Assembly (NCBI GenBank): GCA_021800035.1
Contig: JAJYZJ010000004.1
Location: 1 to 64,000 of the forward strand
Direction: 5' to 3'
Length of the DNA stretch: 64,000 bases
Source of the DNA: an archaeon
GTDB lineage: Archaea > Thermoproteota > Thermoprotei_A > Marsarchaeales > Marsarchaeaceae
The position numbers and the translations under genes were made by a program. Shown here one piece after another: positions 1 through 64,000 of this stretch. Each line of letters begins with the position of its first letter. Position 1 is the first letter of the stretch. A model generated the notes under the pieces. It saw nothing but the letters and a program-made list of their open reading frames with translations, was not told the origin of the DNA and did not search any database.

Positions 1-2
1 CG

Positions 3-494
3 CTCAACGACGAAGCTGTAACCAATGTGTTCAATGCGTTAAGCAGAGGTTTGCGCTCATGGGTGGAGTTTTCGGAGTTGCTGGCTGGCCCAGAACTTTA
101 TACGCTCGTAAGGAAGTTGATCACGGCTGAACGCGAAGGCGTCACAGACGCTCTGCTTGACGTGGGATATGCCGCGAAATCGCTCAGAGACTCGCTGAAC
201 GATGAGGCGGCTATTAATCTGGCAAATCTGGTTTCGCAGGCCCTGGCGCTTTGGAAGAATGCTTCACCTCTTCTCCAGACGCTTGAAAACCCCGTTCTGC
301 ACAGGGCGGTTAAGGCATTGTCGTCTGATGAACTGGAGTCGAAGCTCGAGCTGGCTAAACCTAGGAGCGGGATATCCATGCTTTCACCCTCAGACCCCGA
401 AGTCAGAAAGGGGTTTGGAGTGTTATTAGAGATTCTTAGGGCGCTCGGCTCTGAGTTCAACGCCGAAAGAGACGAAGTGGATAGACAGAAGTAG
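3..494 (+). CDS. DUF1641-like protein, 5' end truncated by the window edge
   Basis: The ORF reads open upstream of the listed GTG to base 3 (LNDEAVTNVFNALSRG...). Helical repeat LNDEAVTNVFNAL / LNDEAAINLANLV and C-terminal GVLLEILRALG resemble DUF1641 proteins. Confidence 0.6.
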   Translation, partial: LNDEAVTNVFNALSRGLRSWVEFSELLAGPELYTLVRKLITAEREGVTDALLDVGYAAKSLRDSLNDEAAINLANLVSQALALWKNASPLLQTLENPVLHRAVKALSSDELESKLELAKPRSGISMLSPSDPEVRKGFGVLLEILRALGSEFNAERDEVDRQK

Positions 495-679
495 TTGTCG
501 CCCTGATGCATTAGGAATCATGCAGCCGTCCGGAGTTTGGGGGGAATCTGCAAAACTCCGGTATTCCAGGGAACCGATACCTGGATTCCCCCCAGCACTT
601 GCCGCAGCGCAGCAAAACATCCGAAATTCCCTGTGTGTTTTGCCAGCGCGACCCCTCTGTTTCTGAGACGGTTGGGATA

Positions 680-1246
680 TCACAGACCGGTTCGGAAAAG
701 ACTGTTGACCCAATCTTGCCTTGATTCAGCCGTGTCTCCAATTACCAAACGGATTTGTTTTTTCAGTTGCCTGACAAGTGAATTTAGGTCTACAATCACC
801 ACGTCTCGAACGCCCTGCCGGTGAAGGGCACTCTCTAAGCAGACTTTCAACGCCCTGTCACAAAGCAGTATTTCTACCCGGTTCCATTTCTTGGCACTCT
901 CAGCAGCTAACGCAACTATTTGCAGGTCTTCCTGTTCTACCATGTGTTCACGCTTCTATGATCTCCGCGCTATGGAGACCCTGACTCTGCCGACAACGGC
1001 TGATACGTGGCTGTCTGTATAGTTGGTGGCCCTGATTTCCACCGACCAGCTGCCGAACAGTCCTTCAATCCTAGCGGCGGACTGGTCGAATCCGACGCAT
1101 CTCGGCTCGCTCACGATCTCTCCATATACTTTCGGAGGGGCGACTGCAGGAGGACCAGAACAGAGAAATCTTTCGAGGGCTACGAGGACTCCTTGACGGT
1201 CTGCCGTAATCAGGAGGCTGCTATTAATGACTCGGAGGGTTGGCAC
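680..1246 (-). pseudogene. PIN-domain (DUF3368-like) protein interrupted by an in-frame TAG at 956-958
   Basis: MPTLRVINSSLLITADRQGVLVALERFL...VAPPKVYGEIVSEP, then ...IARRS*KREHMVEQEDLQIVALAAESAKKW..EILLCDRALKVCLESALHRQGV in the same frame. Both halves look PIN-like. Confidence 0.5.
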
Positions 1247-1763
1247 GCTCGAAAGGTGGCGGAGTGATGGAGTCTATGTCCTCGAGAAGGAGTTCGACCT
1301 CGTATCTTGTGACACCTAGTTTTCTCGCCATCAGTTGCGCCGTAGTCTTGTCTCGCCTATATATATCGTATGACTCGACGGATTTAGCGAACGCCTGCGC
1401 GCCGCGGCGCCCGATGAGCATCCGCCCCGCAGGTGTGTGGGCGCCATCAGAGGCCAAGATGTTCCTTGCCGTCAGCTTACAGCCCTCAATGTTCGCCGTA
1501 TTCATGATTCGGAGGACGAAAACTGGGACCCGTACCAGTTCGGTTCTGCCTGCTTTCTCCTTGGCTACGAGCCCAGTCTTCAGGAGCTCTGTCAGCAGTT
1601 TGTAGACAGTCGACCTCGGAATATCGAGATCTTTCTGAATCTCTTCGGGAGTAACCTTGCCCCTCGCATAAGCGTATGCCAGGACTCTGGCGCTCTGTCC
1701 GTGAAATACTGGGAATAGCCTTCACAGAGTTTCGGGGCGCTCAATTATCGTTCTATATTCCAT
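1224..1763 (-). pseudogene. Winged-helix HTH partner of the PIN gene; 5' end disrupted (in-frame TGA at 1722-1724)
   Basis: The open frame upstream of the listed M at 1505 reads RLFPVFHGQSARVLAYAYARGKVTPEEIQKDLDIPRSTVYKLLTELLKTGLVAKEKAGRTELVRVPVFVLRIMNTANI..., a clear wHTH. No ATG/GTG/TTG lies between the TGA and the HTH; MEYRTIIERPETL* precedes it in frame. The 3' end overlaps the PIN start. Confidence 0.5.
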
Positions 1764-2247
1764 AGAATAGAATATGTACTCACTTGAGCGTTTCTGGTTT
1801 CGTTAGGGTTCCTCCGCCTTTCTGCTACACGGCGGCGCGGTTTTCCTTGTGAGCGTAGCCCTCATCAGCAGGGACCACCTGTATCACCCTTCCGTAGCGA
1901 AACCTGCCATCTGTACAGGAGATTCCTTTTCTAACGCGCTACGGGTGTTCCCTAGGCTATAGCGTATCTCCGCCCCCGAATGACACACGCCTGAACATAT
2001 CAGAAGCTTGATCATTTGACGGTAACATCTCATCCAAGTGGTCCGACCCTGCAAAGAATAATTTCATTATTGACCCGCAGAACAAGGTGTCCGAGCCATA
2101 GGGTCTTTAGATAACGAGATTGTTCCTTATTTGAACAATGTCTGTCCCCATAGCCGGTGGCCCCCGATCCAACCCAGACCGAAGGATCGGAAACCGTCGG
2201 CGGATACATGCTGTCAGACGAAATGTTTAAGCTGACGAAGGAAACGT

Positions 2248-2373
2248 GAATCGCTGCACCCCCGCTACTCTGCCGCGGGTGGCGGAGAATTCACGCCTGT
2301 GGAGATGAAGCCTCTACCCCTCTTCAGAGCGGGGCAAGCTGTGTCGCTGAAGCAGGAAGCCCACGTGCCTTAG
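2248..2373 (+). mobile_element. C-terminal relic of IS200/IS605-type TnpB
   Basis: Frame reads ESLHPRYSAAGGGEFTPVEMKPLPLFRAGQAVSLKQEAHVP*. The 'G-E-x-TPVEM ... KQEAH' ending is characteristic of TnpB C-termini. The DNA gaagcccacg-tgccttagc-cgtgcg resembles a decayed right-end hairpin. Confidence 0.6.
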
Positions 2374-2609
2374 CCGTGCGAGGACGTCACGAGGTTTGAG
2401 ACGTTGACTGTTGTGCCGATTAATACGAATGCGACTGTGAGCGCCATCATGCTTGAGATGTTCATGAGTGTGGAGTTGGTTGCGGCTCCCACGCCTCTGT
2501 GTCTTGGTTCAGCCGAATTCATGATGGAGGCTAGCTGGGAGAACCGAAGAGTCCTCCTCCGACGCCTGCGAGCGCAAGCACCCCGGAAACGAGTAGGAAG
2601 TCGGCGCAT
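2370..2609 (-). pseudogene. Fragment of a DHA2 (EmrB/QacA-type) MFS transporter
   Basis: FLLVSGVLALAGVGGGLFGSPS in one frame continues into SIMNSAEPRHRGVGAATNSTLMNISSMMALTVAFVLIG in another, matching the DHA2 pattern ...MN..P...RGVGSGT.STLMNIGSM.SLA.AF. Frameshifted and truncated at the TnpB relic. Confidence 0.5.
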
Positions 2610-2871
2610 GGTCGCCTCCTTCCATGGGGGATATGACTTTTCTGGATTAGACTCGTTATTCAGGACCCTTTAATTGACCAGAATTTACGTTGGGGTCAGT
2701 TTGCCTTGAGTGGCTGACCCAATAGAAAGGTCTGAGCCGCAGGTCCAGTTTCTGGGATTGGTGGAGGCGGGGCGGGATTACGGGCTGAACTTCCTAGCCA
2801 GTAGGCTTGAGCTCGGGCGGTAGAATTTCGGTCAGTAGAATCGAAGTCTCCTAATTGTTTCCAGAGATTAG

Positions 2872-3384
2872 TCACTTCCAGCTCTTACCTGATTTCCTTA
2901 GCATCACGGTCCTTTCAAATTCCATTACTTGAACTCCATCCTGTTTGTAGCCTTTGGTCTTCAGTGTGATTATGCCCATGTGGGGGTGTGATTTTGACGC
3001 TCTCTTCTCGAGTATTTCAGACTCGGCGTAGAGTGTATCCCCTGAGAAAGTGGGGTTAATGATTTTCAGATTCGTAATACCGACCATTATTCCTGATTGG
3101 CTTATATCGCCAACTGTCAGCCCAATGACAACCGATAGCACCAAAAGCGAGTTCACTACCAGTCTTCCGTTAAACGGGGGATTTGAGAAGTTTCTTTCAG
3201 CGTAGTCTTTGTTGAAATGTATTTGGTTGGTATTGCAGGTTAACAAAGTGAACCAGATGTTGTCGGTATCAGTAATGGTGCGTCCGCGGGAGTGCTTCAA
3301 CACTTGGCCAATAGAGAAATCCTCATAGAATGGCCCAGGATCCACTTGTGAGTTTTTATTTACCAAATGCAACACCTGATTCAA
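2872..3384 (-). CDS. MaoC-like dehydratase (hot-dog fold)
   Basis: FYEDFSIGQVLKHSRGRTITDTDNIWFTLLTCNTNQIHFNKDYAE... MaoC signature. Confidence 0.85.
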   Translation of the reverse strand: MNQVLHLVNKNSQVDPGPFYEDFSIGQVLKHSRGRTITDTDNIWFTLLTCNTNQIHFNKDYAERNFSNPPFNGRLVVNSLLVLSVVIGLTVGDISQSGIMVGITNLKIINPTFSGDTLYAESEILEKRASKSHPHMGIITLKTKGYKQDGVQVMEFERTVMLRKSGKSWK

Positions 3385-3581
3385 GTCTTAGGCAACCTGG
3401 TATTCAACATTGCGCCAGATTGGCACCCGCCGAAAAATTCAAAATGGCAATCCTAGGAAATACAATCTCCGGCACGATGGTTACGGCCAAAAGGATTCGT
3501 GGGTATGCCTTTTATGTGCTTGGTCGGTCCCCTATGGGGGACAGGGCGCCAAAACGCAGAATTCTGTGTGCAATCCTGCGC

Positions 3582-4433
3582 CTAGAGATTGAACACCCTC
3601 ACGGCGTTATCCCGTAGAATTTTATTCTTGACTTCGTAGTTCAGGTTCAGACTTTCGAAGCCCCTGAGCCAGCGGCCGGGCGTTAGGAATGGGTAGTCGG
3701 TCCCGAACATGAATTTCTCTGGAGCCAGTTTGCTCATGTGTGTTACGAATGTCGGATCAAAGTACTTGGGGGAGTAACCCGAGAGGTCAATGTATGCATT
3801 GGACTTGTGCTCTGCTATCGCGAGCTGCGTGTCCACCCATGGGAAGGAGGGGTGCGCCATAACCACAATTAGCTTTGGGAAATCTGCCGCGACGAAGTCG
3901 AGATAAACCGGATTCGCGTAGTCGAGCTTGGCCCCCGCTGCTCCCGGCAGTCCTTTCCCCCAGCCGGTAGTGCCAGTGTGAAAGATAACCGGTATATCGA
4001 GTTCGACACATTTCTCATAGAGTGGATAGAACCTCGGATCGTTCGGGTAAAACGCCTGTGCAATCGGATGCAATTTCAGACCTCGAAGCCCTAGGTCCTT
4101 AACGGAATGTTCGAGTTCCTCCACGGCCAGTTTGCCCTTGTTCGGGTCCACTGAGGCAAAGCCAATCATTCGGTCCGGGTATGATTTGATGAACTCTGCG
4201 ACGAGCTCATTGCGCACTTTGGGTAGACCCGTGGCAACTTCTGCATCCCAGCCGAGGACAACAATCTTTTCCACTCCACTTTCGTCATATTCCTTTATCA
4301 TATCTGCGGCCGATATTGAACCGAGTGACGACCCGAACAATTTTGCCGCAGCTTGGTGGTATACCCCACCGGCATCGACCAGATATTCCTTCGCCGGTAT
4401 GTGTGCGTGAACGTCTACAAAGCCTTTGACCAT
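3582..4433 (-). CDS. Amidohydrolase family 2 metal-dependent hydrolase
   Basis: DVHAHIP, FHTGTTGWGKG, AHPSFPW, FGTDYPFLTP motifs; paralogous to 25814-26707. Confidence 0.88.
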   Translation of the reverse strand: MVKGFVDVHAHIPAKEYLVDAGGVYHQAAAKLFGSSLGSISAADMIKEYDESGVEKIVVLGWDAEVATGLPKVRNELVAEFIKSYPDRMIGFASVDPNKGKLAVEELEHSVKDLGLRGLKLHPIAQAFYPNDPRFYPLYEKCVELDIPVIFHTGTTGWGKGLPGAAGAKLDYANPVYLDFVAADFPKLIVVMAHPSFPWVDTQLAIAEHKSNAYIDLSGYSPKYFDPTFVTHMSKLAPEKFMFGTDYPFLTPGRWLRGFESLNLNYEVKNKILRDNAVRVFNL

Positions 4434-4774
4434 AGCTCCTCAGGTTGGGGTGCCCATTTATAGAAATCACGCATGCATGGATCCAAGGGCTCTGGGGTTC
4501 AGTGTACCCAAATGATACATCTAAATTCAGGCTGTTTGCAGTTCATTTGCACTCGAGTACTACAGGAGACGATTTTCACTGGATGAACCGGTCTAATTCC
4601 TGCCAGGACATTTTGGCTGTTTCTGCGGTTCCTGCGCGAGAGCTGGCAAGCGATATTTAGTATTCCAGCGCAAAACTGAGCTCGAAAGCTATATATTCAT
4701 TTCTGGACAGTTTTGAGCGGCGAAGCGTCATATCTAAAAACGAAACAGAGACAGACCTAGAATACTTCTCGAGG

Positions 4775-5554
4775 ATGTTTGACCTTAAATCTCGAGTGGC
4801 GGTCGTGACCGGGGCCACAGGTACGCTAGGAAATTCAATTTGCCTTGCCCTGGCCGCATCCGGTGCCGACCTAGTTATTGCCGGAAGAAAGGAGGACAGA
4901 CTCCGGGCGGTCAGCGATCAAGTGGCATCTCTTGGTCGCAGGAGGCTGATTGTCCGCGCGGACGTAAGCAAACTCTCTGACGTTCAGGAGTTAGTTGCGC
5001 AGGTGCTGAGAGAATTCCGCAGGATTGATATCCTGATCGCGGGGGCAGGCGTGAATGCTCTACATCCTGCGCGCGATTATCCGCTTGGAGACTGGCATAA
5101 ACTTATGCAAATAAACGCGGAGGGGACATTTCTTTGTAACAGGGAAGTGGGCAAGGTAATGATCGAGCAGAATTATGGCAGAATAGTGAATATCTCATCT
5201 ATCAGGGGTTGGTTTTCAGCCGCTCAGAACACGGTTGCGTACTCTGCAACAAAAGCGGCAGTGAATATGATAACTAGGACGCTCGCCTGCGAATGGGCAA
5301 GATACGGCGTCACGGTGAACGCGGTAGCCCCTGCCATGGTGGCTAGTGGCATGCATATGTCAACACCCGATGGAGAGGTGCAGCAAATGGATCCGAAGGT
5401 GCTTGAAGGGATAGCGAAGCGAACCCCAATGAAACGGCTTGCCAGCCCGAGGGACATTTGTGGGCCGGTGGTGTTTCTGGCCTCCGACGCGGCAGGCTTT
5501 ATGACGGGGCAGATAGTCTACGTGGACGGGGGAGCCTCCGCGTGGGCTGCTTAG
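4775..5554 (+). CDS. Short-chain dehydrogenase/reductase
   Basis: VVTGATGTLGNSICLALA, ISSIRGW, YSATKAAV, C-terminal VYVDGG. Confidence 0.92.
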   Translation: MFDLKSRVAVVTGATGTLGNSICLALAASGADLVIAGRKEDRLRAVSDQVASLGRRRLIVRADVSKLSDVQELVAQVLREFRRIDILIAGAGVNALHPARDYPLGDWHKLMQINAEGTFLCNREVGKVMIEQNYGRIVNISSIRGWFSAAQNTVAYSATKAAVNMITRTLACEWARYGVTVNAVAPAMVASGMHMSTPDGEVQQMDPKVLEGIAKRTPMKRLASPRDICGPVVFLASDAAGFMTGQIVYVDGGASAWAA

Positions 5555-5704
5555 AGCTTAGAAGATTATTATTCTTAATTACTGGGGAACGGAAATCCGT
5601 AGCCTGCGTTTCACGCTACGTTGCAGCTGCCGCTGCCCTTACGGTCGAGCAGGCACATGTAACCTAAAGCCCCCCGAATTAGCGCAAACTCATTTATCGG
5701 AATA

Positions 5705-7150
5705 CTAATGGGCACTGGGGCGAAGGTCCCTAAGCCTCTTTGCCTTGGCGTCTAGGTCTCCCCTGGTAAACCTCGAAAGCGTGTTCGCACCAAGTATTTC
5801 GACATTAACCCGGAGCCCCACCGCGAGTGCGAGTTCCTCGGATAGCTTTTTACCGACCTGAGACCAGTGAGACCTTTCCACTGCGGGGTTAACTTCGACT
5901 CTAACGAGCATCTCGTCGAGCTCCCCAGTTTTTGTCAGGACTATCTCGTATTCGTTGCCAAGCTCCTTGAACGATCGAATGACCTCTTCTACGGCGCTCG
6001 GGTAGACGACCGTGCCACGAATTTTGAGCATGTCGTCCACCCGTCCCAAAAGCCCTCCCATCGCCCTTCCAAATGTCCTACCGCACTCACAGATATCATC
6101 GGTGTATTTCATCAGGTCTCCCATTACATACCTGAAAGTTGGGTACGATATGCTCATTAGATTTGTGACAATCGTGATCCCTTTTTCTTCCTTGCCGACG
6201 GGCTCATAGGTATCGGGGTCGACTACCTCAACAATGGCCATATCTTCCGAAATGTGGTCGGCGACCGGGCGGTCGTGGTGTTTATCCTCTTCAGCGCAAG
6301 AATAACCCAGCGCTCCCCCCATGAACGCTTCTGTATGGCCGAAATAATCATGAGTGGTGGCTGACCAGTCGTCTTCGACCCTCTTCTTGGTTGCGGGAAC
6401 GCACGCTCCCGGCTCTGCCATCATTATGACATGATTCACTTCGGTGTCTTTTGCAGGGTCGACGCCGGCCTTCCGGGCTTCTTCGGCAAGGTGCATGACG
6501 TAAGACGGGACGCCAATTAGTACTGTTGATTTAGTCTCCCTCAGGAAGAATAATCGTCTTTTGGAATCCATTCCTCCTCCAGCGACCACGGGACACTTTA
6601 TGACATTAGCTCCGTAATGTGTTCCCCACATGCCGGGAAAGGGTCCATATACTGTCGCGTTGAACAGTATGTCTCCAGGTCTAATTCCAAAGGCCCAGAG
6701 AGCTCGTGCATAGAGGTAAGTCCAATTGTCCTTGTCCGAGGCGGACACCATAAATATTCTTGGTTTTGCTGTGGTACCGCCGGTGCTTTCAATCATGAAT
6801 CCGTCTTTCGACCATTCTTCCATGGTCATGCAATGGAAGTCGCCGAAAGGCGGGTGCTCGGTTTCACTGATTGCAAAGTCTTGTTTCACAGTGAGGGGGC
6901 CTTTTACGATATCTGCAGTGGTCTTGAAATCCTCGGGCCTAAGTTTCAATTCTTTAAATTTCCTATGATAATATGGACTATTGTCGTAAAGATACCCAAC
7001 TACCGCGCGAAACTTTTCGTTCCTTACTTCCTCAAGCTCTTTTCGAGGCATCGTCTCGACTCTAGGGTCCCAGTAGTTGCCTGAGCTCGGGCCATACTTG
7101 TTGTGAATATAGCTGTTGACCAATCCAGCCCATTCTTGCCTACTAACCAT
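5705..7150 (-). CDS. Phenylacetate-CoA ligase-like AMP-forming ligase
   Basis: ESTGGTTAKPRIFMVSASDKDNW, FGHTEAFMGG, GRVDDMLKIRGTVVYPSAVEEVI. Confidence 0.88.
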   Translation of the reverse strand: MVSRQEWAGLVNSYIHNKYGPSSGNYWDPRVETMPRKELEEVRNEKFRAVVGYLYDNSPYYHRKFKELKLRPEDFKTTADIVKGPLTVKQDFAISETEHPPFGDFHCMTMEEWSKDGFMIESTGGTTAKPRIFMVSASDKDNWTYLYARALWAFGIRPGDILFNATVYGPFPGMWGTHYGANVIKCPVVAGGGMDSKRRLFFLRETKSTVLIGVPSYVMHLAEEARKAGVDPAKDTEVNHVIMMAEPGACVPATKKRVEDDWSATTHDYFGHTEAFMGGALGYSCAEEDKHHDRPVADHISEDMAIVEVVDPDTYEPVGKEEKGITIVTNLMSISYPTFRYVMGDLMKYTDDICECGRTFGRAMGGLLGRVDDMLKIRGTVVYPSAVEEVIRSFKELGNEYEIVLTKTGELDEMLVRVEVNPAVERSHWSQVGKKLSEELALAVGLRVNVEILGANTLSRFTRGDLDAKAKRLRDLRPSAH

Positions 7151-7216
7151 GATTGTCTCCCTAACTACAGGGATATTAGCTTTTTTTACCGACGTTTGCG
7201 CTGCGATTCTCTGGTA

Positions 7217-8416
7217 CTAGGGTCGCTCGAAGACAGTAGCAATACCCTGCCCGACTCCGATGCAAAGCGTCGCGAGTCCGTATCTGGAGCTTCTCCTCTT
7301 CATCTCGTGAACTAACGTTACGGCCACTCTTGCTCCGCTGCAGCCCACCGGATGGCCAAGGGCAATGGCTCCACCGTTCGGGTTCAATCTTTCTCTCCTG
7401 ATAGGCAGTTCTTTCAGGACCGAGAGCACTTGGGAAGCGAAGGCCTCATTCAGCTCGACAAGTTCCATTTCTTCGAGACCAAGACCCAGTCTTTGAAGGA
7501 TCCTTCGAGTTGCAGGCACTGGTCCAATGCCCATGAAGCTAGGGTCAACTCCTGCGACCGCGCTACCTATAATCTTGGCAAGTGGTTTCAAGCCCAGCTG
7601 GTCGCATCTTTCTCGAGACATGACCAGAGTGCCTGCAGCCCCGTCCGAAATGGGACTGGAATTCCCAGGCGTGACTGTTCCCCCCGCCCTGAATATAGGC
7701 TTCAGTTTGGCCAAGGCTTCAAGGCTGGTATTCTCTCTCGGGCCTTCGTCCTTTTCTACAGTCGCGTCCACATCACCATTGGATACTGCCACGGGTAGAA
7801 TTTCATCTTTGAGTTTGCCAGATTTTGTTGCTTCAACTGCCTTTCTGTGGCTCTGGAGCGCGAATTCATCTTGCTCCTCTCTAGAAATCCGGTATTTCTC
7901 GGCCAAATTTTCCGCGGTTTCGCCCATAGAGAGCGGCGGATATAGTTTGGTCATCTTCGGATTGACAAATCTCCACCCAATAGTGGAATCGAATATCAGT
8001 GGAGTTCTTTCGAATGGTCTGGCTGGTTTCGCGAGAACATAAGGAGCTCTTGTCATGCTCTCCACTCCACCGGCTATGGCAATTTCGCAAGAGCCAATCG
8101 CAATCGCGTTCGCGGCTTGGTTTATTGCTTCGAGGCCGGAGCCGCAAAGCCTGTTAACGGTGACCCCAGCCACGGAAGTAGGAAGTCCCGATAGCAAGAC
8201 AGCCATCCTCGCGACATTTCTGTTGTCTTCTCCTGCCTGATTAGTGCAGCCAAAGTAGACGTCGTCAATTAAAGATGAATCTAGGTTGCTTCTTTTGACG
8301 AGCCTCTTGATTACCAGGCTCGCGAGGTCGTCTGGTCTTTCGTTTCGAAGTATGCCCCCGTGCTTACCTAGCGGAGTCCGGAGGGCATCCACAATAACGA
8401 CTTCTCGCAGTTCCAC
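7217..8416 (-). CDS. Acetyl-CoA acyltransferase / thiolase II
   Basis: VNRLCGSGLEAINQAANAI, GGVESMTRAPYV, NPNGGAIALGHPVGCSGAR, ATLCIGVGQG. Confidence 0.95.
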   Translation of the reverse strand: MELREVVIVDALRTPLGKHGGILRNERPDDLASLVIKRLVKRSNLDSSLIDDVYFGCTNQAGEDNRNVARMAVLLSGLPTSVAGVTVNRLCGSGLEAINQAANAIAIGSCEIAIAGGVESMTRAPYVLAKPARPFERTPLIFDSTIGWRFVNPKMTKLYPPLSMGETAENLAEKYRISREEQDEFALQSHRKAVEATKSGKLKDEILPVAVSNGDVDATVEKDEGPRENTSLEALAKLKPIFRAGGTVTPGNSSPISDGAAGTLVMSRERCDQLGLKPLAKIIGSAVAGVDPSFMGIGPVPATRRILQRLGLGLEEMELVELNEAFASQVLSVLKELPIRRERLNPNGGAIALGHPVGCSGARVAVTLVHEMKRRSSRYGLATLCIGVGQGIATVFERP

Positions 8417-8527
8417 GTGTCTTCACCGCGGTTAGATGTGCCTAAGATATTAACACCGCGAACGTCTCTCCGAAACATGGATAACGATACACACTTATTG
8501 TAAGGCCTGATACCCCCTCGATGCAAG

Positions 8528-8959
8528 ATGTACTACGAAGATTTTGGCCCGGATTACCACGGCGAGACCAAAGGAAGAACAGTGACGGAAACCGATATCG
8601 TATTATTTGCGACAATGACAGGTGCACTGAATTCCGCATTTCTTAATGAACAATTCGCGAAGAGTACGCAGTTCGGTGGAAGAATTGCTCCCGGTTTTCT
8701 TACAGCATCGATTGCAACTGGCCTAATTTATCAGCTTCCAAGCTCTCCGTTCGAAGGGGGTTTTGTGGCTTTGTTAAATGCCACGCTGGCGGCGCAAAAG
8801 GCCGTAAAAATAGGCGACACTTTGAGCTGTCGTGTATCAGTTAGGAAAAAGATGGACAAGGGAACTCGGGGAATTGTAGTGCTTCACACTGAAGTGCTCA
8901 ATCAGTCAAATGAGAAAGTAATGGAAATTGATCATGTAATCATGGTGAATAAAAGATAG
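8528..8959 (+). CDS. MaoC-like dehydratase
   Basis: YYEDFGPDYHGETKGRTVTETDIVLFATMTG...FGGRIAPGFLTASIATGL. Confidence 0.88.
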   Translation: MYYEDFGPDYHGETKGRTVTETDIVLFATMTGALNSAFLNEQFAKSTQFGGRIAPGFLTASIATGLIYQLPSSPFEGGFVALLNATLAAQKAVKIGDTLSCRVSVRKKMDKGTRGIVVLHTEVLNQSNEKVMEIDHVIMVNKR

Positions 8960-9113
8960 TTCTGGGGCCCGCCGGACAAGTTTTTAGTGTCTTATTGCTC
9001 GTAGGGCCTTGGCCAGATTTTTGGCCGGGCAGACGGAGCCAAGTACTACGGCTGCTAACAGGGTCCTCGTTCAGGAACGTATAAGAATCTCCGGCAAGTC
9101 AGGAATTTAGCAG

Positions 9114-10298
9114 ATGGGTATGGTAAAGGGAGCTCTGGAGGGACTAAGAGTCCTAGAGAGTACAGTGCAGATTGCCGGTCCTTACTGCGGAAGACTGCTT
9201 GGAGAACTTGGGGCAGAGGTGATAAAAGTCGAGCCGCTTTCAGGGGAAGCTAGCCGCCGAAGTCCGCCCTTCTATAACGGAGCCCCGCTCCTCTACCTCT
9301 ACAGCAATGCGAATAAGAAGAGCATCGCACTGAACCTTAAGGACGAACGCGGTCAAAAAGTATTCACTGACCTCGCGGAAAAATCCGACATATTGGTGGT
9401 CAACTATCGCCCGGGTGTCATGGAGCGGCTCGGTCTAGGTTATGAGGTACTAAAAAAGAAGAATAAAGGACTGATTTACGTCAGTATAACTGGATTTGGT
9501 TATTCGGGCAAGCACAGTTCTTATGCGGGTTATGATATGCTCGCACAGGCCATGTCTGGCCTCGCGGATGCAAACGGAGACCCTTCCGGTGTTCCGAAAA
9601 TCAACAGCATGACACTCGACTACTCTGCGGCGATGATGGCTGCAACTGCTGCACTTGCGGCCGTTATCAATAGAGAAAGGACTGGTCAGGGACAGTTCAT
9701 TGACATCAGCCTGCAGGATGTTGGGATGGTATACGTCCAGCATCTTATCGGGCAGTATTTATGCGGAATGCGTTACCGTTCCGGCAACCGCCGGCTGGCG
9801 TTTGCACCCTTCAGTGTGTATCCAACGCTAGACGGGTACGCAGTAGTTGCGATTGATGAGGATAGTCGGTGGGAGGCATTCCTCAAGGCGATAGGAAAGG
9901 AAAGCGCGACGAAAGACGAGACGCTGAAAAACGTCGAGTTGCGCGTGAGGAACTACGACCAAGTCGACAAGCTGGTTTCTGAGTGGGCCAAAGGGCTGAA
10001 GACGGAGGAAGTGGTACGCATTGTCACTTCCGCTGGTGGCGCATCATGCCCAGTCAAGAAGGTATCAGAAGTGATTGATGACGAACATCTAAAGGCGAGG
10101 CAGATGCTAGGTACTATGAATTCGCCGGTCTACGGTGATGTGCCATACGTGGGCTCGGTATTCAAGATGTCCGAAACGCCTGGCTCAATTGACTCATTGG
10201 GCCCCCAGCTCGGGGCTGACACGCAAGCGATTCTGACTCAGGTGCTGGGCTATAGTGAAAACAAAGTAGCGACGCTCCGGTCGGAAGGGGTAGTCTGA
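9114..10298 (+). CDS. CaiB/BaiF family (class III) CoA-transferase
   Basis: LEGLRVLESTVQIAGPYCGRLLGELGAEVIKVEP, NANKKSIALNLKDERGQ, SITGFGYSGKHSSYAGYDMLAQAMSGL. Confidence 0.95.
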   Translation: MGMVKGALEGLRVLESTVQIAGPYCGRLLGELGAEVIKVEPLSGEASRRSPPFYNGAPLLYLYSNANKKSIALNLKDERGQKVFTDLAEKSDILVVNYRPGVMERLGLGYEVLKKKNKGLIYVSITGFGYSGKHSSYAGYDMLAQAMSGLADANGDPSGVPKINSMTLDYSAAMMAATAALAAVINRERTGQGQFIDISLQDVGMVYVQHLIGQYLCGMRYRSGNRRLAFAPFSVYPTLDGYAVVAIDEDSRWEAFLKAIGKESATKDETLKNVELRVRNYDQVDKLVSEWAKGLKTEEVVRIVTSAGGASCPVKKVSEVIDDEHLKARQMLGTMNSPVYGDVPYVGSVFKMSETPGSIDSLGPQLGADTQAILTQVLGYSENKVATLRSEGVV

Positions 10299-11561
10299 AC
10301 ATTATCTGAAGCGTAAAAGAGGAATAGTATTGCGGCATTTGTTACGATGGACGGACGAGTGATGTTCCCGTTTTTTGAGGTGTGTTTGCTCCCATTATTC
10401 CATGCGCATTGTGAGTAGCTGCTCGCCGAGATCCATGCTTACCTTTTTTCATTGTCCAAAATACAGGAGAATCAGTTGAGCAAATCATTCGGAATTCATC
10501 GTAGTTTCTAGCAAGCGTTCACCAAGAATGGATGCATGCAAGGCAATGATGGAACGGGCGTCGACCTCGTTCTGAAACGCTCTCAGATGAGCAAGTTGCT
10601 GATGGGGAGGCGGGCAAAGCGCGATACGCGGGAGTCTTTGGCAATCGGCGATTCCCGGAGGCAAAGGATTTTCAATAAATGCTTGAATCTCTTGGGAAGA
10701 ACAATAGGGAACTGGTAGAGGATGGTCCCAAGAGTTCAAGCCCGAGTCTTGAGGACGCCGCACCCGGATTAAACATGAACGATCGAGTTAGGATATCTGT
10801 GCGTCGTGCTCCAGCGTCGAAATTATGGTTATCGTCAAAGGAATCGTTGTGATGGTGGACTATTAGTTGTCACGTCAGAGGATTCGTTTACAACCAGCCG
10901 GATGAATTTCATTGTTTGGTTAAAGTTAGAATGGGTCTTGAAAAACAGACTAAGCTGAGGCGGAAAAAACGCAAGGGAACACAAGTCAGGTTCTCGCAGT
11001 AATATGCAAGACGCTAGAGATAGTCCGGCGCGGGATGCTGGAGAGAAAAAGCACCGTGGGACCCCGCATTGAGGTGCAGTGCAATGCAGTGGGGAAGCTT
11101 GCAAAATTTTTGGTTGAGAGAGTCAGTGGACTGACTTCCTGCAAAACGCTCGCCTGTACTTATCGGAAAATTCGACCTGACGGCGTCCAAGCAACTGAAC
11201 GTTGGAGATACGGAAGTGAACCTTTGTCCCTCCACTACATAAGGATAATTTCTGGGTGGAATGGTTGACCATACCTCTTCCAAGGCTTTAGGCGCTGCTA
11301 GGAGAGATACCGATTGACATACGGAGGAACGATCCGCGTCTGTGGGAGTAAGGCTCTAGAGCAAGAGCCTCTCTGTTCGCTAGGGCGTCGAAACGTCCCT
11401 AGGGGCTGTCTGGGACCTCGCTAAGTCTCTGAGCGCACTCGGAAAACTAGAAGTATTGAGTGGTTTGGAATTGAAAGTTGTAAGGGGCGGGTAGCATTCC
11501 TCTTCGTCAGGTGGAGGCCACGCCGCTCAAGCTGAAAGTCTTTGCCTTTGGACTGTGGAAC

Positions 11562-12083
11562 CTATCCTTCTTTCTCGTTTTCCTTTCCGCGGGGCTCTCT
11601 GCCGAGATCTTTGGCGGCCTTCATGACCAAGGAGGCCTCTTCGATTGCTTTCACAATATTCGGATAGCCTTCACATCTGCAGATATTGCCAGTCAGAGCC
11701 TTTGATATGTCCTCGGAGTTAGGTTCAGGGTTATTTCTTAGGAGTGCGAGGGCTGACATAAGGATACCAGCAGTGCAGAAGCCGCACTGAACCGCGAAGT
11801 TCTTGCGGAAGCTGACCTGGAGAGGGTGTAGACCAGTCTCGCTCGCCATGCCCTCTACGGTCTCGACTGATGCGCCCTCCGCTTGAACGGCGAGAATGAG
11901 ACAGGACTTTACGGCCTCGCCGTTCATGACTATCGTGCACGCCCCGCAGTGACCAGTATCGCACCCCATATGAGTTCCAGTTAGCCCGGCCACGTCGCGG
12001 ATGTAGTTTACTAGCAGCAGTCTGTCTTCCACAACGTCTGAATAGCTCTTTCCGTTTATCTTAATGTTAATCGATCGGTTCAA
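11562..12083 (-). CDS. Molybdenum hydroxylase small subunit, [2Fe-2S]
   Basis: GCDTGHCGACTIVMNG, QCGFCTAGILMSA, GNICRCEGYPNI: both [2Fe-2S] motifs present. Confidence 0.95.
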   Translation of the reverse strand: MNRSINIKINGKSYSDVVEDRLLLVNYIRDVAGLTGTHMGCDTGHCGACTIVMNGEAVKSCLILAVQAEGASVETVEGMASETGLHPLQVSFRKNFAVQCGFCTAGILMSALALLRNNPEPNSEDISKALTGNICRCEGYPNIVKAIEEASLVMKAAKDLGREPRGKENEKEG

Positions 12084-12085
12084 CC

Positions 12086-12973
12086 CTATTCGGCTCCAGT
12101 TGCCCTGTTGACCGCCGTGAGTAGCGAGCGCGCTACCAGTACCTTCGCTATATGCGTGCGATATTGTGCACTTGCTTTGTAGTCAGAGATGATCTCGGAA
12201 CCGAGATGGAGCTCTTGAGAAGCTTGTCGAATGTTTTCGGCAGAGGCTGCTTTGCCCATGAGACTTTCGCCCAATTCCGCCATAATTCTGGGTTTGGGCA
12301 GGAGCGCGCCCAGAGCCACGGTCACCTCTTCAAATTTGCCATCTTTAATCGCGACGATCGAGGCGACGTTGACAGTAGCAAACTCCTGCGGCATCGTGCT
12401 GAACTTCATAAATGAATGACCTTCCCTGGTTCCCGAACTAGGCTTCTTTTCCAGGATCACCTTCTCCACGAGTTCGTCTCCATTAAGAACAGTCGTATAA
12501 GGTCCCTCGAAGAAATTTGAGGCCGCTATTGTCCGCCTGTTCGATGCTGATACCAAGGCGATTTTCGCGTTGAGTGCGGTAAGAACTGGTGCATAATTAC
12601 CTGCCGGGTCTGCATGCGAAATGCTCCCGCCGATAGTGCCTCTGTTCCTGACCTGCTCATCTCCAACACGCGCTGCGGCCTCGCAAAGAATGGGGAACCT
12701 CTCCATTACCTCTTTCGACCTCGCTAGCTTTGAGTGGGTGCATGTTGCGCCGATATTCAACCCCATGCCTTCTTCGGATATGTTCCCCAAACCGCTGATG
12801 TGGCCGATATCTACTAATACGGCGGGGCTCGCGAGTCTTAGCCGCATTGCGACCAGCAGGCTCTGACCGCCTGCTATTACTTTTGTGCCGTCGGTGGCTG
12901 CGAGCAGCTTGCAGGCTTCTTCAACGCTACTTGCTCTTTTGTAATCGAATTTTGGTGGAGTAAGTGTATACAA
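12086..12973 (-). CDS. Molybdenum hydroxylase FAD-binding subunit
   Basis: KVIAGGQSLLVAMRLRL, RNRGTIGGSISHADPAG. Confidence 0.93.
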   Translation of the reverse strand: MYTLTPPKFDYKRASSVEEACKLLAATDGTKVIAGGQSLLVAMRLRLASPAVLVDIGHISGLGNISEEGMGLNIGATCTHSKLARSKEVMERFPILCEAAARVGDEQVRNRGTIGGSISHADPAGNYAPVLTALNAKIALVSASNRRTIAASNFFEGPYTTVLNGDELVEKVILEKKPSSGTREGHSFMKFSTMPQEFATVNVASIVAIKDGKFEEVTVALGALLPKPRIMAELGESLMGKAASAENIRQASQELHLGSEIISDYKASAQYRTHIAKVLVARSLLTAVNRATGAE

Positions 12974-12983
12974 GGTGACACCC

Positions 12984-15467
12984 CTAGGCTGGGCGAGAGC
13001 GGCTGCTTGCGCTCTCTCCCAAATTGTTCTTTGATAAGAAGCGTGACCATATCCGTTCGGCCGTGAACGGCACTGTATCTATGTCCGCGTTATATTCATA
13101 CAGCGCGTCTTGTATCGCGATTAGAAGAGCCGCTGGTCCTGTCATGTTGTCACCTTCGCTCACGCCTTTGGTGCCAAGCGGGGTGAAAGGAGACTTCTTT
13201 GCCGCCGAGCCAAAGATAGGTGTGAAAAAGTCTTCGGCCGTCCTGACGTAGTAATCTCCGAATGTGATATTAAGCGGTTGACCGCTGTCATCATGGATTA
13301 GTTCTTGATGCAGTGCGTGCGATGCTGCTTGATTTGCAGCTCCCACACAGAGCTGCTCGACAATGCCCGGGTTGATTGAGCCACCTGAGTCGTGAACGCT
13401 TGCATACTTCAAGATGCTCACACTTCCCGTGTCACGGTCGACCTCTACTGCGGCAGCAGTGCCAATGAAGCCATAAGTCGCCGAAGCATTCACCTTGTTG
13501 TCGAGAGTTGCGGGGCCGAGCGTCTCAACGTTGAAAGTCCGTGTCACGGAGAGTGTGTGGTCTCCCCCTTTCAACGCATCACTCCCCGGGTTCCAGTAGA
13601 CGGTTCCAACAAGTCTCTTACTTGAGATTTTTAGGTCCCTTCTTGATTTTGAGAAGAGCACTCCGTTTTCCATTACTATATCGTCGGCGCTTACGCCAAG
13701 AAGTTTCGAAGCGGCTTCAGCAAGCTTCTTCCTCATATCTAGTGCAGCACTATAGACAGCACTGATGCCGAGCGAGCCGAATCTGGAAGCATATGTACCG
13801 GACGATATTGACCAAGAGACGTTAAATGTGTCGACACCAGTGAGCACCCTAACGTCTTCCGGATTGACACCGAGGACGCTGGCTACAAGCTGAGCCGCGA
13901 CGGTTTCGTGACCCTGCCCCTGCGGGCAGCTGTCAAGGCGGACTACGATGTGCCCGTCAGGCTCAATCTTTAAGGTCGCCGAGTGCTGCCCGCCGCTATG
14001 CGGCATGAATGTCGCTTTCTGGCGTTCCTCTTCCGGAATGGCCAAATCGAGATAGGCCATGTTAGATACTGATGGCTCAATACCGACGGCGATGCCAAGG
14101 CCGACAAGGCGCCCTTCCCGCCTTTTCTCGAGTATGTCCGCCCTTGCACCGTCCAGATCGAATATCTTCTTTAGCTTCTCAATTGCGGCCCCATAGTCCC
14201 CGCTATCGTAGACTCCACCAGAAGCTGTTGTGTATGGGAAGTCTCTTGGCTGGATGAAGTTTCTCCTCCTCAATTCGAGAGGGTCATTACCCGTTATCTT
14301 TGCACACTTATCCACCAGTTTCTCTAGGGGAATGCAAAGATGAGGCCTCCCGAACGCGCGGATTGGGCTCGTCGGAAGTGTGTTCGTAGTAACATACTCC
14401 CCTGATATCTCCAAGTTGGATATCTTGTATGGTCCGGTAAAGTTACTAACCGACTTCAGAAGGTGACCTGGCTCGGGAGATCTGGGATAAGCTCCAATGT
14501 CGTCCGTTATCCGAGCCTTCAAGCCCAAGAAGTCGCCATCTGCAGAGAGCGCCATCTCTAGATGGGAAAGCCTAGTGGCGGCCCGCGTGCTGCCAACGAA
14601 GTGCTCCATTCTTGTTTCGATCCACTTTACGGGCACGCCCGTAAATATTGAGCATGCACCGACAAGCGCCATGTATGGATAAACTGCAAGCTTGGTCCCG
14701 AAAGAGCCGCCGATGTCGCCTGGAACAATCACTCGGAATCGGTCTTGGCTCAGGCGCAGAGCCTTCGCGACCACATAGGCCAGTGTAAAGGGACCTATGA
14801 AATTGCACCACTCGGTAAGCACATCCGAACCCTTGTCATACTCGGCCACAACTCCAAAGGTTTCCATAGGGGGCACCGTGTACCCGTTCACCCTTACGTC
14901 AACGGATACCACTTTAGCGGCTTGCTCGAAGGCATTGCCCACATCCCCGTAACTGAAAGTTTTCTTCCAGACCGTGTTGCTGCCCACGGCTTCATGCACC
15001 TTGGGTGCTCCTTGGGCCAATGCTTTCTCAATATCTGCAACAACTTGCAGCGGTTCGTAGTCTACGTTTACCTTGGAGGCCGCGTCTTCGGCTATAGCTC
15101 TGCTTCTTGCAATCACTACTGCAACGGGTTCGCCAGCATATCTTGCCCGGTCGGTTGCAATCGGATAATACCGGATCGGGCTGCGGAGCGCCAAGGGCAG
15201 GGGATCCATTACTGATAGGAGTTCGGCCGCGGTTAACACAGCTCTGACCCCGGGAACCTTTATGGCATCCTCGGTGTCTATCCGTTTGATCTTCGCATGT
15301 GCATAAGGGCTCCTCAGAATCACCGCATAGTGCGTTCCGGGTGGTACTGAAAGGTCATCCAGAAACTTTGCCTTTCCCGTGGTCAGTCGTAAATCTTCGA
15401 GTCTGGGATAGGCCACGCCAACATACGTTTGCTCGGTTCGCTTCTCCTGTGACGACTGGACGGTCAT
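12984..15467 (-). CDS. Molybdenum hydroxylase large (Mo-cofactor) subunit
   Basis: Xanthine oxidase/CoxL architecture: GKAKFLDDLSVPPGTHYAVILRSPYAHAKI, PGDIGGSFGTKL, PIRAFGRPHL, GQGHETVAAQL, GTKGVSEGDNM. Lacks the AYxCSFR active-site motif of form I CO dehydrogenase. Confidence 0.92.
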   Translation of the reverse strand: MTVQSSQEKRTEQTYVGVAYPRLEDLRLTTGKAKFLDDLSVPPGTHYAVILRSPYAHAKIKRIDTEDAIKVPGVRAVLTAAELLSVMDPLPLALRSPIRYYPIATDRARYAGEPVAVVIARSRAIAEDAASKVNVDYEPLQVVADIEKALAQGAPKVHEAVGSNTVWKKTFSYGDVGNAFEQAAKVVSVDVRVNGYTVPPMETFGVVAEYDKGSDVLTEWCNFIGPFTLAYVVAKALRLSQDRFRVIVPGDIGGSFGTKLAVYPYMALVGACSIFTGVPVKWIETRMEHFVGSTRAATRLSHLEMALSADGDFLGLKARITDDIGAYPRSPEPGHLLKSVSNFTGPYKISNLEISGEYVTTNTLPTSPIRAFGRPHLCIPLEKLVDKCAKITGNDPLELRRRNFIQPRDFPYTTASGGVYDSGDYGAAIEKLKKIFDLDGARADILEKRREGRLVGLGIAVGIEPSVSNMAYLDLAIPEEERQKATFMPHSGGQHSATLKIEPDGHIVVRLDSCPQGQGHETVAAQLVASVLGVNPEDVRVLTGVDTFNVSWSISSGTYASRFGSLGISAVYSAALDMRKKLAEAASKLLGVSADDIVMENGVLFSKSRRDLKISSKRLVGTVYWNPGSDALKGGDHTLSVTRTFNVETLGPATLDNKVNASATYGFIGTAAAVEVDRDTGSVSILKYASVHDSGGSINPGIVEQLCVGAANQAASHALHQELIHDDSGQPLNITFGDYYVRTAEDFFTPIFGSAAKKSPFTPLGTKGVSEGDNMTGPAALLIAIQDALYEYNADIDTVPFTAERIWSRFLSKNNLGESASSRSRPA

Positions 15468-15545
15468 TACTTATCTACGAACTGCCTGCCAAAGCTTCTT
15501 CCATCTCGCGCGGCACGGTCATTAGCCACGTCCTACCAACTGCCG

Positions 15546-16550
15546 CTAGGAATCCCCGACTTTGGGATTACCCACAGCCGCCCGCATGGCGTAAAGTACA
15601 TCGTCTCTTGCGCTTTCCTTCCTAATGATCGGGTAGACAATGGGGTAGACTCCGGCCGTGATGTACCGGTTTATTCGATTCTGAACCTCTTTTGGAGAAC
15701 CGCTGAGTGTAACCTTCTGGACTAGGTCGTCAGACACAAGCTTAAGCGCTTCAGAATGCTGATTCTTGTTCCATAGAGCTTCGATTTGTTTTGCGACATC
15801 ACCGTACCCTACGCTCTGGATTATGTGATGATAGTGAGGAGATGCGCAGTAGAATGCTACCACCTTTTTCATTGCCTCCATAGCATCGTCGGTGTCGCCG
15901 CAAAGTGTCATCGAAAGTGCATAGATTCCGGCACTGGACTTGTCGCGGTCCGCTCGCTCGGCGCCTATCTTCAGATTTTCGGTGATTTCCTTAATTCCTT
16001 CGTCCGTGAGCATGTTTACAATAACACCGTCAGCAACTTCTCCAGCAAGCTGCTGCATCTTCTTGTTCAGGCCGGCCAAATAGATTGGCACACTTTTTCG
16101 AGCGGGTTCTTCTCTCAGCTTGAAATCCTTCAAGTTGAAATATTTGCCGCCATAGCTGAATCTTTCTCCGCTAAGCAGCCGCTTGATTAGGGTCACATAT
16201 TCCTTCATTCGGCCAAGGGGATCCTCTATTTTGAGACCATGGCCTCTCTCAATAAAGCCTATTCCGCCAGTCCCTAGTCCTAGGAACGCCCTCCCCTTTG
16301 AGATATTGTCGATGGTGGCTATTGCCATGGCGAGCAATGTCGGAGTTCTGGAGTAAATGTTCACAATCCCTGTACCTACGCGTATCTTCTTAGTCCTGTC
16401 AGCACTAAGCGCGAGCAGGGAGAATGCTTCCTTCCCTGACTCCTCTGTCAGCCAGAACCCATCATAATCCAGTTTTTCCGCTTCTTGAACGTAACTCAGT
16501 ATGTCGCTAAGTGGATGGTCTCCGGAGTGAATGGTCAGTCCCGCACGCAA
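15546..16550 (-). CDS. LLM class (luciferase-like) flavin/F420-dependent oxidoreductase
   Basis: AEKLDYDGFWLTEESG, VGTGIVNIYSRTPTLLAMAIATIDNISKGRAFLGLGTG. Confidence 0.92.
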   Translation of the reverse strand: MRAGLTIHSGDHPLSDILSYVQEAEKLDYDGFWLTEESGKEAFSLLALSADRTKKIRVGTGIVNIYSRTPTLLAMAIATIDNISKGRAFLGLGTGGIGFIERGHGLKIEDPLGRMKEYVTLIKRLLSGERFSYGGKYFNLKDFKLREEPARKSVPIYLAGLNKKMQQLAGEVADGVIVNMLTDEGIKEITENLKIGAERADRDKSSAGIYALSMTLCGDTDDAMEAMKKVVAFYCASPHYHHIIQSVGYGDVAKQIEALWNKNQHSEALKLVSDDLVQKVTLSGSPKEVQNRINRYITAGVYPIVYPIIRKESARDDVLYAMRAAVGNPKVGDS

Positions 16551-16804
16551 TGTGTATCGGCTGAGTTTTCTGTGTGCTATTTTAAGGGTTTGCGTCCACC
16601 TGCCTCGTTGACTTGATCAGATTTATGAATACTGTCATTGCGACGGTGCCTAGTTATGTCAAGCTGGTTTTCGAACTCCCGCACCACGGCTCGTATTCCA
16701 GAAGGTTATCAAGAACTAACCCTAGTTCAAATGTGCAAGCGCCCTTCAGTTTACCTTACAGACAGAAGCAGACACTTGCTCGTTTGAACGATGTGGCTAT
16801 GCGG

Positions 16805-17617
16805 CTAAGGGTTGAACTGTGCCTTTAGCCTGAGGAGTCTCTCCGGAGAAAAGTCAATGGGAAGTTCGTAGGCGGTGGTAAGCAGAACCGCACAGCCCAT
16901 TTCTCCAATTGCGTCAGCAACTTGGGCTTCGGTGACGCCTTCGAAGTTTATGGCTACCACGGAACCATACGCTGACTTTGCTCTAAGGCGAAAGTCCCCA
17001 GCAAGAGAGAATCCCGTCTCCTGAGCCTGGGTCATTATTGAGTCTCCAGTCTCTTCGAGATATAGTATTGCTGTAGGCGTTCGAGATGCAAGGCCGATAT
17101 TCGCAATTGTTGAATAGTTGGCGGGGGGATTCTGATTTGCCTTCTTCTCAAAGAGCAGAATGCATGTGCATCCCGCTTCTATGTACATCCTCTCCAAATT
17201 CGCCAAGTTATCCACGCACAGTACCGCATCTGAACAATGGGACTGGAAGGCTTCTTCTAGATAACCTGTCCCGAACATCACACCCAAAACGTCCTTGTCT
17301 TCTATCTTGAGGCTCTGTGAGAGCTTTGCCGTTGTTTCGATAGAGAGCTTGGGCGCCCCCATGTTCCTGATATCAGTCTCGCGGAGCTCGGACTTCCCTA
17401 ACTTTCCGGACGCTTCGTACGAGGCTAGGGGGCTAGCGTCGTTCACAACTCCATCGAGATTTAGCGCCTTTGACGTTTGGATTAGAGAAATCGCTCTGCC
17501 TGAACTGGTGTCGAACTCATTCTGGAGCACTCCTGCGACTCTGGTTGAGAGCCCGAACACAATCGGGACAAAAGCAACTCCTCTCCCTGCGTGAAGTATT
17601 TGGTTGATTGGCGTCAT
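16805..17617 (-). CDS. Protein of unknown function with weak URO-D-like N-terminal flavour
   Basis: 270-aa ORF; start overlaps the end of HyuA (17614-17617). N-terminus ILHAGRGVAFVPIVFGLSTRVAGV...LNLDGVVND faintly resembles uroporphyrinogen decarboxylase-like proteins; no decisive motif. Confidence 0.6.
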   Translation of the reverse strand: MTPINQILHAGRGVAFVPIVFGLSTRVAGVLQNEFDTSSGRAISLIQTSKALNLDGVVNDASPLASYEASGKLGKSELRETDIRNMGAPKLSIETTAKLSQSLKIEDKDVLGVMFGTGYLEEAFQSHCSDAVLCVDNLANLERMYIEAGCTCILLFEKKANQNPPANYSTIANIGLASRTPTAILYLEETGDSIMTQAQETGFSLAGDFRLRAKSAYGSVVAINFEGVTEAQVADAIGEMGCAVLLTTAYELPIDFSPERLLRLKAQFNP

Positions 17618-19590
17618 TCCTTTCGGCCTATTCTGAAATTGCCAAACTCGTCCACTAACAGGTGATAACCGCTCTCGAGCACGACAGTGCTATCTTCTGA
17701 CTCCAGTATCGCAGGGCCCCGAACCCTGTGGCCGCATTCCAGTTTGTTAAGGTTGAATACACGGGTATCTTCTGGCCCGCTTTTATTCCAGCATACCATT
17801 CTTGTTCTCTTAAGTGCGGAATCCAAACTTCCGGGAGAGGTTGATGAGCTTTTGATAAATACAGGCTTACGTGACTCCGCTCGCCAAGTTAGCGAGTAAA
17901 TAAGAGGTCCCAGCTTCTGCCCGGTATGACCCCTAGATCCCCCGAGCACGTCCTGCATCGTTACTGACATATTCTGGCTATAGAGGCTCGACTCGAAGCT
18001 GCCCTGCCGTATATCCAGTCCTTCTCCCGCTATATCCATGGACGCCCGTTCAGTCAGCGCATTTCTCGTTCTTTCAAGCGCCACCTCATCCGGAATTACC
18101 TCTGAATAGTAGCTATGGCTTATATCAAGCATATTGCAACCCATCGCACTGAATTCCGAAGAGAACGGGAATACGTACGCCGAGCCAATCTCATCGATTA
18201 TGTTCATGAGCGAACAAATATGAAGTGGTCCTCCGCCACCGTAACAAAACATACTCAGGTTTATTTTCTTTTCGAGAAGGAGTGAACGTAACGCCTTGAT
18301 CATACTCTCCTCGGCTGCTTCTCTTATCGCCCAGCTCGCCTCAAGCAGGTTCAAACCGAGCGGATCGGCTACTTCCTTTCTTATCGCCGCTTCCGCCTTT
18401 TCTGTGCTTAGTTGAATCCGTCCTCCAAGGAAGTTCGAGGGGTCTAGCAAACCCAGAATCAAGTTTGCGTCAGTTAGGGTGGGTTCAGTGCCACCTCTAC
18501 CAAAGCAGGCAGGGCCGGGGGTGGAACCCGCGCTTCTGGGTCCCACTTGTATCCTCCCATCGACTACCCTGACCAGCGAGCCCTCACCCACTGGGGCTGA
18601 ACGCAGTCGAACCATGGGCTGAAATACGGTCATTCCTTCGAGTTCGGTATAGGGAGTTAGTAGGCTTCCTTCTCCGACTAGAGCGCAATCCAGACTCGTG
18701 CCACCTATATCCATTGTAAGCACTTCTTGCAGGCCGTAGAGTTGCTTTCCAAGCAGTCTTGCGCCCAGAACACCTGCAGCAGGGCCAGACCCTATTGACC
18801 CTGCCGCACTTGCCCATGGGATTGTAGAAAGCGTGCCATCCGACTTGACGAGCAGAAGCGGATGCCTGTGGGAATTGGCTTTCAGAAAATCTTCAGCTCT
18901 ATAGAGATACGTTCGCATTGAATGATGGACATAGGCTCCCACAATGCTCGTGCAAGTCCTCACACGGTCGTCGCTTATTTTGGCCATTTCGTGGGAGAGA
19001 AATATTGGAACTCTACCAAGATACTGTGGCGGATATTCGTTCCTGACCAAGTCTCTAACTGCTAGCTCGGCCGCGGGATCGTCAAATGATCCCTTGAGTG
19101 CAACGACTACTGCCCTCGCCCCATGATCCACGAGCCAGTCCAGAGTTTCGCGCGTCTTGGTCATATTGAGTTGAGCTACTTTCCCCCCTTCCGACTTCTC
19201 CAATATTTCGACCCCTCTGATGAGCTCTGAATCCACAAATGTTCTGGCCTCAGGGCCGCTCCCATACACGTCGCTTTCGTGTCCCGCGGTCACTAAAAGG
19301 CCGATTTTTGTACCTGTCCTCGTTATTATTGCATTAGTTGAAATCGTCTGCGAATACCTGATATCCTCACACGCAGATAGAAAGTCGGCCAGCGGCATTT
19401 GAAGTTTTTCAGCCTCCGCTTCAAGTACTTCCCTGAAACAAACAGTCAGATCGAATGGAGTCGTGAGTACTTTCGCCTTCGTGGTTTTCCCAGTCGCATT
19501 GTTCATAACAATACTATCAGTGAAGGTGCCACCGGTATCAATGCCGACGGTATAGGTCAACAGGTTCACACCGGAAAAGGCACTGGCCAC
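17614..19590 (-). CDS. HyuA-type ATP-dependent subunit (hydantoinase/oxoprolinase A; acetone/acetophenone carboxylase-like)
   Basis: YTVGIDTGGTFTDSIV, YSQTISTNAIITRTG, TMDIGGTSLDCALVGEG. Confidence 0.93.
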   Translation of the reverse strand: MASAFSGVNLLTYTVGIDTGGTFTDSIVMNNATGKTTKAKVLTTPFDLTVCFREVLEAEAEKLQMPLADFLSACEDIRYSQTISTNAIITRTGTKIGLLVTAGHESDVYGSGPEARTFVDSELIRGVEILEKSEGGKVAQLNMTKTRETLDWLVDHGARAVVVALKGSFDDPAAELAVRDLVRNEYPPQYLGRVPIFLSHEMAKISDDRVRTCTSIVGAYVHHSMRTYLYRAEDFLKANSHRHPLLLVKSDGTLSTIPWASAAGSIGSGPAAGVLGARLLGKQLYGLQEVLTMDIGGTSLDCALVGEGSLLTPYTELEGMTVFQPMVRLRSAPVGEGSLVRVVDGRIQVGPRSAGSTPGPACFGRGGTEPTLTDANLILGLLDPSNFLGGRIQLSTEKAEAAIRKEVADPLGLNLLEASWAIREAAEESMIKALRSLLLEKKINLSMFCYGGGGPLHICSLMNIIDEIGSAYVFPFSSEFSAMGCNMLDISHSYYSEVIPDEVALERTRNALTERASMDIAGEGLDIRQGSFESSLYSQNMSVTMQDVLGGSRGHTGQKLGPLIYSLTWRAESRKPVFIKSSSTSPGSLDSALKRTRMVCWNKSGPEDTRVFNLNKLECGHRVRGPAILESEDSTVVLESGYHLLVDEFGNFRIGRKE

Positions 19591-21635
19591 TCTCCGTAAA
19601 ACCTCAGCGCGGTATCGGGTGGCCTAAGCTTGTTCCACTCTCTTTCGAAGCTCTCGAATGGAGTGCCTCTTTTTCTCCTTTCCAGTCTTTCGATTTTTCT
19701 GCGCTCTTCAGTTGCCTTTCCATCAATATGGAGACCATCTTGTTCAAACACAACCATGTACACGTTTTCGGCTGCCCATTTCGACACTCTCCCAGTTTCG
19801 ACATCTCTAAGCACCAAATTCGGGTCTCTCTCGATCGGATCCCCGTATCCTCCGCCTCCACCGCTACACTGAGCCACTAGCCCTCCCTTGCGTATAGCTC
19901 TGGTTGGTGTCGAATTGGGTTGTATTCTGATACCCGCATCTTGTCTGATTAGCCTCACTAGTGACGTATCCGACGTCGGAACCTTGCTGTCGGTGGAATA
20001 GAGCGAGCTCGCGTCGTCTACGGTTACAACTGGTCTAGTCCCCGCGGGGTAGCCCCCGAAAACTCCATGGGCCACAGGAAACCTTTGGCCAACTCCAATG
20101 GTCGTAAGGGATATCGTTTCCGAGTTATGTATCATGTAACCAAACGAAACGCCTGTGCCTCCCCTATACTTACCAGGCCCCCCTCCATCGGGAGTAAAAC
20201 TTCTCCATACTGTGAGCACGGGGTAGGCCGATTCGTCCTGTTCGCAGTCGGCGGCCTCTGCGTAACCGCAGTACCAGAATCCAGCAGAGTCTACTCCGTC
20301 TCTGCTAAATCTCGCGCCTCCACCTCTCGAATTCCCTATTGCGATAAGGTGAGTGGTCACCTCTTTCCCCCACTGGTTTTTTCCGGAAACCCCTAGCGCC
20401 CTCAAGCCTCCATTGAGGGGTAGTGCCAAGTACTCTTCCTTCCTGTATTCAGACACGTTATAGAGAGCCTTGATAAACAGAATTTGTAGCGCGCTTATGA
20501 CCACTGGCAGAAGATATACAACATGGGAGACAGCCGCATCTTGTTTGGCATTCAGACATGAGCCAGGTGTAGTCTTGAACTCGAATGGCACAAGACAACC
20601 TGAGCTCGCCGGTACATCACTCAGCAGGTACTGAAATACCAAGCTTGCGAATACTGCTTCGACCGTGTGCTCGAACGAGTTGTAAGGGCCTGGGGTCTGT
20701 GGAGACGCGTGCGTTAGGTCGAACACCATCCTGTCCTTCTTCTTCGTAAGTGAGATGGGTAGTCTCAGGAGGCCCTCCCCAAACCCAACTGTGTCGAGAA
20801 AGGCAACGTGTCTGTAAGTTCCGTCGGGAATCTTGCTTATTCGCTCCTTGACAGACTCCGCAGTATCGATAATCATCTTTCTCAGAGTACCCAAGACAAA
20901 CTCCGCCCCCTTTTTTTCGACAATTTCAAGAATTCTCTTCCTCAGGGTGAGGCAGGCTGCCACTCTAGCAGCTAGGTCATTCGTCATCATCAGTGGATAT
21001 CTAACGTTGTTTTCGAACAATTCAATTATGTCGCTCTTTAACTTGAACTGTTCGCCAATTTTGATTGGGGGGACCTTCAGACCCTCATCATATCTCGACC
21101 TTGCGGTGCTCGGCATCCCACCCGGCTCGGTTGCACCAGTTTCCGGTTCATGTGACGCAGAAGCTACCCACGCTATAATTCGTCCAGCCCAGTAAATAGG
21201 CATGAAAGTTATCATGTCAGGATTATGAATGCCTCCGTAGACTGCTTCGTTGCAGAAAAATATGTCCCCATCCTTTACTCCTACCATTGGATCGTCAAGA
21301 TAGTGTTTGAGCACGAATTTTATGGGAATTATTCCGGTTACGACATGAAGGTAGGTCCCTACTTCTGCAATTGACAGGTCTCCGTTAGCTGTGTATACTC
21401 CGTGCGCGGTATCGCCCGCCCGAATGAGCGTAGAAATGCCCAGCTTTTGAAGCACTTCCCTCGACTCTCTGCACGCCAATTCTACTCTCATAGTATAGAT
21501 TGAATAATCAACCCGGTCGAGCTTTGACATCGCGGCCAATTCTTCGGCGGTCGGAGGTTCAGGCTTGAACCGACCTTCTTTTACCAGTTCCAAGTCAACC
21601 GGCAAGCTGGTCACCTCACTTCCTCGATGATGCAA
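19566..21635 (-). CDS. HyuB-type subunit (hydantoinase B; acetone/acetophenone carboxylase-like)
   Basis: DGDIFFCNEAVYGGIHNPDMITFMPIYWAGRIIAWVASASHEPETGATEPGGMP; GGGPGKYRGGTG; GGGGYGDPIERDP. Confidence 0.95.
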   Translation of the reverse strand: MHHRGSEVTSLPVDLELVKEGRFKPEPPTAEELAAMSKLDRVDYSIYTMRVELACRESREVLQKLGISTLIRAGDTAHGVYTANGDLSIAEVGTYLHVVTGIIPIKFVLKHYLDDPMVGVKDGDIFFCNEAVYGGIHNPDMITFMPIYWAGRIIAWVASASHEPETGATEPGGMPSTARSRYDEGLKVPPIKIGEQFKLKSDIIELFENNVRYPLMMTNDLAARVAACLTLRKRILEIVEKKGAEFVLGTLRKMIIDTAESVKERISKIPDGTYRHVAFLDTVGFGEGLLRLPISLTKKKDRMVFDLTHASPQTPGPYNSFEHTVEAVFASLVFQYLLSDVPASSGCLVPFEFKTTPGSCLNAKQDAAVSHVVYLLPVVISALQILFIKALYNVSEYRKEEYLALPLNGGLRALGVSGKNQWGKEVTTHLIAIGNSRGGGARFSRDGVDSAGFWYCGYAEAADCEQDESAYPVLTVWRSFTPDGGGPGKYRGGTGVSFGYMIHNSETISLTTIGVGQRFPVAHGVFGGYPAGTRPVVTVDDASSLYSTDSKVPTSDTSLVRLIRQDAGIRIQPNSTPTRAIRKGGLVAQCSGGGGGYGDPIERDPNLVLRDVETGRVSKWAAENVYMVVFEQDGLHIDGKATEERRKIERLERRKRGTPFESFEREWNKLRPPDTALRFYGEWPVPFPV

Positions 21636-23749
21636 TTGTCAAACCTGTCAACCGAGACCCGTCCTCCTTCCGGAACCACTATCGTGGTATCTTCGCCTTC
21701 GACAATGGCTGGCCCATCAATGGAATTTCCCGGCTCCAACTTGTTCAGGTCGAATATTGGAGTCAGAACAAATCCTGGTTTTGGCCAAAACACTTCCCGC
21801 CTGCCCTTTACTGCTTTGGACGCGTCCGACGACCTAAGTTCATGGCTCTGGAGGGGCATACCTGGTTCAACCGGAGCCTGAGCAAGTAGACGGATGCTCT
21901 CTATTCTGATTATGGCATGAGGAAATGTAATGCCCGCACTTTTTAACAGCTGAGATTTGAACTTCTGTATAATTGCAACTATGTCAGAGGGAGTATTTAC
22001 ACGTGAAACTGGAGAAGGAATTCTCTCAACCATGAGCTGAGTCTCGTATCGCATTTCCAGTTCAAGGGAAGTCACCATTCCGCGCGCATCCAGCCCTTCG
22101 GATGCAATATCCCTGGACGCAATCTCGTGCATCGAATTGACAGTGGCATTGAAAGTATCCGCGCAGGCGCGGTACGATAGCTCCGAATCTTCCTCCGGCG
22201 CTGATAGGGTGATGCCCACACTTCTTTCGTAGATGTGGCGCACATCCAGAAAGGAGGCTCCCAAAGCGTCGAACACTGCGCCAAATCTGAAGCAGTATAT
22301 CGTTCGAGCTCTCACTTGTTTGTTCACTCCGAAACAGTGAACCGGTCCGGCACCGCCGAACGAAAACATCGCAAACTCTCGCGGGTCGTAACCCTTGAGT
22401 GATATGTCCGTCGCGATTTCTGCTCCCATCTTTTCGTCAATCACAGTTTTCACTGCCGATGCCGCCTCCTCAACACTCGCTCCCAGTTTGTCCGCCACCT
22501 TCTCCTTGAAGACTCGGCGAGCCTTGTCTTTGTTCAGCCTGATACGTCCCCCGAGAAAGAATTTATCGTTCAGGTAACCGAGCAGAAGGTCAGCGTCAGT
22601 CACCGTTGGCTCTCTGCCCCCTAGGTCGTAGCAAACAGGTCCTGGATTGGAGCTTGCGCTCGCGGGGCCGACTTCGAGCCTGCCCCCCATTCCTTCATTG
22701 AACCAGGCGATTGAGCCTCCCCCAGCGCCGATTGACTTGTTTTCGATATAAGTTGAATTCACGGCCCACCTGTCAATCACTGGGTTCGACTCGTAATTGC
22801 CGAGCATGCCCTCTGAAATCACGCCCATGTTGAACGTTGTGCCGCCCATTTCTGCGGTAACTATATTCTTCAGGCCGTACAACCTGCCTATTTCCAAGCT
22901 CCCTACCATCCCCGCCACTGGTCCACCGTTGTATGTATCTGTCACCTTGGTCCGGGATAATTTCGCGGTACCTCCCGTATTGTGCACCAACATGAGTGGC
23001 TTCCTGTATCCCATCGACCTTATTTGGGCGCCCAGTTCATTCAGCTGTTCTCCCATCTGCATGTGCAAATAGGCATTCAAAATTGTGAGCATCGTACGGG
23101 GATACTCGAGCCACTTCGGCTGCACCTCACTAGACAGGAATACCGGCACACTTCCCAGATATGCCTCTGGCAGCTCTTCTTCTATCACCTTCGCAACGTA
23201 TTTCTCGTTCGATGGATTCATGAACGACCAGAGGAACGAAATTACGATCCCCCTTGTACCTCTCGTAATTAGCTTACGCAATGCCTCGACCACTTCTGTC
23301 CTTGAGGGTCTAGCAAGAACGTTTCCCATCGAATCTGTCCTCTCCTTTATACCAATTATTGCATCCTCGGAGATCAAGGGGAGGGGGTTGGAAGCAGCCC
23401 CGGTCTTACGCTGGAGGTGCCGCGGCAGTCCGTCCCCCCACTGCCTCGATCTACCTATGAGTATGACGTCTTCTAGACCCGCCGTGGTAAGCAGACCCAG
23501 ACGGGCGCCCTTACGCTGTATCAGATCGTTTAAAGCTAGAGTGGTTGAGTATCGAATAATGCCAGTCTCCTCGAACAGAGTCTGCGCTCCGATTTGGAAT
23601 TGCTTCGAGGCTTCGAGAATCGCATTGACCGCTCCAAGAGATAGGTTGTAAGGCGTTGTGGCGACTTTTCCCCACTTGACTAGGCCGCCTCGGCTTACAA
23701 CCGCTTCCGTAAAGGTACCGCCGATATCTATATCTATGGTTGTCGTCAA
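21611..23749 (-). CDS. HyuA-type ATP-dependent subunit, second copy
   Basis: TIDIDIGGTFTEAVV, YSTTLALNDLIQRKGARLGLLTTAG, TAEMGGTTFNMGVISEG, FSFGGAGPVHCFG. Confidence 0.94.
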   Translation of the reverse strand: MTTTIDIDIGGTFTEAVVSRGGLVKWGKVATTPYNLSLGAVNAILEASKQFQIGAQTLFEETGIIRYSTTLALNDLIQRKGARLGLLTTAGLEDVILIGRSRQWGDGLPRHLQRKTGAASNPLPLISEDAIIGIKERTDSMGNVLARPSRTEVVEALRKLITRGTRGIVISFLWSFMNPSNEKYVAKVIEEELPEAYLGSVPVFLSSEVQPKWLEYPRTMLTILNAYLHMQMGEQLNELGAQIRSMGYRKPLMLVHNTGGTAKLSRTKVTDTYNGGPVAGMVGSLEIGRLYGLKNIVTAEMGGTTFNMGVISEGMLGNYESNPVIDRWAVNSTYIENKSIGAGGGSIAWFNEGMGGRLEVGPASASSNPGPVCYDLGGREPTVTDADLLLGYLNDKFFLGGRIRLNKDKARRVFKEKVADKLGASVEEAASAVKTVIDEKMGAEIATDISLKGYDPREFAMFSFGGAGPVHCFGVNKQVRARTIYCFRFGAVFDALGASFLDVRHIYERSVGITLSAPEEDSELSYRACADTFNATVNSMHEIASRDIASEGLDARGMVTSLELEMRYETQLMVERIPSPVSRVNTPSDIVAIIQKFKSQLLKSAGITFPHAIIRIESIRLLAQAPVEPGMPLQSHELRSSDASKAVKGRREVFWPKPGFVLTPIFDLNKLEPGNSIDGPAIVEGEDTTIVVPEGGRVSVDRFDNCIIEEVR

Positions 23750-24010
23750 TGGTCAACTGCCCTACCTACAAGCGCTTTCTCGTGAGTCGTCCGATTTTCT
23801 GGCACTGGGCGGGTCATTTGCGCGACATCCCAGATGGCGGCGTCGAATGAGTCCCCTTGCGAGTAATGCTTGCCAGTATACTGGGTGAGGGCCGCCACTT
23901 TCGTTCCTCCGAAAGGCTCCAAGGGCGAAGTTGGCTCTTGTAAATATGCTGATGAAAGTTCAAATCAACCGCCTTTGCCGATGGCTACAGAGAGGCACCA
24001 ACTCAAAGAG

Positions 24011-24376
24011 TCATCTCTGGCTGGCATCCGCCGAGGTCAGGGGTTGGCTGAAACCATGCTTCGACTTCAGGTCATCGATGTCAATCTGCAGATCGTGCGT
24101 AATAGGGTGGCCCGGAGGAAGCGCCTCGCACTCGAGCATAATGCCGCAGCTAGGACAATAATACTCAAGAATCTTGCACCAATTCGGGTCGGGTGCAAAG
24201 GTAAGGTCTGCAGCGGTAACTTGCGGGTAAACTTCCCTTGGGTCCCTAGGATAGACGAGACACCCTTTCTTGTAGTTCTCACGAGCCGGTCCCAGATTCC
24301 ATCCGCACCTATTGCACACCCACGACTCGTCATCGAATTCAATATCTAGATATTCGGTGATCTTGACTCTGTTCAA
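24011..24376 (-). CDS. Acetone carboxylase gamma / acetophenone carboxylase ApcB-like zinc protein
   Basis: WVCNRCGWNLGPARENYKKGCLVYPRDPREVYP...FAPDPNWCKILEYYCPSCGIMLECEALPPGHPITHDLQIDIDDLKSK. Confidence 0.87.
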   Translation of the reverse strand: MNRVKITEYLDIEFDDESWVCNRCGWNLGPARENYKKGCLVYPRDPREVYPQVTAADLTFAPDPNWCKILEYYCPSCGIMLECEALPPGHPITHDLQIDIDDLKSKHGFSQPLTSADASQR

Positions 24377-24475
24377 TTATACCATCACTTAAAACGAGCC
24401 TGCCATTCCCGGTTTATCAGGTTGGCGCGAAGCTCCGAGCAGCACTTCCCCCAACTGGGCCGAAGATCTGTTCGT

Positions 24476-25141
24476 TCAGTAACTCGCACTGTGCGAATCA
24501 TCACAGGAAATGACTCTGAAGGGTGCTCCCGTTTTCCGGGCCACGTCCTCTACCGACAACCCTGGGCTCAAATCTCTCAGTACGAGACCTTGCGCAGTGA
24601 CATCGAAGACGGCCAATTCAGTGTATATTCTTGACACGGCTCTTTTTGCGGTCAACGGAAAGGTGCACTCTTTGACAATCTTTGGATTGCCATCTTTTGT
24701 GGTCTGGGTCATCATCACCCAAAGTCTTTTCGCGCCTACTGCAAGGTCGGCTGCCCCCCCGACTCCACCTATCTTCTGACTCGGCATTTTCCAGTTCGCG
24801 AGGTCTCCATACTGTGATACTTGGTAGGCGCCTACAACCGCTAGATCAAGGTGCTTTCCCCGGACGATAGTGAATGACACTGAACTATCGAAAAAGCAGC
24901 CTCCGCGATTTACGGTCGCGAATTGTTTCCCGGCATTTACTATGTCCGGGTCTTCTTGCCCAGGCGCTGGCGAGGGACCCAATCCCAAGATTCCGTTTTC
25001 ACTGTGGAACATCACTTCTAAGTCTGCTCTTATATGATTTAGGACGCTTAGCGGACTGCCGACACCCAAATTTACGTACCATCCGTCTTCGAGGTCTCGG
25101 GCTACTCGTTCTGCAATCTGGTCCTCGGTAAGTATTGGCAT
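24476..25141 (-). CDS. 3-oxoacid CoA-transferase subunit B
   Basis: YVNLGVGSPLSVLNHIRADLEVMFHSENGILGLGPSPAPGQEDPDIVNAGKQFATVNRGGCFFDSSVSFTIVRGKHLDLAVVGAYQVSQYGDLANW; retains the SENG catalytic motif. Confidence 0.95.
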   Translation of the reverse strand: MPILTEDQIAERVARDLEDGWYVNLGVGSPLSVLNHIRADLEVMFHSENGILGLGPSPAPGQEDPDIVNAGKQFATVNRGGCFFDSSVSFTIVRGKHLDLAVVGAYQVSQYGDLANWKMPSQKIGGVGGAADLAVGAKRLWVMMTQTTKDGNPKIVKECTFPLTAKRAVSRIYTELAVFDVTAQGLVLRDLSPGLSVEDVARKTGAPFRVISCDDSHSASY

Positions 25142-25148
25142 TTATCAT

Positions 25149-25805
25149 TCACCTCGGTTCCTCGGACATTTCAATGACTCTGTCTACAAAGATTCCAGGG
25201 GTATGCACTACTTCTGGGGGAATACCTTCCTGCTCAATCCTTTCACATTGCGCTATTGTTATACTGCCTGCACTAGCCATAATCTGATTGAAATTCCGGG
25301 CAGTCCCTTTATAGACTAGGTTTCCCCAATGATCGGCTCTCTGGCATTTGATGAGTGCGAAGTCAGCGGTGAGGGCGCTCTCTACAAGGTAATCTCGACC
25401 GTGTACTGAGATTGTGATCTTTCCCTCTGAAAAGTAGGTGCCCACTCCTGTGGGCGTAAGAATTCCTCCGAGTCCAGCTCCACCGGCTCTGATTCTTTCT
25501 ACTAGCGTGCCCTGCGGAACTAGCTCTAGGTCAACCTCGCCCTCTTCTAGCAGCTGTTTGACTCTATCGGAACCCGGCACGGTGGGATAGGAGCAGATGA
25601 GTTTACGGACCTGACCGCGCAGAATCAGCATTCCTAACCCAGCTTTATCTCTTCCAGCATTATTGGAAATCACAGTGAGACCCTTTACTCCCTTCTCCGA
25701 CACTGCTTCCACCAGTTTGTTCGGAGTCCCAGCTTCTCCAAACCCCCCGATTAGCAGGCTTGAACCGTCCTTTATACCGCTAACAGCTTCAGAAACTGAA
25801 CCCAC
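25149..25805 (-). CDS. 3-oxoacid CoA-transferase subunit A
   Basis: IKDGSSLLIGGFGEAGTPNKLVEAV, LVPQGTLVERIRAGGAGLGGILTPTGVGT. Confidence 0.95.
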   Translation of the reverse strand: MGSVSEAVSGIKDGSSLLIGGFGEAGTPNKLVEAVSEKGVKGLTVISNNAGRDKAGLGMLILRGQVRKLICSYPTVPGSDRVKQLLEEGEVDLELVPQGTLVERIRAGGAGLGGILTPTGVGTYFSEGKITISVHGRDYLVESALTADFALIKCQRADHWGNLVYKGTARNFNQIMASAGSITIAQCERIEQEGIPPEVVHTPGIFVDRVIEMSEEPR

Positions 25806-25813
25806 TACTTTGT

Positions 25814-26707
25814 TTATCGTACACTGGTCTCCTCGGGACTACCATCAAACAGTCGGACAGCGTTATCGTGCAATATTTTCTTCCTGACTTCGTCGCGTAT
25901 CGGCAAGTCCGCAAATTCCTTAAGCCATCGCTCGGGGTTCATCAGAGGAAAATCCGACCCAAACATCACTTTATCTTGCAGGAGCGTGTTTGCGTACTGA
26001 ACGAGTGATTCAGGAAAATATTTGGGCGCCCAGCCGGACAGGTCGATATACACGTTGGATTTGTGTCTCGCTACGGCAAGCATTTCTTCTTGCCAAGGCC
26101 ATGAGGGGTGCGCTCCGATTATCCTAAGTTTTGGAAACTCGGCAGCTACATCATCCAAGTACGGAATCGGTCTTCCAAACTTTAGGCGAATTCCTTGTCC
26201 ACCCGGCGTACCGGCTCCTATTCCGGTCGTGCCTGTATGAAAAATTACAATCAGGTTTAACTCCTGACAAAGTTCGTAGATTGGTGCGAATCTCTTGTCG
26301 TTAGGAAAGAATGCTTGAGAAAGCGGCTGGAATTTTACTCCTCTAAGGCCAAGCTCTGTCGCGCAGCGCCTGATTTCCTTGAGCGCAGCTTTGCCTTTCC
26401 AAGGGTCCACGCTTGCGAATCCGATAAAAACGTCGGGGTAGCTGCGGACCGCCTGAGCCACCTCGTCATTGGAGATTTTCAGTCCTGTCTGCGACTCTTG
26501 GTCCACGTCGAAGATCACTGCGCGGTAGCCAATTCTCCGGTAAAGAGAAGCAATGTCGTCAACTCCCTGCGCTTGCGGGGCCGTCTTGAAGTATGCTTGG
26601 GCGGCTGCGAGCCGGGGATCAGTTACAGTCCTTCGGTCGCCTGTCCTGAGATGGACATGCACATCTATCCCTTTAGAACCAGAGTCCTTGCTATCTGTTC
26701 CTTCCAC
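25814..26707 (-). CDS. Amidohydrolase family 2 metal-dependent hydrolase
   Basis: DVHVHLRTG, FHTGTTGIGAG, GAHPSWPW, FGSDFPLMNP; paralogue of 3582-4433. Confidence 0.9.
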   Translation of the reverse strand: MEGTDSKDSGSKGIDVHVHLRTGDRRTVTDPRLAAAQAYFKTAPQAQGVDDIASLYRRIGYRAVIFDVDQESQTGLKISNDEVAQAVRSYPDVFIGFASVDPWKGKAALKEIRRCATELGLRGVKFQPLSQAFFPNDKRFAPIYELCQELNLIVIFHTGTTGIGAGTPGGQGIRLKFGRPIPYLDDVAAEFPKLRIIGAHPSWPWQEEMLAVARHKSNVYIDLSGWAPKYFPESLVQYANTLLQDKVMFGSDFPLMNPERWLKEFADLPIRDEVRKKILHDNAVRLFDGSPEETSVR

Positions 26708-27220
26708 AGCCGAATCGTTCCGACGTCACAACTATTAATATAGATTTCGCGTAGGCAGATTGCAGCCTGCAGGGGACAAGGCCCGTATCTTTCGAGAGAA
26801 AGCATAAAATATCATAGCTGCCCATGGCCGGCCTGCTAGGGAGTCTTGACGACTTAAAAGGTCGCATAGCGCATCCTCGTCCGCTGCGTACTGCCACTTG
26901 TTAGTCCCATCTTCCTCATCCACTTATTGAAAGCATGGGATTCGGGCCCAATCCTGCACTTATCACCTTTTTATGACACTTACCCGCGAGCTTTTTACAT
27001 ATGTGATGGTACAATTTTTGCAGACTATACTGGTAATAACATATATTATAACTATATACCGAAGACACCCGTGTTGACCCAACACATGGTATGAATGCAG
27101 GACAGCAATTCCGCAATGTCAGATTTGTTCCAGGTTCGCCCCCCCAAGACATGTAACGCCCTGTCGAAGAGCAAACCAGCACCGACACGGACATTTAACA
27201 TCGCACATTACCCAAAAAGA

Positions 27221-27246
27221 ATTAAATAGAAGTTGAGATGCGGAGG
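27221..27246 (+). promoter_or_regulatory. Putative TATA box (attaaata) and Shine-Dalgarno (ggagg) for the binding protein gene
   Basis: attaaata about 23-30 bp before the ATG at 27251, with ggagg immediately upstream of it. Confidence 0.5.
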
Positions 27247-27250
27247 CATT

Positions 27251-29134
27251 ATGTATAACGTAAGAGGTCGGTTTGCCTCGATTCTTTTAGCGGCTATGAT
27301 GGTAGCGGCATTTGTTTTTGTCGCACATTCACCTTTTGTCGGTAGTACTGCGGCCGCATCTTGCCCCTCTAGTTCTACGCTCAAAATCGGAATGTTCGGT
27401 GGGGCCCCCAACTCCTTCAACATGCTGACAGCGCTCCCTCTTTCCGGAACTGGCTCGGCAAATATCATGTTCAACTATCTCTATCCCAACCCTACTTCAG
27501 CAGGTGTGCTAGATTACAACGACTCAGTGATAGATTGGTATAGCACAAATGCCAATTATACAAAGTGGACCTTTAACATCAAGCCTGGTTTGAAATGGTC
27601 GAACGGTCAGCCGGTCACTTCCCAGGACATTTTGAACACGTACAGCCAGTCATTCGCCCTGAACGCGAGTGTTGATTTCGTAAATGCTGGGGCTGAGATT
27701 TCTTCAATCCAGAAACTCAACAGCAGCGCGGTGGTGTTCAATCTTAACAAGAGCGACGCCCACTTTGGCGAGCGCGTGGGGAGCAACATATTCACCACAG
27801 TGATGCCCCAGTCTTTTATCTCTCAGGGTTCCACGTTTGACGGATTTGGAGTGGTCGACGTCGGAACTGGTCCGTACGTCGCAGACGACTACGCGCCAGG
27901 TACTCCCCAGGCAATTTTCCTGAGGAATCCCTACTACCATCCATATCCTCAAGCTTGTGCTCTCCAGATCAACTACTATGAGTCGGATTCTCAGATTCCA
28001 TCATATATCCAGTCAGACTCGATTTCTCTAGGTCCGGTGCCCACTGCAAGTGTGGCCAGCCTTCTGCAGAACCCAAACATCCACATAATCGACCAGAAAG
28101 GAATGATGAGAGATATGCTCTTGTACAATGTGAGCAAATATCCTTACAACATGACCGCGTTCAGACAGGCTTTGGCGTATGGTATCAACCAGACAGCAAT
28201 TGCGGATATAGCTTACAACGGGTATGCGGAACCAGGCTGGGCTTCGCAGGGAGGAGTTCCTGAGACCACTACCGCATGGTACAGTCCGCATCAGACAATC
28301 TATAGTTACAACATGTCGGAGGCCCTGCGCCTTCTGTCCACCATAGGAATCACTAAGAATTCCAGTGGTCATTTAACTTACCCCAATGGGACCGAAATTA
28401 CACTCACCATTTGGTACGATGACACGTTTGGTGGCAATTCGGTTGCAATGGGGATAGCACAGTCAGACTTGCAGGCCTTGGGCTTCAATGTCGTCCTGAA
28501 CGCTGTAGATCTCGGGACTCTGATATCGGATTCTTACGCTAACGCCCACGACATAAACAGTGCAATGATCTACTTCAAGAGTCTTGGCTCGATTCCTGGA
28601 TATGCTTGGACATCGGCTATTCCATCTTACCAGATCGATGCTCCAGTGGCTGCGCCTCCGACTTGGGAGGGCCCTCCAGGATCTGTTGCTCAGGCGGAGT
28701 ACGCGAGCAACCTCTCCGCAGTTGACGCCACCAATAACCCGACTGAGCTTTACCATTTCCTTGCCAACATTCAGGCTTTGAACGCGGCGAACCTGCCCAT
28801 GATTGTCTTGAGCTATAGCGACGTTGTCTGGGCCTACAATTCTCAGGGATGGACACACTGGCCTTCGACACTCATGCTCCTCCCTAATGTGGTAAATCAG
28901 TCTGCGCTTGCCCAGATAACTCCAGTTAGCGCCACGTCGCCTACATCATCTCCAACTACACCCTCAACTTCTCCTACTACGTCATCCCCGTCTAGTTCAA
29001 CTAGCGCACCTGCACAGGTCGTGACTTCGACCACGGCACCCTCCAGCACAAACTACACGCTGATCGTAGCTGTAGCGGTGATAGTCGTAATTGTAATAAT
29101 CGCCGGAGTTATGCTGCTGATGAGGAGGCGTTAG
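27251..29134 (+). CDS. ABC transporter substrate-binding protein, family 5 (peptide/nickel), with C-terminal membrane anchor
   Basis: Signal peptide; KWTFNIKPGLKWSNGQPVTSQDI; FRQALAYGINQTAI; TSPTTPSTSPTTSSPSSS stalk; terminal TM helix followed by MRRR. ATG at 27251 with SD preferred over the listed TTG at 27233. Confidence 0.93.
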   Translation: MYNVRGRFASILLAAMMVAAFVFVAHSPFVGSTAAASCPSSSTLKIGMFGGAPNSFNMLTALPLSGTGSANIMFNYLYPNPTSAGVLDYNDSVIDWYSTNANYTKWTFNIKPGLKWSNGQPVTSQDILNTYSQSFALNASVDFVNAGAEISSIQKLNSSAVVFNLNKSDAHFGERVGSNIFTTVMPQSFISQGSTFDGFGVVDVGTGPYVADDYAPGTPQAIFLRNPYYHPYPQACALQINYYESDSQIPSYIQSDSISLGPVPTASVASLLQNPNIHIIDQKGMMRDMLLYNVSKYPYNMTAFRQALAYGINQTAIADIAYNGYAEPGWASQGGVPETTTAWYSPHQTIYSYNMSEALRLLSTIGITKNSSGHLTYPNGTEITLTIWYDDTFGGNSVAMGIAQSDLQALGFNVVLNAVDLGTLISDSYANAHDINSAMIYFKSLGSIPGYAWTSAIPSYQIDAPVAAPPTWEGPPGSVAQAEYASNLSAVDATNNPTELYHFLANIQALNAANLPMIVLSYSDVVWAYNSQGWTHWPSTLMLLPNVVNQSALAQITPVSATSPTSSPTTPSTSPTTSSPSSSTSAPAQVVTSTTAPSSTNYTLIVAVAVIVVIVIIAGVMLLMRRR

Positions 29135-29233
29135 ATTCCCCAACTATCCAGCTCCAGCTCAGCCGAGCGTGTAAAGTAGCCTAGCGCAGATAGCGGAGAG
29201 CGCTAGGCCGCCCTAGGATCAGAGCAATGGTAT

Positions 29234-29989
29234 CTAGTGCATAATTATGCCGCCGTCTACCACTATGGTCTGGCCCGTGATAAAGTCGCTATCTCCAGAG
29301 CAGAGGAAGAGCACCGCCCCCGCAATGTCCTCGGGCCATTCCGACCTTTTTATTGCCCTCGTTCGAGCCATGGTTTCAGAAAGTTCTGGACCATTGATTG
29401 AAAGCGAGGCTGAGGTTTCAGTGTAGCCCGGAGCGACCGCGTTCACGCAGATACCGTACTCACCCAGTTCTCGGGACAGTGCTCGGGTAAGTCCAAGCAC
29501 TGCTGCTTTAGATGCAACATAGTGCGGAAAGCCGACTGTTCCGGTGAATGCGGTGCCAGAGGATATATTTACAATCTTGCCTCCACCAGCGGCGCGCATG
29601 TATCGGAAAACCGCTCTTGAGCAGAGCCACGCTCCTTTTACATTCACGGACATAACTCTGTCCCATTCATCTGGGTCCACGGAGTCGAAAGCGGTTTTTC
29701 TAAGCCCGTAGTAGTATGCTGCATTGTTCACGAGGGCGTCGATTCGCCCAAACGCGTTTTTTGCTTCTTCCGCCATCCGTTCCGTTTGGTCCCTAGAGGA
29801 CACGTCAACTTGAACCGCGGCGCATGGAGCCGACTCCGCTCTCAGTAATTCACAGGTCGCGCGTGCCCCGTCGATATTTGCGTCGGCCACCACAACTCTT
29901 GCTCCTCTCTTCGCTGCTTGGACGCATATCGTTCGACCAATACCCCTTCCCCCTCCAGTCACTATAATGGTGCGACCATCGATTGACAT
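29234..29989 (-). CDS. Short-chain dehydrogenase/reductase
   Basis: IVTGGGRGIGRTICVQAA, NISSGTAFTG, YVASKAAVLGL, VVDGG. Confidence 0.93.
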   Translation of the reverse strand: MSIDGRTIIVTGGGRGIGRTICVQAAKRGARVVVADANIDGARATCELLRAESAPCAAVQVDVSSRDQTERMAEEAKNAFGRIDALVNNAAYYYGLRKTAFDSVDPDEWDRVMSVNVKGAWLCSRAVFRYMRAAGGGKIVNISSGTAFTGTVGFPHYVASKAAVLGLTRALSRELGEYGICVNAVAPGYTETSASLSINGPELSETMARTRAIKRSEWPEDIAGAVLFLCSGDSDFITGQTIVVDGGIIMH

Positions 29990-30085
29990 TTTCGTTCTTT
30001 CGGAATTGCCATTTGCTGTTTAACCTTTGCTAGTAAAAGGAATCCTCCTATGAGGATGCATCATCTGGTTATAGCTCCTTAAGAG

Positions 30086-30096
30086 TTTTTAAATAG
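30086..30096 (+). promoter_or_regulatory. Putative TATA box for the isochorismatase-like gene
   Basis: tttttaaatag; spacing would suit a leaderless start near the second in-frame ATG (about 30117). Confidence 0.45.
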
Positions 30097-30101
30097 TTTG
30101 T

Positions 30102-30845
30102 ATGGAAATGGAGATTATGGGACGAGAAAGCCATTCCAAGTCAGCGATTAGGCCCAAGGTTGTAGTCGTCGACCCGACTAAGACCGTTTTGGTCATAGTG
30201 GACATGCAAAATGAATTCGTTAACCCTCGTGGCAAGATATACACTGGACCTTCCGCAACTCGAAGTGTCGCCAAGATTAGTAAACTCTTGAACGAAGCGA
30301 GGAGCCTTGGGATGCGCGTCGTTCACGTAATGGCTGTATATGACAAAGGTGACCCGAGGTTCAGTGCGCATCCCAAAGCGAAGTTCGACAAGGGCGGGTG
30401 TTTGGCTGGTTCGTGGGGTGCGGAGATAGTGCCAGAGCTCGCCCCACTCCCAAGCGAACCCGTCGTAAGAAAGGCATCTTATGACTGCTGGTTCAATACA
30501 ACAATGGAGGACACGCTTAGGGAAGTGGGTCTGGGTTATGATCATAACATTTCGGTGCATCGTAATCGAGCAGGAAATGATTTCAGCGCGGTTATAACAG
30601 GTACTGTGAGCAACGTCTGTGTGGAAAAGGCGGTGATTGGATTCTTTCTGAGGGGCTATCAGGTAGTAGTGCCATCAGACTGCATTTCCGCGAAGTCCAG
30701 ATATGCTCAGGAGTGGGCTTTGCGACAGTTCACCAGCTTGTACAGGGCAAAGATTACGAATTCACGGCTACTCCAATTTCAGGGAAAGGAAACAGGCGCC
30801 GTCAAGTCCAAGCCTCTAAGGGTTATAAAACGCTCAACTTTATGA
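30102..30845 (+). CDS. Isochorismatase-like cysteine hydrolase
   Basis: KTVLVIVDMQNEFVNPRGKIYTG ... AVITGTVSNVCVEKAVIGFFLRGYQVVVPSDCIS. Confidence 0.9.
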   Translation: MEMEIMGRESHSKSAIRPKVVVVDPTKTVLVIVDMQNEFVNPRGKIYTGPSATRSVAKISKLLNEARSLGMRVVHVMAVYDKGDPRFSAHPKAKFDKGGCLAGSWGAEIVPELAPLPSEPVVRKASYDCWFNTTMEDTLREVGLGYDHNISVHRNRAGNDFSAVITGTVSNVCVEKAVIGFFLRGYQVVVPSDCISAKSRYAQEWALRQFTSLYRAKITNSRLLQFQGKETGAVKSKPLRVIKRSTL

Positions 30846-30885
30846 AAATCCGCGAGAAGCTGTTTCTACAAACTGCTCTGGGGGA

Positions 30886-31965
30886 TTAAGCGGCTTTGGT
30901 GTTGAGAGGATTGTAACACGCTACGAACCTTCCCTTCGAGAACTCCTCCAGTTTGGGTGTGGTTTCGGAACATTCACGCGTCGCGTATTTGCAACGGGGC
31001 TGATAGACACAACCTTTTTCCGGGACGGGATTGTCGTCTGTCGCAAGGGGATTCGCGTTCAGAATGGTTTTGTTAAAATTCAGGTTTGGGGCAGACTCCA
31101 TAATGAGCTCGACATATGGGTGATGAGGAGCTGAAACTAATTCTCTGGACGGACCAGTCTCTACAAGTTTCCCCAGGTACATTATGAGCATCCTGTCACT
31201 TATTTGTGCGCTGGCTAGGTCGTGAGTAATCATCAGCACGGTCAGATTTCTTTTCTGTTTCAGTTCCTTAAGCAAAAAGAGTATGTTCAGCCTCTGCTCG
31301 GCATCGAGCATTGTGATGGGTTCGTCTGCTATCAGAAGCTCCGGTCCGGGCGCAAGTGCCCTAGCGATATTTACTCGCTGTCTTTGACCTCCGCTTAGCT
31401 GATGCGGAAATCGGTTCATAACTTCCGAAGCATCGAGCCCGACCTCTGCTAGAAGACTTGCCACCTTCTCACGGAGCCTGGCAGGATTGCTCTCTTTTGT
31501 GAGTAGACGCATTGGAGTCGAAATTATCTTGAATACGTTCTGCATGGGGTTCAGGGATTCGTAAGGATCTTGGAACACCATCTGAACCCGGCGCCAGTGA
31601 TCTATGCGCTCTTTCCCCCTCATGTCCGAAATCTCCTTTCCCTTATATTTAATCGAGCAGTCGTGCGATCTTGTGAGGCCCATTAGGCACCTCGCCACAG
31701 TAGTCTTACCCGAACCTGTCTCTCCGACTATGGTCACGAACTCCCCCGGATATATATCGAATGAGATGTCGTCAACTGCTTTGACAGTGGACCTCTTTTT
31801 GATGATTAGGCCGCTTTCCTTGCTGAAATGAACCCTCAGGCCACGAACTTCCAGAATCGGGTCCCTCCCCGATTCGTTCGCTGTAGTAGGGGCTATTGAT
31901 ATTTGTGACACGATACCCACCAGTCCTTTTCTATTTCCCTTGCTTCCGGTCTTTCTTTCCAGCAT
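30886..31965 (-). CDS. Oligopeptide/dipeptide ABC transporter ATP-binding protein (OppF/DppF type)
   Basis: GETGSGKTTVARCLMG, LSGGQRQRVNIARALA, LLIADEP, C-terminal Cys-rich GCVYQPRCKYATREC. True start probably the internal GTG (VSQISIAP). Confidence 0.95.
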   Translation of the reverse strand: MLERKTGSKGNRKGLVGIVSQISIAPTTANESGRDPILEVRGLRVHFSKESGLIIKKRSTVKAVDDISFDIYPGEFVTIVGETGSGKTTVARCLMGLTRSHDCSIKYKGKEISDMRGKERIDHWRRVQMVFQDPYESLNPMQNVFKIISTPMRLLTKESNPARLREKVASLLAEVGLDASEVMNRFPHQLSGGQRQRVNIARALAPGPELLIADEPITMLDAEQRLNILFLLKELKQKRNLTVLMITHDLASAQISDRMLIMYLGKLVETGPSRELVSAPHHPYVELIMESAPNLNFNKTILNANPLATDDNPVPEKGCVYQPRCKYATRECSETTPKLEEFSKGRFVACYNPLNTKAA

Positions 31966-32867
31966 CTGTCGAACGCATATTTACACCTTCCTGCAAACTT
32001 GCAGAGATTACCCACAGGGATTCTGTCCGCACGAGTCTCGCGGCCTGAGGCTACGGACTGGAGTGCAGCCTGGTTGATATCGGTGTCAAGCGTAAGTAGA
32101 GTGCCGAGGAGCATTTCGGTGTAAGGGTGTTTGGGCTCAGAAAGTACCCTCCTTAGCTCGCCCTGCTCTACTATTTCACCCGCATACATCACCGCAACAT
32201 GGTCGACCAGCCCGTTCAGCACAGAAATCTCGTGTGTAATAAAGACGAGTGATAAGCCTTGAATGGAGGCCTTCTGTTTTAGGAGGCTCAGGATGTTTTT
32301 CTGAGTCACGACGTCCAGCGCGGATGTCGGCTCGTCGGCTATGAGCAGCCGAGGGGATAGCGCAAGTGCGAGCGCGATGACTACTCGCTGGCGCATTCCT
32401 CCACTGAGTTCATGTGGATAATCTCTGAAATGAATTGACTTTATGCCGACATCGAGAAGTAGCTTTGACGCTACTTCCAAGGCTTCCTCCTTCGGCATCT
32501 GTCTGTGCTCCTGCAGGACTTCGACGATAGGGTCAATCGCCCTCTTGACGGGGTTGAGAGAGTTCATCGCCGATTGATATACCATCGAGACCTTCTCCCA
32601 TCGGTATTCACGTAGCTCCTTGTCACCGAATTCCAGTACATTTTTGCCGGCGTAACTTACTCTGCCTCTAGTGACTTGGCCCGGGGGCTCAATCGCGTTC
32701 ATCACGCTCATGCCCAGCGTAGTTTTACCACTCCCTGACTCGCCCACAATGCCAAGTGTATAACCATCCAAGGGCACGCTGAGCGATACCCCATCCAAGG
32801 CGGGAGCTCTCATCGCTCCGACATCAAATCTCACTTGCAGGTCTTCGATTTCGAGTTTTTCTGTCAT
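31893..32867 (-). CDS. Oligopeptide/dipeptide ABC transporter ATP-binding protein (OppD/DppD type)
   Basis: GESGSGKTTLGMSVMNAI, LSGGMRQRVVIALALA, LLIADEPTSALDV. Confidence 0.95.
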   Translation of the reverse strand: MTEKLEIEDLQVRFDVGAMRAPALDGVSLSVPLDGYTLGIVGESGSGKTTLGMSVMNAIEPPGQVTRGRVSYAGKNVLEFGDKELREYRWEKVSMVYQSAMNSLNPVKRAIDPIVEVLQEHRQMPKEEALEVASKLLLDVGIKSIHFRDYPHELSGGMRQRVVIALALALSPRLLIADEPTSALDVVTQKNILSLLKQKASIQGLSLVFITHEISVLNGLVDHVAVMYAGEIVEQGELRRVLSEPKHPYTEMLLGTLLTLDTDINQAALQSVASGRETRADRIPVGNLCKFAGRCKYAFDRCWKERPEAREIEKDWWVSCHKYQ

Positions 32868-32870
32868 TTT

Positions 32871-33785
32871 TCACTGGCTCCTCAATCTCGGATTGAGCAC
32901 CCTCTCGAGCGAGAACCCCATCAACCCCAGGCCAACAGCAAACAACGCAATTATCACCCCGGGCGCAAGTATCCACCACCAAGCCCCCGCCGTAAAAGCA
33001 TAATCTTGGGCCCAGTACAATATGCTACCTAGACTGATTGCGTTTGGATTACCAACCCCCAGGAATTCCACCGCTGTTACGATTATTGTTGATAGTGATA
33101 TGTTGATAACTGTGTATGCAACAGCAAGAAACATTGTCTGGGGTACCATGATACTGGAGACTATTCTCATATCACCTACTCCACTAATCTTCGCGGCTTC
33201 GACGTAGGGACGTGTCTTTAGTGACTGTACTTGGGCACGCACTGCCCTCGCGAGCGGCGGCCAAAGAAGGATTCCAAGTATCACGATGAGAAGTAAATTC
33301 GTAGCTACAAACAGTTCGCCCATGAGCACGATTAGGGGGAGAATTGGGAAAGCGAGGAAGATGTCGGTGGTCCCCCCTAGAAGGGGCTCCATCTTCGTAA
33401 AGTAACCCGAAAATAGTCCGGCAGGGAACCCTATCCCTACCGAGATTATGGCTGATGCCACAGAGACCGCAAAGGTAGGAACCGCTCCCCATACGACTTG
33501 GCTCAACAGGTCGCGCCCAAGATAATCAGTCCCGAAGGGATGGGCTAGGTCTGGGGGATGGTATGGGGCCCCGGTAATCGCGTCCGGTGGGTAGGGCACG
33601 AGTATCCTACCCGCAAATATGAAAGCAAAGATTGCCACGATTGTGACTAGACCTATCTTTGAAGGAGTGTTATGCCAGAGCGTGGCGCGGATCTTTCCGA
33701 AGATGTTAAGAGTTTCTTCAGGTTGCTGAACCTCTGGATTTCCATCTGTCCTTTCCAACCCTCTTTCCCCCATTTCTTCTATCAC
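32871..33785 (-). CDS. ABC transporter permease (OppC/DppC type)
   Basis: HPFGTDYLGRDLLSQVVWGAVPTFAVSVASAIISVGIGFPAGL. Confidence 0.94.
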   Translation of the reverse strand: MIEEMGERGLERTDGNPEVQQPEETLNIFGKIRATLWHNTPSKIGLVTIVAIFAFIFAGRILVPYPPDAITGAPYHPPDLAHPFGTDYLGRDLLSQVVWGAVPTFAVSVASAIISVGIGFPAGLFSGYFTKMEPLLGGTTDIFLAFPILPLIVLMGELFVATNLLLIVILGILLWPPLARAVRAQVQSLKTRPYVEAAKISGVGDMRIVSSIMVPQTMFLAVAYTVINISLSTIIVTAVEFLGVGNPNAISLGSILYWAQDYAFTAGAWWWILAPGVIIALFAVGLGLMGFSLERVLNPRLRSQ

Positions 33786-34747
33786 TTTATCCTCGGATCA
33801 AGGCGCACGAGCAGCAAATCCCCAATTAGTCCCCCAAGAATGATAATCAGCGTCAGGACAAAGAATGTACCCTCAAGAACCGGGTAGTCATGATTAACTA
33901 CTCCGTCCACCAGAAGATCCCCTACTCCATTGTACCCAAACACCGCTTCGACCAAAACATCACGGCTTACAAGTCCTGCCATCGAAAAAGATAGTATTGC
34001 GACTAAAGGGAGAAGGGAGTTTCTCAATATATATGTAGAAGCAAGAATCCGGTCACGGAGCCCACGGGTCCTAGCCGCAACCACGTAGTCGCTCTGCAAA
34101 ACTTCTTGAATCGAACCTCTAAGCACAATATAGTTTTGGCCGAAGATGGATAACGTCATTACAACTACGGGCAGTATCGCGTGATAGATTACTGATCCGA
34201 CATAAGCAAGTCCAAAGGGCAAATTTGGGGTGGCAGTCCCAAAGGTTGGGAACCATCGCAGGTCGAATCCGAAAACCCATAGCAATACCATCGCAATCCA
34301 GAAGACTGGGACAGTCTGTGACGAGATAGAGCCGTACATAAAAGCGGTATCCGTCGCCTTTCCTACCCTTAGCGAACTACGTCGAGCCATGAAATATGCA
34401 AGCACAACAGAAAGAAATAGACTGGAGAGCATGAGGAGCATGCTCCAACCTAGTCGGGCCGCGATCAGCGACGTTACTGTGCGAGGATAATACTGGAAGG
34501 AAAGACCGAAGTTTGGAGGCCATGTGGCGAACAGATTCTTCAGAAAAAGGTAGTACTGTACGTAGAGCGGCTTATTTAATCCGAAACGCGCAAGCAGGAG
34601 TTGACGCTGCTCCGACGAGTTGAGCGCTGTGGTAACAAGGATATCCGCTGCGCTCCCGGGGGCAATACGCGGAAGAAAGAAATCGAGGTTGGTTACAACG
34701 AGAAGGATGCCTATGTAAGTGTAAATCCTCCGCCGTATAAAACCCAT
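33782..34747 (-). CDS. ABC transporter permease (OppB/DppB type)
   Basis: FGLNKPLYVQYYLFLKNL, multiple TM helices, LRGSIQEVLQSDYVVAARTRGL, LVEAVFGYNGVGDLLVDGV. Confidence 0.94.
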   Translation of the reverse strand: MGFIRRRIYTYIGILLVVTNLDFFLPRIAPGSAADILVTTALNSSEQRQLLLARFGLNKPLYVQYYLFLKNLFATWPPNFGLSFQYYPRTVTSLIAARLGWSMLLMLSSLFLSVVLAYFMARRSSLRVGKATDTAFMYGSISSQTVPVFWIAMVLLWVFGFDLRWFPTFGTATPNLPFGLAYVGSVIYHAILPVVVMTLSIFGQNYIVLRGSIQEVLQSDYVVAARTRGLRDRILASTYILRNSLLPLVAILSFSMAGLVSRDVLVEAVFGYNGVGDLLVDGVVNHDYPVLEGTFFVLTLIIILGGLIGDLLLVRLDPRIK

Positions 34748-34772
34748 TGCAATAAAGCAACCTTATTTCGCC

Positions 34773-34780
34773 ATTTAAAT
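34773..34780 (-). promoter_or_regulatory. Putative TATA box (atttaaat) of the ABC transporter operon
   Basis: About 26-33 bp before the start codon at 34747, consistent with a leaderless archaeal transcript. Confidence 0.5.
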
Positions 34781-35116
34781 CTTCTTACACAATTTTCTCG
34801 GCATGGAAGCTTTATCGACACGAACATCCAGGAAAACCGGTAAATACCGCAAAAGGAGTATGCTCCGAACTCAACGGGCTTTTACGTTCGTGTACCTGCA
34901 GTGGGCCCTAACCGGCCGTCTTCAAAACCAGTCATGAGTCGTTCGCAGAGGTAGTTGGCTGGGAGCCACAGGATAGTTGGTTCCAACCCCAGCTCCAGTT
35001 TCAGCCCCAGTTGCAGCTGCGCTCTAATTCACGGGACCAAAGTGAACTGTGGGATGGGTAGAAGATTCCTGTCAGCAAATGCCGGCGGGGCATTACTTGG
35101 GACGGGTGGGCCATTA

Positions 35117-36568
35117 CTAATCGATGATGTTCTGCCATTTCTCGCGAACTCTTGCCTGGACTTCACGGCTTGATTCCACGACTCGCGGAAACTTATTCCT
35201 AATCAATGCACCGAATGGTTTGCAGGCGATGATTAATGCGCGCGAACCCGAGTATTCCTCGTAAAGTTTGTCCTCGGACTTTTCGGTCATTGGGTCGAGC
35301 GGGGTGCTCCAGGTGTCTCTAATTATATCAATCGCAGTCGCTGGGTCTGTCCTGCTGCACATCGCCCAGACGACGTCATAGAGATTTGACGGGTCGATAT
35401 CCTCATCAACAACTACAACATAGCGCCCTGCGAATCCTCCTGGCCTGCACATGGATGCGATATATCCTGCTTGGCGCGCGTGTCCCACGTAGCCCTGCTT
35501 TATCGATACAACAGTGAAGGCTCTGGTGTAGCCCGCTTCGTGACACCAGACACCATTCACGTCTGGAATGCCCGCTTTTTCTAGCACATCCCAGATTAGA
35601 GCCGCGCGCAGAGGGCATCGGAAGTATGAGTAGTCGTAAGGAGGCCTTCCAGGCGCGGTCCCGAGAATGATGGGGTTGTTTCTGTAATAAACTGCTTCGA
35701 CCTTTATGAGCGGCTTTTTGGCAACTCCTCCAGCGTAGTAGCCGGCGAACTCGCCAAATGGCCCTTCGTCCTTTGTCTCTTCGCCTATGAATCCTTCGAT
35801 AGCTATTTCGCTATCGGCCGGTATGGGAAGACCTGTGACGGGACCCTTAACTACTTTAACCCTTTCCTTGACCAAGGCCCCTGCATAATTGAACTCGGAC
35901 ACACCGTCGGGCACTTCGATTCCGGCCACCGCAAAGAGAAGCGGAGTGTGGCCGAATGATATAGCAATAGGACACTTCTCTTTTCTTTTGAGATATTTGT
36001 TGATATGTACTCTTCCATGATGACCCCCGCTGATGTGAATCCCAAGTTCTCTTTCCCCCTGCACCATCACTCTATAGGCCCCAACATTTACCCAGTCAGA
36101 GTCTGGGTCCTTTGTAATCACGCAATCGGCAGTGCCGATGTACCTCCCCCCATCATGCTCGTGCCATTTTGGCGACGGGAAAGAAAGGAGGTTCACTTGG
36201 GCTCCGGTCATCCTGTTTTCAAACAGAGGGGCATCACTGACAGTTTCGGGAGGGAAATCACTTGCGTTCCTGCTCAGCTCGTCTGAGCTAAGTCTATCCT
36301 TGAACAATCTAACGAGCTCAAGGTTTGAAGTTTGAACGGGAAGGTCTAGGGCCAGTGCTACTCTCTTCGAGTCGATCAGCGAGCCCACGAGAATTCGGTG
36401 GCCCTTCGGGTAGCCTCTTATCTCATCGAACAAGAGAGTGTATTTTTTCCCTCTTGCGTTCATTTCGGTTAGCACACCAATTTCTAGGTCCCAGTCGGCC
36501 CCGTTTACCTGCTTAAGGAGGCCCGCGTTGCTCACTCTTTCAATCCATTTTCTGAACTCAATGAGCAT
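35117..36568 (-). CDS. ubiD: UbiD family decarboxylase
   Basis: EFRKWIERVSNAG.LKQVNGADWDLEIGVLTEMNARGKKYTLLFDEI; GPFGEFAGYYAGG; VVVVDEDIDPSNLYDVVWAMCSRTDP. Confidence 0.95.
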   Translation of the reverse strand: MLIEFRKWIERVSNAGLLKQVNGADWDLEIGVLTEMNARGKKYTLLFDEIRGYPKGHRILVGSLIDSKRVALALDLPVQTSNLELVRLFKDRLSSDELSRNASDFPPETVSDAPLFENRMTGAQVNLLSFPSPKWHEHDGGRYIGTADCVITKDPDSDWVNVGAYRVMVQGERELGIHISGGHHGRVHINKYLKRKEKCPIAISFGHTPLLFAVAGIEVPDGVSEFNYAGALVKERVKVVKGPVTGLPIPADSEIAIEGFIGEETKDEGPFGEFAGYYAGGVAKKPLIKVEAVYYRNNPIILGTAPGRPPYDYSYFRCPLRAALIWDVLEKAGIPDVNGVWCHEAGYTRAFTVVSIKQGYVGHARQAGYIASMCRPGGFAGRYVVVVDEDIDPSNLYDVVWAMCSRTDPATAIDIIRDTWSTPLDPMTEKSEDKLYEEYSGSRALIIACKPFGALIRNKFPRVVESSREVQARVREKWQNIID

Positions 36569-36720
36569 TGAACTACAACCAGCTCCCCGAGCGAGAATAG
36601 ATAAGGATTTGCGTTTCCGGACTCAGGAAGTGGCAGTCGAATTCAGAAATTCCTTTGGCTCCATATTTTCCGGAGGCTGCTCGGTTTCTTGGGACTGGCT
36701 AGGCAGCGGTGCTTATATCT

Positions 36721-37713
36721 TCAATTATTCAAGAGTGCGATCAAATTATCTTCAAATATTCTGTTTTGATCATTAACCGGAATTCGCGACTTCTTTACGT
36801 AGTCTATCCCTTTCTGGATATCCTCAAATGGGTAATCGCTGCCAAATACTATTCTGTCGTGCCCGAGAGATTCATACGTGCACATTAATGATGGTTCGTT
36901 GAACACTCCCGAAGTATCTACGTAGAAGTTTTCTATAAAGTAGTCGCTAGGCTTCCGCTTGATAGCCGTGAATTCCTCGGGAAACTTGTGATAGGCCCAG
37001 TCTATTCTCTGTATCAGAAAGGGAATGGTTTCACCGAGGTGTCCAAGAACGATTCTCAGTCTCCGGTACTTCTCAAGCAATCCCGACATAAGTATCCGGA
37101 GGGCCGCAATTGCCGCGTCCGCACCATACCCGAAGACTGGTCCCCAAAGATAGTAGTCAGAGAAGGGTTCGATCCTGGCGGGCACATTTGGGTGCAGGAA
37201 AACTGGGAGCCTTAGCTTCTCGCACCTCTCATAAATGGGCCAAAACTGCTCTCCTTCCACGTACTCGCCCTGAACGTTGGAAAAGAGCATAAGCCCTTTG
37301 AAGCCCAAGCCCACGCATCTGTCCAGCTCAATTAGAGATTCGTGTACATCCTGAACAGGTAGAGAACAGAGTCCCATAAACCGATCAGGGTATTTATGGA
37401 AAAAGCTTGCGACATGGTCGTTGTGTATCTTCGCAAGTTCTATCCCGAGTTTGGCAGGAAAAGATTCGCACGCAGGATTGTTTGAAGAAAGCACCTGCAC
37501 GTCGATGCCAGCACCGTCGAGCGTCTTAACCCTGTCCTCGACTGGTTGGATAAGCTTCCCCATGGGACGAGGTTCTTGGATTTTTTCTGAGAGATGCCAA
37601 ACGTATCGACCATCATTTCTCAGCGAATATTTCGGATATCCATCAAATTCGATAAGCCTCTTGACATATTCAGGCGACTGCAGGTGCGACTCGAAGTCGA
37701 TTATTTTTGTCAT
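36721..37713 (-). CDS. Amidohydrolase family 2 (ACMSD-like) protein
   Basis: FPAKLGIELAKIHNDHVASFFHKYPDRFMGLCSLPVQD, HPNVPARIEPF, LGHLGETIPFLIQRID, FGSDYPFED. Confidence 0.92.
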   Translation of the reverse strand: MTKIIDFESHLQSPEYVKRLIEFDGYPKYSLRNDGRYVWHLSEKIQEPRPMGKLIQPVEDRVKTLDGAGIDVQVLSSNNPACESFPAKLGIELAKIHNDHVASFFHKYPDRFMGLCSLPVQDVHESLIELDRCVGLGFKGLMLFSNVQGEYVEGEQFWPIYERCEKLRLPVFLHPNVPARIEPFSDYYLWGPVFGYGADAAIAALRILMSGLLEKYRRLRIVLGHLGETIPFLIQRIDWAYHKFPEEFTAIKRKPSDYFIENFYVDTSGVFNEPSLMCTYESLGHDRIVFGSDYPFEDIQKGIDYVKKSRIPVNDQNRIFEDNLIALLNN

Positions 37714-38181
37714 GAATTATCGGAGCTAAGAAGGGTTTTAAATGTTTACCAACGTAGCTCAACGAAAAGCACCGCTGAGAGGTTGCTGTCCCTAGTCAGG
37801 ATTTGCATTTCCTGTAAAGCGTTTTTAATTGACGAGTAAGAAGCCGGCCCCTAAGAGGGAAGTGAGAAGACCATGTGCGAGAGTTGAAATTTCAATTGCC
37901 AAAGTGCCCACACACTCGAGAGTGCTAAATGTCAAGTATTAGCTACGTGATTACTTGTGCAGCCATCCATTCGACGAAGAATTAACGCGAAAAGGGAAGC
38001 AAAGTCAGGAGCATCCAGTTTTCACTGGGTAAATGTTGTGTCAGCATTGACCCCAACTGGTCGAGCCTACCGACACAGCATTGCGCAAGAGCATAAAGAT
38101 ATCTGCTATGTCTTAGAGATCTGGTGAAGGTAACAGGTTCAGTTGCCGTGGGCCGTATTTAGATAGCCCGCAGAGTCTGGG

Positions 38182-39999
38182 TCAGACGTACGGCTTTCCG
38201 CCGGATATGTATGTGCCCAGTATATTTCCTGCGGTAATTGGAAGTAGGAGATGGGAAGGCTGATCCTCGTTATGATACACGGTTATTCTCGTGGGGTACT
38301 GTTGGAGCAAGTGTCCGCTCCCTATTGAAGCAAGCGAAGAGGCCGAGTCATAATCCGAGCAGGAAATCCTGAGCCCAATTCTTGTTCCGGCACGAAAGAG
38401 GTTTCCAGTTGGCACTATGGCTATATTGAACTCGTATGGCGTATTTGGTTCGAGAGGCTCTGCTATGTCGTGCGAATGAAATGGCTGCCAAGGCTTTGAA
38501 CGAACCTTGTCAAGCGCCCTGTGACTTCCTTTCAGCCAGCCGCCAGTCAAGATCTTTCTCTTCTCCTCGAGGGTCTGTTCGAACAGCCTAAGGTTCCAGA
38601 GAATCTCATCGCCGGTTGTTGATGCGTAAATATTGGCAACAATGGGCCCAATAACTTCAGTGTCCTCTACAAGCTGCGGCGAAAGGTATTCCAGATATCC
38701 CCGGCTCCAAGGGGAGTCGAAGAAGGAGTCTGAGCCTTCATTCGGCCAGTGCTCTCTCTCACTGAGAAGGCCGTATTCATGAAGATAGAACGGCGTCCAT
38801 CGCGTCTGCGGAAGGGGCCATTCTTCCGCTTCCTTCCATTCTCCTGTGCCCATGACAAACAGCCTTATCGGAGGTTCATTTTCAACGCCATTCTCCACGC
38901 CCTTTAGCCAGCGGTCAAACCATCTCAGTGATTCATATTGAAGTTGGTAGAGTGGACGATCAAGATACGCGGGAGGCCCTATAATCATCCTCTTCTGGCT
39001 GGCGATATTTTCCCAGTTCCTGAACGCGGCGGGAAGGTGGCTTCTGTATATACCCCAATCTGCGCCTAAGTAAGCTGGCACTTTTACGTCCTTCAGCGAA
39101 GCCCTTCTCTCCTCCCAGTAGGCACTGTCGAACTGGTTGAGTAGCACGTCAACCTTGTAAGGGTTGAACTTCTCATCGGGATTTCTCAGCACATTTACAA
39201 GTTCGGGTATAGCCTCTATGTCAGCCTGCTTTGAAAGACTCTGCGCGGCCGCGTCTCTTTTCTCTTTACCCCATTCTTTTTCAGTCCAGCTCATCGGGCG
39301 AACATTTCCGTATACGAAGGAAGTGTCAGCCCAGCCTAGGAGCCAGCGCCAGGCGAGCGTGCCCCCGTGATAGAACATGTCTCTATAGAGGTCCGTGGTG
39401 CCCCATGGAGCAAAAATGCACTTTAGGTGCGGTGGATTCCTAGCGGCAACCATGTATTGGATCATGGCGAAATAGGATACACCAAACATTCCTATGTTAC
39501 CATCGCACCAGCTTTGCTTCGCCGTCCAGTCAATCACTTCGCAAACGTCAGTTACCTCCCTCTTCCCGAGTAGTTCGAAGAATCCTTCGGAGAGGCCAGT
39601 TCCCCGGAGATTCACGACTACCTGAGCGTAACCATGTCTTGCGAAAAAATAGGGGTCGCCCGCCTCTAGCGATCCGCGCGTTCTTTCTTCTCCTGGATGT
39701 GGCACGACCCCTGAAGTACTGTTTACTTTTACTGGCTCAGTCTGACCTACCTTCGAGTAGGGATGTGCCGAGACAAGTGCGGGAAACCTGCCTTCTGAAC
39801 TAGGTCGGAAAATGTCGGCGTCAAGTTGGATTCCGTCTGACATGCGTATGCTTACGTTTTTATCAACATGAACCTTGAACTTTCTTTCAGACGTCTTCCA
39901 TGTTAGGGCGAACATCGAAATATCGCGCGACTCCGGATTATTTAACATTACCTCGAACGCGATAGCTGAGCGAGAGTCAGGGCTATTACTCAGTCGCAA
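38182..39999 (-). CDS. CocE/NonD family (X-Pro dipeptidyl-peptidase-like) alpha/beta hydrolase
   Basis: SDGIQLDADIFRPSSEGRFPALVSAHPYSK, NLRGTGLSEG, IGMFGVSYFAMIQYMVAA, C-terminal jelly-roll-like region. Actual start may be an internal Met. Confidence 0.92.
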   Translation of the reverse strand: MRLSNSPDSRSAIAFEVMLNNPESRDISMFALTWKTSERKFKVHVDKNVSIRMSDGIQLDADIFRPSSEGRFPALVSAHPYSKVGQTEPVKVNSTSGVVPHPGEERTRGSLEAGDPYFFARHGYAQVVVNLRGTGLSEGFFELLGKREVTDVCEVIDWTAKQSWCDGNIGMFGVSYFAMIQYMVAARNPPHLKCIFAPWGTTDLYRDMFYHGGTLAWRWLLGWADTSFVYGNVRPMSWTEKEWGKEKRDAAAQSLSKQADIEAIPELVNVLRNPDEKFNPYKVDVLLNQFDSAYWEERRASLKDVKVPAYLGADWGIYRSHLPAAFRNWENIASQKRMIIGPPAYLDRPLYQLQYESLRWFDRWLKGVENGVENEPPIRLFVMGTGEWKEAEEWPLPQTRWTPFYLHEYGLLSEREHWPNEGSDSFFDSPWSRGYLEYLSPQLVEDTEVIGPIVANIYASTTGDEILWNLRLFEQTLEEKRKILTGGWLKGSHRALDKVRSKPWQPFHSHDIAEPLEPNTPYEFNIAIVPTGNLFRAGTRIGLRISCSDYDSASSLASIGSGHLLQQYPTRITVYHNEDQPSHLLLPITAGNILGTYISGGKPYV

Positions 40000-40430
40000 C
40001 CAAGGAAACGTAGTCCGCTTCCCGTTCCAAAATAATCCGGTCTGCAGCTTCCGTTACAAGCGACTTCTTTAGGTACATTAGACCATCTGGCCTTCGAAGC
40101 GCTGGGTTGGATTGGCCAGGGAACTTTGAGATCCTGCATCTAGTCGGCTCATATTGGTGTCAGCATAGATGCAAAAAGAGAAGAATCGCAGGTTGGTATC
40201 AACACAGAACGAACGAGAGTTCGAGCACTCGCCTTCATTGTCAGTTCAAGCATTCGCTTGGGACACTGCATCCACCCCTTCCAGGGGTGCTGCACCAACC
40301 GCCTTGGTCCTTGTCTCCGTATCAAATCGAGGTTATGGGAACATTTGGTTTCTGGCGTCCACCGAGCGGTCACAGAGAAATTAGATGGGCAAACGCATCT
40401 TAGGGGGTTGCTTGGATACTCAGTCCCATC

Positions 40431-40616
40431 CTACCGTCCATACCTCCAGTCCTCAAGCGTCTTCCCAATACCAGTGTCACCTATTCTGTGCGTTTTCTGA
40501 TAGCCAAATGCTGCTATTTCCTTGAGTCTCTCGAGGAATTCGTTACAACTCTCCAACTTGATGGCACGCCTCGGCACGTAACAAATCTCGTTCTGCGGGA
40601 AACCCTTATGCTTTCG
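40431..40616 (-). pseudogene. Fragment resembling an MvaI/BcnI-family restriction endonuclease
   Basis: Open frame without start: RKHKGFPQNEICYVPRRAIKLESCNEFLERLKEIAAFGYQKTHRIGDTGIGKTLEDWRYGR*. 'GDTGIGKTLED' matches the conserved MvaI/BcnI-type N-terminal motif. Confidence 0.45.
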
Positions 40617-40669
40617 CTATACTGACGCCCCTGAAACAGTAACGAGCGGAATTTTACTCGCTCGGCATT

Positions 40670-40726
40670 GAGGTCTCTCACTAGGATGGAGGTCTCTCAC
40701 TAGGATGGAGGTCTCTCACTAGGGTG
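40670..40726. repeat. Tandem direct repeat, 3 x 19 bp (gaggtctctcactaggatg)
   Basis: Three contiguous copies; the third differs by one base (agggtg instead of aggatg). Confidence 0.95.
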
Positions 40727-41261
40727 GGGGGCCTCGACTTCCCACTCAAAGTCTTGGATCCGCTTTCGATAATGCCCAGGATTGCAAGAGCCAGCAAGCC
40801 TGAACAATCTGGTGCAGAAATAACCACTTAAATGTACCAGGAAAGGGACCCGGGGTCAGACTTAGCAATTGAGCTGGTCTCTTAGATGAGAAATGTTCCT
40901 CTAGATAAATGCGGAGAAAAGTCAACAATTAGCAATAAATCCGAGCGCCACGCCAACACACCCAAGTCAACGGTTTCAGCCCAGATTCTAAATCATATGG
41001 CGAAGGGACGTAGCTCTTTGGAGGAAAATGGAGATTACCCTAAACTAGGTTGAGGTGGTGGCAAAATTGAGATTGTTCATGCCGCTAATCTGAGGACCTA
41101 CCGGCTTGTACAGCGTTAAGCAGAAGAATTCTGAACAGTACTTGTTACTGGTAGTGCAGGCAGCGTCTGTGGAATGCCGAAATCTGCTTTGTTTATGAAA
41201 TGACTGGCAGACACGCAAGGCCCATCTATTCATGGTTGAGAATCCTGTGATTCATCCATGT

Positions 41262-42251
41262 TCATGGGGAGGTGGCAACAATCGGGTAGGCGCCACAGGT
41301 GATGCAAAATCTGGAATTGGGCCGCACGTCTGCGCCGCAGTCAGGGCATCTGCAGCCCGTCTGAGCAAGCTCGGCCGGGGGAGGGAAAATCTTTCGGTAC
41401 AACCTGTAATATTCTAGGTGTTCTTTGTCTCTTATCTTTACGCGGTCTCGAGAGACTGCGTCTGCTTTGCCCTGACTGAACTCACCGTCCCCTATTTTGA
41501 CCGCGTAATACTTCGGCAGGTAGGTCGTGCCCGAGCCGTGCTCGATTGGGGTCTTGACCCTCCAAGCACTCCTCTTTCCGATAGTCCGCTCGAACGCGAC
41601 GCGCAGAATCAGCTTTCCATACTTTCTTTTGTTCCTGAGTCCTACTAGTTGTCTCGGCGTGAGCCTTTCCGCAAACTCGACCACAGTCCTGTCGAGATAG
41701 GGAAGCGAAGCGGATATGCCCAATGCCTCGGCCATCGGCTTCGAGGAGAAGTGCATGACTTTCCAGAGGTCTCTCAGCCTACGCATTAACTCCGTGGGGG
41801 GCAGGTTGAAGCTGAAGCTGTAGCCTGCGAACAATTCGTCAGCGGCATCGCCCGTCATCACCTTGGTGTAACCCTCATCGCGGGCGGCTGCTAAGCCGTG
41901 GTAGACTGCCACGCTGTTCCTTACTTCCATCGGGTCGAATGTCCCAAGAATGCGAATTACTTCGGTCAACCGGGCGGTAAGGTCTTCGGGCCTCAGTTTT
42001 AGGACGTCCAGCTCAAGACCGAGTTTTCGAGTGATAGACCTAGCGAATGGAAAGTCAGGGGTTTCGGACAACGGAAAGATGACCGTGAAGCACTTGGGCT
42101 TTGAGACTGTCGCAGCCACGTGGGCGATGATGCTTGTATCCAGACCCCCTGACAGTAGAAGTGAATCGCCTAGATTCCTTAGTACGCTAGTCTGGATGAC
42201 CGTTCTGCATTCGGTTGCCTGAACTTCGCTAATGGCTTGTTTCATCTGCAA
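41262..42251 (-). CDS. Asparagine synthase C-terminal-type (PP-loop) protein without glutaminase domain, with C-terminal zinc ribbon
   Basis: LLLSGGLDTSIIAHVAA PP-loop, VMTGDAADELFAGYSF, ASLPYLDRTVVEFAERL; tail CRCPDCGADVRPNSRFCITCGAYP. Confidence 0.9.
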   Translation of the reverse strand: MQMKQAISEVQATECRTVIQTSVLRNLGDSLLLSGGLDTSIIAHVAATVSKPKCFTVIFPLSETPDFPFARSITRKLGLELDVLKLRPEDLTARLTEVIRILGTFDPMEVRNSVAVYHGLAAARDEGYTKVMTGDAADELFAGYSFSFNLPPTELMRRLRDLWKVMHFSSKPMAEALGISASLPYLDRTVVEFAERLTPRQLVGLRNKRKYGKLILRVAFERTIGKRSAWRVKTPIEHGSGTTYLPKYYAVKIGDGEFSQGKADAVSRDRVKIRDKEHLEYYRLYRKIFPPPAELAQTGCRCPDCGADVRPNSRFCITCGAYPIVATSP

Positions 42252-42977
42252 CCACCCTTAAGGTGTGTGGAGAGCGCCATAATAAGATGGATGGTTAATC
42301 CAGCTTGCGCCTGCTCTATTCGTTTATAGTAGTGCGGACAGTGGAGGTCGCGGGATATTTTCGCTATCTCAAAGCCACCTTCAATATTCTGAGTTTGAAA
42401 AGTCATTGGACCGCGGTTCATGCGTTATCCGCGCCCCTTGCCAGCGCTAGAAAATACACGCCCACCGAGAAAACGCGGTCTGTCACCTTATACTGCAATC
42501 GATCGAGCCAAACGTGTTTATCCCTGCCGAAGCCGAAATGGGTTTCGCGCGGATGTCGTGGAGCAGCGTATAACACGAGACAAAGTAACGGGCCAAATGG
42601 CCGCCGACATCGTTTGCCCACATAGCGCTCGTAACCCCGACCTTCACTATGTAGTTCAATGGTATCTACACTTAAAATTAAGGATTTTCCGCGTTTGGCC
42701 GCTCTGACCCGAGCTGTATTTGATGAGGGGGATGAGACTTCATGTCTGGGACGTGCACACTTTCCGACGTTATTGCGGCAGTGTCACTCTGTCCACCTAT
42801 ATGTTAAACATCCCGGAGAAGGTTAGCTGGTAGTTCTGTCGGCGAATGGAAAGCCAATCCACGGCCACTTTCAGAAAGTTGATGGATTAATCAGGAGCTC
42901 TTGCCTTTGAAAACAGGTTCTATCACACTTACTCGAGCGAGCTCCGAAACTTCCTCAGCGGGCGTTGCCAGTTTTAC

Positions 42978-44075
42978 TTGGACCGGGGGTCCCACGCCAA
43001 GTCCTACAACATAACGTTTAACATCTATTTAGCCGGTAGCCACCTTGCGTTCACAATACCCGTGGCTGTGCTCGGATTCAACCTGTCACTCGAAAATTCG
43101 ACTATCACCGCCTTTCAAGGTTCAGGCGTAGTTGTAGCGATTTCAACGGGGTATTTATTTAGCTACACTAGGGGCCTTAACCTTCCGCCCGTAACAGGGG
43201 TTCTCAGTGCTTCCGACGTTCAGACGAATGTGACGCTGAGTTTCGAACCAAATCCCTTGGTGAGCCCGTGGTATGATAGTCTCCTTTACATTCCAGCCCG
43301 TCCCAATTCTGTGCTCACTCTGAACATCGGAAACGCCACTCCTCCTGGGTTTTACACAATCGGCATTACATCCGTTAATGAAAGTAGTGAACTCGAATAC
43401 CCATTGACGAATTCAACGATACTCACTCTCATGGTAAGGGTTTGCACCTCGCATTTGAGCCAGATTGGGGGGTGGTGCTCAACTTCGACGGCAATCCCCA
43501 AGTTTCAAACGTCAAGGTTTACACTCTCGGCGGGGAAAAAGTGTTTAACGAAAACACCTCAACCGAGTACTTCAGCACTTGGGCACACACTGCCTCCGGA
43601 TACCTGCAACGTTTCTGCTTATCTTCAGTGGGACCTTTCACACCCCTACTTCAGTTAGCTCGTGAGCACATTGTCGTGCGCTTCCCAGAGTGTGACTTTG
43701 ACCCCATGCGCAGCGCTCAACCTTCAGGTCCTCTTCAACGGTTCACCCTCAGCGATCTCCAACGTAACACTTTCCTTCCCGCCGGCTATTCCGTGAATAA
43801 CGCTACTAACGCGCAGGGAATGTAATCTACTCCCTATTCGCTTCCTGCCGGTAACTATACAGCAATCGCATACTCACCACGGATTGAGCGCGAAGACTTC
43901 TTTCACCTTATACCCAGCAGAGTCCACGAATGTCACGATGAACATTGTTCCCAAAGGCGCGCCTAGTCGGGTGCAGAGTCTCCCAATTACGCCGACTGAA
44001 GCGTACGCGTTCGTCCCTGTTCCACTGGCATTAACTACAGTCGAATGGGTAAACAAGTACGGCCGTGACGGATAA
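42978..44075 (+). pseudogene. Decayed cell-surface/secreted protein gene with several frameshifts and stops
   Basis: ITFNIYLAGSHLAFTIPVAVLGFNLSLENSTITAF... (frame 1), shifts to AFEPDWGVVLNFDGNPQVSNVKVYTLGGEKVFNENTSTEYFSTW, then back to ALNLQVLFNGSPSAISNVTLSFP, then STPYSLPAGNYTAIAYS, and finally AKTSFTLYPAESTNVTMNIVPKG. Beta-sandwich-like, Asn/Ser/Thr rich. Confidence 0.55.
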
Positions 44076-44623
44076 GCGGCCCGCTATGTTAATCATACAT
44101 TAAGCGAAGTATGTGGAGCCGAGCCGCGCCGAGCGCGTGAGGTAACAGCGGCTTACGTGATTGCAAAAGACTAGGCTAGCGGGATTAACAGTTCACAGAA
44201 TATGACCTCGAGCATGCCAGCATAGGCAAGGAATATACCCTTCGCAAGACTCTCGACCCCTAATTCCCCAGGGTCTTTGGATAATCAAGCGGAATGAGAC
44301 CTGGATAAGTCCATTCGAGCTGGTCTGTAGAGTTCGTGGAATCGCAGTTCTAGAAGCGTCCACCGGCAAGAAGATACTCAATGTTGCACACTTTAAAACA
44401 CGGGCAAGCCATCGGGGTCTCGATCTATCTGGCTAAGGTGATAAGCGCCAGAACGCCTGCCGGAGTGACCCGGTGGTTGTGGCCCCTCATGAATTGCCGA
44501 GACGTCATTAAGGTAGAAGTATCAGAAAACGACACTATCAGAAACACTGCCCTCCCCTTGTAAAGGGAAGCAATCTGGCCTCTGCATCATCGGGTCATCC
44601 TGGGGTAGCATGTTGTACAACGG

Positions 44624-45037
44624 CTAAAGAGTTGAAGGTATCGACAGCACATGGTCAACTGAGAATATCCCAGGTCCCGTTAGCACGAACAGAATAGCGC
44701 TAGCGACATAGAACAGCTCGAAATCGTAGCCCGACTGCGTAAGTGTTAGGAACGGTTTCTTAAACTTCGTTTTCGCGATCAGGGTAACGCCTATACCGAA
44801 GACGACCAGAATCCAGCTAGCCGCGATCCAGAGGAAGCCAAGAAGAACCGCAATACCTGCAAGTATCTCAACCAACCCACCTACATCCATGAGACCGCCC
44901 AATCCCATTTGGGACATGAACTGCTTGGCCTGCTGGCGGCTCTTGCTCGAAAACTTCGGTACCGCGTGAGGTATGATTAAAGCTGCAAAAAATACCCTGT
45001 ATAGTAATAGACCTAAAGAGACAGTCAGCACATCCAA
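44624..45037 (-). CDS. DoxX family membrane protein
   Basis: LLYRVFFAALIIPHAVPKF...MGLGGLMDVGGLVEILAGIAVLLGF; four TM helices. Confidence 0.88.
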   Translation of the reverse strand: MDVLTVSLGLLLYRVFFAALIIPHAVPKFSSKSRQQAKQFMSQMGLGGLMDVGGLVEILAGIAVLLGFLWIAASWILVVFGIGVTLIAKTKFKKPFLTLTQSGYDFELFYVASAILFVLTGPGIFSVDHVLSIPSTL

Positions 45038-45070
45038 TATTTATCACTTAGCTAATAGCAATTTATTATC

Positions 45071-45090
45071 AAAAAGCTTTTTGCTAGCAA
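45071..45090. promoter_or_regulatory. Two palindromes sharing two bases (aaaaagcttttt, ttgctagcaa) in the DoxX/HxlR divergent intergenic region
   Basis: Perfect 12-bp and 10-bp palindromes just upstream of the regulator's probable ATG at 45116. Confidence 0.5.
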
Positions 45091-45091
45091 G

Positions 45092-45469
45092 TTGTATGTA
45101 TACTACTTGACCAAAATGGACAATAAAAAGAAAAGCGGCAGAGACCCAGTCTGCCCCATAGTGAATTCTGTCGATGTCATCGGCAGCAAGTGGAAACTTC
45201 TGGCCATCAGATACCTTGCCGACTCTCCCTTGGGCTTCAATGAGCTTCTCAGGCGAATAGGTTCGACCAATTCCAAGGAACTCTCACTTACGTTGAAACA
45301 ACTCGGTAACTCTGGGCTTGTCGAAAGAAAAATCCTGAGCGTGCAGCCGTTTCGCGTGGAGTATACATTGACACAGATGGGTTATGAACTCAAACCTGTG
45401 CTAGAAGATTTGAGGAAATGGGGTGAGAAATGGCGATCCCACCTCGAGCAAACTGTCTTAGCAAATTAA
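45092..45469 (+). CDS. HxlR family winged-helix transcriptional regulator
   Basis: DPVCPIVNSVDVIGSKWKLLAIRYLADSPLGFNELLRRIGSTNSKELSLTLKQLGNSGLVERK. The listed TTG start is doubtful; ATG at 45116 (MDNKKKSGRDP) is likely. Confidence 0.93.
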   Translation: MYVYYLTKMDNKKKSGRDPVCPIVNSVDVIGSKWKLLAIRYLADSPLGFNELLRRIGSTNSKELSLTLKQLGNSGLVERKILSVQPFRVEYTLTQMGYELKPVLEDLRKWGEKWRSHLEQTVLAN

Positions 45470-46319
45470 GATGGACAGAACTTTTTTAGGGAACGGGCTG
45501 GATAGCAATAGCCCTTCGACAGGCTTACAAAGCTATTCATTTCTGTGTGCGCTCTCCTTTACATCGTAATCTCGTCCGCTTAGGTGCACGGCGTCAGCAT
45601 CTCAAGTGTGCAAAACCTATCAAAGTTTGAAGCTGATCTCCGCCCCCGTGCAGTACCGATTTAGAGCTCTTTGGCACGATGGAATCTATAGGCTTCAGCG
45701 TTGCAGTGTAGCTGTCGCGACAGAACCGCAGAATCACCTGACTAACAACCAGCATGCAGAACCGCTTGTTTGGTGAATCTCATCCGGTTCTGTCGTATAC
45801 GAGAAGAACCCTCTCCTCCCCAGAAAGAAGAAGATCCAATAGACAAGCCACTCAAACGCATTGACGTGACTGCCCGGTTGAGCTTGGGCGGCTCTACCAT
45901 CATAGCTTTGAGCGAACAGGAAGAATTGGCTTTGAACCTACATGGCATTACAGAATCGCTCTGTCGGTAGTAAAAGGAAAATCTCCTGAAGTCTAGGAAA
46001 GGTTAGCTCGAGCTCATGGAATGAATGGTTTCCCCGCTCTGCTGACTGCGTATGCCCAGTGCCCATCGGATTGGCTCCCACCTAGCCTAAATTCAAAGAA
46101 AGACGCCTCCCCGGATGATCTAGCTTCAGCTCTTCATGTACTTTCTAACAATAGGACAGCCTGCCAGTTGACTTCTGGATTCGGCCGTATTTAGAGCCGT
46201 TTTTTCCAGTGAACAAGTTTATGACAGACGCATCCGTTATGCATCGCGGTAGTGGCTCAGACTGACGTACAGGCACAGCCCGGCAGGACTCACTTTTGGC
46301 GCAACCGCAAGAATGTGGC

Positions 46320-46351
46320 AATCGGGATTAAATGTTCTTTTTATCCCGATT
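46320..46351. repeat. Inverted repeat aatcgggat/atcccgatt (9-bp stem, 14-nt loop)
   Basis: Direct reading of the sequence; lies in a gene-poor gap. Confidence 0.6.
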
Positions 46352-47172
46352 AAAAGGATAAAATTCAGAAAGTCTTCAACTCGACCGGAATGGCAGGTCC
46401 TGCCGATGGCTCTTGTCACACATCCTAGCACCTAACGGTAACGACTAATTTAACCCAGTCGGCAAATACGGGCTTGGCCCGTTGTCAGTTGGGTGGATCG
46501 CTCTCTGGTACTGATGCCTGTTTGTTTTGGAAATTAGCGCTGTTACTACTAGGTGGATAACCACTAAAAAGGGCGTCGCCGGACAGCTTAGCTTCGACTC
46601 CTCACGCAATCTTCTCCGATTGTAGCCCAAGTCATGGTCTTTCATTAAGAAAGAGATTTTTGGGCCAGATGAGGGGAGGCTTTCAATTGCAAGATTCAAT
46701 GAATTCTGACTACCTAAGAGGATTTTGATTACAGTCAGAGATAATTTTTGTCCTTAGTATACACTTAAATTTGATTATTGACTTAGTACCTGGCGCCCGA
46801 ATCAGTGACGCAGCAAATGGGTCCAGGTTTTAGTTTGTTGTGAATACTTGGCCGAGCATTAGACTTGTTTCTAAGCGGAGCCCCCAGCACTGACAGAAAA
46901 CGCTTGCTCTCGAACAGATTGTAGCGGCTGATAAAAGCGCATGAGCTTGTTGCTCGACTGCATGCAAACGTTCCCGATGGTTCCAATCAGCTCGCGCTTA
47001 TTACTTTAAGATTTCGAAGAGAAAGCAAGAACTGGTAGTCATGCGAGCCTTTGCGTAGACACTAGACTGTAGCTGCAGTCATGCCAAGGCCAGTTAGAGG
47101 GGTATTCGGGCGCTCCTTGAAGCAAGAATAACCAGTCATGTTCTTATGTGGGCATAAAGTGGTTGGAAACTA

Positions 47173-48375
47173 GTGACCACGTCCCAGGTTGCGAACGAGT
47201 CTCCCACAAACCCGCAGAAAGTCTTCATCTATTCGTCAGTGGGGCACTTGGCTAACGATGGGACAGTATTCGTCGTGCCTGTCATCGCCGACACGTTTGC
47301 GGCTTTGCGGGGAGTAAGTGCAGTCGAAATCACTGCTCTTTCAACTCTCTTTCTTGGTGTTCCTCTCTTCGCTTCTCCACTGATTTCAAGGCTGGCTGAC
47401 CGCTCCGGACGGCATGCGCAACTGATGTCGCTAGGAGTCTCGCTGCTAGCGCTCGGGCTGGCTGCATTTTTTGCGGCTTTCGTGGCGGGGTCTGCGGCAC
47501 CCAGACTGGCACTTCTTTTTGCAGGGGCTTTCATGACAGGCTTGGGAAGTTCGTTCTATCACCCTCTTACGGCTTCAATTCTGGAGTCCTCTTTTGGGGC
47601 TGCCTCCGGAGGGCGCGCAATGGGCTATAGTGGTGCAGTTGGAGGAGTCGGCGCGGCAGTCTATCCCGCCCTGTTTTCTCTGGTCGATGCTTCCATCGGA
47701 ACAAACGCCTCACTACTGGGGCTCGTGCTTCTGAATTCACTCTTTGCCGCAATGGTGCTCTACGGAATGCGAAGCTCGACAAAAGTAACGCTGGGAGGAA
47801 AGAAACCAGTTCCAGAATCAGCGTCGCTCGTCAGTGTTCCAATTATTGTTCTCACCGTGATCGCTTTTCTGCGCGCTGCTGCGCTCGAAGGGGTTGGGTA
47901 CTGGCTACCTGAATATCTTTCGTATGATAGAGGCTTCGGGACTTCCATCTGGTTGGGAATTACAGTTGGAGCGGTCTACGCAGCTTCTATTGGCGGCGAA
48001 GCCGTATTTGGGCATCTCGTTGACCGAATTGATGGTCGCATGGTCCTAGCGCTAAGCGGCTTGGTCACTGCGGCGGGGATAGCTGGTTTCGAACTGCTTG
48101 GGGGCCCGCTATCCATCCTGTTTCTCTTGATATATGGAGTAAGTTTTGTTACCTTTCCAGTTTTGCTCATGCTCTCTAACAGGTATGTGTCGGCCAGGGA
48201 TAAGACTTCAGCAAGGGGCCTAGTCTACGGCTTGGGAAATGGCTCGGGCAACCTTGCCGGACCCATATTAGCGGGATTGGCGGCGGGCACTGCCTATGGG
48301 GGTTTGGGGGCCGGCTTTATCCTGCTTAGTGTAGTATCGGCTGGAAGTGCGGTTCTGGCTCTGCTCTTGCCGTAG
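47173..48375 (+). CDS. MFS transporter
   Basis: 12-TM hydrophobic pattern; SPLISRLADRSGRHAQLMSLG; GLGSSFYHPLTASILE. Confidence 0.9.
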   Translation: MTTSQVANESPTNPQKVFIYSSVGHLANDGTVFVVPVIADTFAALRGVSAVEITALSTLFLGVPLFASPLISRLADRSGRHAQLMSLGVSLLALGLAAFFAAFVAGSAAPRLALLFAGAFMTGLGSSFYHPLTASILESSFGAASGGRAMGYSGAVGGVGAAVYPALFSLVDASIGTNASLLGLVLLNSLFAAMVLYGMRSSTKVTLGGKKPVPESASLVSVPIIVLTVIAFLRAAALEGVGYWLPEYLSYDRGFGTSIWLGITVGAVYAASIGGEAVFGHLVDRIDGRMVLALSGLVTAAGIAGFELLGGPLSILFLLIYGVSFVTFPVLLMLSNRYVSARDKTSARGLVYGLGNGSGNLAGPILAGLAAGTAYGGLGAGFILLSVVSAGSAVLALLLP

Positions 48376-48804
48376 GAGCTACAATCGAAAAAATAAAAAG
48401 CGTTCAGACTTTGGCAAATGAACTTTGAATTCCTTCTGGGCTGCGCTCCTCGGAGCGAATTACTGTGGTTTTGGTATTGATAGGGCCGTCCAAGGCTGTA
48501 GAGTGGGATGCGGCAGAAACGGGAACATCATTCCAACTGCTTGCAATGGAAAGCTCGCTAGATATCCATGTCGGGCCAGGTACTGCGTTGCATCCGAAGA
48601 TTGGCAGAATCCGAAAGACAGCAGCGATAGCCCTTAAGCAGTCTGGGGAGGCCCATGATAGGGCCAGTGACGAAGACTAACGGACTGAGCTACTCGGTGA
48701 TTGTGTTATCCCCGTCCGAGGCCCTATAGCCCGAGTGGCCGGATAAAATTCGGTTCCAGCCATTGACGCATTTCGTGTTGCACAGTTGCCAGATCGTTCT
48801 CGGC

Positions 48805-49893
48805 TCATATCACCATAAGTTCGCGCTCTGCCTTTGTCAAGAATTCAAAGGAATCCTGCGTTATCGCCACGTCATCTTCGATTCTCACCCCTCCCTTTCC
48901 CGGGACGTAAATCCCCGGCTCTACTGTGAGAACTGCTCCCGCGACAAGTTTTTCCTCGGATTTCTTTCCCATTCCGTAGCCGTCATGGACTTCTATACCA
49001 AGTGAATGGCCGAGACCGTGTATAAAACCTCCCCTGAAAGAAGAATTATCAATTACGTCTTCAGCAGCTCTGTGAACTGAAGCTGACTCTGCTCCATCCT
49101 TCAACAATGAAAAGGCTGCATCTTGGGCCTGCTTCACCTTTGCGTACATCTCTCTCTGGTACTCGTTCGCCCTCCTGAAAAAGAAAGTTCGTGTCATGTC
49201 CGCGCAATACAGCTTGTACCTTGCTCCTACATCGCACAGAATGGTGTCTCCTGCTGCGAGCGTGCGTTCTCCCGAGAAGTAATGCGGCAGGGCCGAATTT
49301 TCACCGAACGCTACGATACTACTGAATGCGGGGCCGTCGGCTCCCGCTCGAACGAACCAGTATTCGATTTCTGCTTGTAATGCCTTTTCTGTCATACCTT
49401 CCTTGACAAGCTGCGGGACGCGCTCAAGCGCACTGGATGTTATTGCTGCTGCTTTTGCAATTCTTTCTCTTTCGTCTGGGTCTTTCACCCATCTGGCCCT
49501 TGCGAACGCACTGGATACATCCGTAATATTTTTGTCCTTGAGTAGCCTGTGAAGCTTGGTATATGCCGAATGGCTCAAGGCATCTTCGTTTACCCCAACG
49601 GAATTCGCATTTGAAAGAGAGTCATTAAGTGCGCTTGCGAGTTCCGCGTCATCCCGGCTATTCAGCACTCGCACATTAGCGTCGGCTCGCCGTGCCAGTT
49701 CTTCTTCGAGCGGACTTGTGAAGACGTCAAGCTCAGCGTCGCGGTAGAGAATGGCAATCGACCCCTCGAAGAGTCCGCTTGTGTAGTCCGTCACATAAAA
49801 GAAGTTGGGGTCGGGTCTGCCAGCGTTCCAAATCAGAATTGCGTCGACCTCCTCCTTGAGAGAATTTAGCACTTTTTTTATTCTGGATTTCAA
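48805..49893 (-). CDS. M24 family Xaa-Pro aminopeptidase/dipeptidase
   Basis: SSIVAFGENSALPHYFSGERTL, CDVGARYKLYCADMTRTFFF, FIHGLGHSLGIEVHDG, LTVEPGIYVPGKGGVRIEDDV. Confidence 0.95.
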   Translation of the reverse strand: MKSRIKKVLNSLKEEVDAILIWNAGRPDPNFFYVTDYTSGLFEGSIAILYRDAELDVFTSPLEEELARRADANVRVLNSRDDAELASALNDSLSNANSVGVNEDALSHSAYTKLHRLLKDKNITDVSSAFARARWVKDPDERERIAKAAAITSSALERVPQLVKEGMTEKALQAEIEYWFVRAGADGPAFSSIVAFGENSALPHYFSGERTLAAGDTILCDVGARYKLYCADMTRTFFFRRANEYQREMYAKVKQAQDAAFSLLKDGAESASVHRAAEDVIDNSSFRGGFIHGLGHSLGIEVHDGYGMGKKSEEKLVAGAVLTVEPGIYVPGKGGVRIEDDVAITQDSFEFLTKAERELMVI

Positions 49894-49954
49894 TTCAGGC
49901 TACTGCCAGAGGGTGGCGCATAATAAATGCAAGGCCGGAGGCCTTATTCACAAT

Positions 49955-51295
49955 TCACATCATCGGAGTGATTGTAGGATAGTACGGATTAGCTGAGTCT
50001 TCCACCGCGAAGGCTCCGGTGAACGGCTTCACACAAAACGCGATGGCCGACCCGTCAATCATAACCAGCTTCATATGTAAGTAGCTCAGTCTGACCAATT
50101 CAGGCTTGAGGCCCGAGCCAGAGTCAGTCAGGAAAATGATGATGTCTTCGCTGTTTTGGACACGGGATACCATTTTGTGGACTTCGTACATGAGAGAGTC
50201 TTTCTCGTTGGAAAACCGGTACTCAAAGTGGTCAGTAGACAACACATATGCAAGGCGCCCATCACGAGAAACCGCACGAAGTTTGTCTGCGATTGCCATG
50301 AGCTTTCCAAAATAAGAGCGGGAGTCGGCCTCAGAAATCCAGACTCTTCCGAGTCCAAGGTCTAGAGAGTCCTCCGCGGATGCAAGGAGACGCATTCGAT
50401 TGAGGTCATCCTCTTTGAACGTCATGATTGCCTTGTCAATTAGTGTAGTGGGAGAGTTCAGCGGAAGAGCCCCGAGAATTGACCGGCCAAGAGCATGAAA
50501 GTTTAATACAAATGGAAAAGTCAACCGCCTTATCACAGAAGAGGGTACATCACTACCGTACTCAATTGTGGCCATCGAGCCCATTCTAATACCTGAGAAT
50601 GCCGCGTCTAGCGCCTCTGTTCCCAGCGAATACGCATTGCCTCTGTCCGTAATAGGGTGGAAATCTGTTAATGAAGGTTGAACTCTACGCTTGCTCCGCC
50701 CGGTGTGAGTTTGTGGTGAGTGTCGGTCTGTGGCTTCACCGATCTCTGTGGCACGGCCGTTGTGCAGGGAGAACAGAATTCTATGTCGGAGGATAGGAGT
50801 ACCACGGAGCTTCTCGATGTGCATCACACGTAGGAATCTCCCAGCATGCTCGGCCGTCGTAAGTTCCACAACACCATCTACGAGGTAATCCAGATTGGTT
50901 TCTCTGGGCTCTTCACTTACAAATATCAGCCTTGACTTGGCGCCAGCTGAGAGAGCCGTCAAAACCTCTTCAGTCTTCAGCCTCTCGTCCTCCTTCAGCT
51001 TCTTAGCAAACGAGTCCCAAGAATCCAGCACTACTATGGGAGTCTTTTCTCGCTCCTTTGAAAACACAGTGCTTACGAAGCTCTCAGCGGACGCCAGCCG
51101 AAGATCTTCAAATCTATTTCCCTCTGCCAGCCTGAAGCTCCAAGGCGTAAAGGCGTGGAGGTTTTCTTCGGATACGCGCGACGAAACGTAGATTCCTTTG
51201 TCTCTTCCGAATCTGTCGAGCAGATGGAGTGCGAGGGTCGTTTTTCCACTTCCCGGCCGTCCGCGTATGAGAAGCGACCGACTTCCAGGATCCAA
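49955..51295 (-). CDS. RecA/KaiC-superfamily ATPase (GvpD-like); 5' end uncertain
   Basis: RSLLIRGRPGSGKTTLALHLLDRFG Walker A, IVVLDSWDS Walker B. The frame stays open upstream of the listed TTG (IIDGSARGRFPLIESFLDPGSRS) to a TAG with no ATG/GTG. Confidence 0.8.
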   Translation of the reverse strand: MDPGSRSLLIRGRPGSGKTTLALHLLDRFGRDKGIYVSSRVSEENLHAFTPWSFRLAEGNRFEDLRLASAESFVSTVFSKEREKTPIVVLDSWDSFAKKLKEDERLKTEEVLTALSAGAKSRLIFVSEEPRETNLDYLVDGVVELTTAEHAGRFLRVMHIEKLRGTPILRHRILFSLHNGRATEIGEATDRHSPQTHTGRSKRRVQPSLTDFHPITDRGNAYSLGTEALDAAFSGIRMGSMATIEYGSDVPSSVIRRLTFPFVLNFHALGRSILGALPLNSPTTLIDKAIMTFKEDDLNRMRLLASAEDSLDLGLGRVWISEADSRSYFGKLMAIADKLRAVSRDGRLAYVLSTDHFEYRFSNEKDSLMYEVHKMVSRVQNSEDIIIFLTDSGSGLKPELVRLSYLHMKLVMIDGSAIAFCVKPFTGAFAVEDSANPYYPTITPMM

Positions 51296-51611
51296 AAACG
51301 ACTCGATGAGGGGGAACCGTCCACGGGCGCTGCCGTCTATGATCTTCTATCAGCGGCTGCTCACTTGAAGAACCTAAAAGCGTTTCGCGTGAACCCTTTC
51401 GTTGAAGCCACTGCTTCCAGTCCCGGTTCTCGATGGAAGTACCAGCCTTAGGCTCGATGACCGCGCCATAAGTGTACCCGTATGGTGTGGTAGGGAGGCC
51501 GAGACGCATGAATCGTCACCCTCTCCGCGTCGCATTTAACCTAGCAAGCTTGGCCAGTGTGCCTTAGACTAGGCGGTAACGATTAAAGCAACCGTCCCGC
51601 TTGACAGTGTC

Positions 51612-52157
51612 ATGTCTACGGGCAATCCCGACATCAGAGGCGAGATTGCGGAAAATCGTGGGAGCATCAAGAAGTTAGAGATGCTCATCCCCGGCCTCAG
51701 GACTTACCGCAAACTCGACGATATACGCGTGGCCGACGACCTCCTCCGACACCAAGTCGCGGACAAGCTTGACAGTGCGAGGGCGAATCTGGAATTGGCT
51801 CGGAAGCAAATGGCGGCGGCGGGGGACTTTAATGGCCTTACTTCACTTGGCTCGCTAATCTTTGAACTCCAGCAGGTCTCAGGGCAGGTCAGATATGCTG
51901 AGCAGGGCTATACGGGCATAGCAGCTAGCTTCAGCATGAATGACGACAAACTCAACAAGCTCTACGATTACGATTATGCCTTTGTCCAGGCCGCGGTGGA
52001 TCTTCAGAACGCCACTTCTCCTTCAAAGCTGGTCTACGACCCAACCCAAGCCGCAGCGATTCAATCTGCGATATCAAGCCTGAACTCGCTTCTCACAGAC
52101 TTCAAGCAGAAGTGGTCTGCGAGGATTGAGTACGTGCAAGGCATTCTCCTAAAATAG
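51612..52157 (+). CDS. Helical/coiled-coil conserved protein, first gene of the SPFH cluster
   Basis: Long amphipathic helices (LRHQVADKLDSARANLELARKQMAAAGDF...), no TM; 26 bp upstream of the SPFH gene. Confidence 0.7.
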   Translation: MSTGNPDIRGEIAENRGSIKKLEMLIPGLRTYRKLDDIRVADDLLRHQVADKLDSARANLELARKQMAAAGDFNGLTSLGSLIFELQQVSGQVRYAEQGYTGIAASFSMNDDKLNKLYDYDYAFVQAAVDLQNATSPSKLVYDPTQAAAIQSAISSLNSLLTDFKQKWSARIEYVQGILLK

Positions 52158-52183
52158 CTCTGGAGTAAGAAGGGTATCAACAT

Positions 52184-53362
52184 ATGTCGAGTAAACAGGG
52201 AGGAGCTATTCCAAGCTCAGGCGGTAGCGTTTTCGGTTCTACCACGATATCCTGGGAGCCTCAGTTCAAGCAAGACAACGTGATGTGGAAGGTTCCGCGC
52301 CTTATCCGGCTGAACGACAACATTGTCGTTAGAGAGGATGAGATAGCGGTGTTTTACAGAGACGGTAAAGTTCTTACCTATTTTGACAAGCCAAACCGCT
52401 ATGCTCTAACCGATTTTAACGCCCCGATTGTGGGTGGATTGCTGAAGTTCTTTACGGGGGTTCAGCAGCAGGCTGAGGTATATTATCTTCAGAAGCGCTT
52501 TTTCGATGCAAAATACGGAAGCACCCAACCATATCAGTTTGTAGACCAGCTCTTCGGAGTGGTCAACCTTCGTGTTTACGGGGAGTTCAGATGGCGGGTA
52601 TCATCCCCTGAGAATTTCATTAACCAGTTCGTTGGTACCTTTGCGGCTGAAACAACTTCTGATGTCGAGTCGAGGTTAAAGGAGCAGATGGTAATACTTG
52701 TCTACAACGCTATAGGGAAGATGAAGGCACAGGGGCTGCGCGTCACCGACTTGGCGGCTAACCTGCTGAATATCGAACAAGTGATGCTCTCAACCGCCCC
52801 TGACAATTTCGGCCAGTATGGAGTAGAAATCAACAAGATTTCAGGTTTGAACATCAGCCTTCCAGAGGAAGTCCAAAAGGCGGTTGACACGAGGTCCGAG
52901 ATGTCTGTGCTTGGCGTGAACTATATGCAATACCAGGCGGGCCAGGCCATGACGGACGCAGCCAAGAACCCAAGCGGTACTGCTGGCCTGGGAGCAGGTC
53001 TCGGAGTTGGCCTAGGAGCCGGGGCGGGCGTTGGATACGCCATGACGGGGGCCTACTATCAGGGAATGGCCGGCCAGGCACAGATGAAAGCCTGCCAAAA
53101 GTGCGGAACACTCATCCCTGCAGCGAACGCATTCTGCCCGAACTGCGGGGCCCAGCAGATTCAACCTCAGGTTGCCGCTGCAACACCACCTTCTGGCAAG
53201 TGCCCGAAGTGTGGTACTGCGGTGACCGCCGGAACAAAGTTCTGCCCTGAATGCGGCACGCCTATTCCGCAAGAGCAGACTATGAAATGCCCGAGCTGCG
53301 GGTTCGAAGTCAAGTCTCCTTCGAAATTCTGCCCCAACTGTGGCAAACCGCTCTCGCAGTAA
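52184..53362 (+). CDS. SPFH/Band-7 (YdjI/virion-core-type) protein with Gly/Ala-rich linker and three C-terminal zinc ribbons
   Basis: ISWEPQFKQDNVMWKVPRLIRLNDNIVVREDEIAVFYRDGKVLTYFDKPNRYALTDFNAPIVGGLLKFFTGVQQQAEVYYLQKRF; three CxxC...CxxC units at the C-terminus. Confidence 0.92.
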   Translation: MSSKQGGAIPSSGGSVFGSTTISWEPQFKQDNVMWKVPRLIRLNDNIVVREDEIAVFYRDGKVLTYFDKPNRYALTDFNAPIVGGLLKFFTGVQQQAEVYYLQKRFFDAKYGSTQPYQFVDQLFGVVNLRVYGEFRWRVSSPENFINQFVGTFAAETTSDVESRLKEQMVILVYNAIGKMKAQGLRVTDLAANLLNIEQVMLSTAPDNFGQYGVEINKISGLNISLPEEVQKAVDTRSEMSVLGVNYMQYQAGQAMTDAAKNPSGTAGLGAGLGVGLGAGAGVGYAMTGAYYQGMAGQAQMKACQKCGTLIPAANAFCPNCGAQQIQPQVAAATPPSGKCPKCGTAVTAGTKFCPECGTPIPQEQTMKCPSCGFEVKSPSKFCPNCGKPLSQ

Positions 53363-53385
53363 AAACCGGGAGGGCAAGAGAGTAG

Positions 53386-54411
53386 TTGTATTGTATAAAG
53401 TGTGGCACCCAGAACCCCGACGGCGCGGTCTATTGCATGAAATGTGGCACGCAGCTTGGAGGTGCTGTTAGCGGGAACGGCGCCCAGCGAGCTGCAGCCG
53501 CTACGGGGCAGCCTCAGCACGATATTCTTGCTCCGAGCGGGGTGCAAGAGCTGAAATGTCCGAGCTGTGGCGCTCCGATAAAGCCCCAGTTCGGCGAAAT
53601 GGTCGTTACTTGTGAATATTGCGGCTCAAGCATTACACTGGGCGGCGATGGCTGGAGGAGCATTCAGAAACACACAATGCTTCCGCTGAAATACGGTGAC
53701 AAGGATGCAGTGCTAGCGCGTGTTCACAGCATGATGGATAGTGGTCTTCTTCACCGTCACCTTCAGGAGTCCAGCACGCTTCAGGAAGCCAATCTGAGCT
53801 ATGTCCCCTATTGGATAGAGCCCGTGTCAGCGAGAACCTCAATTGTGGCCACGAACGAAGCAGCCGAGGTTGGAACTATTGCTACCACGGCTGCACTTTT
53901 TGGGCTGATGGGAGGGATGGGCGGTGGAGGGGGCAGAGGGAATTTTGGAGGAGGTTTGCTTGAGGGGGCAATGCTCGGAACAGTTATGGGCGGAGGGATG
54001 GGAGGTGGCGGCCCCAAAAAGACGTATCAGATGGACCAGACCTATAACTTTCCGGTAGTGGCGCTAAAGGCCCTCACCGCATACCAGCCGGCGAACTATG
54101 CGTTTAACCTTAACGACAGGATACTCTTCGACCCTTCGAAAGTGCCAAGCGGTGTCAAAATACTTAACGGTGACATTTCTGAAGAAGTTGCGGGTTCAAG
54201 CGCAAAGGCATTGGTCGACCAGTTGCAGTCCCAGAAGGCGCACGAAAAGTATCACATGATTCAGAGCCTGCACACAGATATGGATGTTCAAGAGGGTGAA
54301 TTGCTCCATGCGCCTGTCTGGTTTATTCGTTACGACCACAAGGGGAAACAGATAATTCTCGTGTTCGACGCAAATTCCGGGTTGGTAATGGACAGCTTCG
54401 GACTAAAATAG
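53386..54411 (+). CDS. Protein with two N-terminal zinc ribbons and a Gly-rich loop
   Basis: MYCIKCGTQNPDGAVYCMKCGTQL; LKCPSCGAPIKPQFGEMVVTCEYCGSSITL; MGGMGGGGGRGNFGGG. TTG start 24 bp after the SPFH gene. Confidence 0.85.
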   Translation: MYCIKCGTQNPDGAVYCMKCGTQLGGAVSGNGAQRAAAATGQPQHDILAPSGVQELKCPSCGAPIKPQFGEMVVTCEYCGSSITLGGDGWRSIQKHTMLPLKYGDKDAVLARVHSMMDSGLLHRHLQESSTLQEANLSYVPYWIEPVSARTSIVATNEAAEVGTIATTAALFGLMGGMGGGGGRGNFGGGLLEGAMLGTVMGGGMGGGGPKKTYQMDQTYNFPVVALKALTAYQPANYAFNLNDRILFDPSKVPSGVKILNGDISEEVAGSSAKALVDQLQSQKAHEKYHMIQSLHTDMDVQEGELLHAPVWFIRYDHKGKQIILVFDANSGLVMDSFGLK

Positions 54412-54690
54412 AAAACCGTTCGCTAATCAAGATTTTAGAATCCTTGTGTAGACCAGAGAGACAGAGCTTGTGAGCTGTAGCTCCCCATGGCCCTCTGGGC
54501 AGAAGAGGAGCGACAGCTAAACTTCAGTTCTGATGTATCGTGTGTTCTGCTGTCTCCGCATAGCAAGCTGATACATGCGATTGCTAAAATCACGTTAATG
54601 TGCGCTCTTTCGACATTGAACTCCTCGCAATGCTCCAAGCTCACAATCGCCCACCGAAACAGAAAAAAGCTCGCTCATCGCTCCTAGCTC

Positions 54691-55785
54691 ATGCAGGTCG
54701 CAGATGTTAGCTCTAATTTTCTGGGTTTTGATTACGCCGAGTTCTATGTAGGAAGCGCCGCGGCATGGGAGTACCTGCACTGGAAGGCATTCGGTTTCAG
54801 ACCCGTGGCCTACAGCGGTCCCGAGACGGGAAGGAAGGATTCTGTATCTTATGTCATGCAACAGGGGACCATGAGACTCGTGCTTACGGCCTCACTCTCC
54901 GAAGATAGCGAGATTTCCCGCCATGTCAGCAGGCACGGCGATGGGGTAAAGGATGTGGCCATGACAGTGACTGATGTGGACAAAGTGGCTAAGACGCTAG
55001 CCTCTAATGGGGCAATTCTGGTCTCTCACCCGAAAGAAGAGAAGGACGATTCCGGGTATCTGCGCAGAGCTGTGATAGGCGGTTACGGTGACACAGTGCA
55101 CAGCCTGATCGACAGGTCTCAGTATAGGGGCACTTTTAGACCTGGATACGAACCCTTACATGAAGATGCGAGTCCAGTTGGATTTGTAAAGATTGATCAC
55201 GTGGTTGGAAATGTTGAAGAAGGAAAAATGGACCATTGGGTGAATTATTACTCGAAGAGCTTTGGCTTCAAACAGTTGATGAGTTTTGATGACAAGGACA
55301 TCAGCACAGAATACTCTGCTCTCAGGTCCAAGGTGGTGCATGACGGGAAGCGCCGAGTAGTTATGCCAATCAATGAGCCCGCTAAAGGAAGGAAAAAGTC
55401 GCAGATTGAGGAATTCCTGGACTACTACAGGTCGCCGGGGGTTCAGCATATAGCGATACGGACTGAAAACATCATCAAAGCAGTATCCGATATGCGTTCC
55501 AGAGGAGTTGTGTTCCTTGACACGCCAGATTCGTATTACGAGAAGCTTAGTGAGCGCGTTGGCGGCATTGATGAGCCAATTGAGGAACTGCGAAAACACA
55601 GGATACTGGTTGACCGGGATGACGCGGGCTACATGCTCCAGATTTTCACGAAACCGGTTGGAGACCGGCCTACATTCTTCTACGAGATCATAGAAAGAAA
55701 GGGTGGCGAGAGCTTCGGCAAGGGAAATTTCAAGGCTCTGTTCGAATCAATCGAACGCGAACAGGCCAAGCGGGGCAATCTCTAG
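54691..55785 (+). CDS. hpd: 4-hydroxyphenylpyruvate dioxygenase
   Basis: FDYAEFYVGSAAAWEYLHWKAFGFRPVAYSGPETG, IDHVVGNVEEGKMDHWVNYYSKSFGF, GVQHIAIRTENI, YMLQIFTKPVGDRPTFFYEIIERKG. Confidence 0.96.
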   Translation: MQVADVSSNFLGFDYAEFYVGSAAAWEYLHWKAFGFRPVAYSGPETGRKDSVSYVMQQGTMRLVLTASLSEDSEISRHVSRHGDGVKDVAMTVTDVDKVAKTLASNGAILVSHPKEEKDDSGYLRRAVIGGYGDTVHSLIDRSQYRGTFRPGYEPLHEDASPVGFVKIDHVVGNVEEGKMDHWVNYYSKSFGFKQLMSFDDKDISTEYSALRSKVVHDGKRRVVMPINEPAKGRKKSQIEEFLDYYRSPGVQHIAIRTENIIKAVSDMRSRGVVFLDTPDSYYEKLSERVGGIDEPIEELRKHRILVDRDDAGYMLQIFTKPVGDRPTFFYEIIERKGGESFGKGNFKALFESIEREQAKRGNL

Positions 55786-55812
55786 ACCCGAACTCCTGAA
55801 GAGCGCCCTCAG

Positions 55813-56730
55813 TTGAGATTGCTTACTTATGACTTTCGCGGGAGGGTAGATTGTGGCGTCTTGGTCGAGGACGGAGTGCTGCCACTTTCGAAGCTTTTAG
55901 CTGATAAAACCGGCTTGAGCGTGCTTGACGCGATCTCGCCCGAGACGAAAGCCCAAATTCAAGAAGCAGCTGAAAGTTACACTGGTGACCCTTTGCCGCT
56001 GGAGAGCCTTAGACTGCTTGCACCAGTCCCTAGACCCAGGTCGCTTCGGGACTTCTATGCCTTTGAAGGTCATGTCAGGACAATGCGGAAGAGGCGGGGG
56101 CTTGAAGTTCCCGAGGAGTGGTATGAATTCCCGGCTTTCTATTACTCGAACCATACTTCGATTTATTCGCCAGGAGAAGATATTCCATTTCCGAGCTACA
56201 CTTCGATGCTGGACTATGAAATGGAGCTTGCGGTTGTAATAACAGGAAAGGGTCAGGACCTTACCAAGGAGAGTGCGCGAGAGTTGATAGGGGGTTACAT
56301 GTTTATGAATGACTGGAGTGCACGTGATATTCAGCAAAAAGAAATGAAGATTGGGCTCGGGCCGGCCAAGGCGAAGGACTTCGCGAAATCCTTTGGACCA
56401 TTTCTCGTAACCCCCGACGAATTCGGAAGTGGAGGGCTCGAGGGCAGGCCGGCAATCGAAGTCGAAGCTAGAGTCAATGGGAAGACGTACTCGAAGGGAA
56501 ATACGAAGGAGATGCACTATACGTTCGCAGAAATGATCGCTCACGCGTCGAAGGACGTGACCATAGACACAGGAGACATTATGGGCTCTGGTACAGTCGG
56601 CGGCGGGTGCATTGCGGAAATTGGTCCAGATATAACAGGCTGGCTGAAGCCAGGCGACATCGTTGAGTTGGTCGGACCTAAGCTTGGCACGCTTATGAAC
56701 AGGGTCGGGCAACGCCGCTCTTTGGAGTGA
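55813..56730 (+). CDS. Fumarylacetoacetate hydrolase family protein
   Basis: RDFYAFEGHVRTMRKRRG, FYYSNHTSIYSPGEDIPFP, DYEMELAVVI, GYMFMNDWSARDIQ; TTG start. Confidence 0.95.
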   Translation: MRLLTYDFRGRVDCGVLVEDGVLPLSKLLADKTGLSVLDAISPETKAQIQEAAESYTGDPLPLESLRLLAPVPRPRSLRDFYAFEGHVRTMRKRRGLEVPEEWYEFPAFYYSNHTSIYSPGEDIPFPSYTSMLDYEMELAVVITGKGQDLTKESARELIGGYMFMNDWSARDIQQKEMKIGLGPAKAKDFAKSFGPFLVTPDEFGSGGLEGRPAIEVEARVNGKTYSKGNTKEMHYTFAEMIAHASKDVTIDTGDIMGSGTVGGGCIAEIGPDITGWLKPGDIVELVGPKLGTLMNRVGQRRSLE

Positions 56731-57891
56731 GTGGCCATGGCGTATTACTACCGTCTCGGTTTGGTGCCTAGGAAAAGGCACATTCAGTTCCGCGCTTCTG
56801 ACGGGGGCCTGTATTGCGAAGAGCTTTTTGGAACAGAAAGCTTCGATGGGATTTACTCGCTGCTCTATCACCGCTTCCCACCAACCAGCGTAACGTCATT
56901 CTCAAAGCTGGAATCCCGAGCTCAGCTTGTATGGGAAATTAACGAGCACAGGCATCACCACCTTAAGACCTCGGGAATAAGAGCTGATGGAGATATCCTT
57001 GGCGGTAGAGTTCCGCTTCTTTTCAATGAGGATGTTTCGATTTCAATACTCGGTCATGTTCCCCCAACAGACGCTTTCTTCAGGAATGGCACCGCAGACG
57101 AGCTGTTCTTCGTCCACAGGGGGGAAGGCACTCTGACAAGCGTCTTCGGTATTCAGTCATTTGGAATCGGCGACTATCTGTATATTCCGAGAGGAACCAC
57201 ATATCAGCTGCAGTCTAGCGAAGACTCGAGATTCCTTCTCGTTGAGTCGCCTTCAGCAATCAAAATACCCAGGCGTTACAGGAACGAGTTCGGGCAGCTC
57301 GTTGAAAGCGCTCCATACTACACTCGGAGCATTCGCCCACCGGAAAGTCTGGTTACTAAAGAGGAACGCGGCGAATTCAGGATAGTTGTCAAGCTCGGTG
57401 AATCGCAGGCAGTTTTCATGACTGATCACCACCCCTTTGACGTTGTGGGCTGGGATGGCTATCTTTATCCTTTCGGCCTGAACGTGAGCGATCTGTCGCC
57501 CATAGTGGGAAAGCTTCACCAGCCTCCTACCGTTCATGAAACTTTTTCCGGGGAGAGATTTATGGTCGGTACTTTTGCCCCGAGGTTGTTTGATTTTGAT
57601 CCTGAAGCGGTTCCTGTCCCATATTACCATAACAATATAGACTCGGATGAGATTCTCTTTTATTCGGCGGGTTCATTCATGAGTCGACGGGGGATTGAAG
57701 AGGGTTCGATCACGCTGCACAGGCGAGGTATTCATCACGGTCCACAGCCCGGGGTGGTTGAGGCAAGCCTCGGAAAGAAATCGACTGACGAACTGGCAGT
57801 TATGGTTGAAGCCTACAAGCCCTTCAAGCTCACAAGCTTCGCAAAGGCGATTGACGATCCCTCATATCAGCTTAGCTGGACCAAGAAGTAA
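56731..57891 (+). CDS. hmgA: Homogentisate 1,2-dioxygenase
   Basis: YYRLGLVPRKRHIQFR, GLYCEELFGTESFDGIYSLLYH, VPYYHNNIDSDEILFYSAGSF, ITLHRRGIHHGPQPG. Confidence 0.95.
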   Translation: MAMAYYYRLGLVPRKRHIQFRASDGGLYCEELFGTESFDGIYSLLYHRFPPTSVTSFSKLESRAQLVWEINEHRHHHLKTSGIRADGDILGGRVPLLFNEDVSISILGHVPPTDAFFRNGTADELFFVHRGEGTLTSVFGIQSFGIGDYLYIPRGTTYQLQSSEDSRFLLVESPSAIKIPRRYRNEFGQLVESAPYYTRSIRPPESLVTKEERGEFRIVVKLGESQAVFMTDHHPFDVVGWDGYLYPFGLNVSDLSPIVGKLHQPPTVHETFSGERFMVGTFAPRLFDFDPEAVPVPYYHNNIDSDEILFYSAGSFMSRRGIEEGSITLHRRGIHHGPQPGVVEASLGKKSTDELAVMVEAYKPFKLTSFAKAIDDPSYQLSWTKK

Positions 57892-57913
57892 GATTAATCC
57901 TTTCCGAGTGCTT

Positions 57914-58534
57914 TCAAAGCCGGAATGGCTCAACTATCCTTCTGCGAAGCTGCAACTGGATCGTCGCCAATAGCTTTACCGAATCTAAGCCGGGAGCAAG
58001 CTGTGTCGCCGCATCCCAGCTCGGAAGTAGCGAAGAGGCGCGTCTAAGGATTTCAAGCGCCACCGAGTCTCTGCACTTCTGATGATGGACAAGCGCAGCG
58101 CATACTAGTATCCAGCCCTGTAAGGTACGCTTCGTGTTGCCGTCCCTCTCATGCCTCCACCAGCCTTCGAGAATTTCATGAGCCTCCCAGTACCTCTCCT
58201 CGTTGAATCGTTCAAGAAAGACTTCCGAGGGTGCTCCAGAGAGGCAGGGGCTAGAACCAGTCGATATGTCTTCCACCGCTAGTACTTTCCCGATTTGCGA
58301 CTCGAGCGCTTTTGATATCGAGTCTGACCTTAATTTGCGTTCCCGTGCATCCTGAAAAGGTAATAGCACATCAAACTGGATATTGCCGTTCGCAACTCTA
58401 AGGCCGAACCATTTGAGTCCCCCGTGCCTCTGCATCAAAGCAGAGAGGGATTGTTTCAGTTGAGCTGAAGAGCAAGGACTAAAGTGCCCCGAATTTTCTA
58501 CGATATAAAGCAATCTTGAACCTTGCTCGGACAT
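57914..58534 (-). CDS. DUF309-domain protein with uncharacterised N-terminal domain
   Basis: C-terminal FLERFNEERYWEAHEILEGWWR..LQGWILVCAALVHHQKC is DUF309-like. Confidence 0.8.
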   Translation of the reverse strand: MSEQGSRLLYIVENSGHFSPCSSAQLKQSLSALMQRHGGLKWFGLRVANGNIQFDVLLPFQDARERKLRSDSISKALESQIGKVLAVEDISTGSSPCLSGAPSEVFLERFNEERYWEAHEILEGWWRHERDGNTKRTLQGWILVCAALVHHQKCRDSVALEILRRASSLLPSWDAATQLAPGLDSVKLLATIQLQLRRRIVEPFRL

Positions 58535-59188
58535 TCGTAATGGTTTGACTATGCGAGTTGCTTAAGCTACGCGTCAGAAAGCGCTACTGTCGACATTGGA
58601 ATAGGTCAAGCACGAAGATCGAGTAAAAACCAGATAGTGGATTCGGCACAATCGAGTTTGGATTTGTAATACGCGAATTATGCAGACTGATACACTGAGT
58701 TATCTTAGGGTTCCGAGGTAGTCGACCTTCTTGCTGAGCAAAATGTTTGGGACTATCACAAAAATTATTTGGGGAATGCATTTGCGCAGGTCGTCACCAT
58801 TAATTTCAGCCAGGCTGTTCAGCCTTCCTAAGAGTGAAAGTCCCGGCCCATTTAACCGACCGGAGGGTCTGGATCAGAAGTCGTTCAGGATTGGGAAGTT
58901 CCCAAGATGAATAGGTTCGGCGCGATTCCTGCATTACCATAGTGTTAAGAAAATCTTCTCACTGGCACAACCACTTTGATTTTTGACATTTTGAATCGAC
59001 TACTCGCGCACCCGAGAAGATAACAGGGAAAACTGATTTGTGGGCTTTAATATCGAGTGGTCAAACAGACCGCACGAGCACGCTGCCATTTCTGTGAGTA
59101 GAGCGCGGTAGCAGGACCGGGGATATACAGGCGCGCACATGAGCGCTGACCCCCGAAGCTTAATTATGTTTGACGAGCTGCTTGGCTT

Positions 59189-60283
59189 GTGAACTCCGAG
59201 ACTTCGGTTCCAATCCCGGACAGAACGACGCATCCCTTCTGGATGTATGAAATGATACGCACTCTCCCCGAGAGTTTCAGGGTGAGCGTAGAGCAATCAT
59301 TACAGGCATCACGCGCGCTTGAAGCTCGTAAGACTTTCTTTGTCGGTTGCGGCACCGCGTACTACGCCGGCGCATTTGGGACGAGCCTCTTAAAGAATTA
59401 CGGGGCTAGCTTCGAAGCTTATGAGGCCTTTGAGTTTACTCAAGCCAAAAGCCAGTTAAAGGACTCGCTGGTTGTGGGAATCTCACATAGCGGTGTAACT
59501 AAGACCACGCTCGAGGCGCTGAGGCATGCGCAAACCCAGGGCTCCTCAACCCTTGGCGTAACTCATTATTCTGAAAGCCCGATAACCTCAGTCGCACGGA
59601 AATCATTTGTCATAGGTCCAGGACCAGACAGGTCGCGATGTCACACCAGGGCGTATGTTGATGCGACCGCGGCGGTCCTTGTGATTGGAAGTGCATTGCT
59701 AGAGCTCTCGGGAGCAAAAGCTCCCCCCACAACCTCGTTATACGAGGAAGTTGAGAGTGCGTTACGATTTGCACTGGCTCAAACGGAGGAAACCGCAAAA
59801 CTAGTGGCGAGAGATTGTAGATCCAGCTCCAAAATGTTTATCGCTGGCGTAGGGCCGAGCCTCGTGAATTCAAGAGAAGCTGCGCTCAAGCTCAAGGAAT
59901 CCAGTTATGTGACGGCTGAAGGTATTGGTCTAGAAGAATTGATTCACGGTCCCTGGATGACTTTCGATAGCTCAACCCTAGTTATAGCAATTGACACACT
60001 TCTCGACGAACGGGGTAGGGAGAGAGTTGCGGACCTTGTGACGGCGTCAAAAATTGTAGGAGCCAAAACTTGGGTAGTGGGTCAGGGAGGCTACGGCGAG
60101 GACTACACAGTCAACTTACGAGGGACCTCCTCGACTGCACGCCGCTTTGCCGAGATAATTCCACTCTACTATTTTGCCTATTACAGCGCTCTCGAGCGCG
60201 GCAACAATCCTGATTTCCTTCGCTACCTAGAGCCCAGCTACTGGAAGGCCAGGGGTATTGTTTTCCCTCCGGGGACTCATTGA
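59189..60283 (+). CDS. SIS-domain sugar isomerase, GlmS C-terminal-like, no glutaminase domain
   Basis: HPFWMYEMIRTLPES, TFFVGCGTAYYAGAFG, VVGISHSGVTKTTLEAL, AREAALKLKESSYVTAEGIGLEELIHGP-like region. Confidence 0.93.
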   Translation: MNSETSVPIPDRTTHPFWMYEMIRTLPESFRVSVEQSLQASRALEARKTFFVGCGTAYYAGAFGTSLLKNYGASFEAYEAFEFTQAKSQLKDSLVVGISHSGVTKTTLEALRHAQTQGSSTLGVTHYSESPITSVARKSFVIGPGPDRSRCHTRAYVDATAAVLVIGSALLELSGAKAPPTTSLYEEVESALRFALAQTEETAKLVARDCRSSSKMFIAGVGPSLVNSREAALKLKESSYVTAEGIGLEELIHGPWMTFDSSTLVIAIDTLLDERGRERVADLVTASKIVGAKTWVVGQGGYGEDYTVNLRGTSSTARRFAEIIPLYYFAYYSALERGNNPDFLRYLEPSYWKARGIVFPPGTH

Positions 60284-60478
60284 ACGCGATCTCTCGCAAT
60301 TCATTCTTGCGTGAATATCGATAGCCTAGGTCTGGCCGAGTCAGCTGCAGGGCCTTACGATTTATAGAGGGAGTGTCGCGCTACGAACACTTGCTCTTTC
60401 AATAATCCGTCGATGGACCCCGCTGTATTTCCCTCATCCTGAAAGGAGTGCTTAAGAGGCTCTCCGGTTGGGCGGGCT

Positions 60479-61873
60479 ATGGCTTCCCAAAGCGCGGAAC
60501 TCGTGTCCAACCTGGAGGAGTCTAAGTGGACCTCGGTCCACACCTGGAGCTTGGTTGCTTTTTCTTTCGGAATGCTCCTTGAAAACTATATCTACAGCAT
60601 GTCCTATTACGCGACCGCGTGGTTCAGTGTAGGTGGCGCCCTCGCAGAGGCGCTCCTTATCTGGGCTCCACTATGGCTCATAATCGGCATCATGATCGCT
60701 GGCCCAATCTCGGACAGAATTGGACGAAAAACCACATTCTACCTCACGATGTCCCTATACGCAATTGGCGCGGTTGGCATTGCCTTCACATCCAGTCTTG
60801 CGTCCACACTACCATTCCTCGCGATACTTCTACTAGCTGCTGGTGGAGAGATGAATACCATCATGACCGCCACCCATGAGATAATGCCTCGCAAGCACAG
60901 AAGCAAAGCGGCGTTCTGGGAGATTAACTGCATCAACCTTGGCGGAGTTGTACTAGCCACTGTAGGTCTTGTGAGCACCAACTTCGTCTACAGCACGACG
61001 CCCTCTGTCGTACGGTTTGAGAGGGAGATGATCGGGGCCGCAGCGCTGCTGATCGTGGCTGCTCTCTTCTTTGCTAGGCTGAAGATGCCTGAGTCCGTGC
61101 GGTGGCTCTCGGCAACTGGTCAGCATGACAAGGCGGGCGAAGTGAGTGCCAAGTACTTTGGTAACGTTTCACAGAGTCAATCTTCTTCGAAGACGGCGCA
61201 GACAGCGCCGGTGCTCGGGAAAATGCCTTCCAAGTGGTTCAGATTTATTATCGCGGTAGCAGTAGCCGGAGCTAACGCAGTGGGGTATGGCCTTTTCGTG
61301 CTCGTGCTCCCTTCAAGCTCTACCGTGCTTTCGGCTCACTTTCCAACTATACTACTGACGGCAAACCTGACTGAGTTCATTGTGGGGATAGGGGTAACGC
61401 TGCTAGCCGACCGCTGGAGCAGGAAAGGCTTCCTCCTCATATCCTTTATCGGTACAGTGCTTTTCACCCTCGCCGCCTACTTTACGATAGGCACATGGGA
61501 GAATAATCTGGACTTCTTCTACGCTCTGATGGTGCTTGCCAATATCTTCATCTCTATCAGTTATCTTACGGAAGACACACTCAAGGCGGAGTTCTGGAAC
61601 TCGAAAAGAAGGGGCACATACCTCGGCCTAGTGAGATTCATATCCATAGGTGCGCTCATCCCGGTGACGCTCTTCGTTACCGGCCTCTCGTTAGGGCAGG
61701 GGATTATTTTCAATGCGGCAGTATGGATTGTTGGCCTCGTGGCTGCGGGTGTATGGTTTGTAAAGGGAGTGGAGAGTGGCAAGGGAACGAGCGTAGGAAT
61801 ATGGGAGGAGGGTCAGCCCCAGTCAGTGACAGCGGGAGTTAGGCCTGCTGTAACTGAGGAAGTGAAGAACTGA
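60479..61873 (+). CDS. MFS transporter (sugar/metabolite porter type)
   Basis: GPISDRIGRKTTFYLTMSLYAIG, 12 hydrophobic segments. Confidence 0.93.
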   Translation: MASQSAELVSNLEESKWTSVHTWSLVAFSFGMLLENYIYSMSYYATAWFSVGGALAEALLIWAPLWLIIGIMIAGPISDRIGRKTTFYLTMSLYAIGAVGIAFTSSLASTLPFLAILLLAAGGEMNTIMTATHEIMPRKHRSKAAFWEINCINLGGVVLATVGLVSTNFVYSTTPSVVRFEREMIGAAALLIVAALFFARLKMPESVRWLSATGQHDKAGEVSAKYFGNVSQSQSSSKTAQTAPVLGKMPSKWFRFIIAVAVAGANAVGYGLFVLVLPSSSTVLSAHFPTILLTANLTEFIVGIGVTLLADRWSRKGFLLISFIGTVLFTLAAYFTIGTWENNLDFFYALMVLANIFISISYLTEDTLKAEFWNSKRRGTYLGLVRFISIGALIPVTLFVTGLSLGQGIIFNAAVWIVGLVAAGVWFVKGVESGKGTSVGIWEEGQPQSVTAGVRPAVTEEVKN

Positions 61874-61883
61874 CCGCGCTCGC

Positions 61884-61927
61884 CTTTTTCCTTTTTTTAA
61901 ATTTTTCTTCTTCTCGTTTTTTGTTTC
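61884..61927 (+). terminator. Oligo-T archaeal-type terminator after the MFS gene
   Basis: ttttt-c-ttttttt-aaa-ttttt-cttcttctcg-tttttt runs directly after the stop. Confidence 0.6.
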
Positions 61928-62050
61928 CAATTGTTATCTCGCTTCAGCTAATGCTGGCTTTGCCGAGGCGAGGATGGTGGGAATGGCCCTCATAGTCATA
62001 CGTCATGGACTGCAAGCGTTTTTAGCTCGCGCGCCGTAGAACGGAATTCT

Positions 62051-62962
62051 ATGCGCAAGATATTATTCGATTCTGACACTGCGAGTGATGATACTCTCGC
62101 TCTGCTTCTTGCCATCCGCAAGTTCGAGGTTCTGGGAGTAACTATAGTAGCGGGCAATGTACGCTTTGAGAATCAGGTGCGTAACGCCCTGTTTACGCTC
62201 GAATATTTTGGCTATGATGCCCCTGTCTTCCTGGGCCCTAGGAGGCCGATAATGGGAATCTGGAAGACTGTAGAGGAAGTTCATGGTGCGAATGGGCTGG
62301 GTGGATGGAACTTCCCCGAACCTTCGAAAAGCCCCGAATCGGAGTTCGCCGCGGATGCTCTGCTCAGGATTTCGAAGGTGTATTCTGGCGAACTTGAGAT
62401 ACTTGCCGTGTCTCCTCTTACAAACATCGCGCTTGCATATCTTAAGGACCCTGCGATAGTGCGGCGCGTGAAAAAGCTCTGGGTTATGGGGGGCGCCTTT
62501 TATCGGGGAAACACAACCCAGATTGCGGAATTCAACTTTTGGGTCGATCCCGAAGCTGCGCGTATCGTGTTGAACGCTGGCTTTGACGTTACAATAGTAC
62601 CCTGGGAAACTGCCGAACAATCTGCGTGTATTTCGAAGGCTGACTGGGAAGATATAGCTAGGCGAAAGACAAAAGCGTCGGAATTCTTCGTCAGGTCCAA
62701 CGCCGCGCTACTAAACTACAGCATTCGCAGCGGAGCAGAAGGGAGCGTGCACCCCGACAGCCTGACCGCGGCGATTGCATTTGACCAATCGATAGTCACG
62801 GAGGCCAGAACGTTAGCAGTGGACGTAGAAACATGCGCTGGAGGGAGGGGGGCTATGCTACTTGACAGCTACGGACTAACCGGCAAACAGCCAAATGCCA
62901 GCGTGGTTTACAGGGCCGATTCGTCCAAATTCAGAGAACTGGTTCTTTCTCAGCTGTCCTAG
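62051..62962 (+). CDS. Inosine-uridine-type nucleoside hydrolase
   Basis: [18 protein letters not shown] (DxDxxxDD), [26 protein letters not shown]. Confidence 0.93.
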
Positions 62963-63007
62963 AGTTGCAGAAGCAACCTTTCCCTCTCTTCATGCCATTA
63001 CTGCGCT

Positions 63008-63745
63008 TCAAGTCAGGGCAACGGCTCTGCACGGGCCTCCATCCGCGCCGATAACGTTTAGAGGAGCAAAGCAGAACCACGCCCTTCTACTCTTACTGCC
63101 TGCGAGCACCAAATCCAGATGCGCAAGCTCTTCGATTATGAGGATTTCTTGTGAGAGAAGAGCTTTATGCACTTCGGAAGGAGAGCTGGTTGTGACTGGG
63201 CCATGCGCCGCAACGCTTCCAGCCCAGCCAGCAATGCTCAGACAATCCGTGCCCACAGCCTTTACGCCCTTGGAGGCTAGGTGATTAGCAGCATCAAGGC
63301 CGAGGTATGGCCACTCAAAGAGATACTCGCTCGTCATAGCTCGTTTCTTGTCCCAGCCTGTGTGGAGCATTACCACGTCGCCACGCTGGATCTGCTCGTC
63401 GAACTGTTCCAGCGCGCCAACGCCAATCTCTTCTCCACTTCTCCTTGGCGAAAGATCAAGCACAACCCCCGCTCCAACAAACTTCTCTATGGGAATGTCA
63501 CTCACCTTCTTACCTTCGGCTATAAAGTGAGCCGGAACGTCAACATGTGTGCCGGTATGAGTTGTCATTCGCTTCAAGAGAGTGAGCGCGTAGCCATCCC
63601 GGGCAGTCCAGAGTGTTTGCTCGAAGCTTGGTTGCGGGTGAGTGGGCCAGGAGGGCATTCCATTGTAGAGAGTGTGACTAAGGTCAATAATTTTAGCGGG
63701 CGGGGATAAGTTAGATTTGGTATCTGAACACATTCGATTTACCAC
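63008..63745 (-). CDS. Cyclase family protein (kynurenine formamidase-like)
   Basis: IIDLSHTLYNGMPSWPTHP, THTGTHVDVPAHF, VMLHTGWDKK, GTDCLSI. Confidence 0.93.
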   Translation of the reverse strand: MVNRMCSDTKSNLSPPAKIIDLSHTLYNGMPSWPTHPQPSFEQTLWTARDGYALTLLKRMTTHTGTHVDVPAHFIAEGKKVSDIPIEKFVGAGVVLDLSPRRSGEEIGVGALEQFDEQIQRGDVVMLHTGWDKKRAMTSEYLFEWPYLGLDAANHLASKGVKAVGTDCLSIAGWAGSVAAHGPVTTSSPSEVHKALLSQEILIIEELAHLDLVLAGSKSRRAWFCFAPLNVIGADGGPCRAVALT

Positions 63746-63881
63746 TGGTGAGCTGGAAGGTCCGCGCGCTTTGGCCGTGAGAGGACTTCACCGGCTTTAA
63801 CTCGCGGTGATTCTGACGGGTCTAATAATAGGCCTGTGACTGGGCGGCTTGGGAAGCTTGGTCGGAGGAGCACGCCGGTTC

Positions 63882-64000
63882 TCACCTCTTAACAGCAAAG
63901 TTCTCCTTCAGATACGGGATCACTTCCTTCCCAACGGTTTTTATCGCCATTTGCTGGTCGGGACTTGAGCTCATGAACACCACTTCCTTGAATCCAGCCT
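63882..64000 (-). CDS. C-terminus of an LLM-class oxidoreductase, truncated by the window edge
   Basis: Frame reads AGFKEVVFMSSSPDQQMAIKTVGKEVIPYLKENFAVKR*. Confidence 0.6.
   Translation of the reverse strand, partial: AGFKEVVFMSSSPDQQMAIKTVGKEVIPYLKENFAVKR

Follow-up and report, generated by a model that had tools for sequence, protein, structure and literature searches.

Acetophenone carboxylase (Apc), a type of enzyme known from bacteria, adds CO2 to ketones at the expense of ATP; that of Aromatoleum aromaticum, ApcABCDE, comprises a core (PDB code: 5l9w) of alpha, alpha', beta and gamma subunits and an epsilon subunit (PDB code: 9fou). The 2017 structure paper states that only one Apc was biochemically characterised, and the ketone- and bicarbonate-activating kinase subunits were assigned only tentatively (PMC5214803). 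The annotation criteria published there are the subunit set, the subunit lengths, four Cys and an R/KERxDSxG fingerprint in alpha only, and epsilon is missing from some Apc-like operons (PMC5214803). Departure from the canonical PHOSPHATE motifs does not serve as an exclusion criterion for Apc in the literature. Among archaea, an 'acetophenone carboxylase' on a Dead Sea fosmid was reported in 2011 (PMC3236060), and full Apc-like sets are carried on haloarchaeal plasmids (Haloterrigena alkaliphila, Halorientalis marina).

In the window (the whole 64,000-nucleotide stretch of DNA analysed here, from an uncultured archaeon), we identified a minus-strand gene set from 24376 to 16805 that, judged by sequence comparison, encodes an acetophenone-carboxylase-type enzyme with an alpha, alpha', beta, gamma core and a probable, dissociable epsilon subunit, a reading to which we give a probability of about 75%. 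The four core subunits are encoded together and are preceded by subunits A (25149..25805; TIGR02429, 270 bits) and B (24476..25141; TIGR02428, 282 bits) of a 3-oxoacid CoA-transferase, both above the cut-off; the SENG motif of subunit B is presumably the site of the catalytic Glu. Pfam detected CoA_trans in both A and B, Hydantoinase_A twice and Hydantoinase_B once. The initial annotation had described two CoA-transferase subunits, a four-Cys gamma protein, two HyuA-like subunits and one HyuB-like subunit on the minus strand, and these were upheld by Pfam and NCBIfam. All genes lie at the positions stated there and are intact in two related MAGs, between which dN/dS is 0.06–0.23. Its ApcABCD listing holds for the four core subunits, and a 270-aa ORF adds a likely epsilon.

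Each core subunit scored highest with its own Apc counterpart, above acetone carboxylase and hydantoinase sequences. The gamma subunit (24011..24376, apcB type), a zinc protein, matched 5l9w_C with an E-value of 1.8e-38, against 5.5e-11 for acetone carboxylase gamma, in addition to NF042974 (145 bits) and Acetone_carb_G PF08882 (120 bits, cut-off 21), and all four zinc cysteines (Cys21, Cys24, Cys74, and Cys77) were aligned. The alpha subunit (21611..23749, apcC type), a ketone-kinase candidate, matched NF042975 (631 bits) and 5l9w_B (7e-178, against 1.4e-88), and carries the fingerprint as KERTDSMG, which is absent from alpha' (EILEKSEG). For the HyuB-like beta subunit (19566..21605, apcD type; NF042976, 468 bits), the values were 1.7e-133 for 5l9w_A, 5.4e-46 for acetone carboxylase and 2.2e-41 for caprolactamase; its retained Asp-His-Asp-His metal site is also found in hydantoinases and is therefore non-specific. 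The alpha' subunit (17614..19560, apcA type), the second ASKHA kinase subunit, had NF042960 as its best NCBIfam match (383 bits) and aligned to ApcA (5l9w_b) at 1.2e-92. The bit scores are well under the NCBIfam equivalog cut-offs (for beta, 468 versus 1500), and therefore acetophenone need not be the exact substrate. In phylogenetic trees, the large subunits branched with Apc (clade supports 94/96, 95/95, and 100/98, the last for alpha'); in the beta tree, hydantoinase, acetone carboxylase and Apc formed separate clades, and the window sequence grouped with ApcD and Haloterrigena within the last of these (94/96). The window set thus agrees with the published criteria in subunit set, lengths, four Cys and alpha-only fingerprint (PMC5214803). 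Scores, trees, the zinc cysteines and metal ligands, the lengths of the subunits and the alpha fingerprint all bear out the proposed acetophenone-carboxylase-type composition and point to an ATP-dependent carboxylase; the 24011–24376 protein, singled out for comparison with the acetone carboxylase gamma family, matches the small subunit family of acetone and acetophenone carboxylases, and the suggested phylogeny separated the large subunits from hydantoinases, some AU tests being borderline.

Two 25-bp overlaps and one 4-bp overlap had been reported between consecutive genes. Only one of these is real, the 4-bp overlap (ATGA) of alpha' with the 270-aa ORF; the two 25-bp overlaps are the product of picking the most upstream start codons. 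We moved the beta start from 21635 to a TTG at 21605, as the genus-mate (YP4.bin50) has a stop inside the upstream extension and an ATG in place of this TTG, and beta of the Aigarchaeota archaeon SKYB10 (JANXDH01) begins at the same point. The alpha' start was moved from 19590 to a TTG at 19560, which fits the N-termini of SKYB10 and ApcA, and the spacing becomes 5 bp at both places. Because gaps of 261 bp (gamma to alpha) and 99 bp (CoA-transferase B to gamma) remain, the CoA-transferase and Apc-type genes form a likely rather than proven single operon. An amidohydrolase 2 family gene (PF04909, 189 bits; 25814..26707, minus strand), whose synteny is kept in the genus-mate, lies upstream of the CoA-transferase genes and is possibly co-transcribed with them. 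Rfam revealed no RNA element in 5000–37000.

The 270-aa protein (16805..17617), a divergent URO-D-like protein, matched no Pfam or NCBIfam family. Its SKYB10 homologue (30% identity, E 5.75e-34) sits directly after alpha', and this pair is kept on a different contig from gamma-alpha-beta. The family showed a profile match to a Haloterrigena URO-D-like protein, and this protein in turn matches the 'Acetophenone carboxylase epsilon subunit' entry of the PDB (9fou_A). The SKYB10 copy scored above 500 of 500 shuffles against the ApcE fragment, whereas 41 of 500 shuffles scored as high as the window protein compared directly, and hhalign of the window protein with the ApcE fragment alone gave no match. 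As the direct comparison is non-significant, the protein is tied to ApcE via the SKYB10 and Haloterrigena intermediates, and we regard it as the probable fifth (epsilon, apcE type) subunit; a protein without a family match thereby gains a probable identity. When all candidate epsilon proteins were forced into one alignment, the resulting profile missed ApcE and matched an unrelated kinase, and we dropped it; an AlphaFold prediction built from two near-identical sequences (pLDDT 29) was not used. No convincing tie to ApcE emerged for the fifth proteins encoded in Rhodococcus and Neorhizobium.

The PHOSPHATE 1 and 2 motifs of alpha' are canonical, but those of alpha are not. In alpha, PHOSPHATE 1 reads DIGGTFTE (23705..23728, minus strand), and its last acid is D in all compared sequences outside the window lineage and SKYB10; PHOSPHATE 2 reads EMGGTTF(N) (22832..22852, minus strand), with D to E and, at the CapA Asp302 position, D to N. 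Three ATP-site acids are thus changed (two from D to E and one from D to N) in the window lineage and SKYB10 alike, a feature absent from the other 25 HyuA sequences in the comparison; the DNA pattern of PHOSPHATE 2 occurs only in the window genome and SKYB10 among 400 genomes of the phylum. A changed split of labour is conceivable, though we hold it only tentatively: the Glu/Glu/Asn alpha subunit may no longer be the usual ketone kinase, or may use another metal or substrate, and alpha' may perform one or both phosphorylations.

With the four core subunits and a probable epsilon, the window set is composed like that of Aromatoleum aromaticum, and the two also agree in the lengths of their subunits, the zinc cysteines, the metal ligands and the alpha fingerprint. 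However, the large subunits are only about 34–42% identical, the alpha ATP-site acids are changed, the gene order is gamma-alpha-beta-alpha'-epsilon rather than alpha'-gamma-alpha-beta-epsilon, and a CoA-transferase takes the place of the benzoylacetate-CoA ligase. The haloarchaeal sets likewise encode alpha', alpha, beta and gamma, and in Haloterrigena an epsilon-like gene of the URO-D family and a PaaK-like ligase also lie nearby, as in the window, but gene order differs, the alpha motifs are canonical, and beta and alpha of the window share 37–40% identity with those of Haloterrigena. The closest relatives are in SKYB10 (gamma 69%, alpha 63%, beta 66%, alpha' about 45%, and epsilon 30%), where gamma-alpha-beta and alpha'-epsilon lie on two contigs with no CoA-transferase seen beside them. 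Plasmid clusters of Neorhizobium petrolearium and Rhodococcus encode the four core subunits and a fifth protein of 269–275 aa, and in Neorhizobium CoA-transferase A/B adjoins the set; these belong to a separate Apc subclade with another alpha pocket (T I H P I H L). Since bacterial Apc sets adjoin CoA-transferases and haloarchaeal Apc genes are already known, neither the CoA-transferase neighbour nor the archaeal host is new. The archaeal novelty raised in the initial annotation is therefore smaller than suggested. An Apc set is new for this phylum (Thermoproteota in GTDB terms, judging by SKYB10, which is labelled Aigarchaeota and falls in the same phylum), where among about 400 genomes sampled it occurs only in the window genus and SKYB10.

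If the enzyme works like its bacterial counterpart, the ketone enol would be phosphorylated by one ASKHA subunit and bicarbonate by the other, and both phosphorylated intermediates would meet at the beta metal site to yield a 3-oxoacid; gamma would be a structural zinc protein and epsilon would be required for turnover. The adjoining CoA-transferase would then convert the 3-oxoacid to 3-oxoacyl-CoA, which a thiolase would split into acetyl-CoA and acyl-CoA. While the subunit identities come from the sequence comparisons, the catalysed reaction, the nature of the ketone and the steps involving CoA are inferred. A candidate for the last step is a 3-oxoadipyl-CoA-thiolase-like protein (7217..8416, minus strand; TIGR02430, 535 bits against a cut-off of 597; TIGR01930 above cut-off), encoded 8 kb from the operon past two oppositely oriented genes. 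Downstream on the minus strand lie an LLM-class (F420-type) oxidoreductase (15546..16550; PF00296, 252 bits; NCBIfam) and a three-subunit molybdenum hydroxylase of the aldehyde oxidoreductase/CODH family (11562..15467; Pfam and NCBIfam), which may be linked to the carboxylation pathway, and a PaaK-like CoA ligase (5705..7150, minus strand; Pfam and NCBIfam) has a 26% relative beside the Haloterrigena set. No substrate-supplying gene was identified, and, apart from the Apc genes, neighbours common to the window and SKYB10 showed too little similarity to indicate a substrate.

It is unlikely that the locus encodes an acetone-carboxylase-like enzyme for acetone or butanone in which one kinase subunit, the canonical alpha', performs both phosphorylations beside a degenerate alpha. 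AcxABC shares the zinc gamma family and HyuA/HyuB-like subunits with the window set, alpha has lost its canonical acids, and true acetone carboxylases occur in other archaea of the phylum, in two cases next to an acetoacetate-CoA ligase. However, AcxABC has only three, longer subunits and Glu for Asp at the metal site, whereas the window adds alpha' and the probable epsilon, its gamma of 121 aa is short as in Apc (164–207 aa in acetone carboxylases), and no acetoacetate-CoA ligase was seen near the set. Placing the beta pair (window and SKYB10) with acetone carboxylases was rejected (AU test, p 0.006). We therefore discarded the Acx assignment and, on sequence grounds, consider the enzyme type settled in favour of acetophenone rather than acetone.

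Shared superfamily membership would also accommodate an ATP-dependent, non-carboxylating amidohydrolase (hydantoinase, oxoprolinase or lactamase) with gained subunits. Isochorismatase-type hydrolases, common in hydantoin-type pathways, lie near both the window and SKYB10 sets, and placing alpha (p 0.074) or beta (p 0.049) with hydantoinases gave borderline AU tests. Nevertheless, the two isochorismatases share only 28% identity, the genome has a separate two-subunit HyuAB pair (contig C33), the adjoining 3-oxoacid CoA-transferase suits a 3-oxoacid product, and placing the alpha' pair (window and SKYB10) with hydantoinases was rejected (AU test, p 0.004). As hydantoinases have alpha and beta only (PMC5214803), the zinc gamma and additional subunits, together with the trees and AU tests, led us to reject a plain hydantoinase or oxoprolinase and make the expanded version improbable. 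A similarly built carboxylase whose substrate is something other than a simple ketone is very unlikely: the alpha pocket differs from ApcC at Q344E and T345N, and the LLM oxidoreductase, molybdenum hydroxylase and amidohydrolase neighbours do not spell out an ethylbenzene pathway, but of the seven residues that line the pocket, five (L81, F281 as Tyr, N282, P285, and I333) are identical or similar to those of ApcC.

For the preferred acetophenone-carboxylase-type enzyme, the new features are its presence in this phylum, the changed gene order and the altered alpha ATP site, and biotin-free Apc-type ketone carboxylation is now placed in a second archaeal phylum. If the changed split of labour is true, nature would here provide a half-site variant of a two-kinase carboxylase. 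With one kinase site altered and the other intact, this archaeal lineage offers a natural test of which subunit activates the ketone and which bicarbonate.

The initial annotation described a ketone carboxylation operon linked to a CoA-transferase, and all of the minus-strand genes that it named were found with intact reading frames. Pfam and NCBIfam family searches identified the CoA-transferase pair as 3-oxoacid CoA-transferase A and B, and the remaining set as one zinc protein of the acetone carboxylase gamma family (24011..24376), two Hydantoinase_A proteins (alpha, 21611..23749; alpha', 17614..19560) and one Hydantoinase_B protein (beta, 19566..21605). The block retains its synteny with the downstream LLM oxidoreductase and molybdenum hydroxylase genes in G001, a second MAG of the same genus, and dN/dS between the window and G001 ranged from 0.06 to 0.23 (ten genes). 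Of the gene overlaps reported previously, the 4-bp overlap between alpha' and the 270-aa ORF (16805..17617) was confirmed, but those of 25 bp resulted from choosing upstream start codons. Comparison with G001, the Aigarchaeota MAG SKYB10 and ApcA of the Aromatoleum aromaticum acetophenone carboxylase (Apc) placed the starts of beta and alpha' at 21605 and 19560; therefore, 5-bp gaps replace the 25-bp overlaps. The 261-bp gamma-alpha spacer (23750-24010) is mostly conserved in G001, though with indels, and lacks any open reading frame on the gene strand; it is possibly an internal promoter or a remnant.

At the level of sequence, the four subunits were shown to be of the Apc type. Compared with solved structures, each of the four matched its own counterpart chain of the Apc core (5l9w) best; the lead over acetone carboxylase and caprolactamase was wide for gamma, beta and alpha, and that of the alpha' chain over the other Apc chain was narrow. 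The top NCBIfam models were ApcB, ApcC, ApcD and ApcA for gamma, alpha, beta and alpha', with all window scores, like most of those from SKYB10 and the haloarchaeon Haloterrigena alkaliphila, well below the strict equivalog cut-offs. In the HyuB-like and HyuA-like subunit trees, beta, alpha and alpha' fell within their respective Apc clades, with SKYB10 as sister, followed by Haloterrigena and A. aromaticum for alpha and beta; AU tests clearly rejected some alternative placements and others only marginally. Weidenweber et al. (PMC5214803) based Apc annotation on the subunit set, lengths, four gamma cysteines and a KERxDSxG motif in alpha alone, all of which the window set displays.

Neither Pfam nor NCBIfam gave a family match to the 270-aa protein, which is probably the epsilon subunit and would have a divergent URO-D-like fold. 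Its SKYB10 relative (271 aa, 30%, E 5.75e-34) lies immediately after alpha' on a different contig from gamma-alpha-beta, which indicates that alpha' and this protein travel together. In Haloterrigena, a URO-D-family gene (Pfam URO-D, 3.1e-13; PDB 9fou_A, 'Acetophenone carboxylase epsilon subunit', E 7.5e-5) is located between alpha' and gamma. A SKYB10/window profile aligned with its product over 246-264 columns, beating 200 of 200 shuffles, and the hhalign probability rose to 89% once the ApcE fragment joined the Haloterrigena side. Against that fragment, the SKYB10 copy scored higher than each of 500 shuffles; the window copy did not stand out from its 500.

Among 28 HyuA-type sequences, only the alphas of the window, SKYB10 and G001 depart from Asp at two otherwise invariant positions, the final residue of GGTxTD and the first of D(V/I/M/L)GGT; both are Glu in these three. 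CapA Asp295 and Asp302 have been described as a Mg/phosphate ligand and a substrate-pocket residue (PMC8453981); the Asp302 position is Asn in these three alphas, Lys in ApcA and plain hydantoinases, and Asp in the others. Alpha' retains Asp at all three positions. The remaining alpha-pocket residues resemble ApcC, not the Rhodococcus/Neorhizobium subclade, and the adenosine motif reads SSNPGP in place of GSNPGP in the window copy only. A search of 400 genomes sampled from the phylum with a degenerate nucleotide pattern encoding EMGGT[S/T]F found it only in this genome and SKYB10. Because the change is conserved across lineages at 63% identity, it suggests function rather than decay of the alpha site.

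Contamination was also considered as the source of the window contig. The window's MAG carries an archaeal 16S rRNA on contig C126 (1455 bits), and two further SSU rRNA hits, on contigs C59 and C61, score lower with the archaeal model and may represent contamination. For the window contig itself, the near-identical block in G001 and the close relatives of its genes on a 733-kb SKYB10 contig argue against this origin. Outside the genus, a tRNA-synthetase-like fragment from the end of the contig matched nothing above 37%, and its top hits there came from same-family genomes.

Apc-type beta was likewise confined to this genome and SKYB10 among the 400 genomes; acetone-carboxylase-type sets occurred in three others (G054, G320 and G331), adjoining an acetoacetate-CoA ligase in G054 and G320. 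The G320 set, from another archaeon of the class, is intact (L017:2752-10115; HyuB-like 781, HyuA-like 761, gamma 192 aa). That of G054 (L016:11072-14490) has HyuB and HyuA frames below the usual length, with HyuA as two ORFs beside an intact ligase, and looks partly deleted or decayed. Haloarchaeal and bacterial plasmid Apc-like sets differ in order (alpha'-gamma-alpha-beta-fifth gene; alpha'-epsilon-gamma-alpha-beta in Haloterrigena). A CoA-transferase is also linked to the Neorhizobium set, and Rhodococcus jostii RHA1 has the link as a broken gene: on pRHL2, a frame-shifted CoA-transferase A gene immediately follows the fifth Apc-like gene (L023:12638-13600). Acetophenone carboxylase was already noted in Dead Sea fosmids in 2011 (PMC3236060).

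Elsewhere in the window, a MaoC-like hydratase and a type III CoA-transferase (8528-10298, plus strand) are flanked by molybdenum hydroxylase and thiolase genes. A UbiD-family decarboxylase (35117-36568; TIGR00148 over cut-off) resembles, among specific families, phenylphosphate carboxylase beta best; SKYB10 encodes a 29% relative about 8 kb away from its alpha'-epsilon pair. At 54691-57891, genes for a 4-hydroxyphenylpyruvate dioxygenase (over cut-off), a protein of the fumarylacetoacetate hydrolase family and one that weakly resembles homogentisate dioxygenase lie in that order and likely form a tyrosine/homogentisate degradation cluster.

We infer the reaction, ketone and pathway of the window set by analogy with the bacterial enzyme. 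Both ketone and bicarbonate would be phosphorylated and then joined at the beta metal site to yield a 3-oxoacid, which the CoA-transferase would activate and a thiolase would split.
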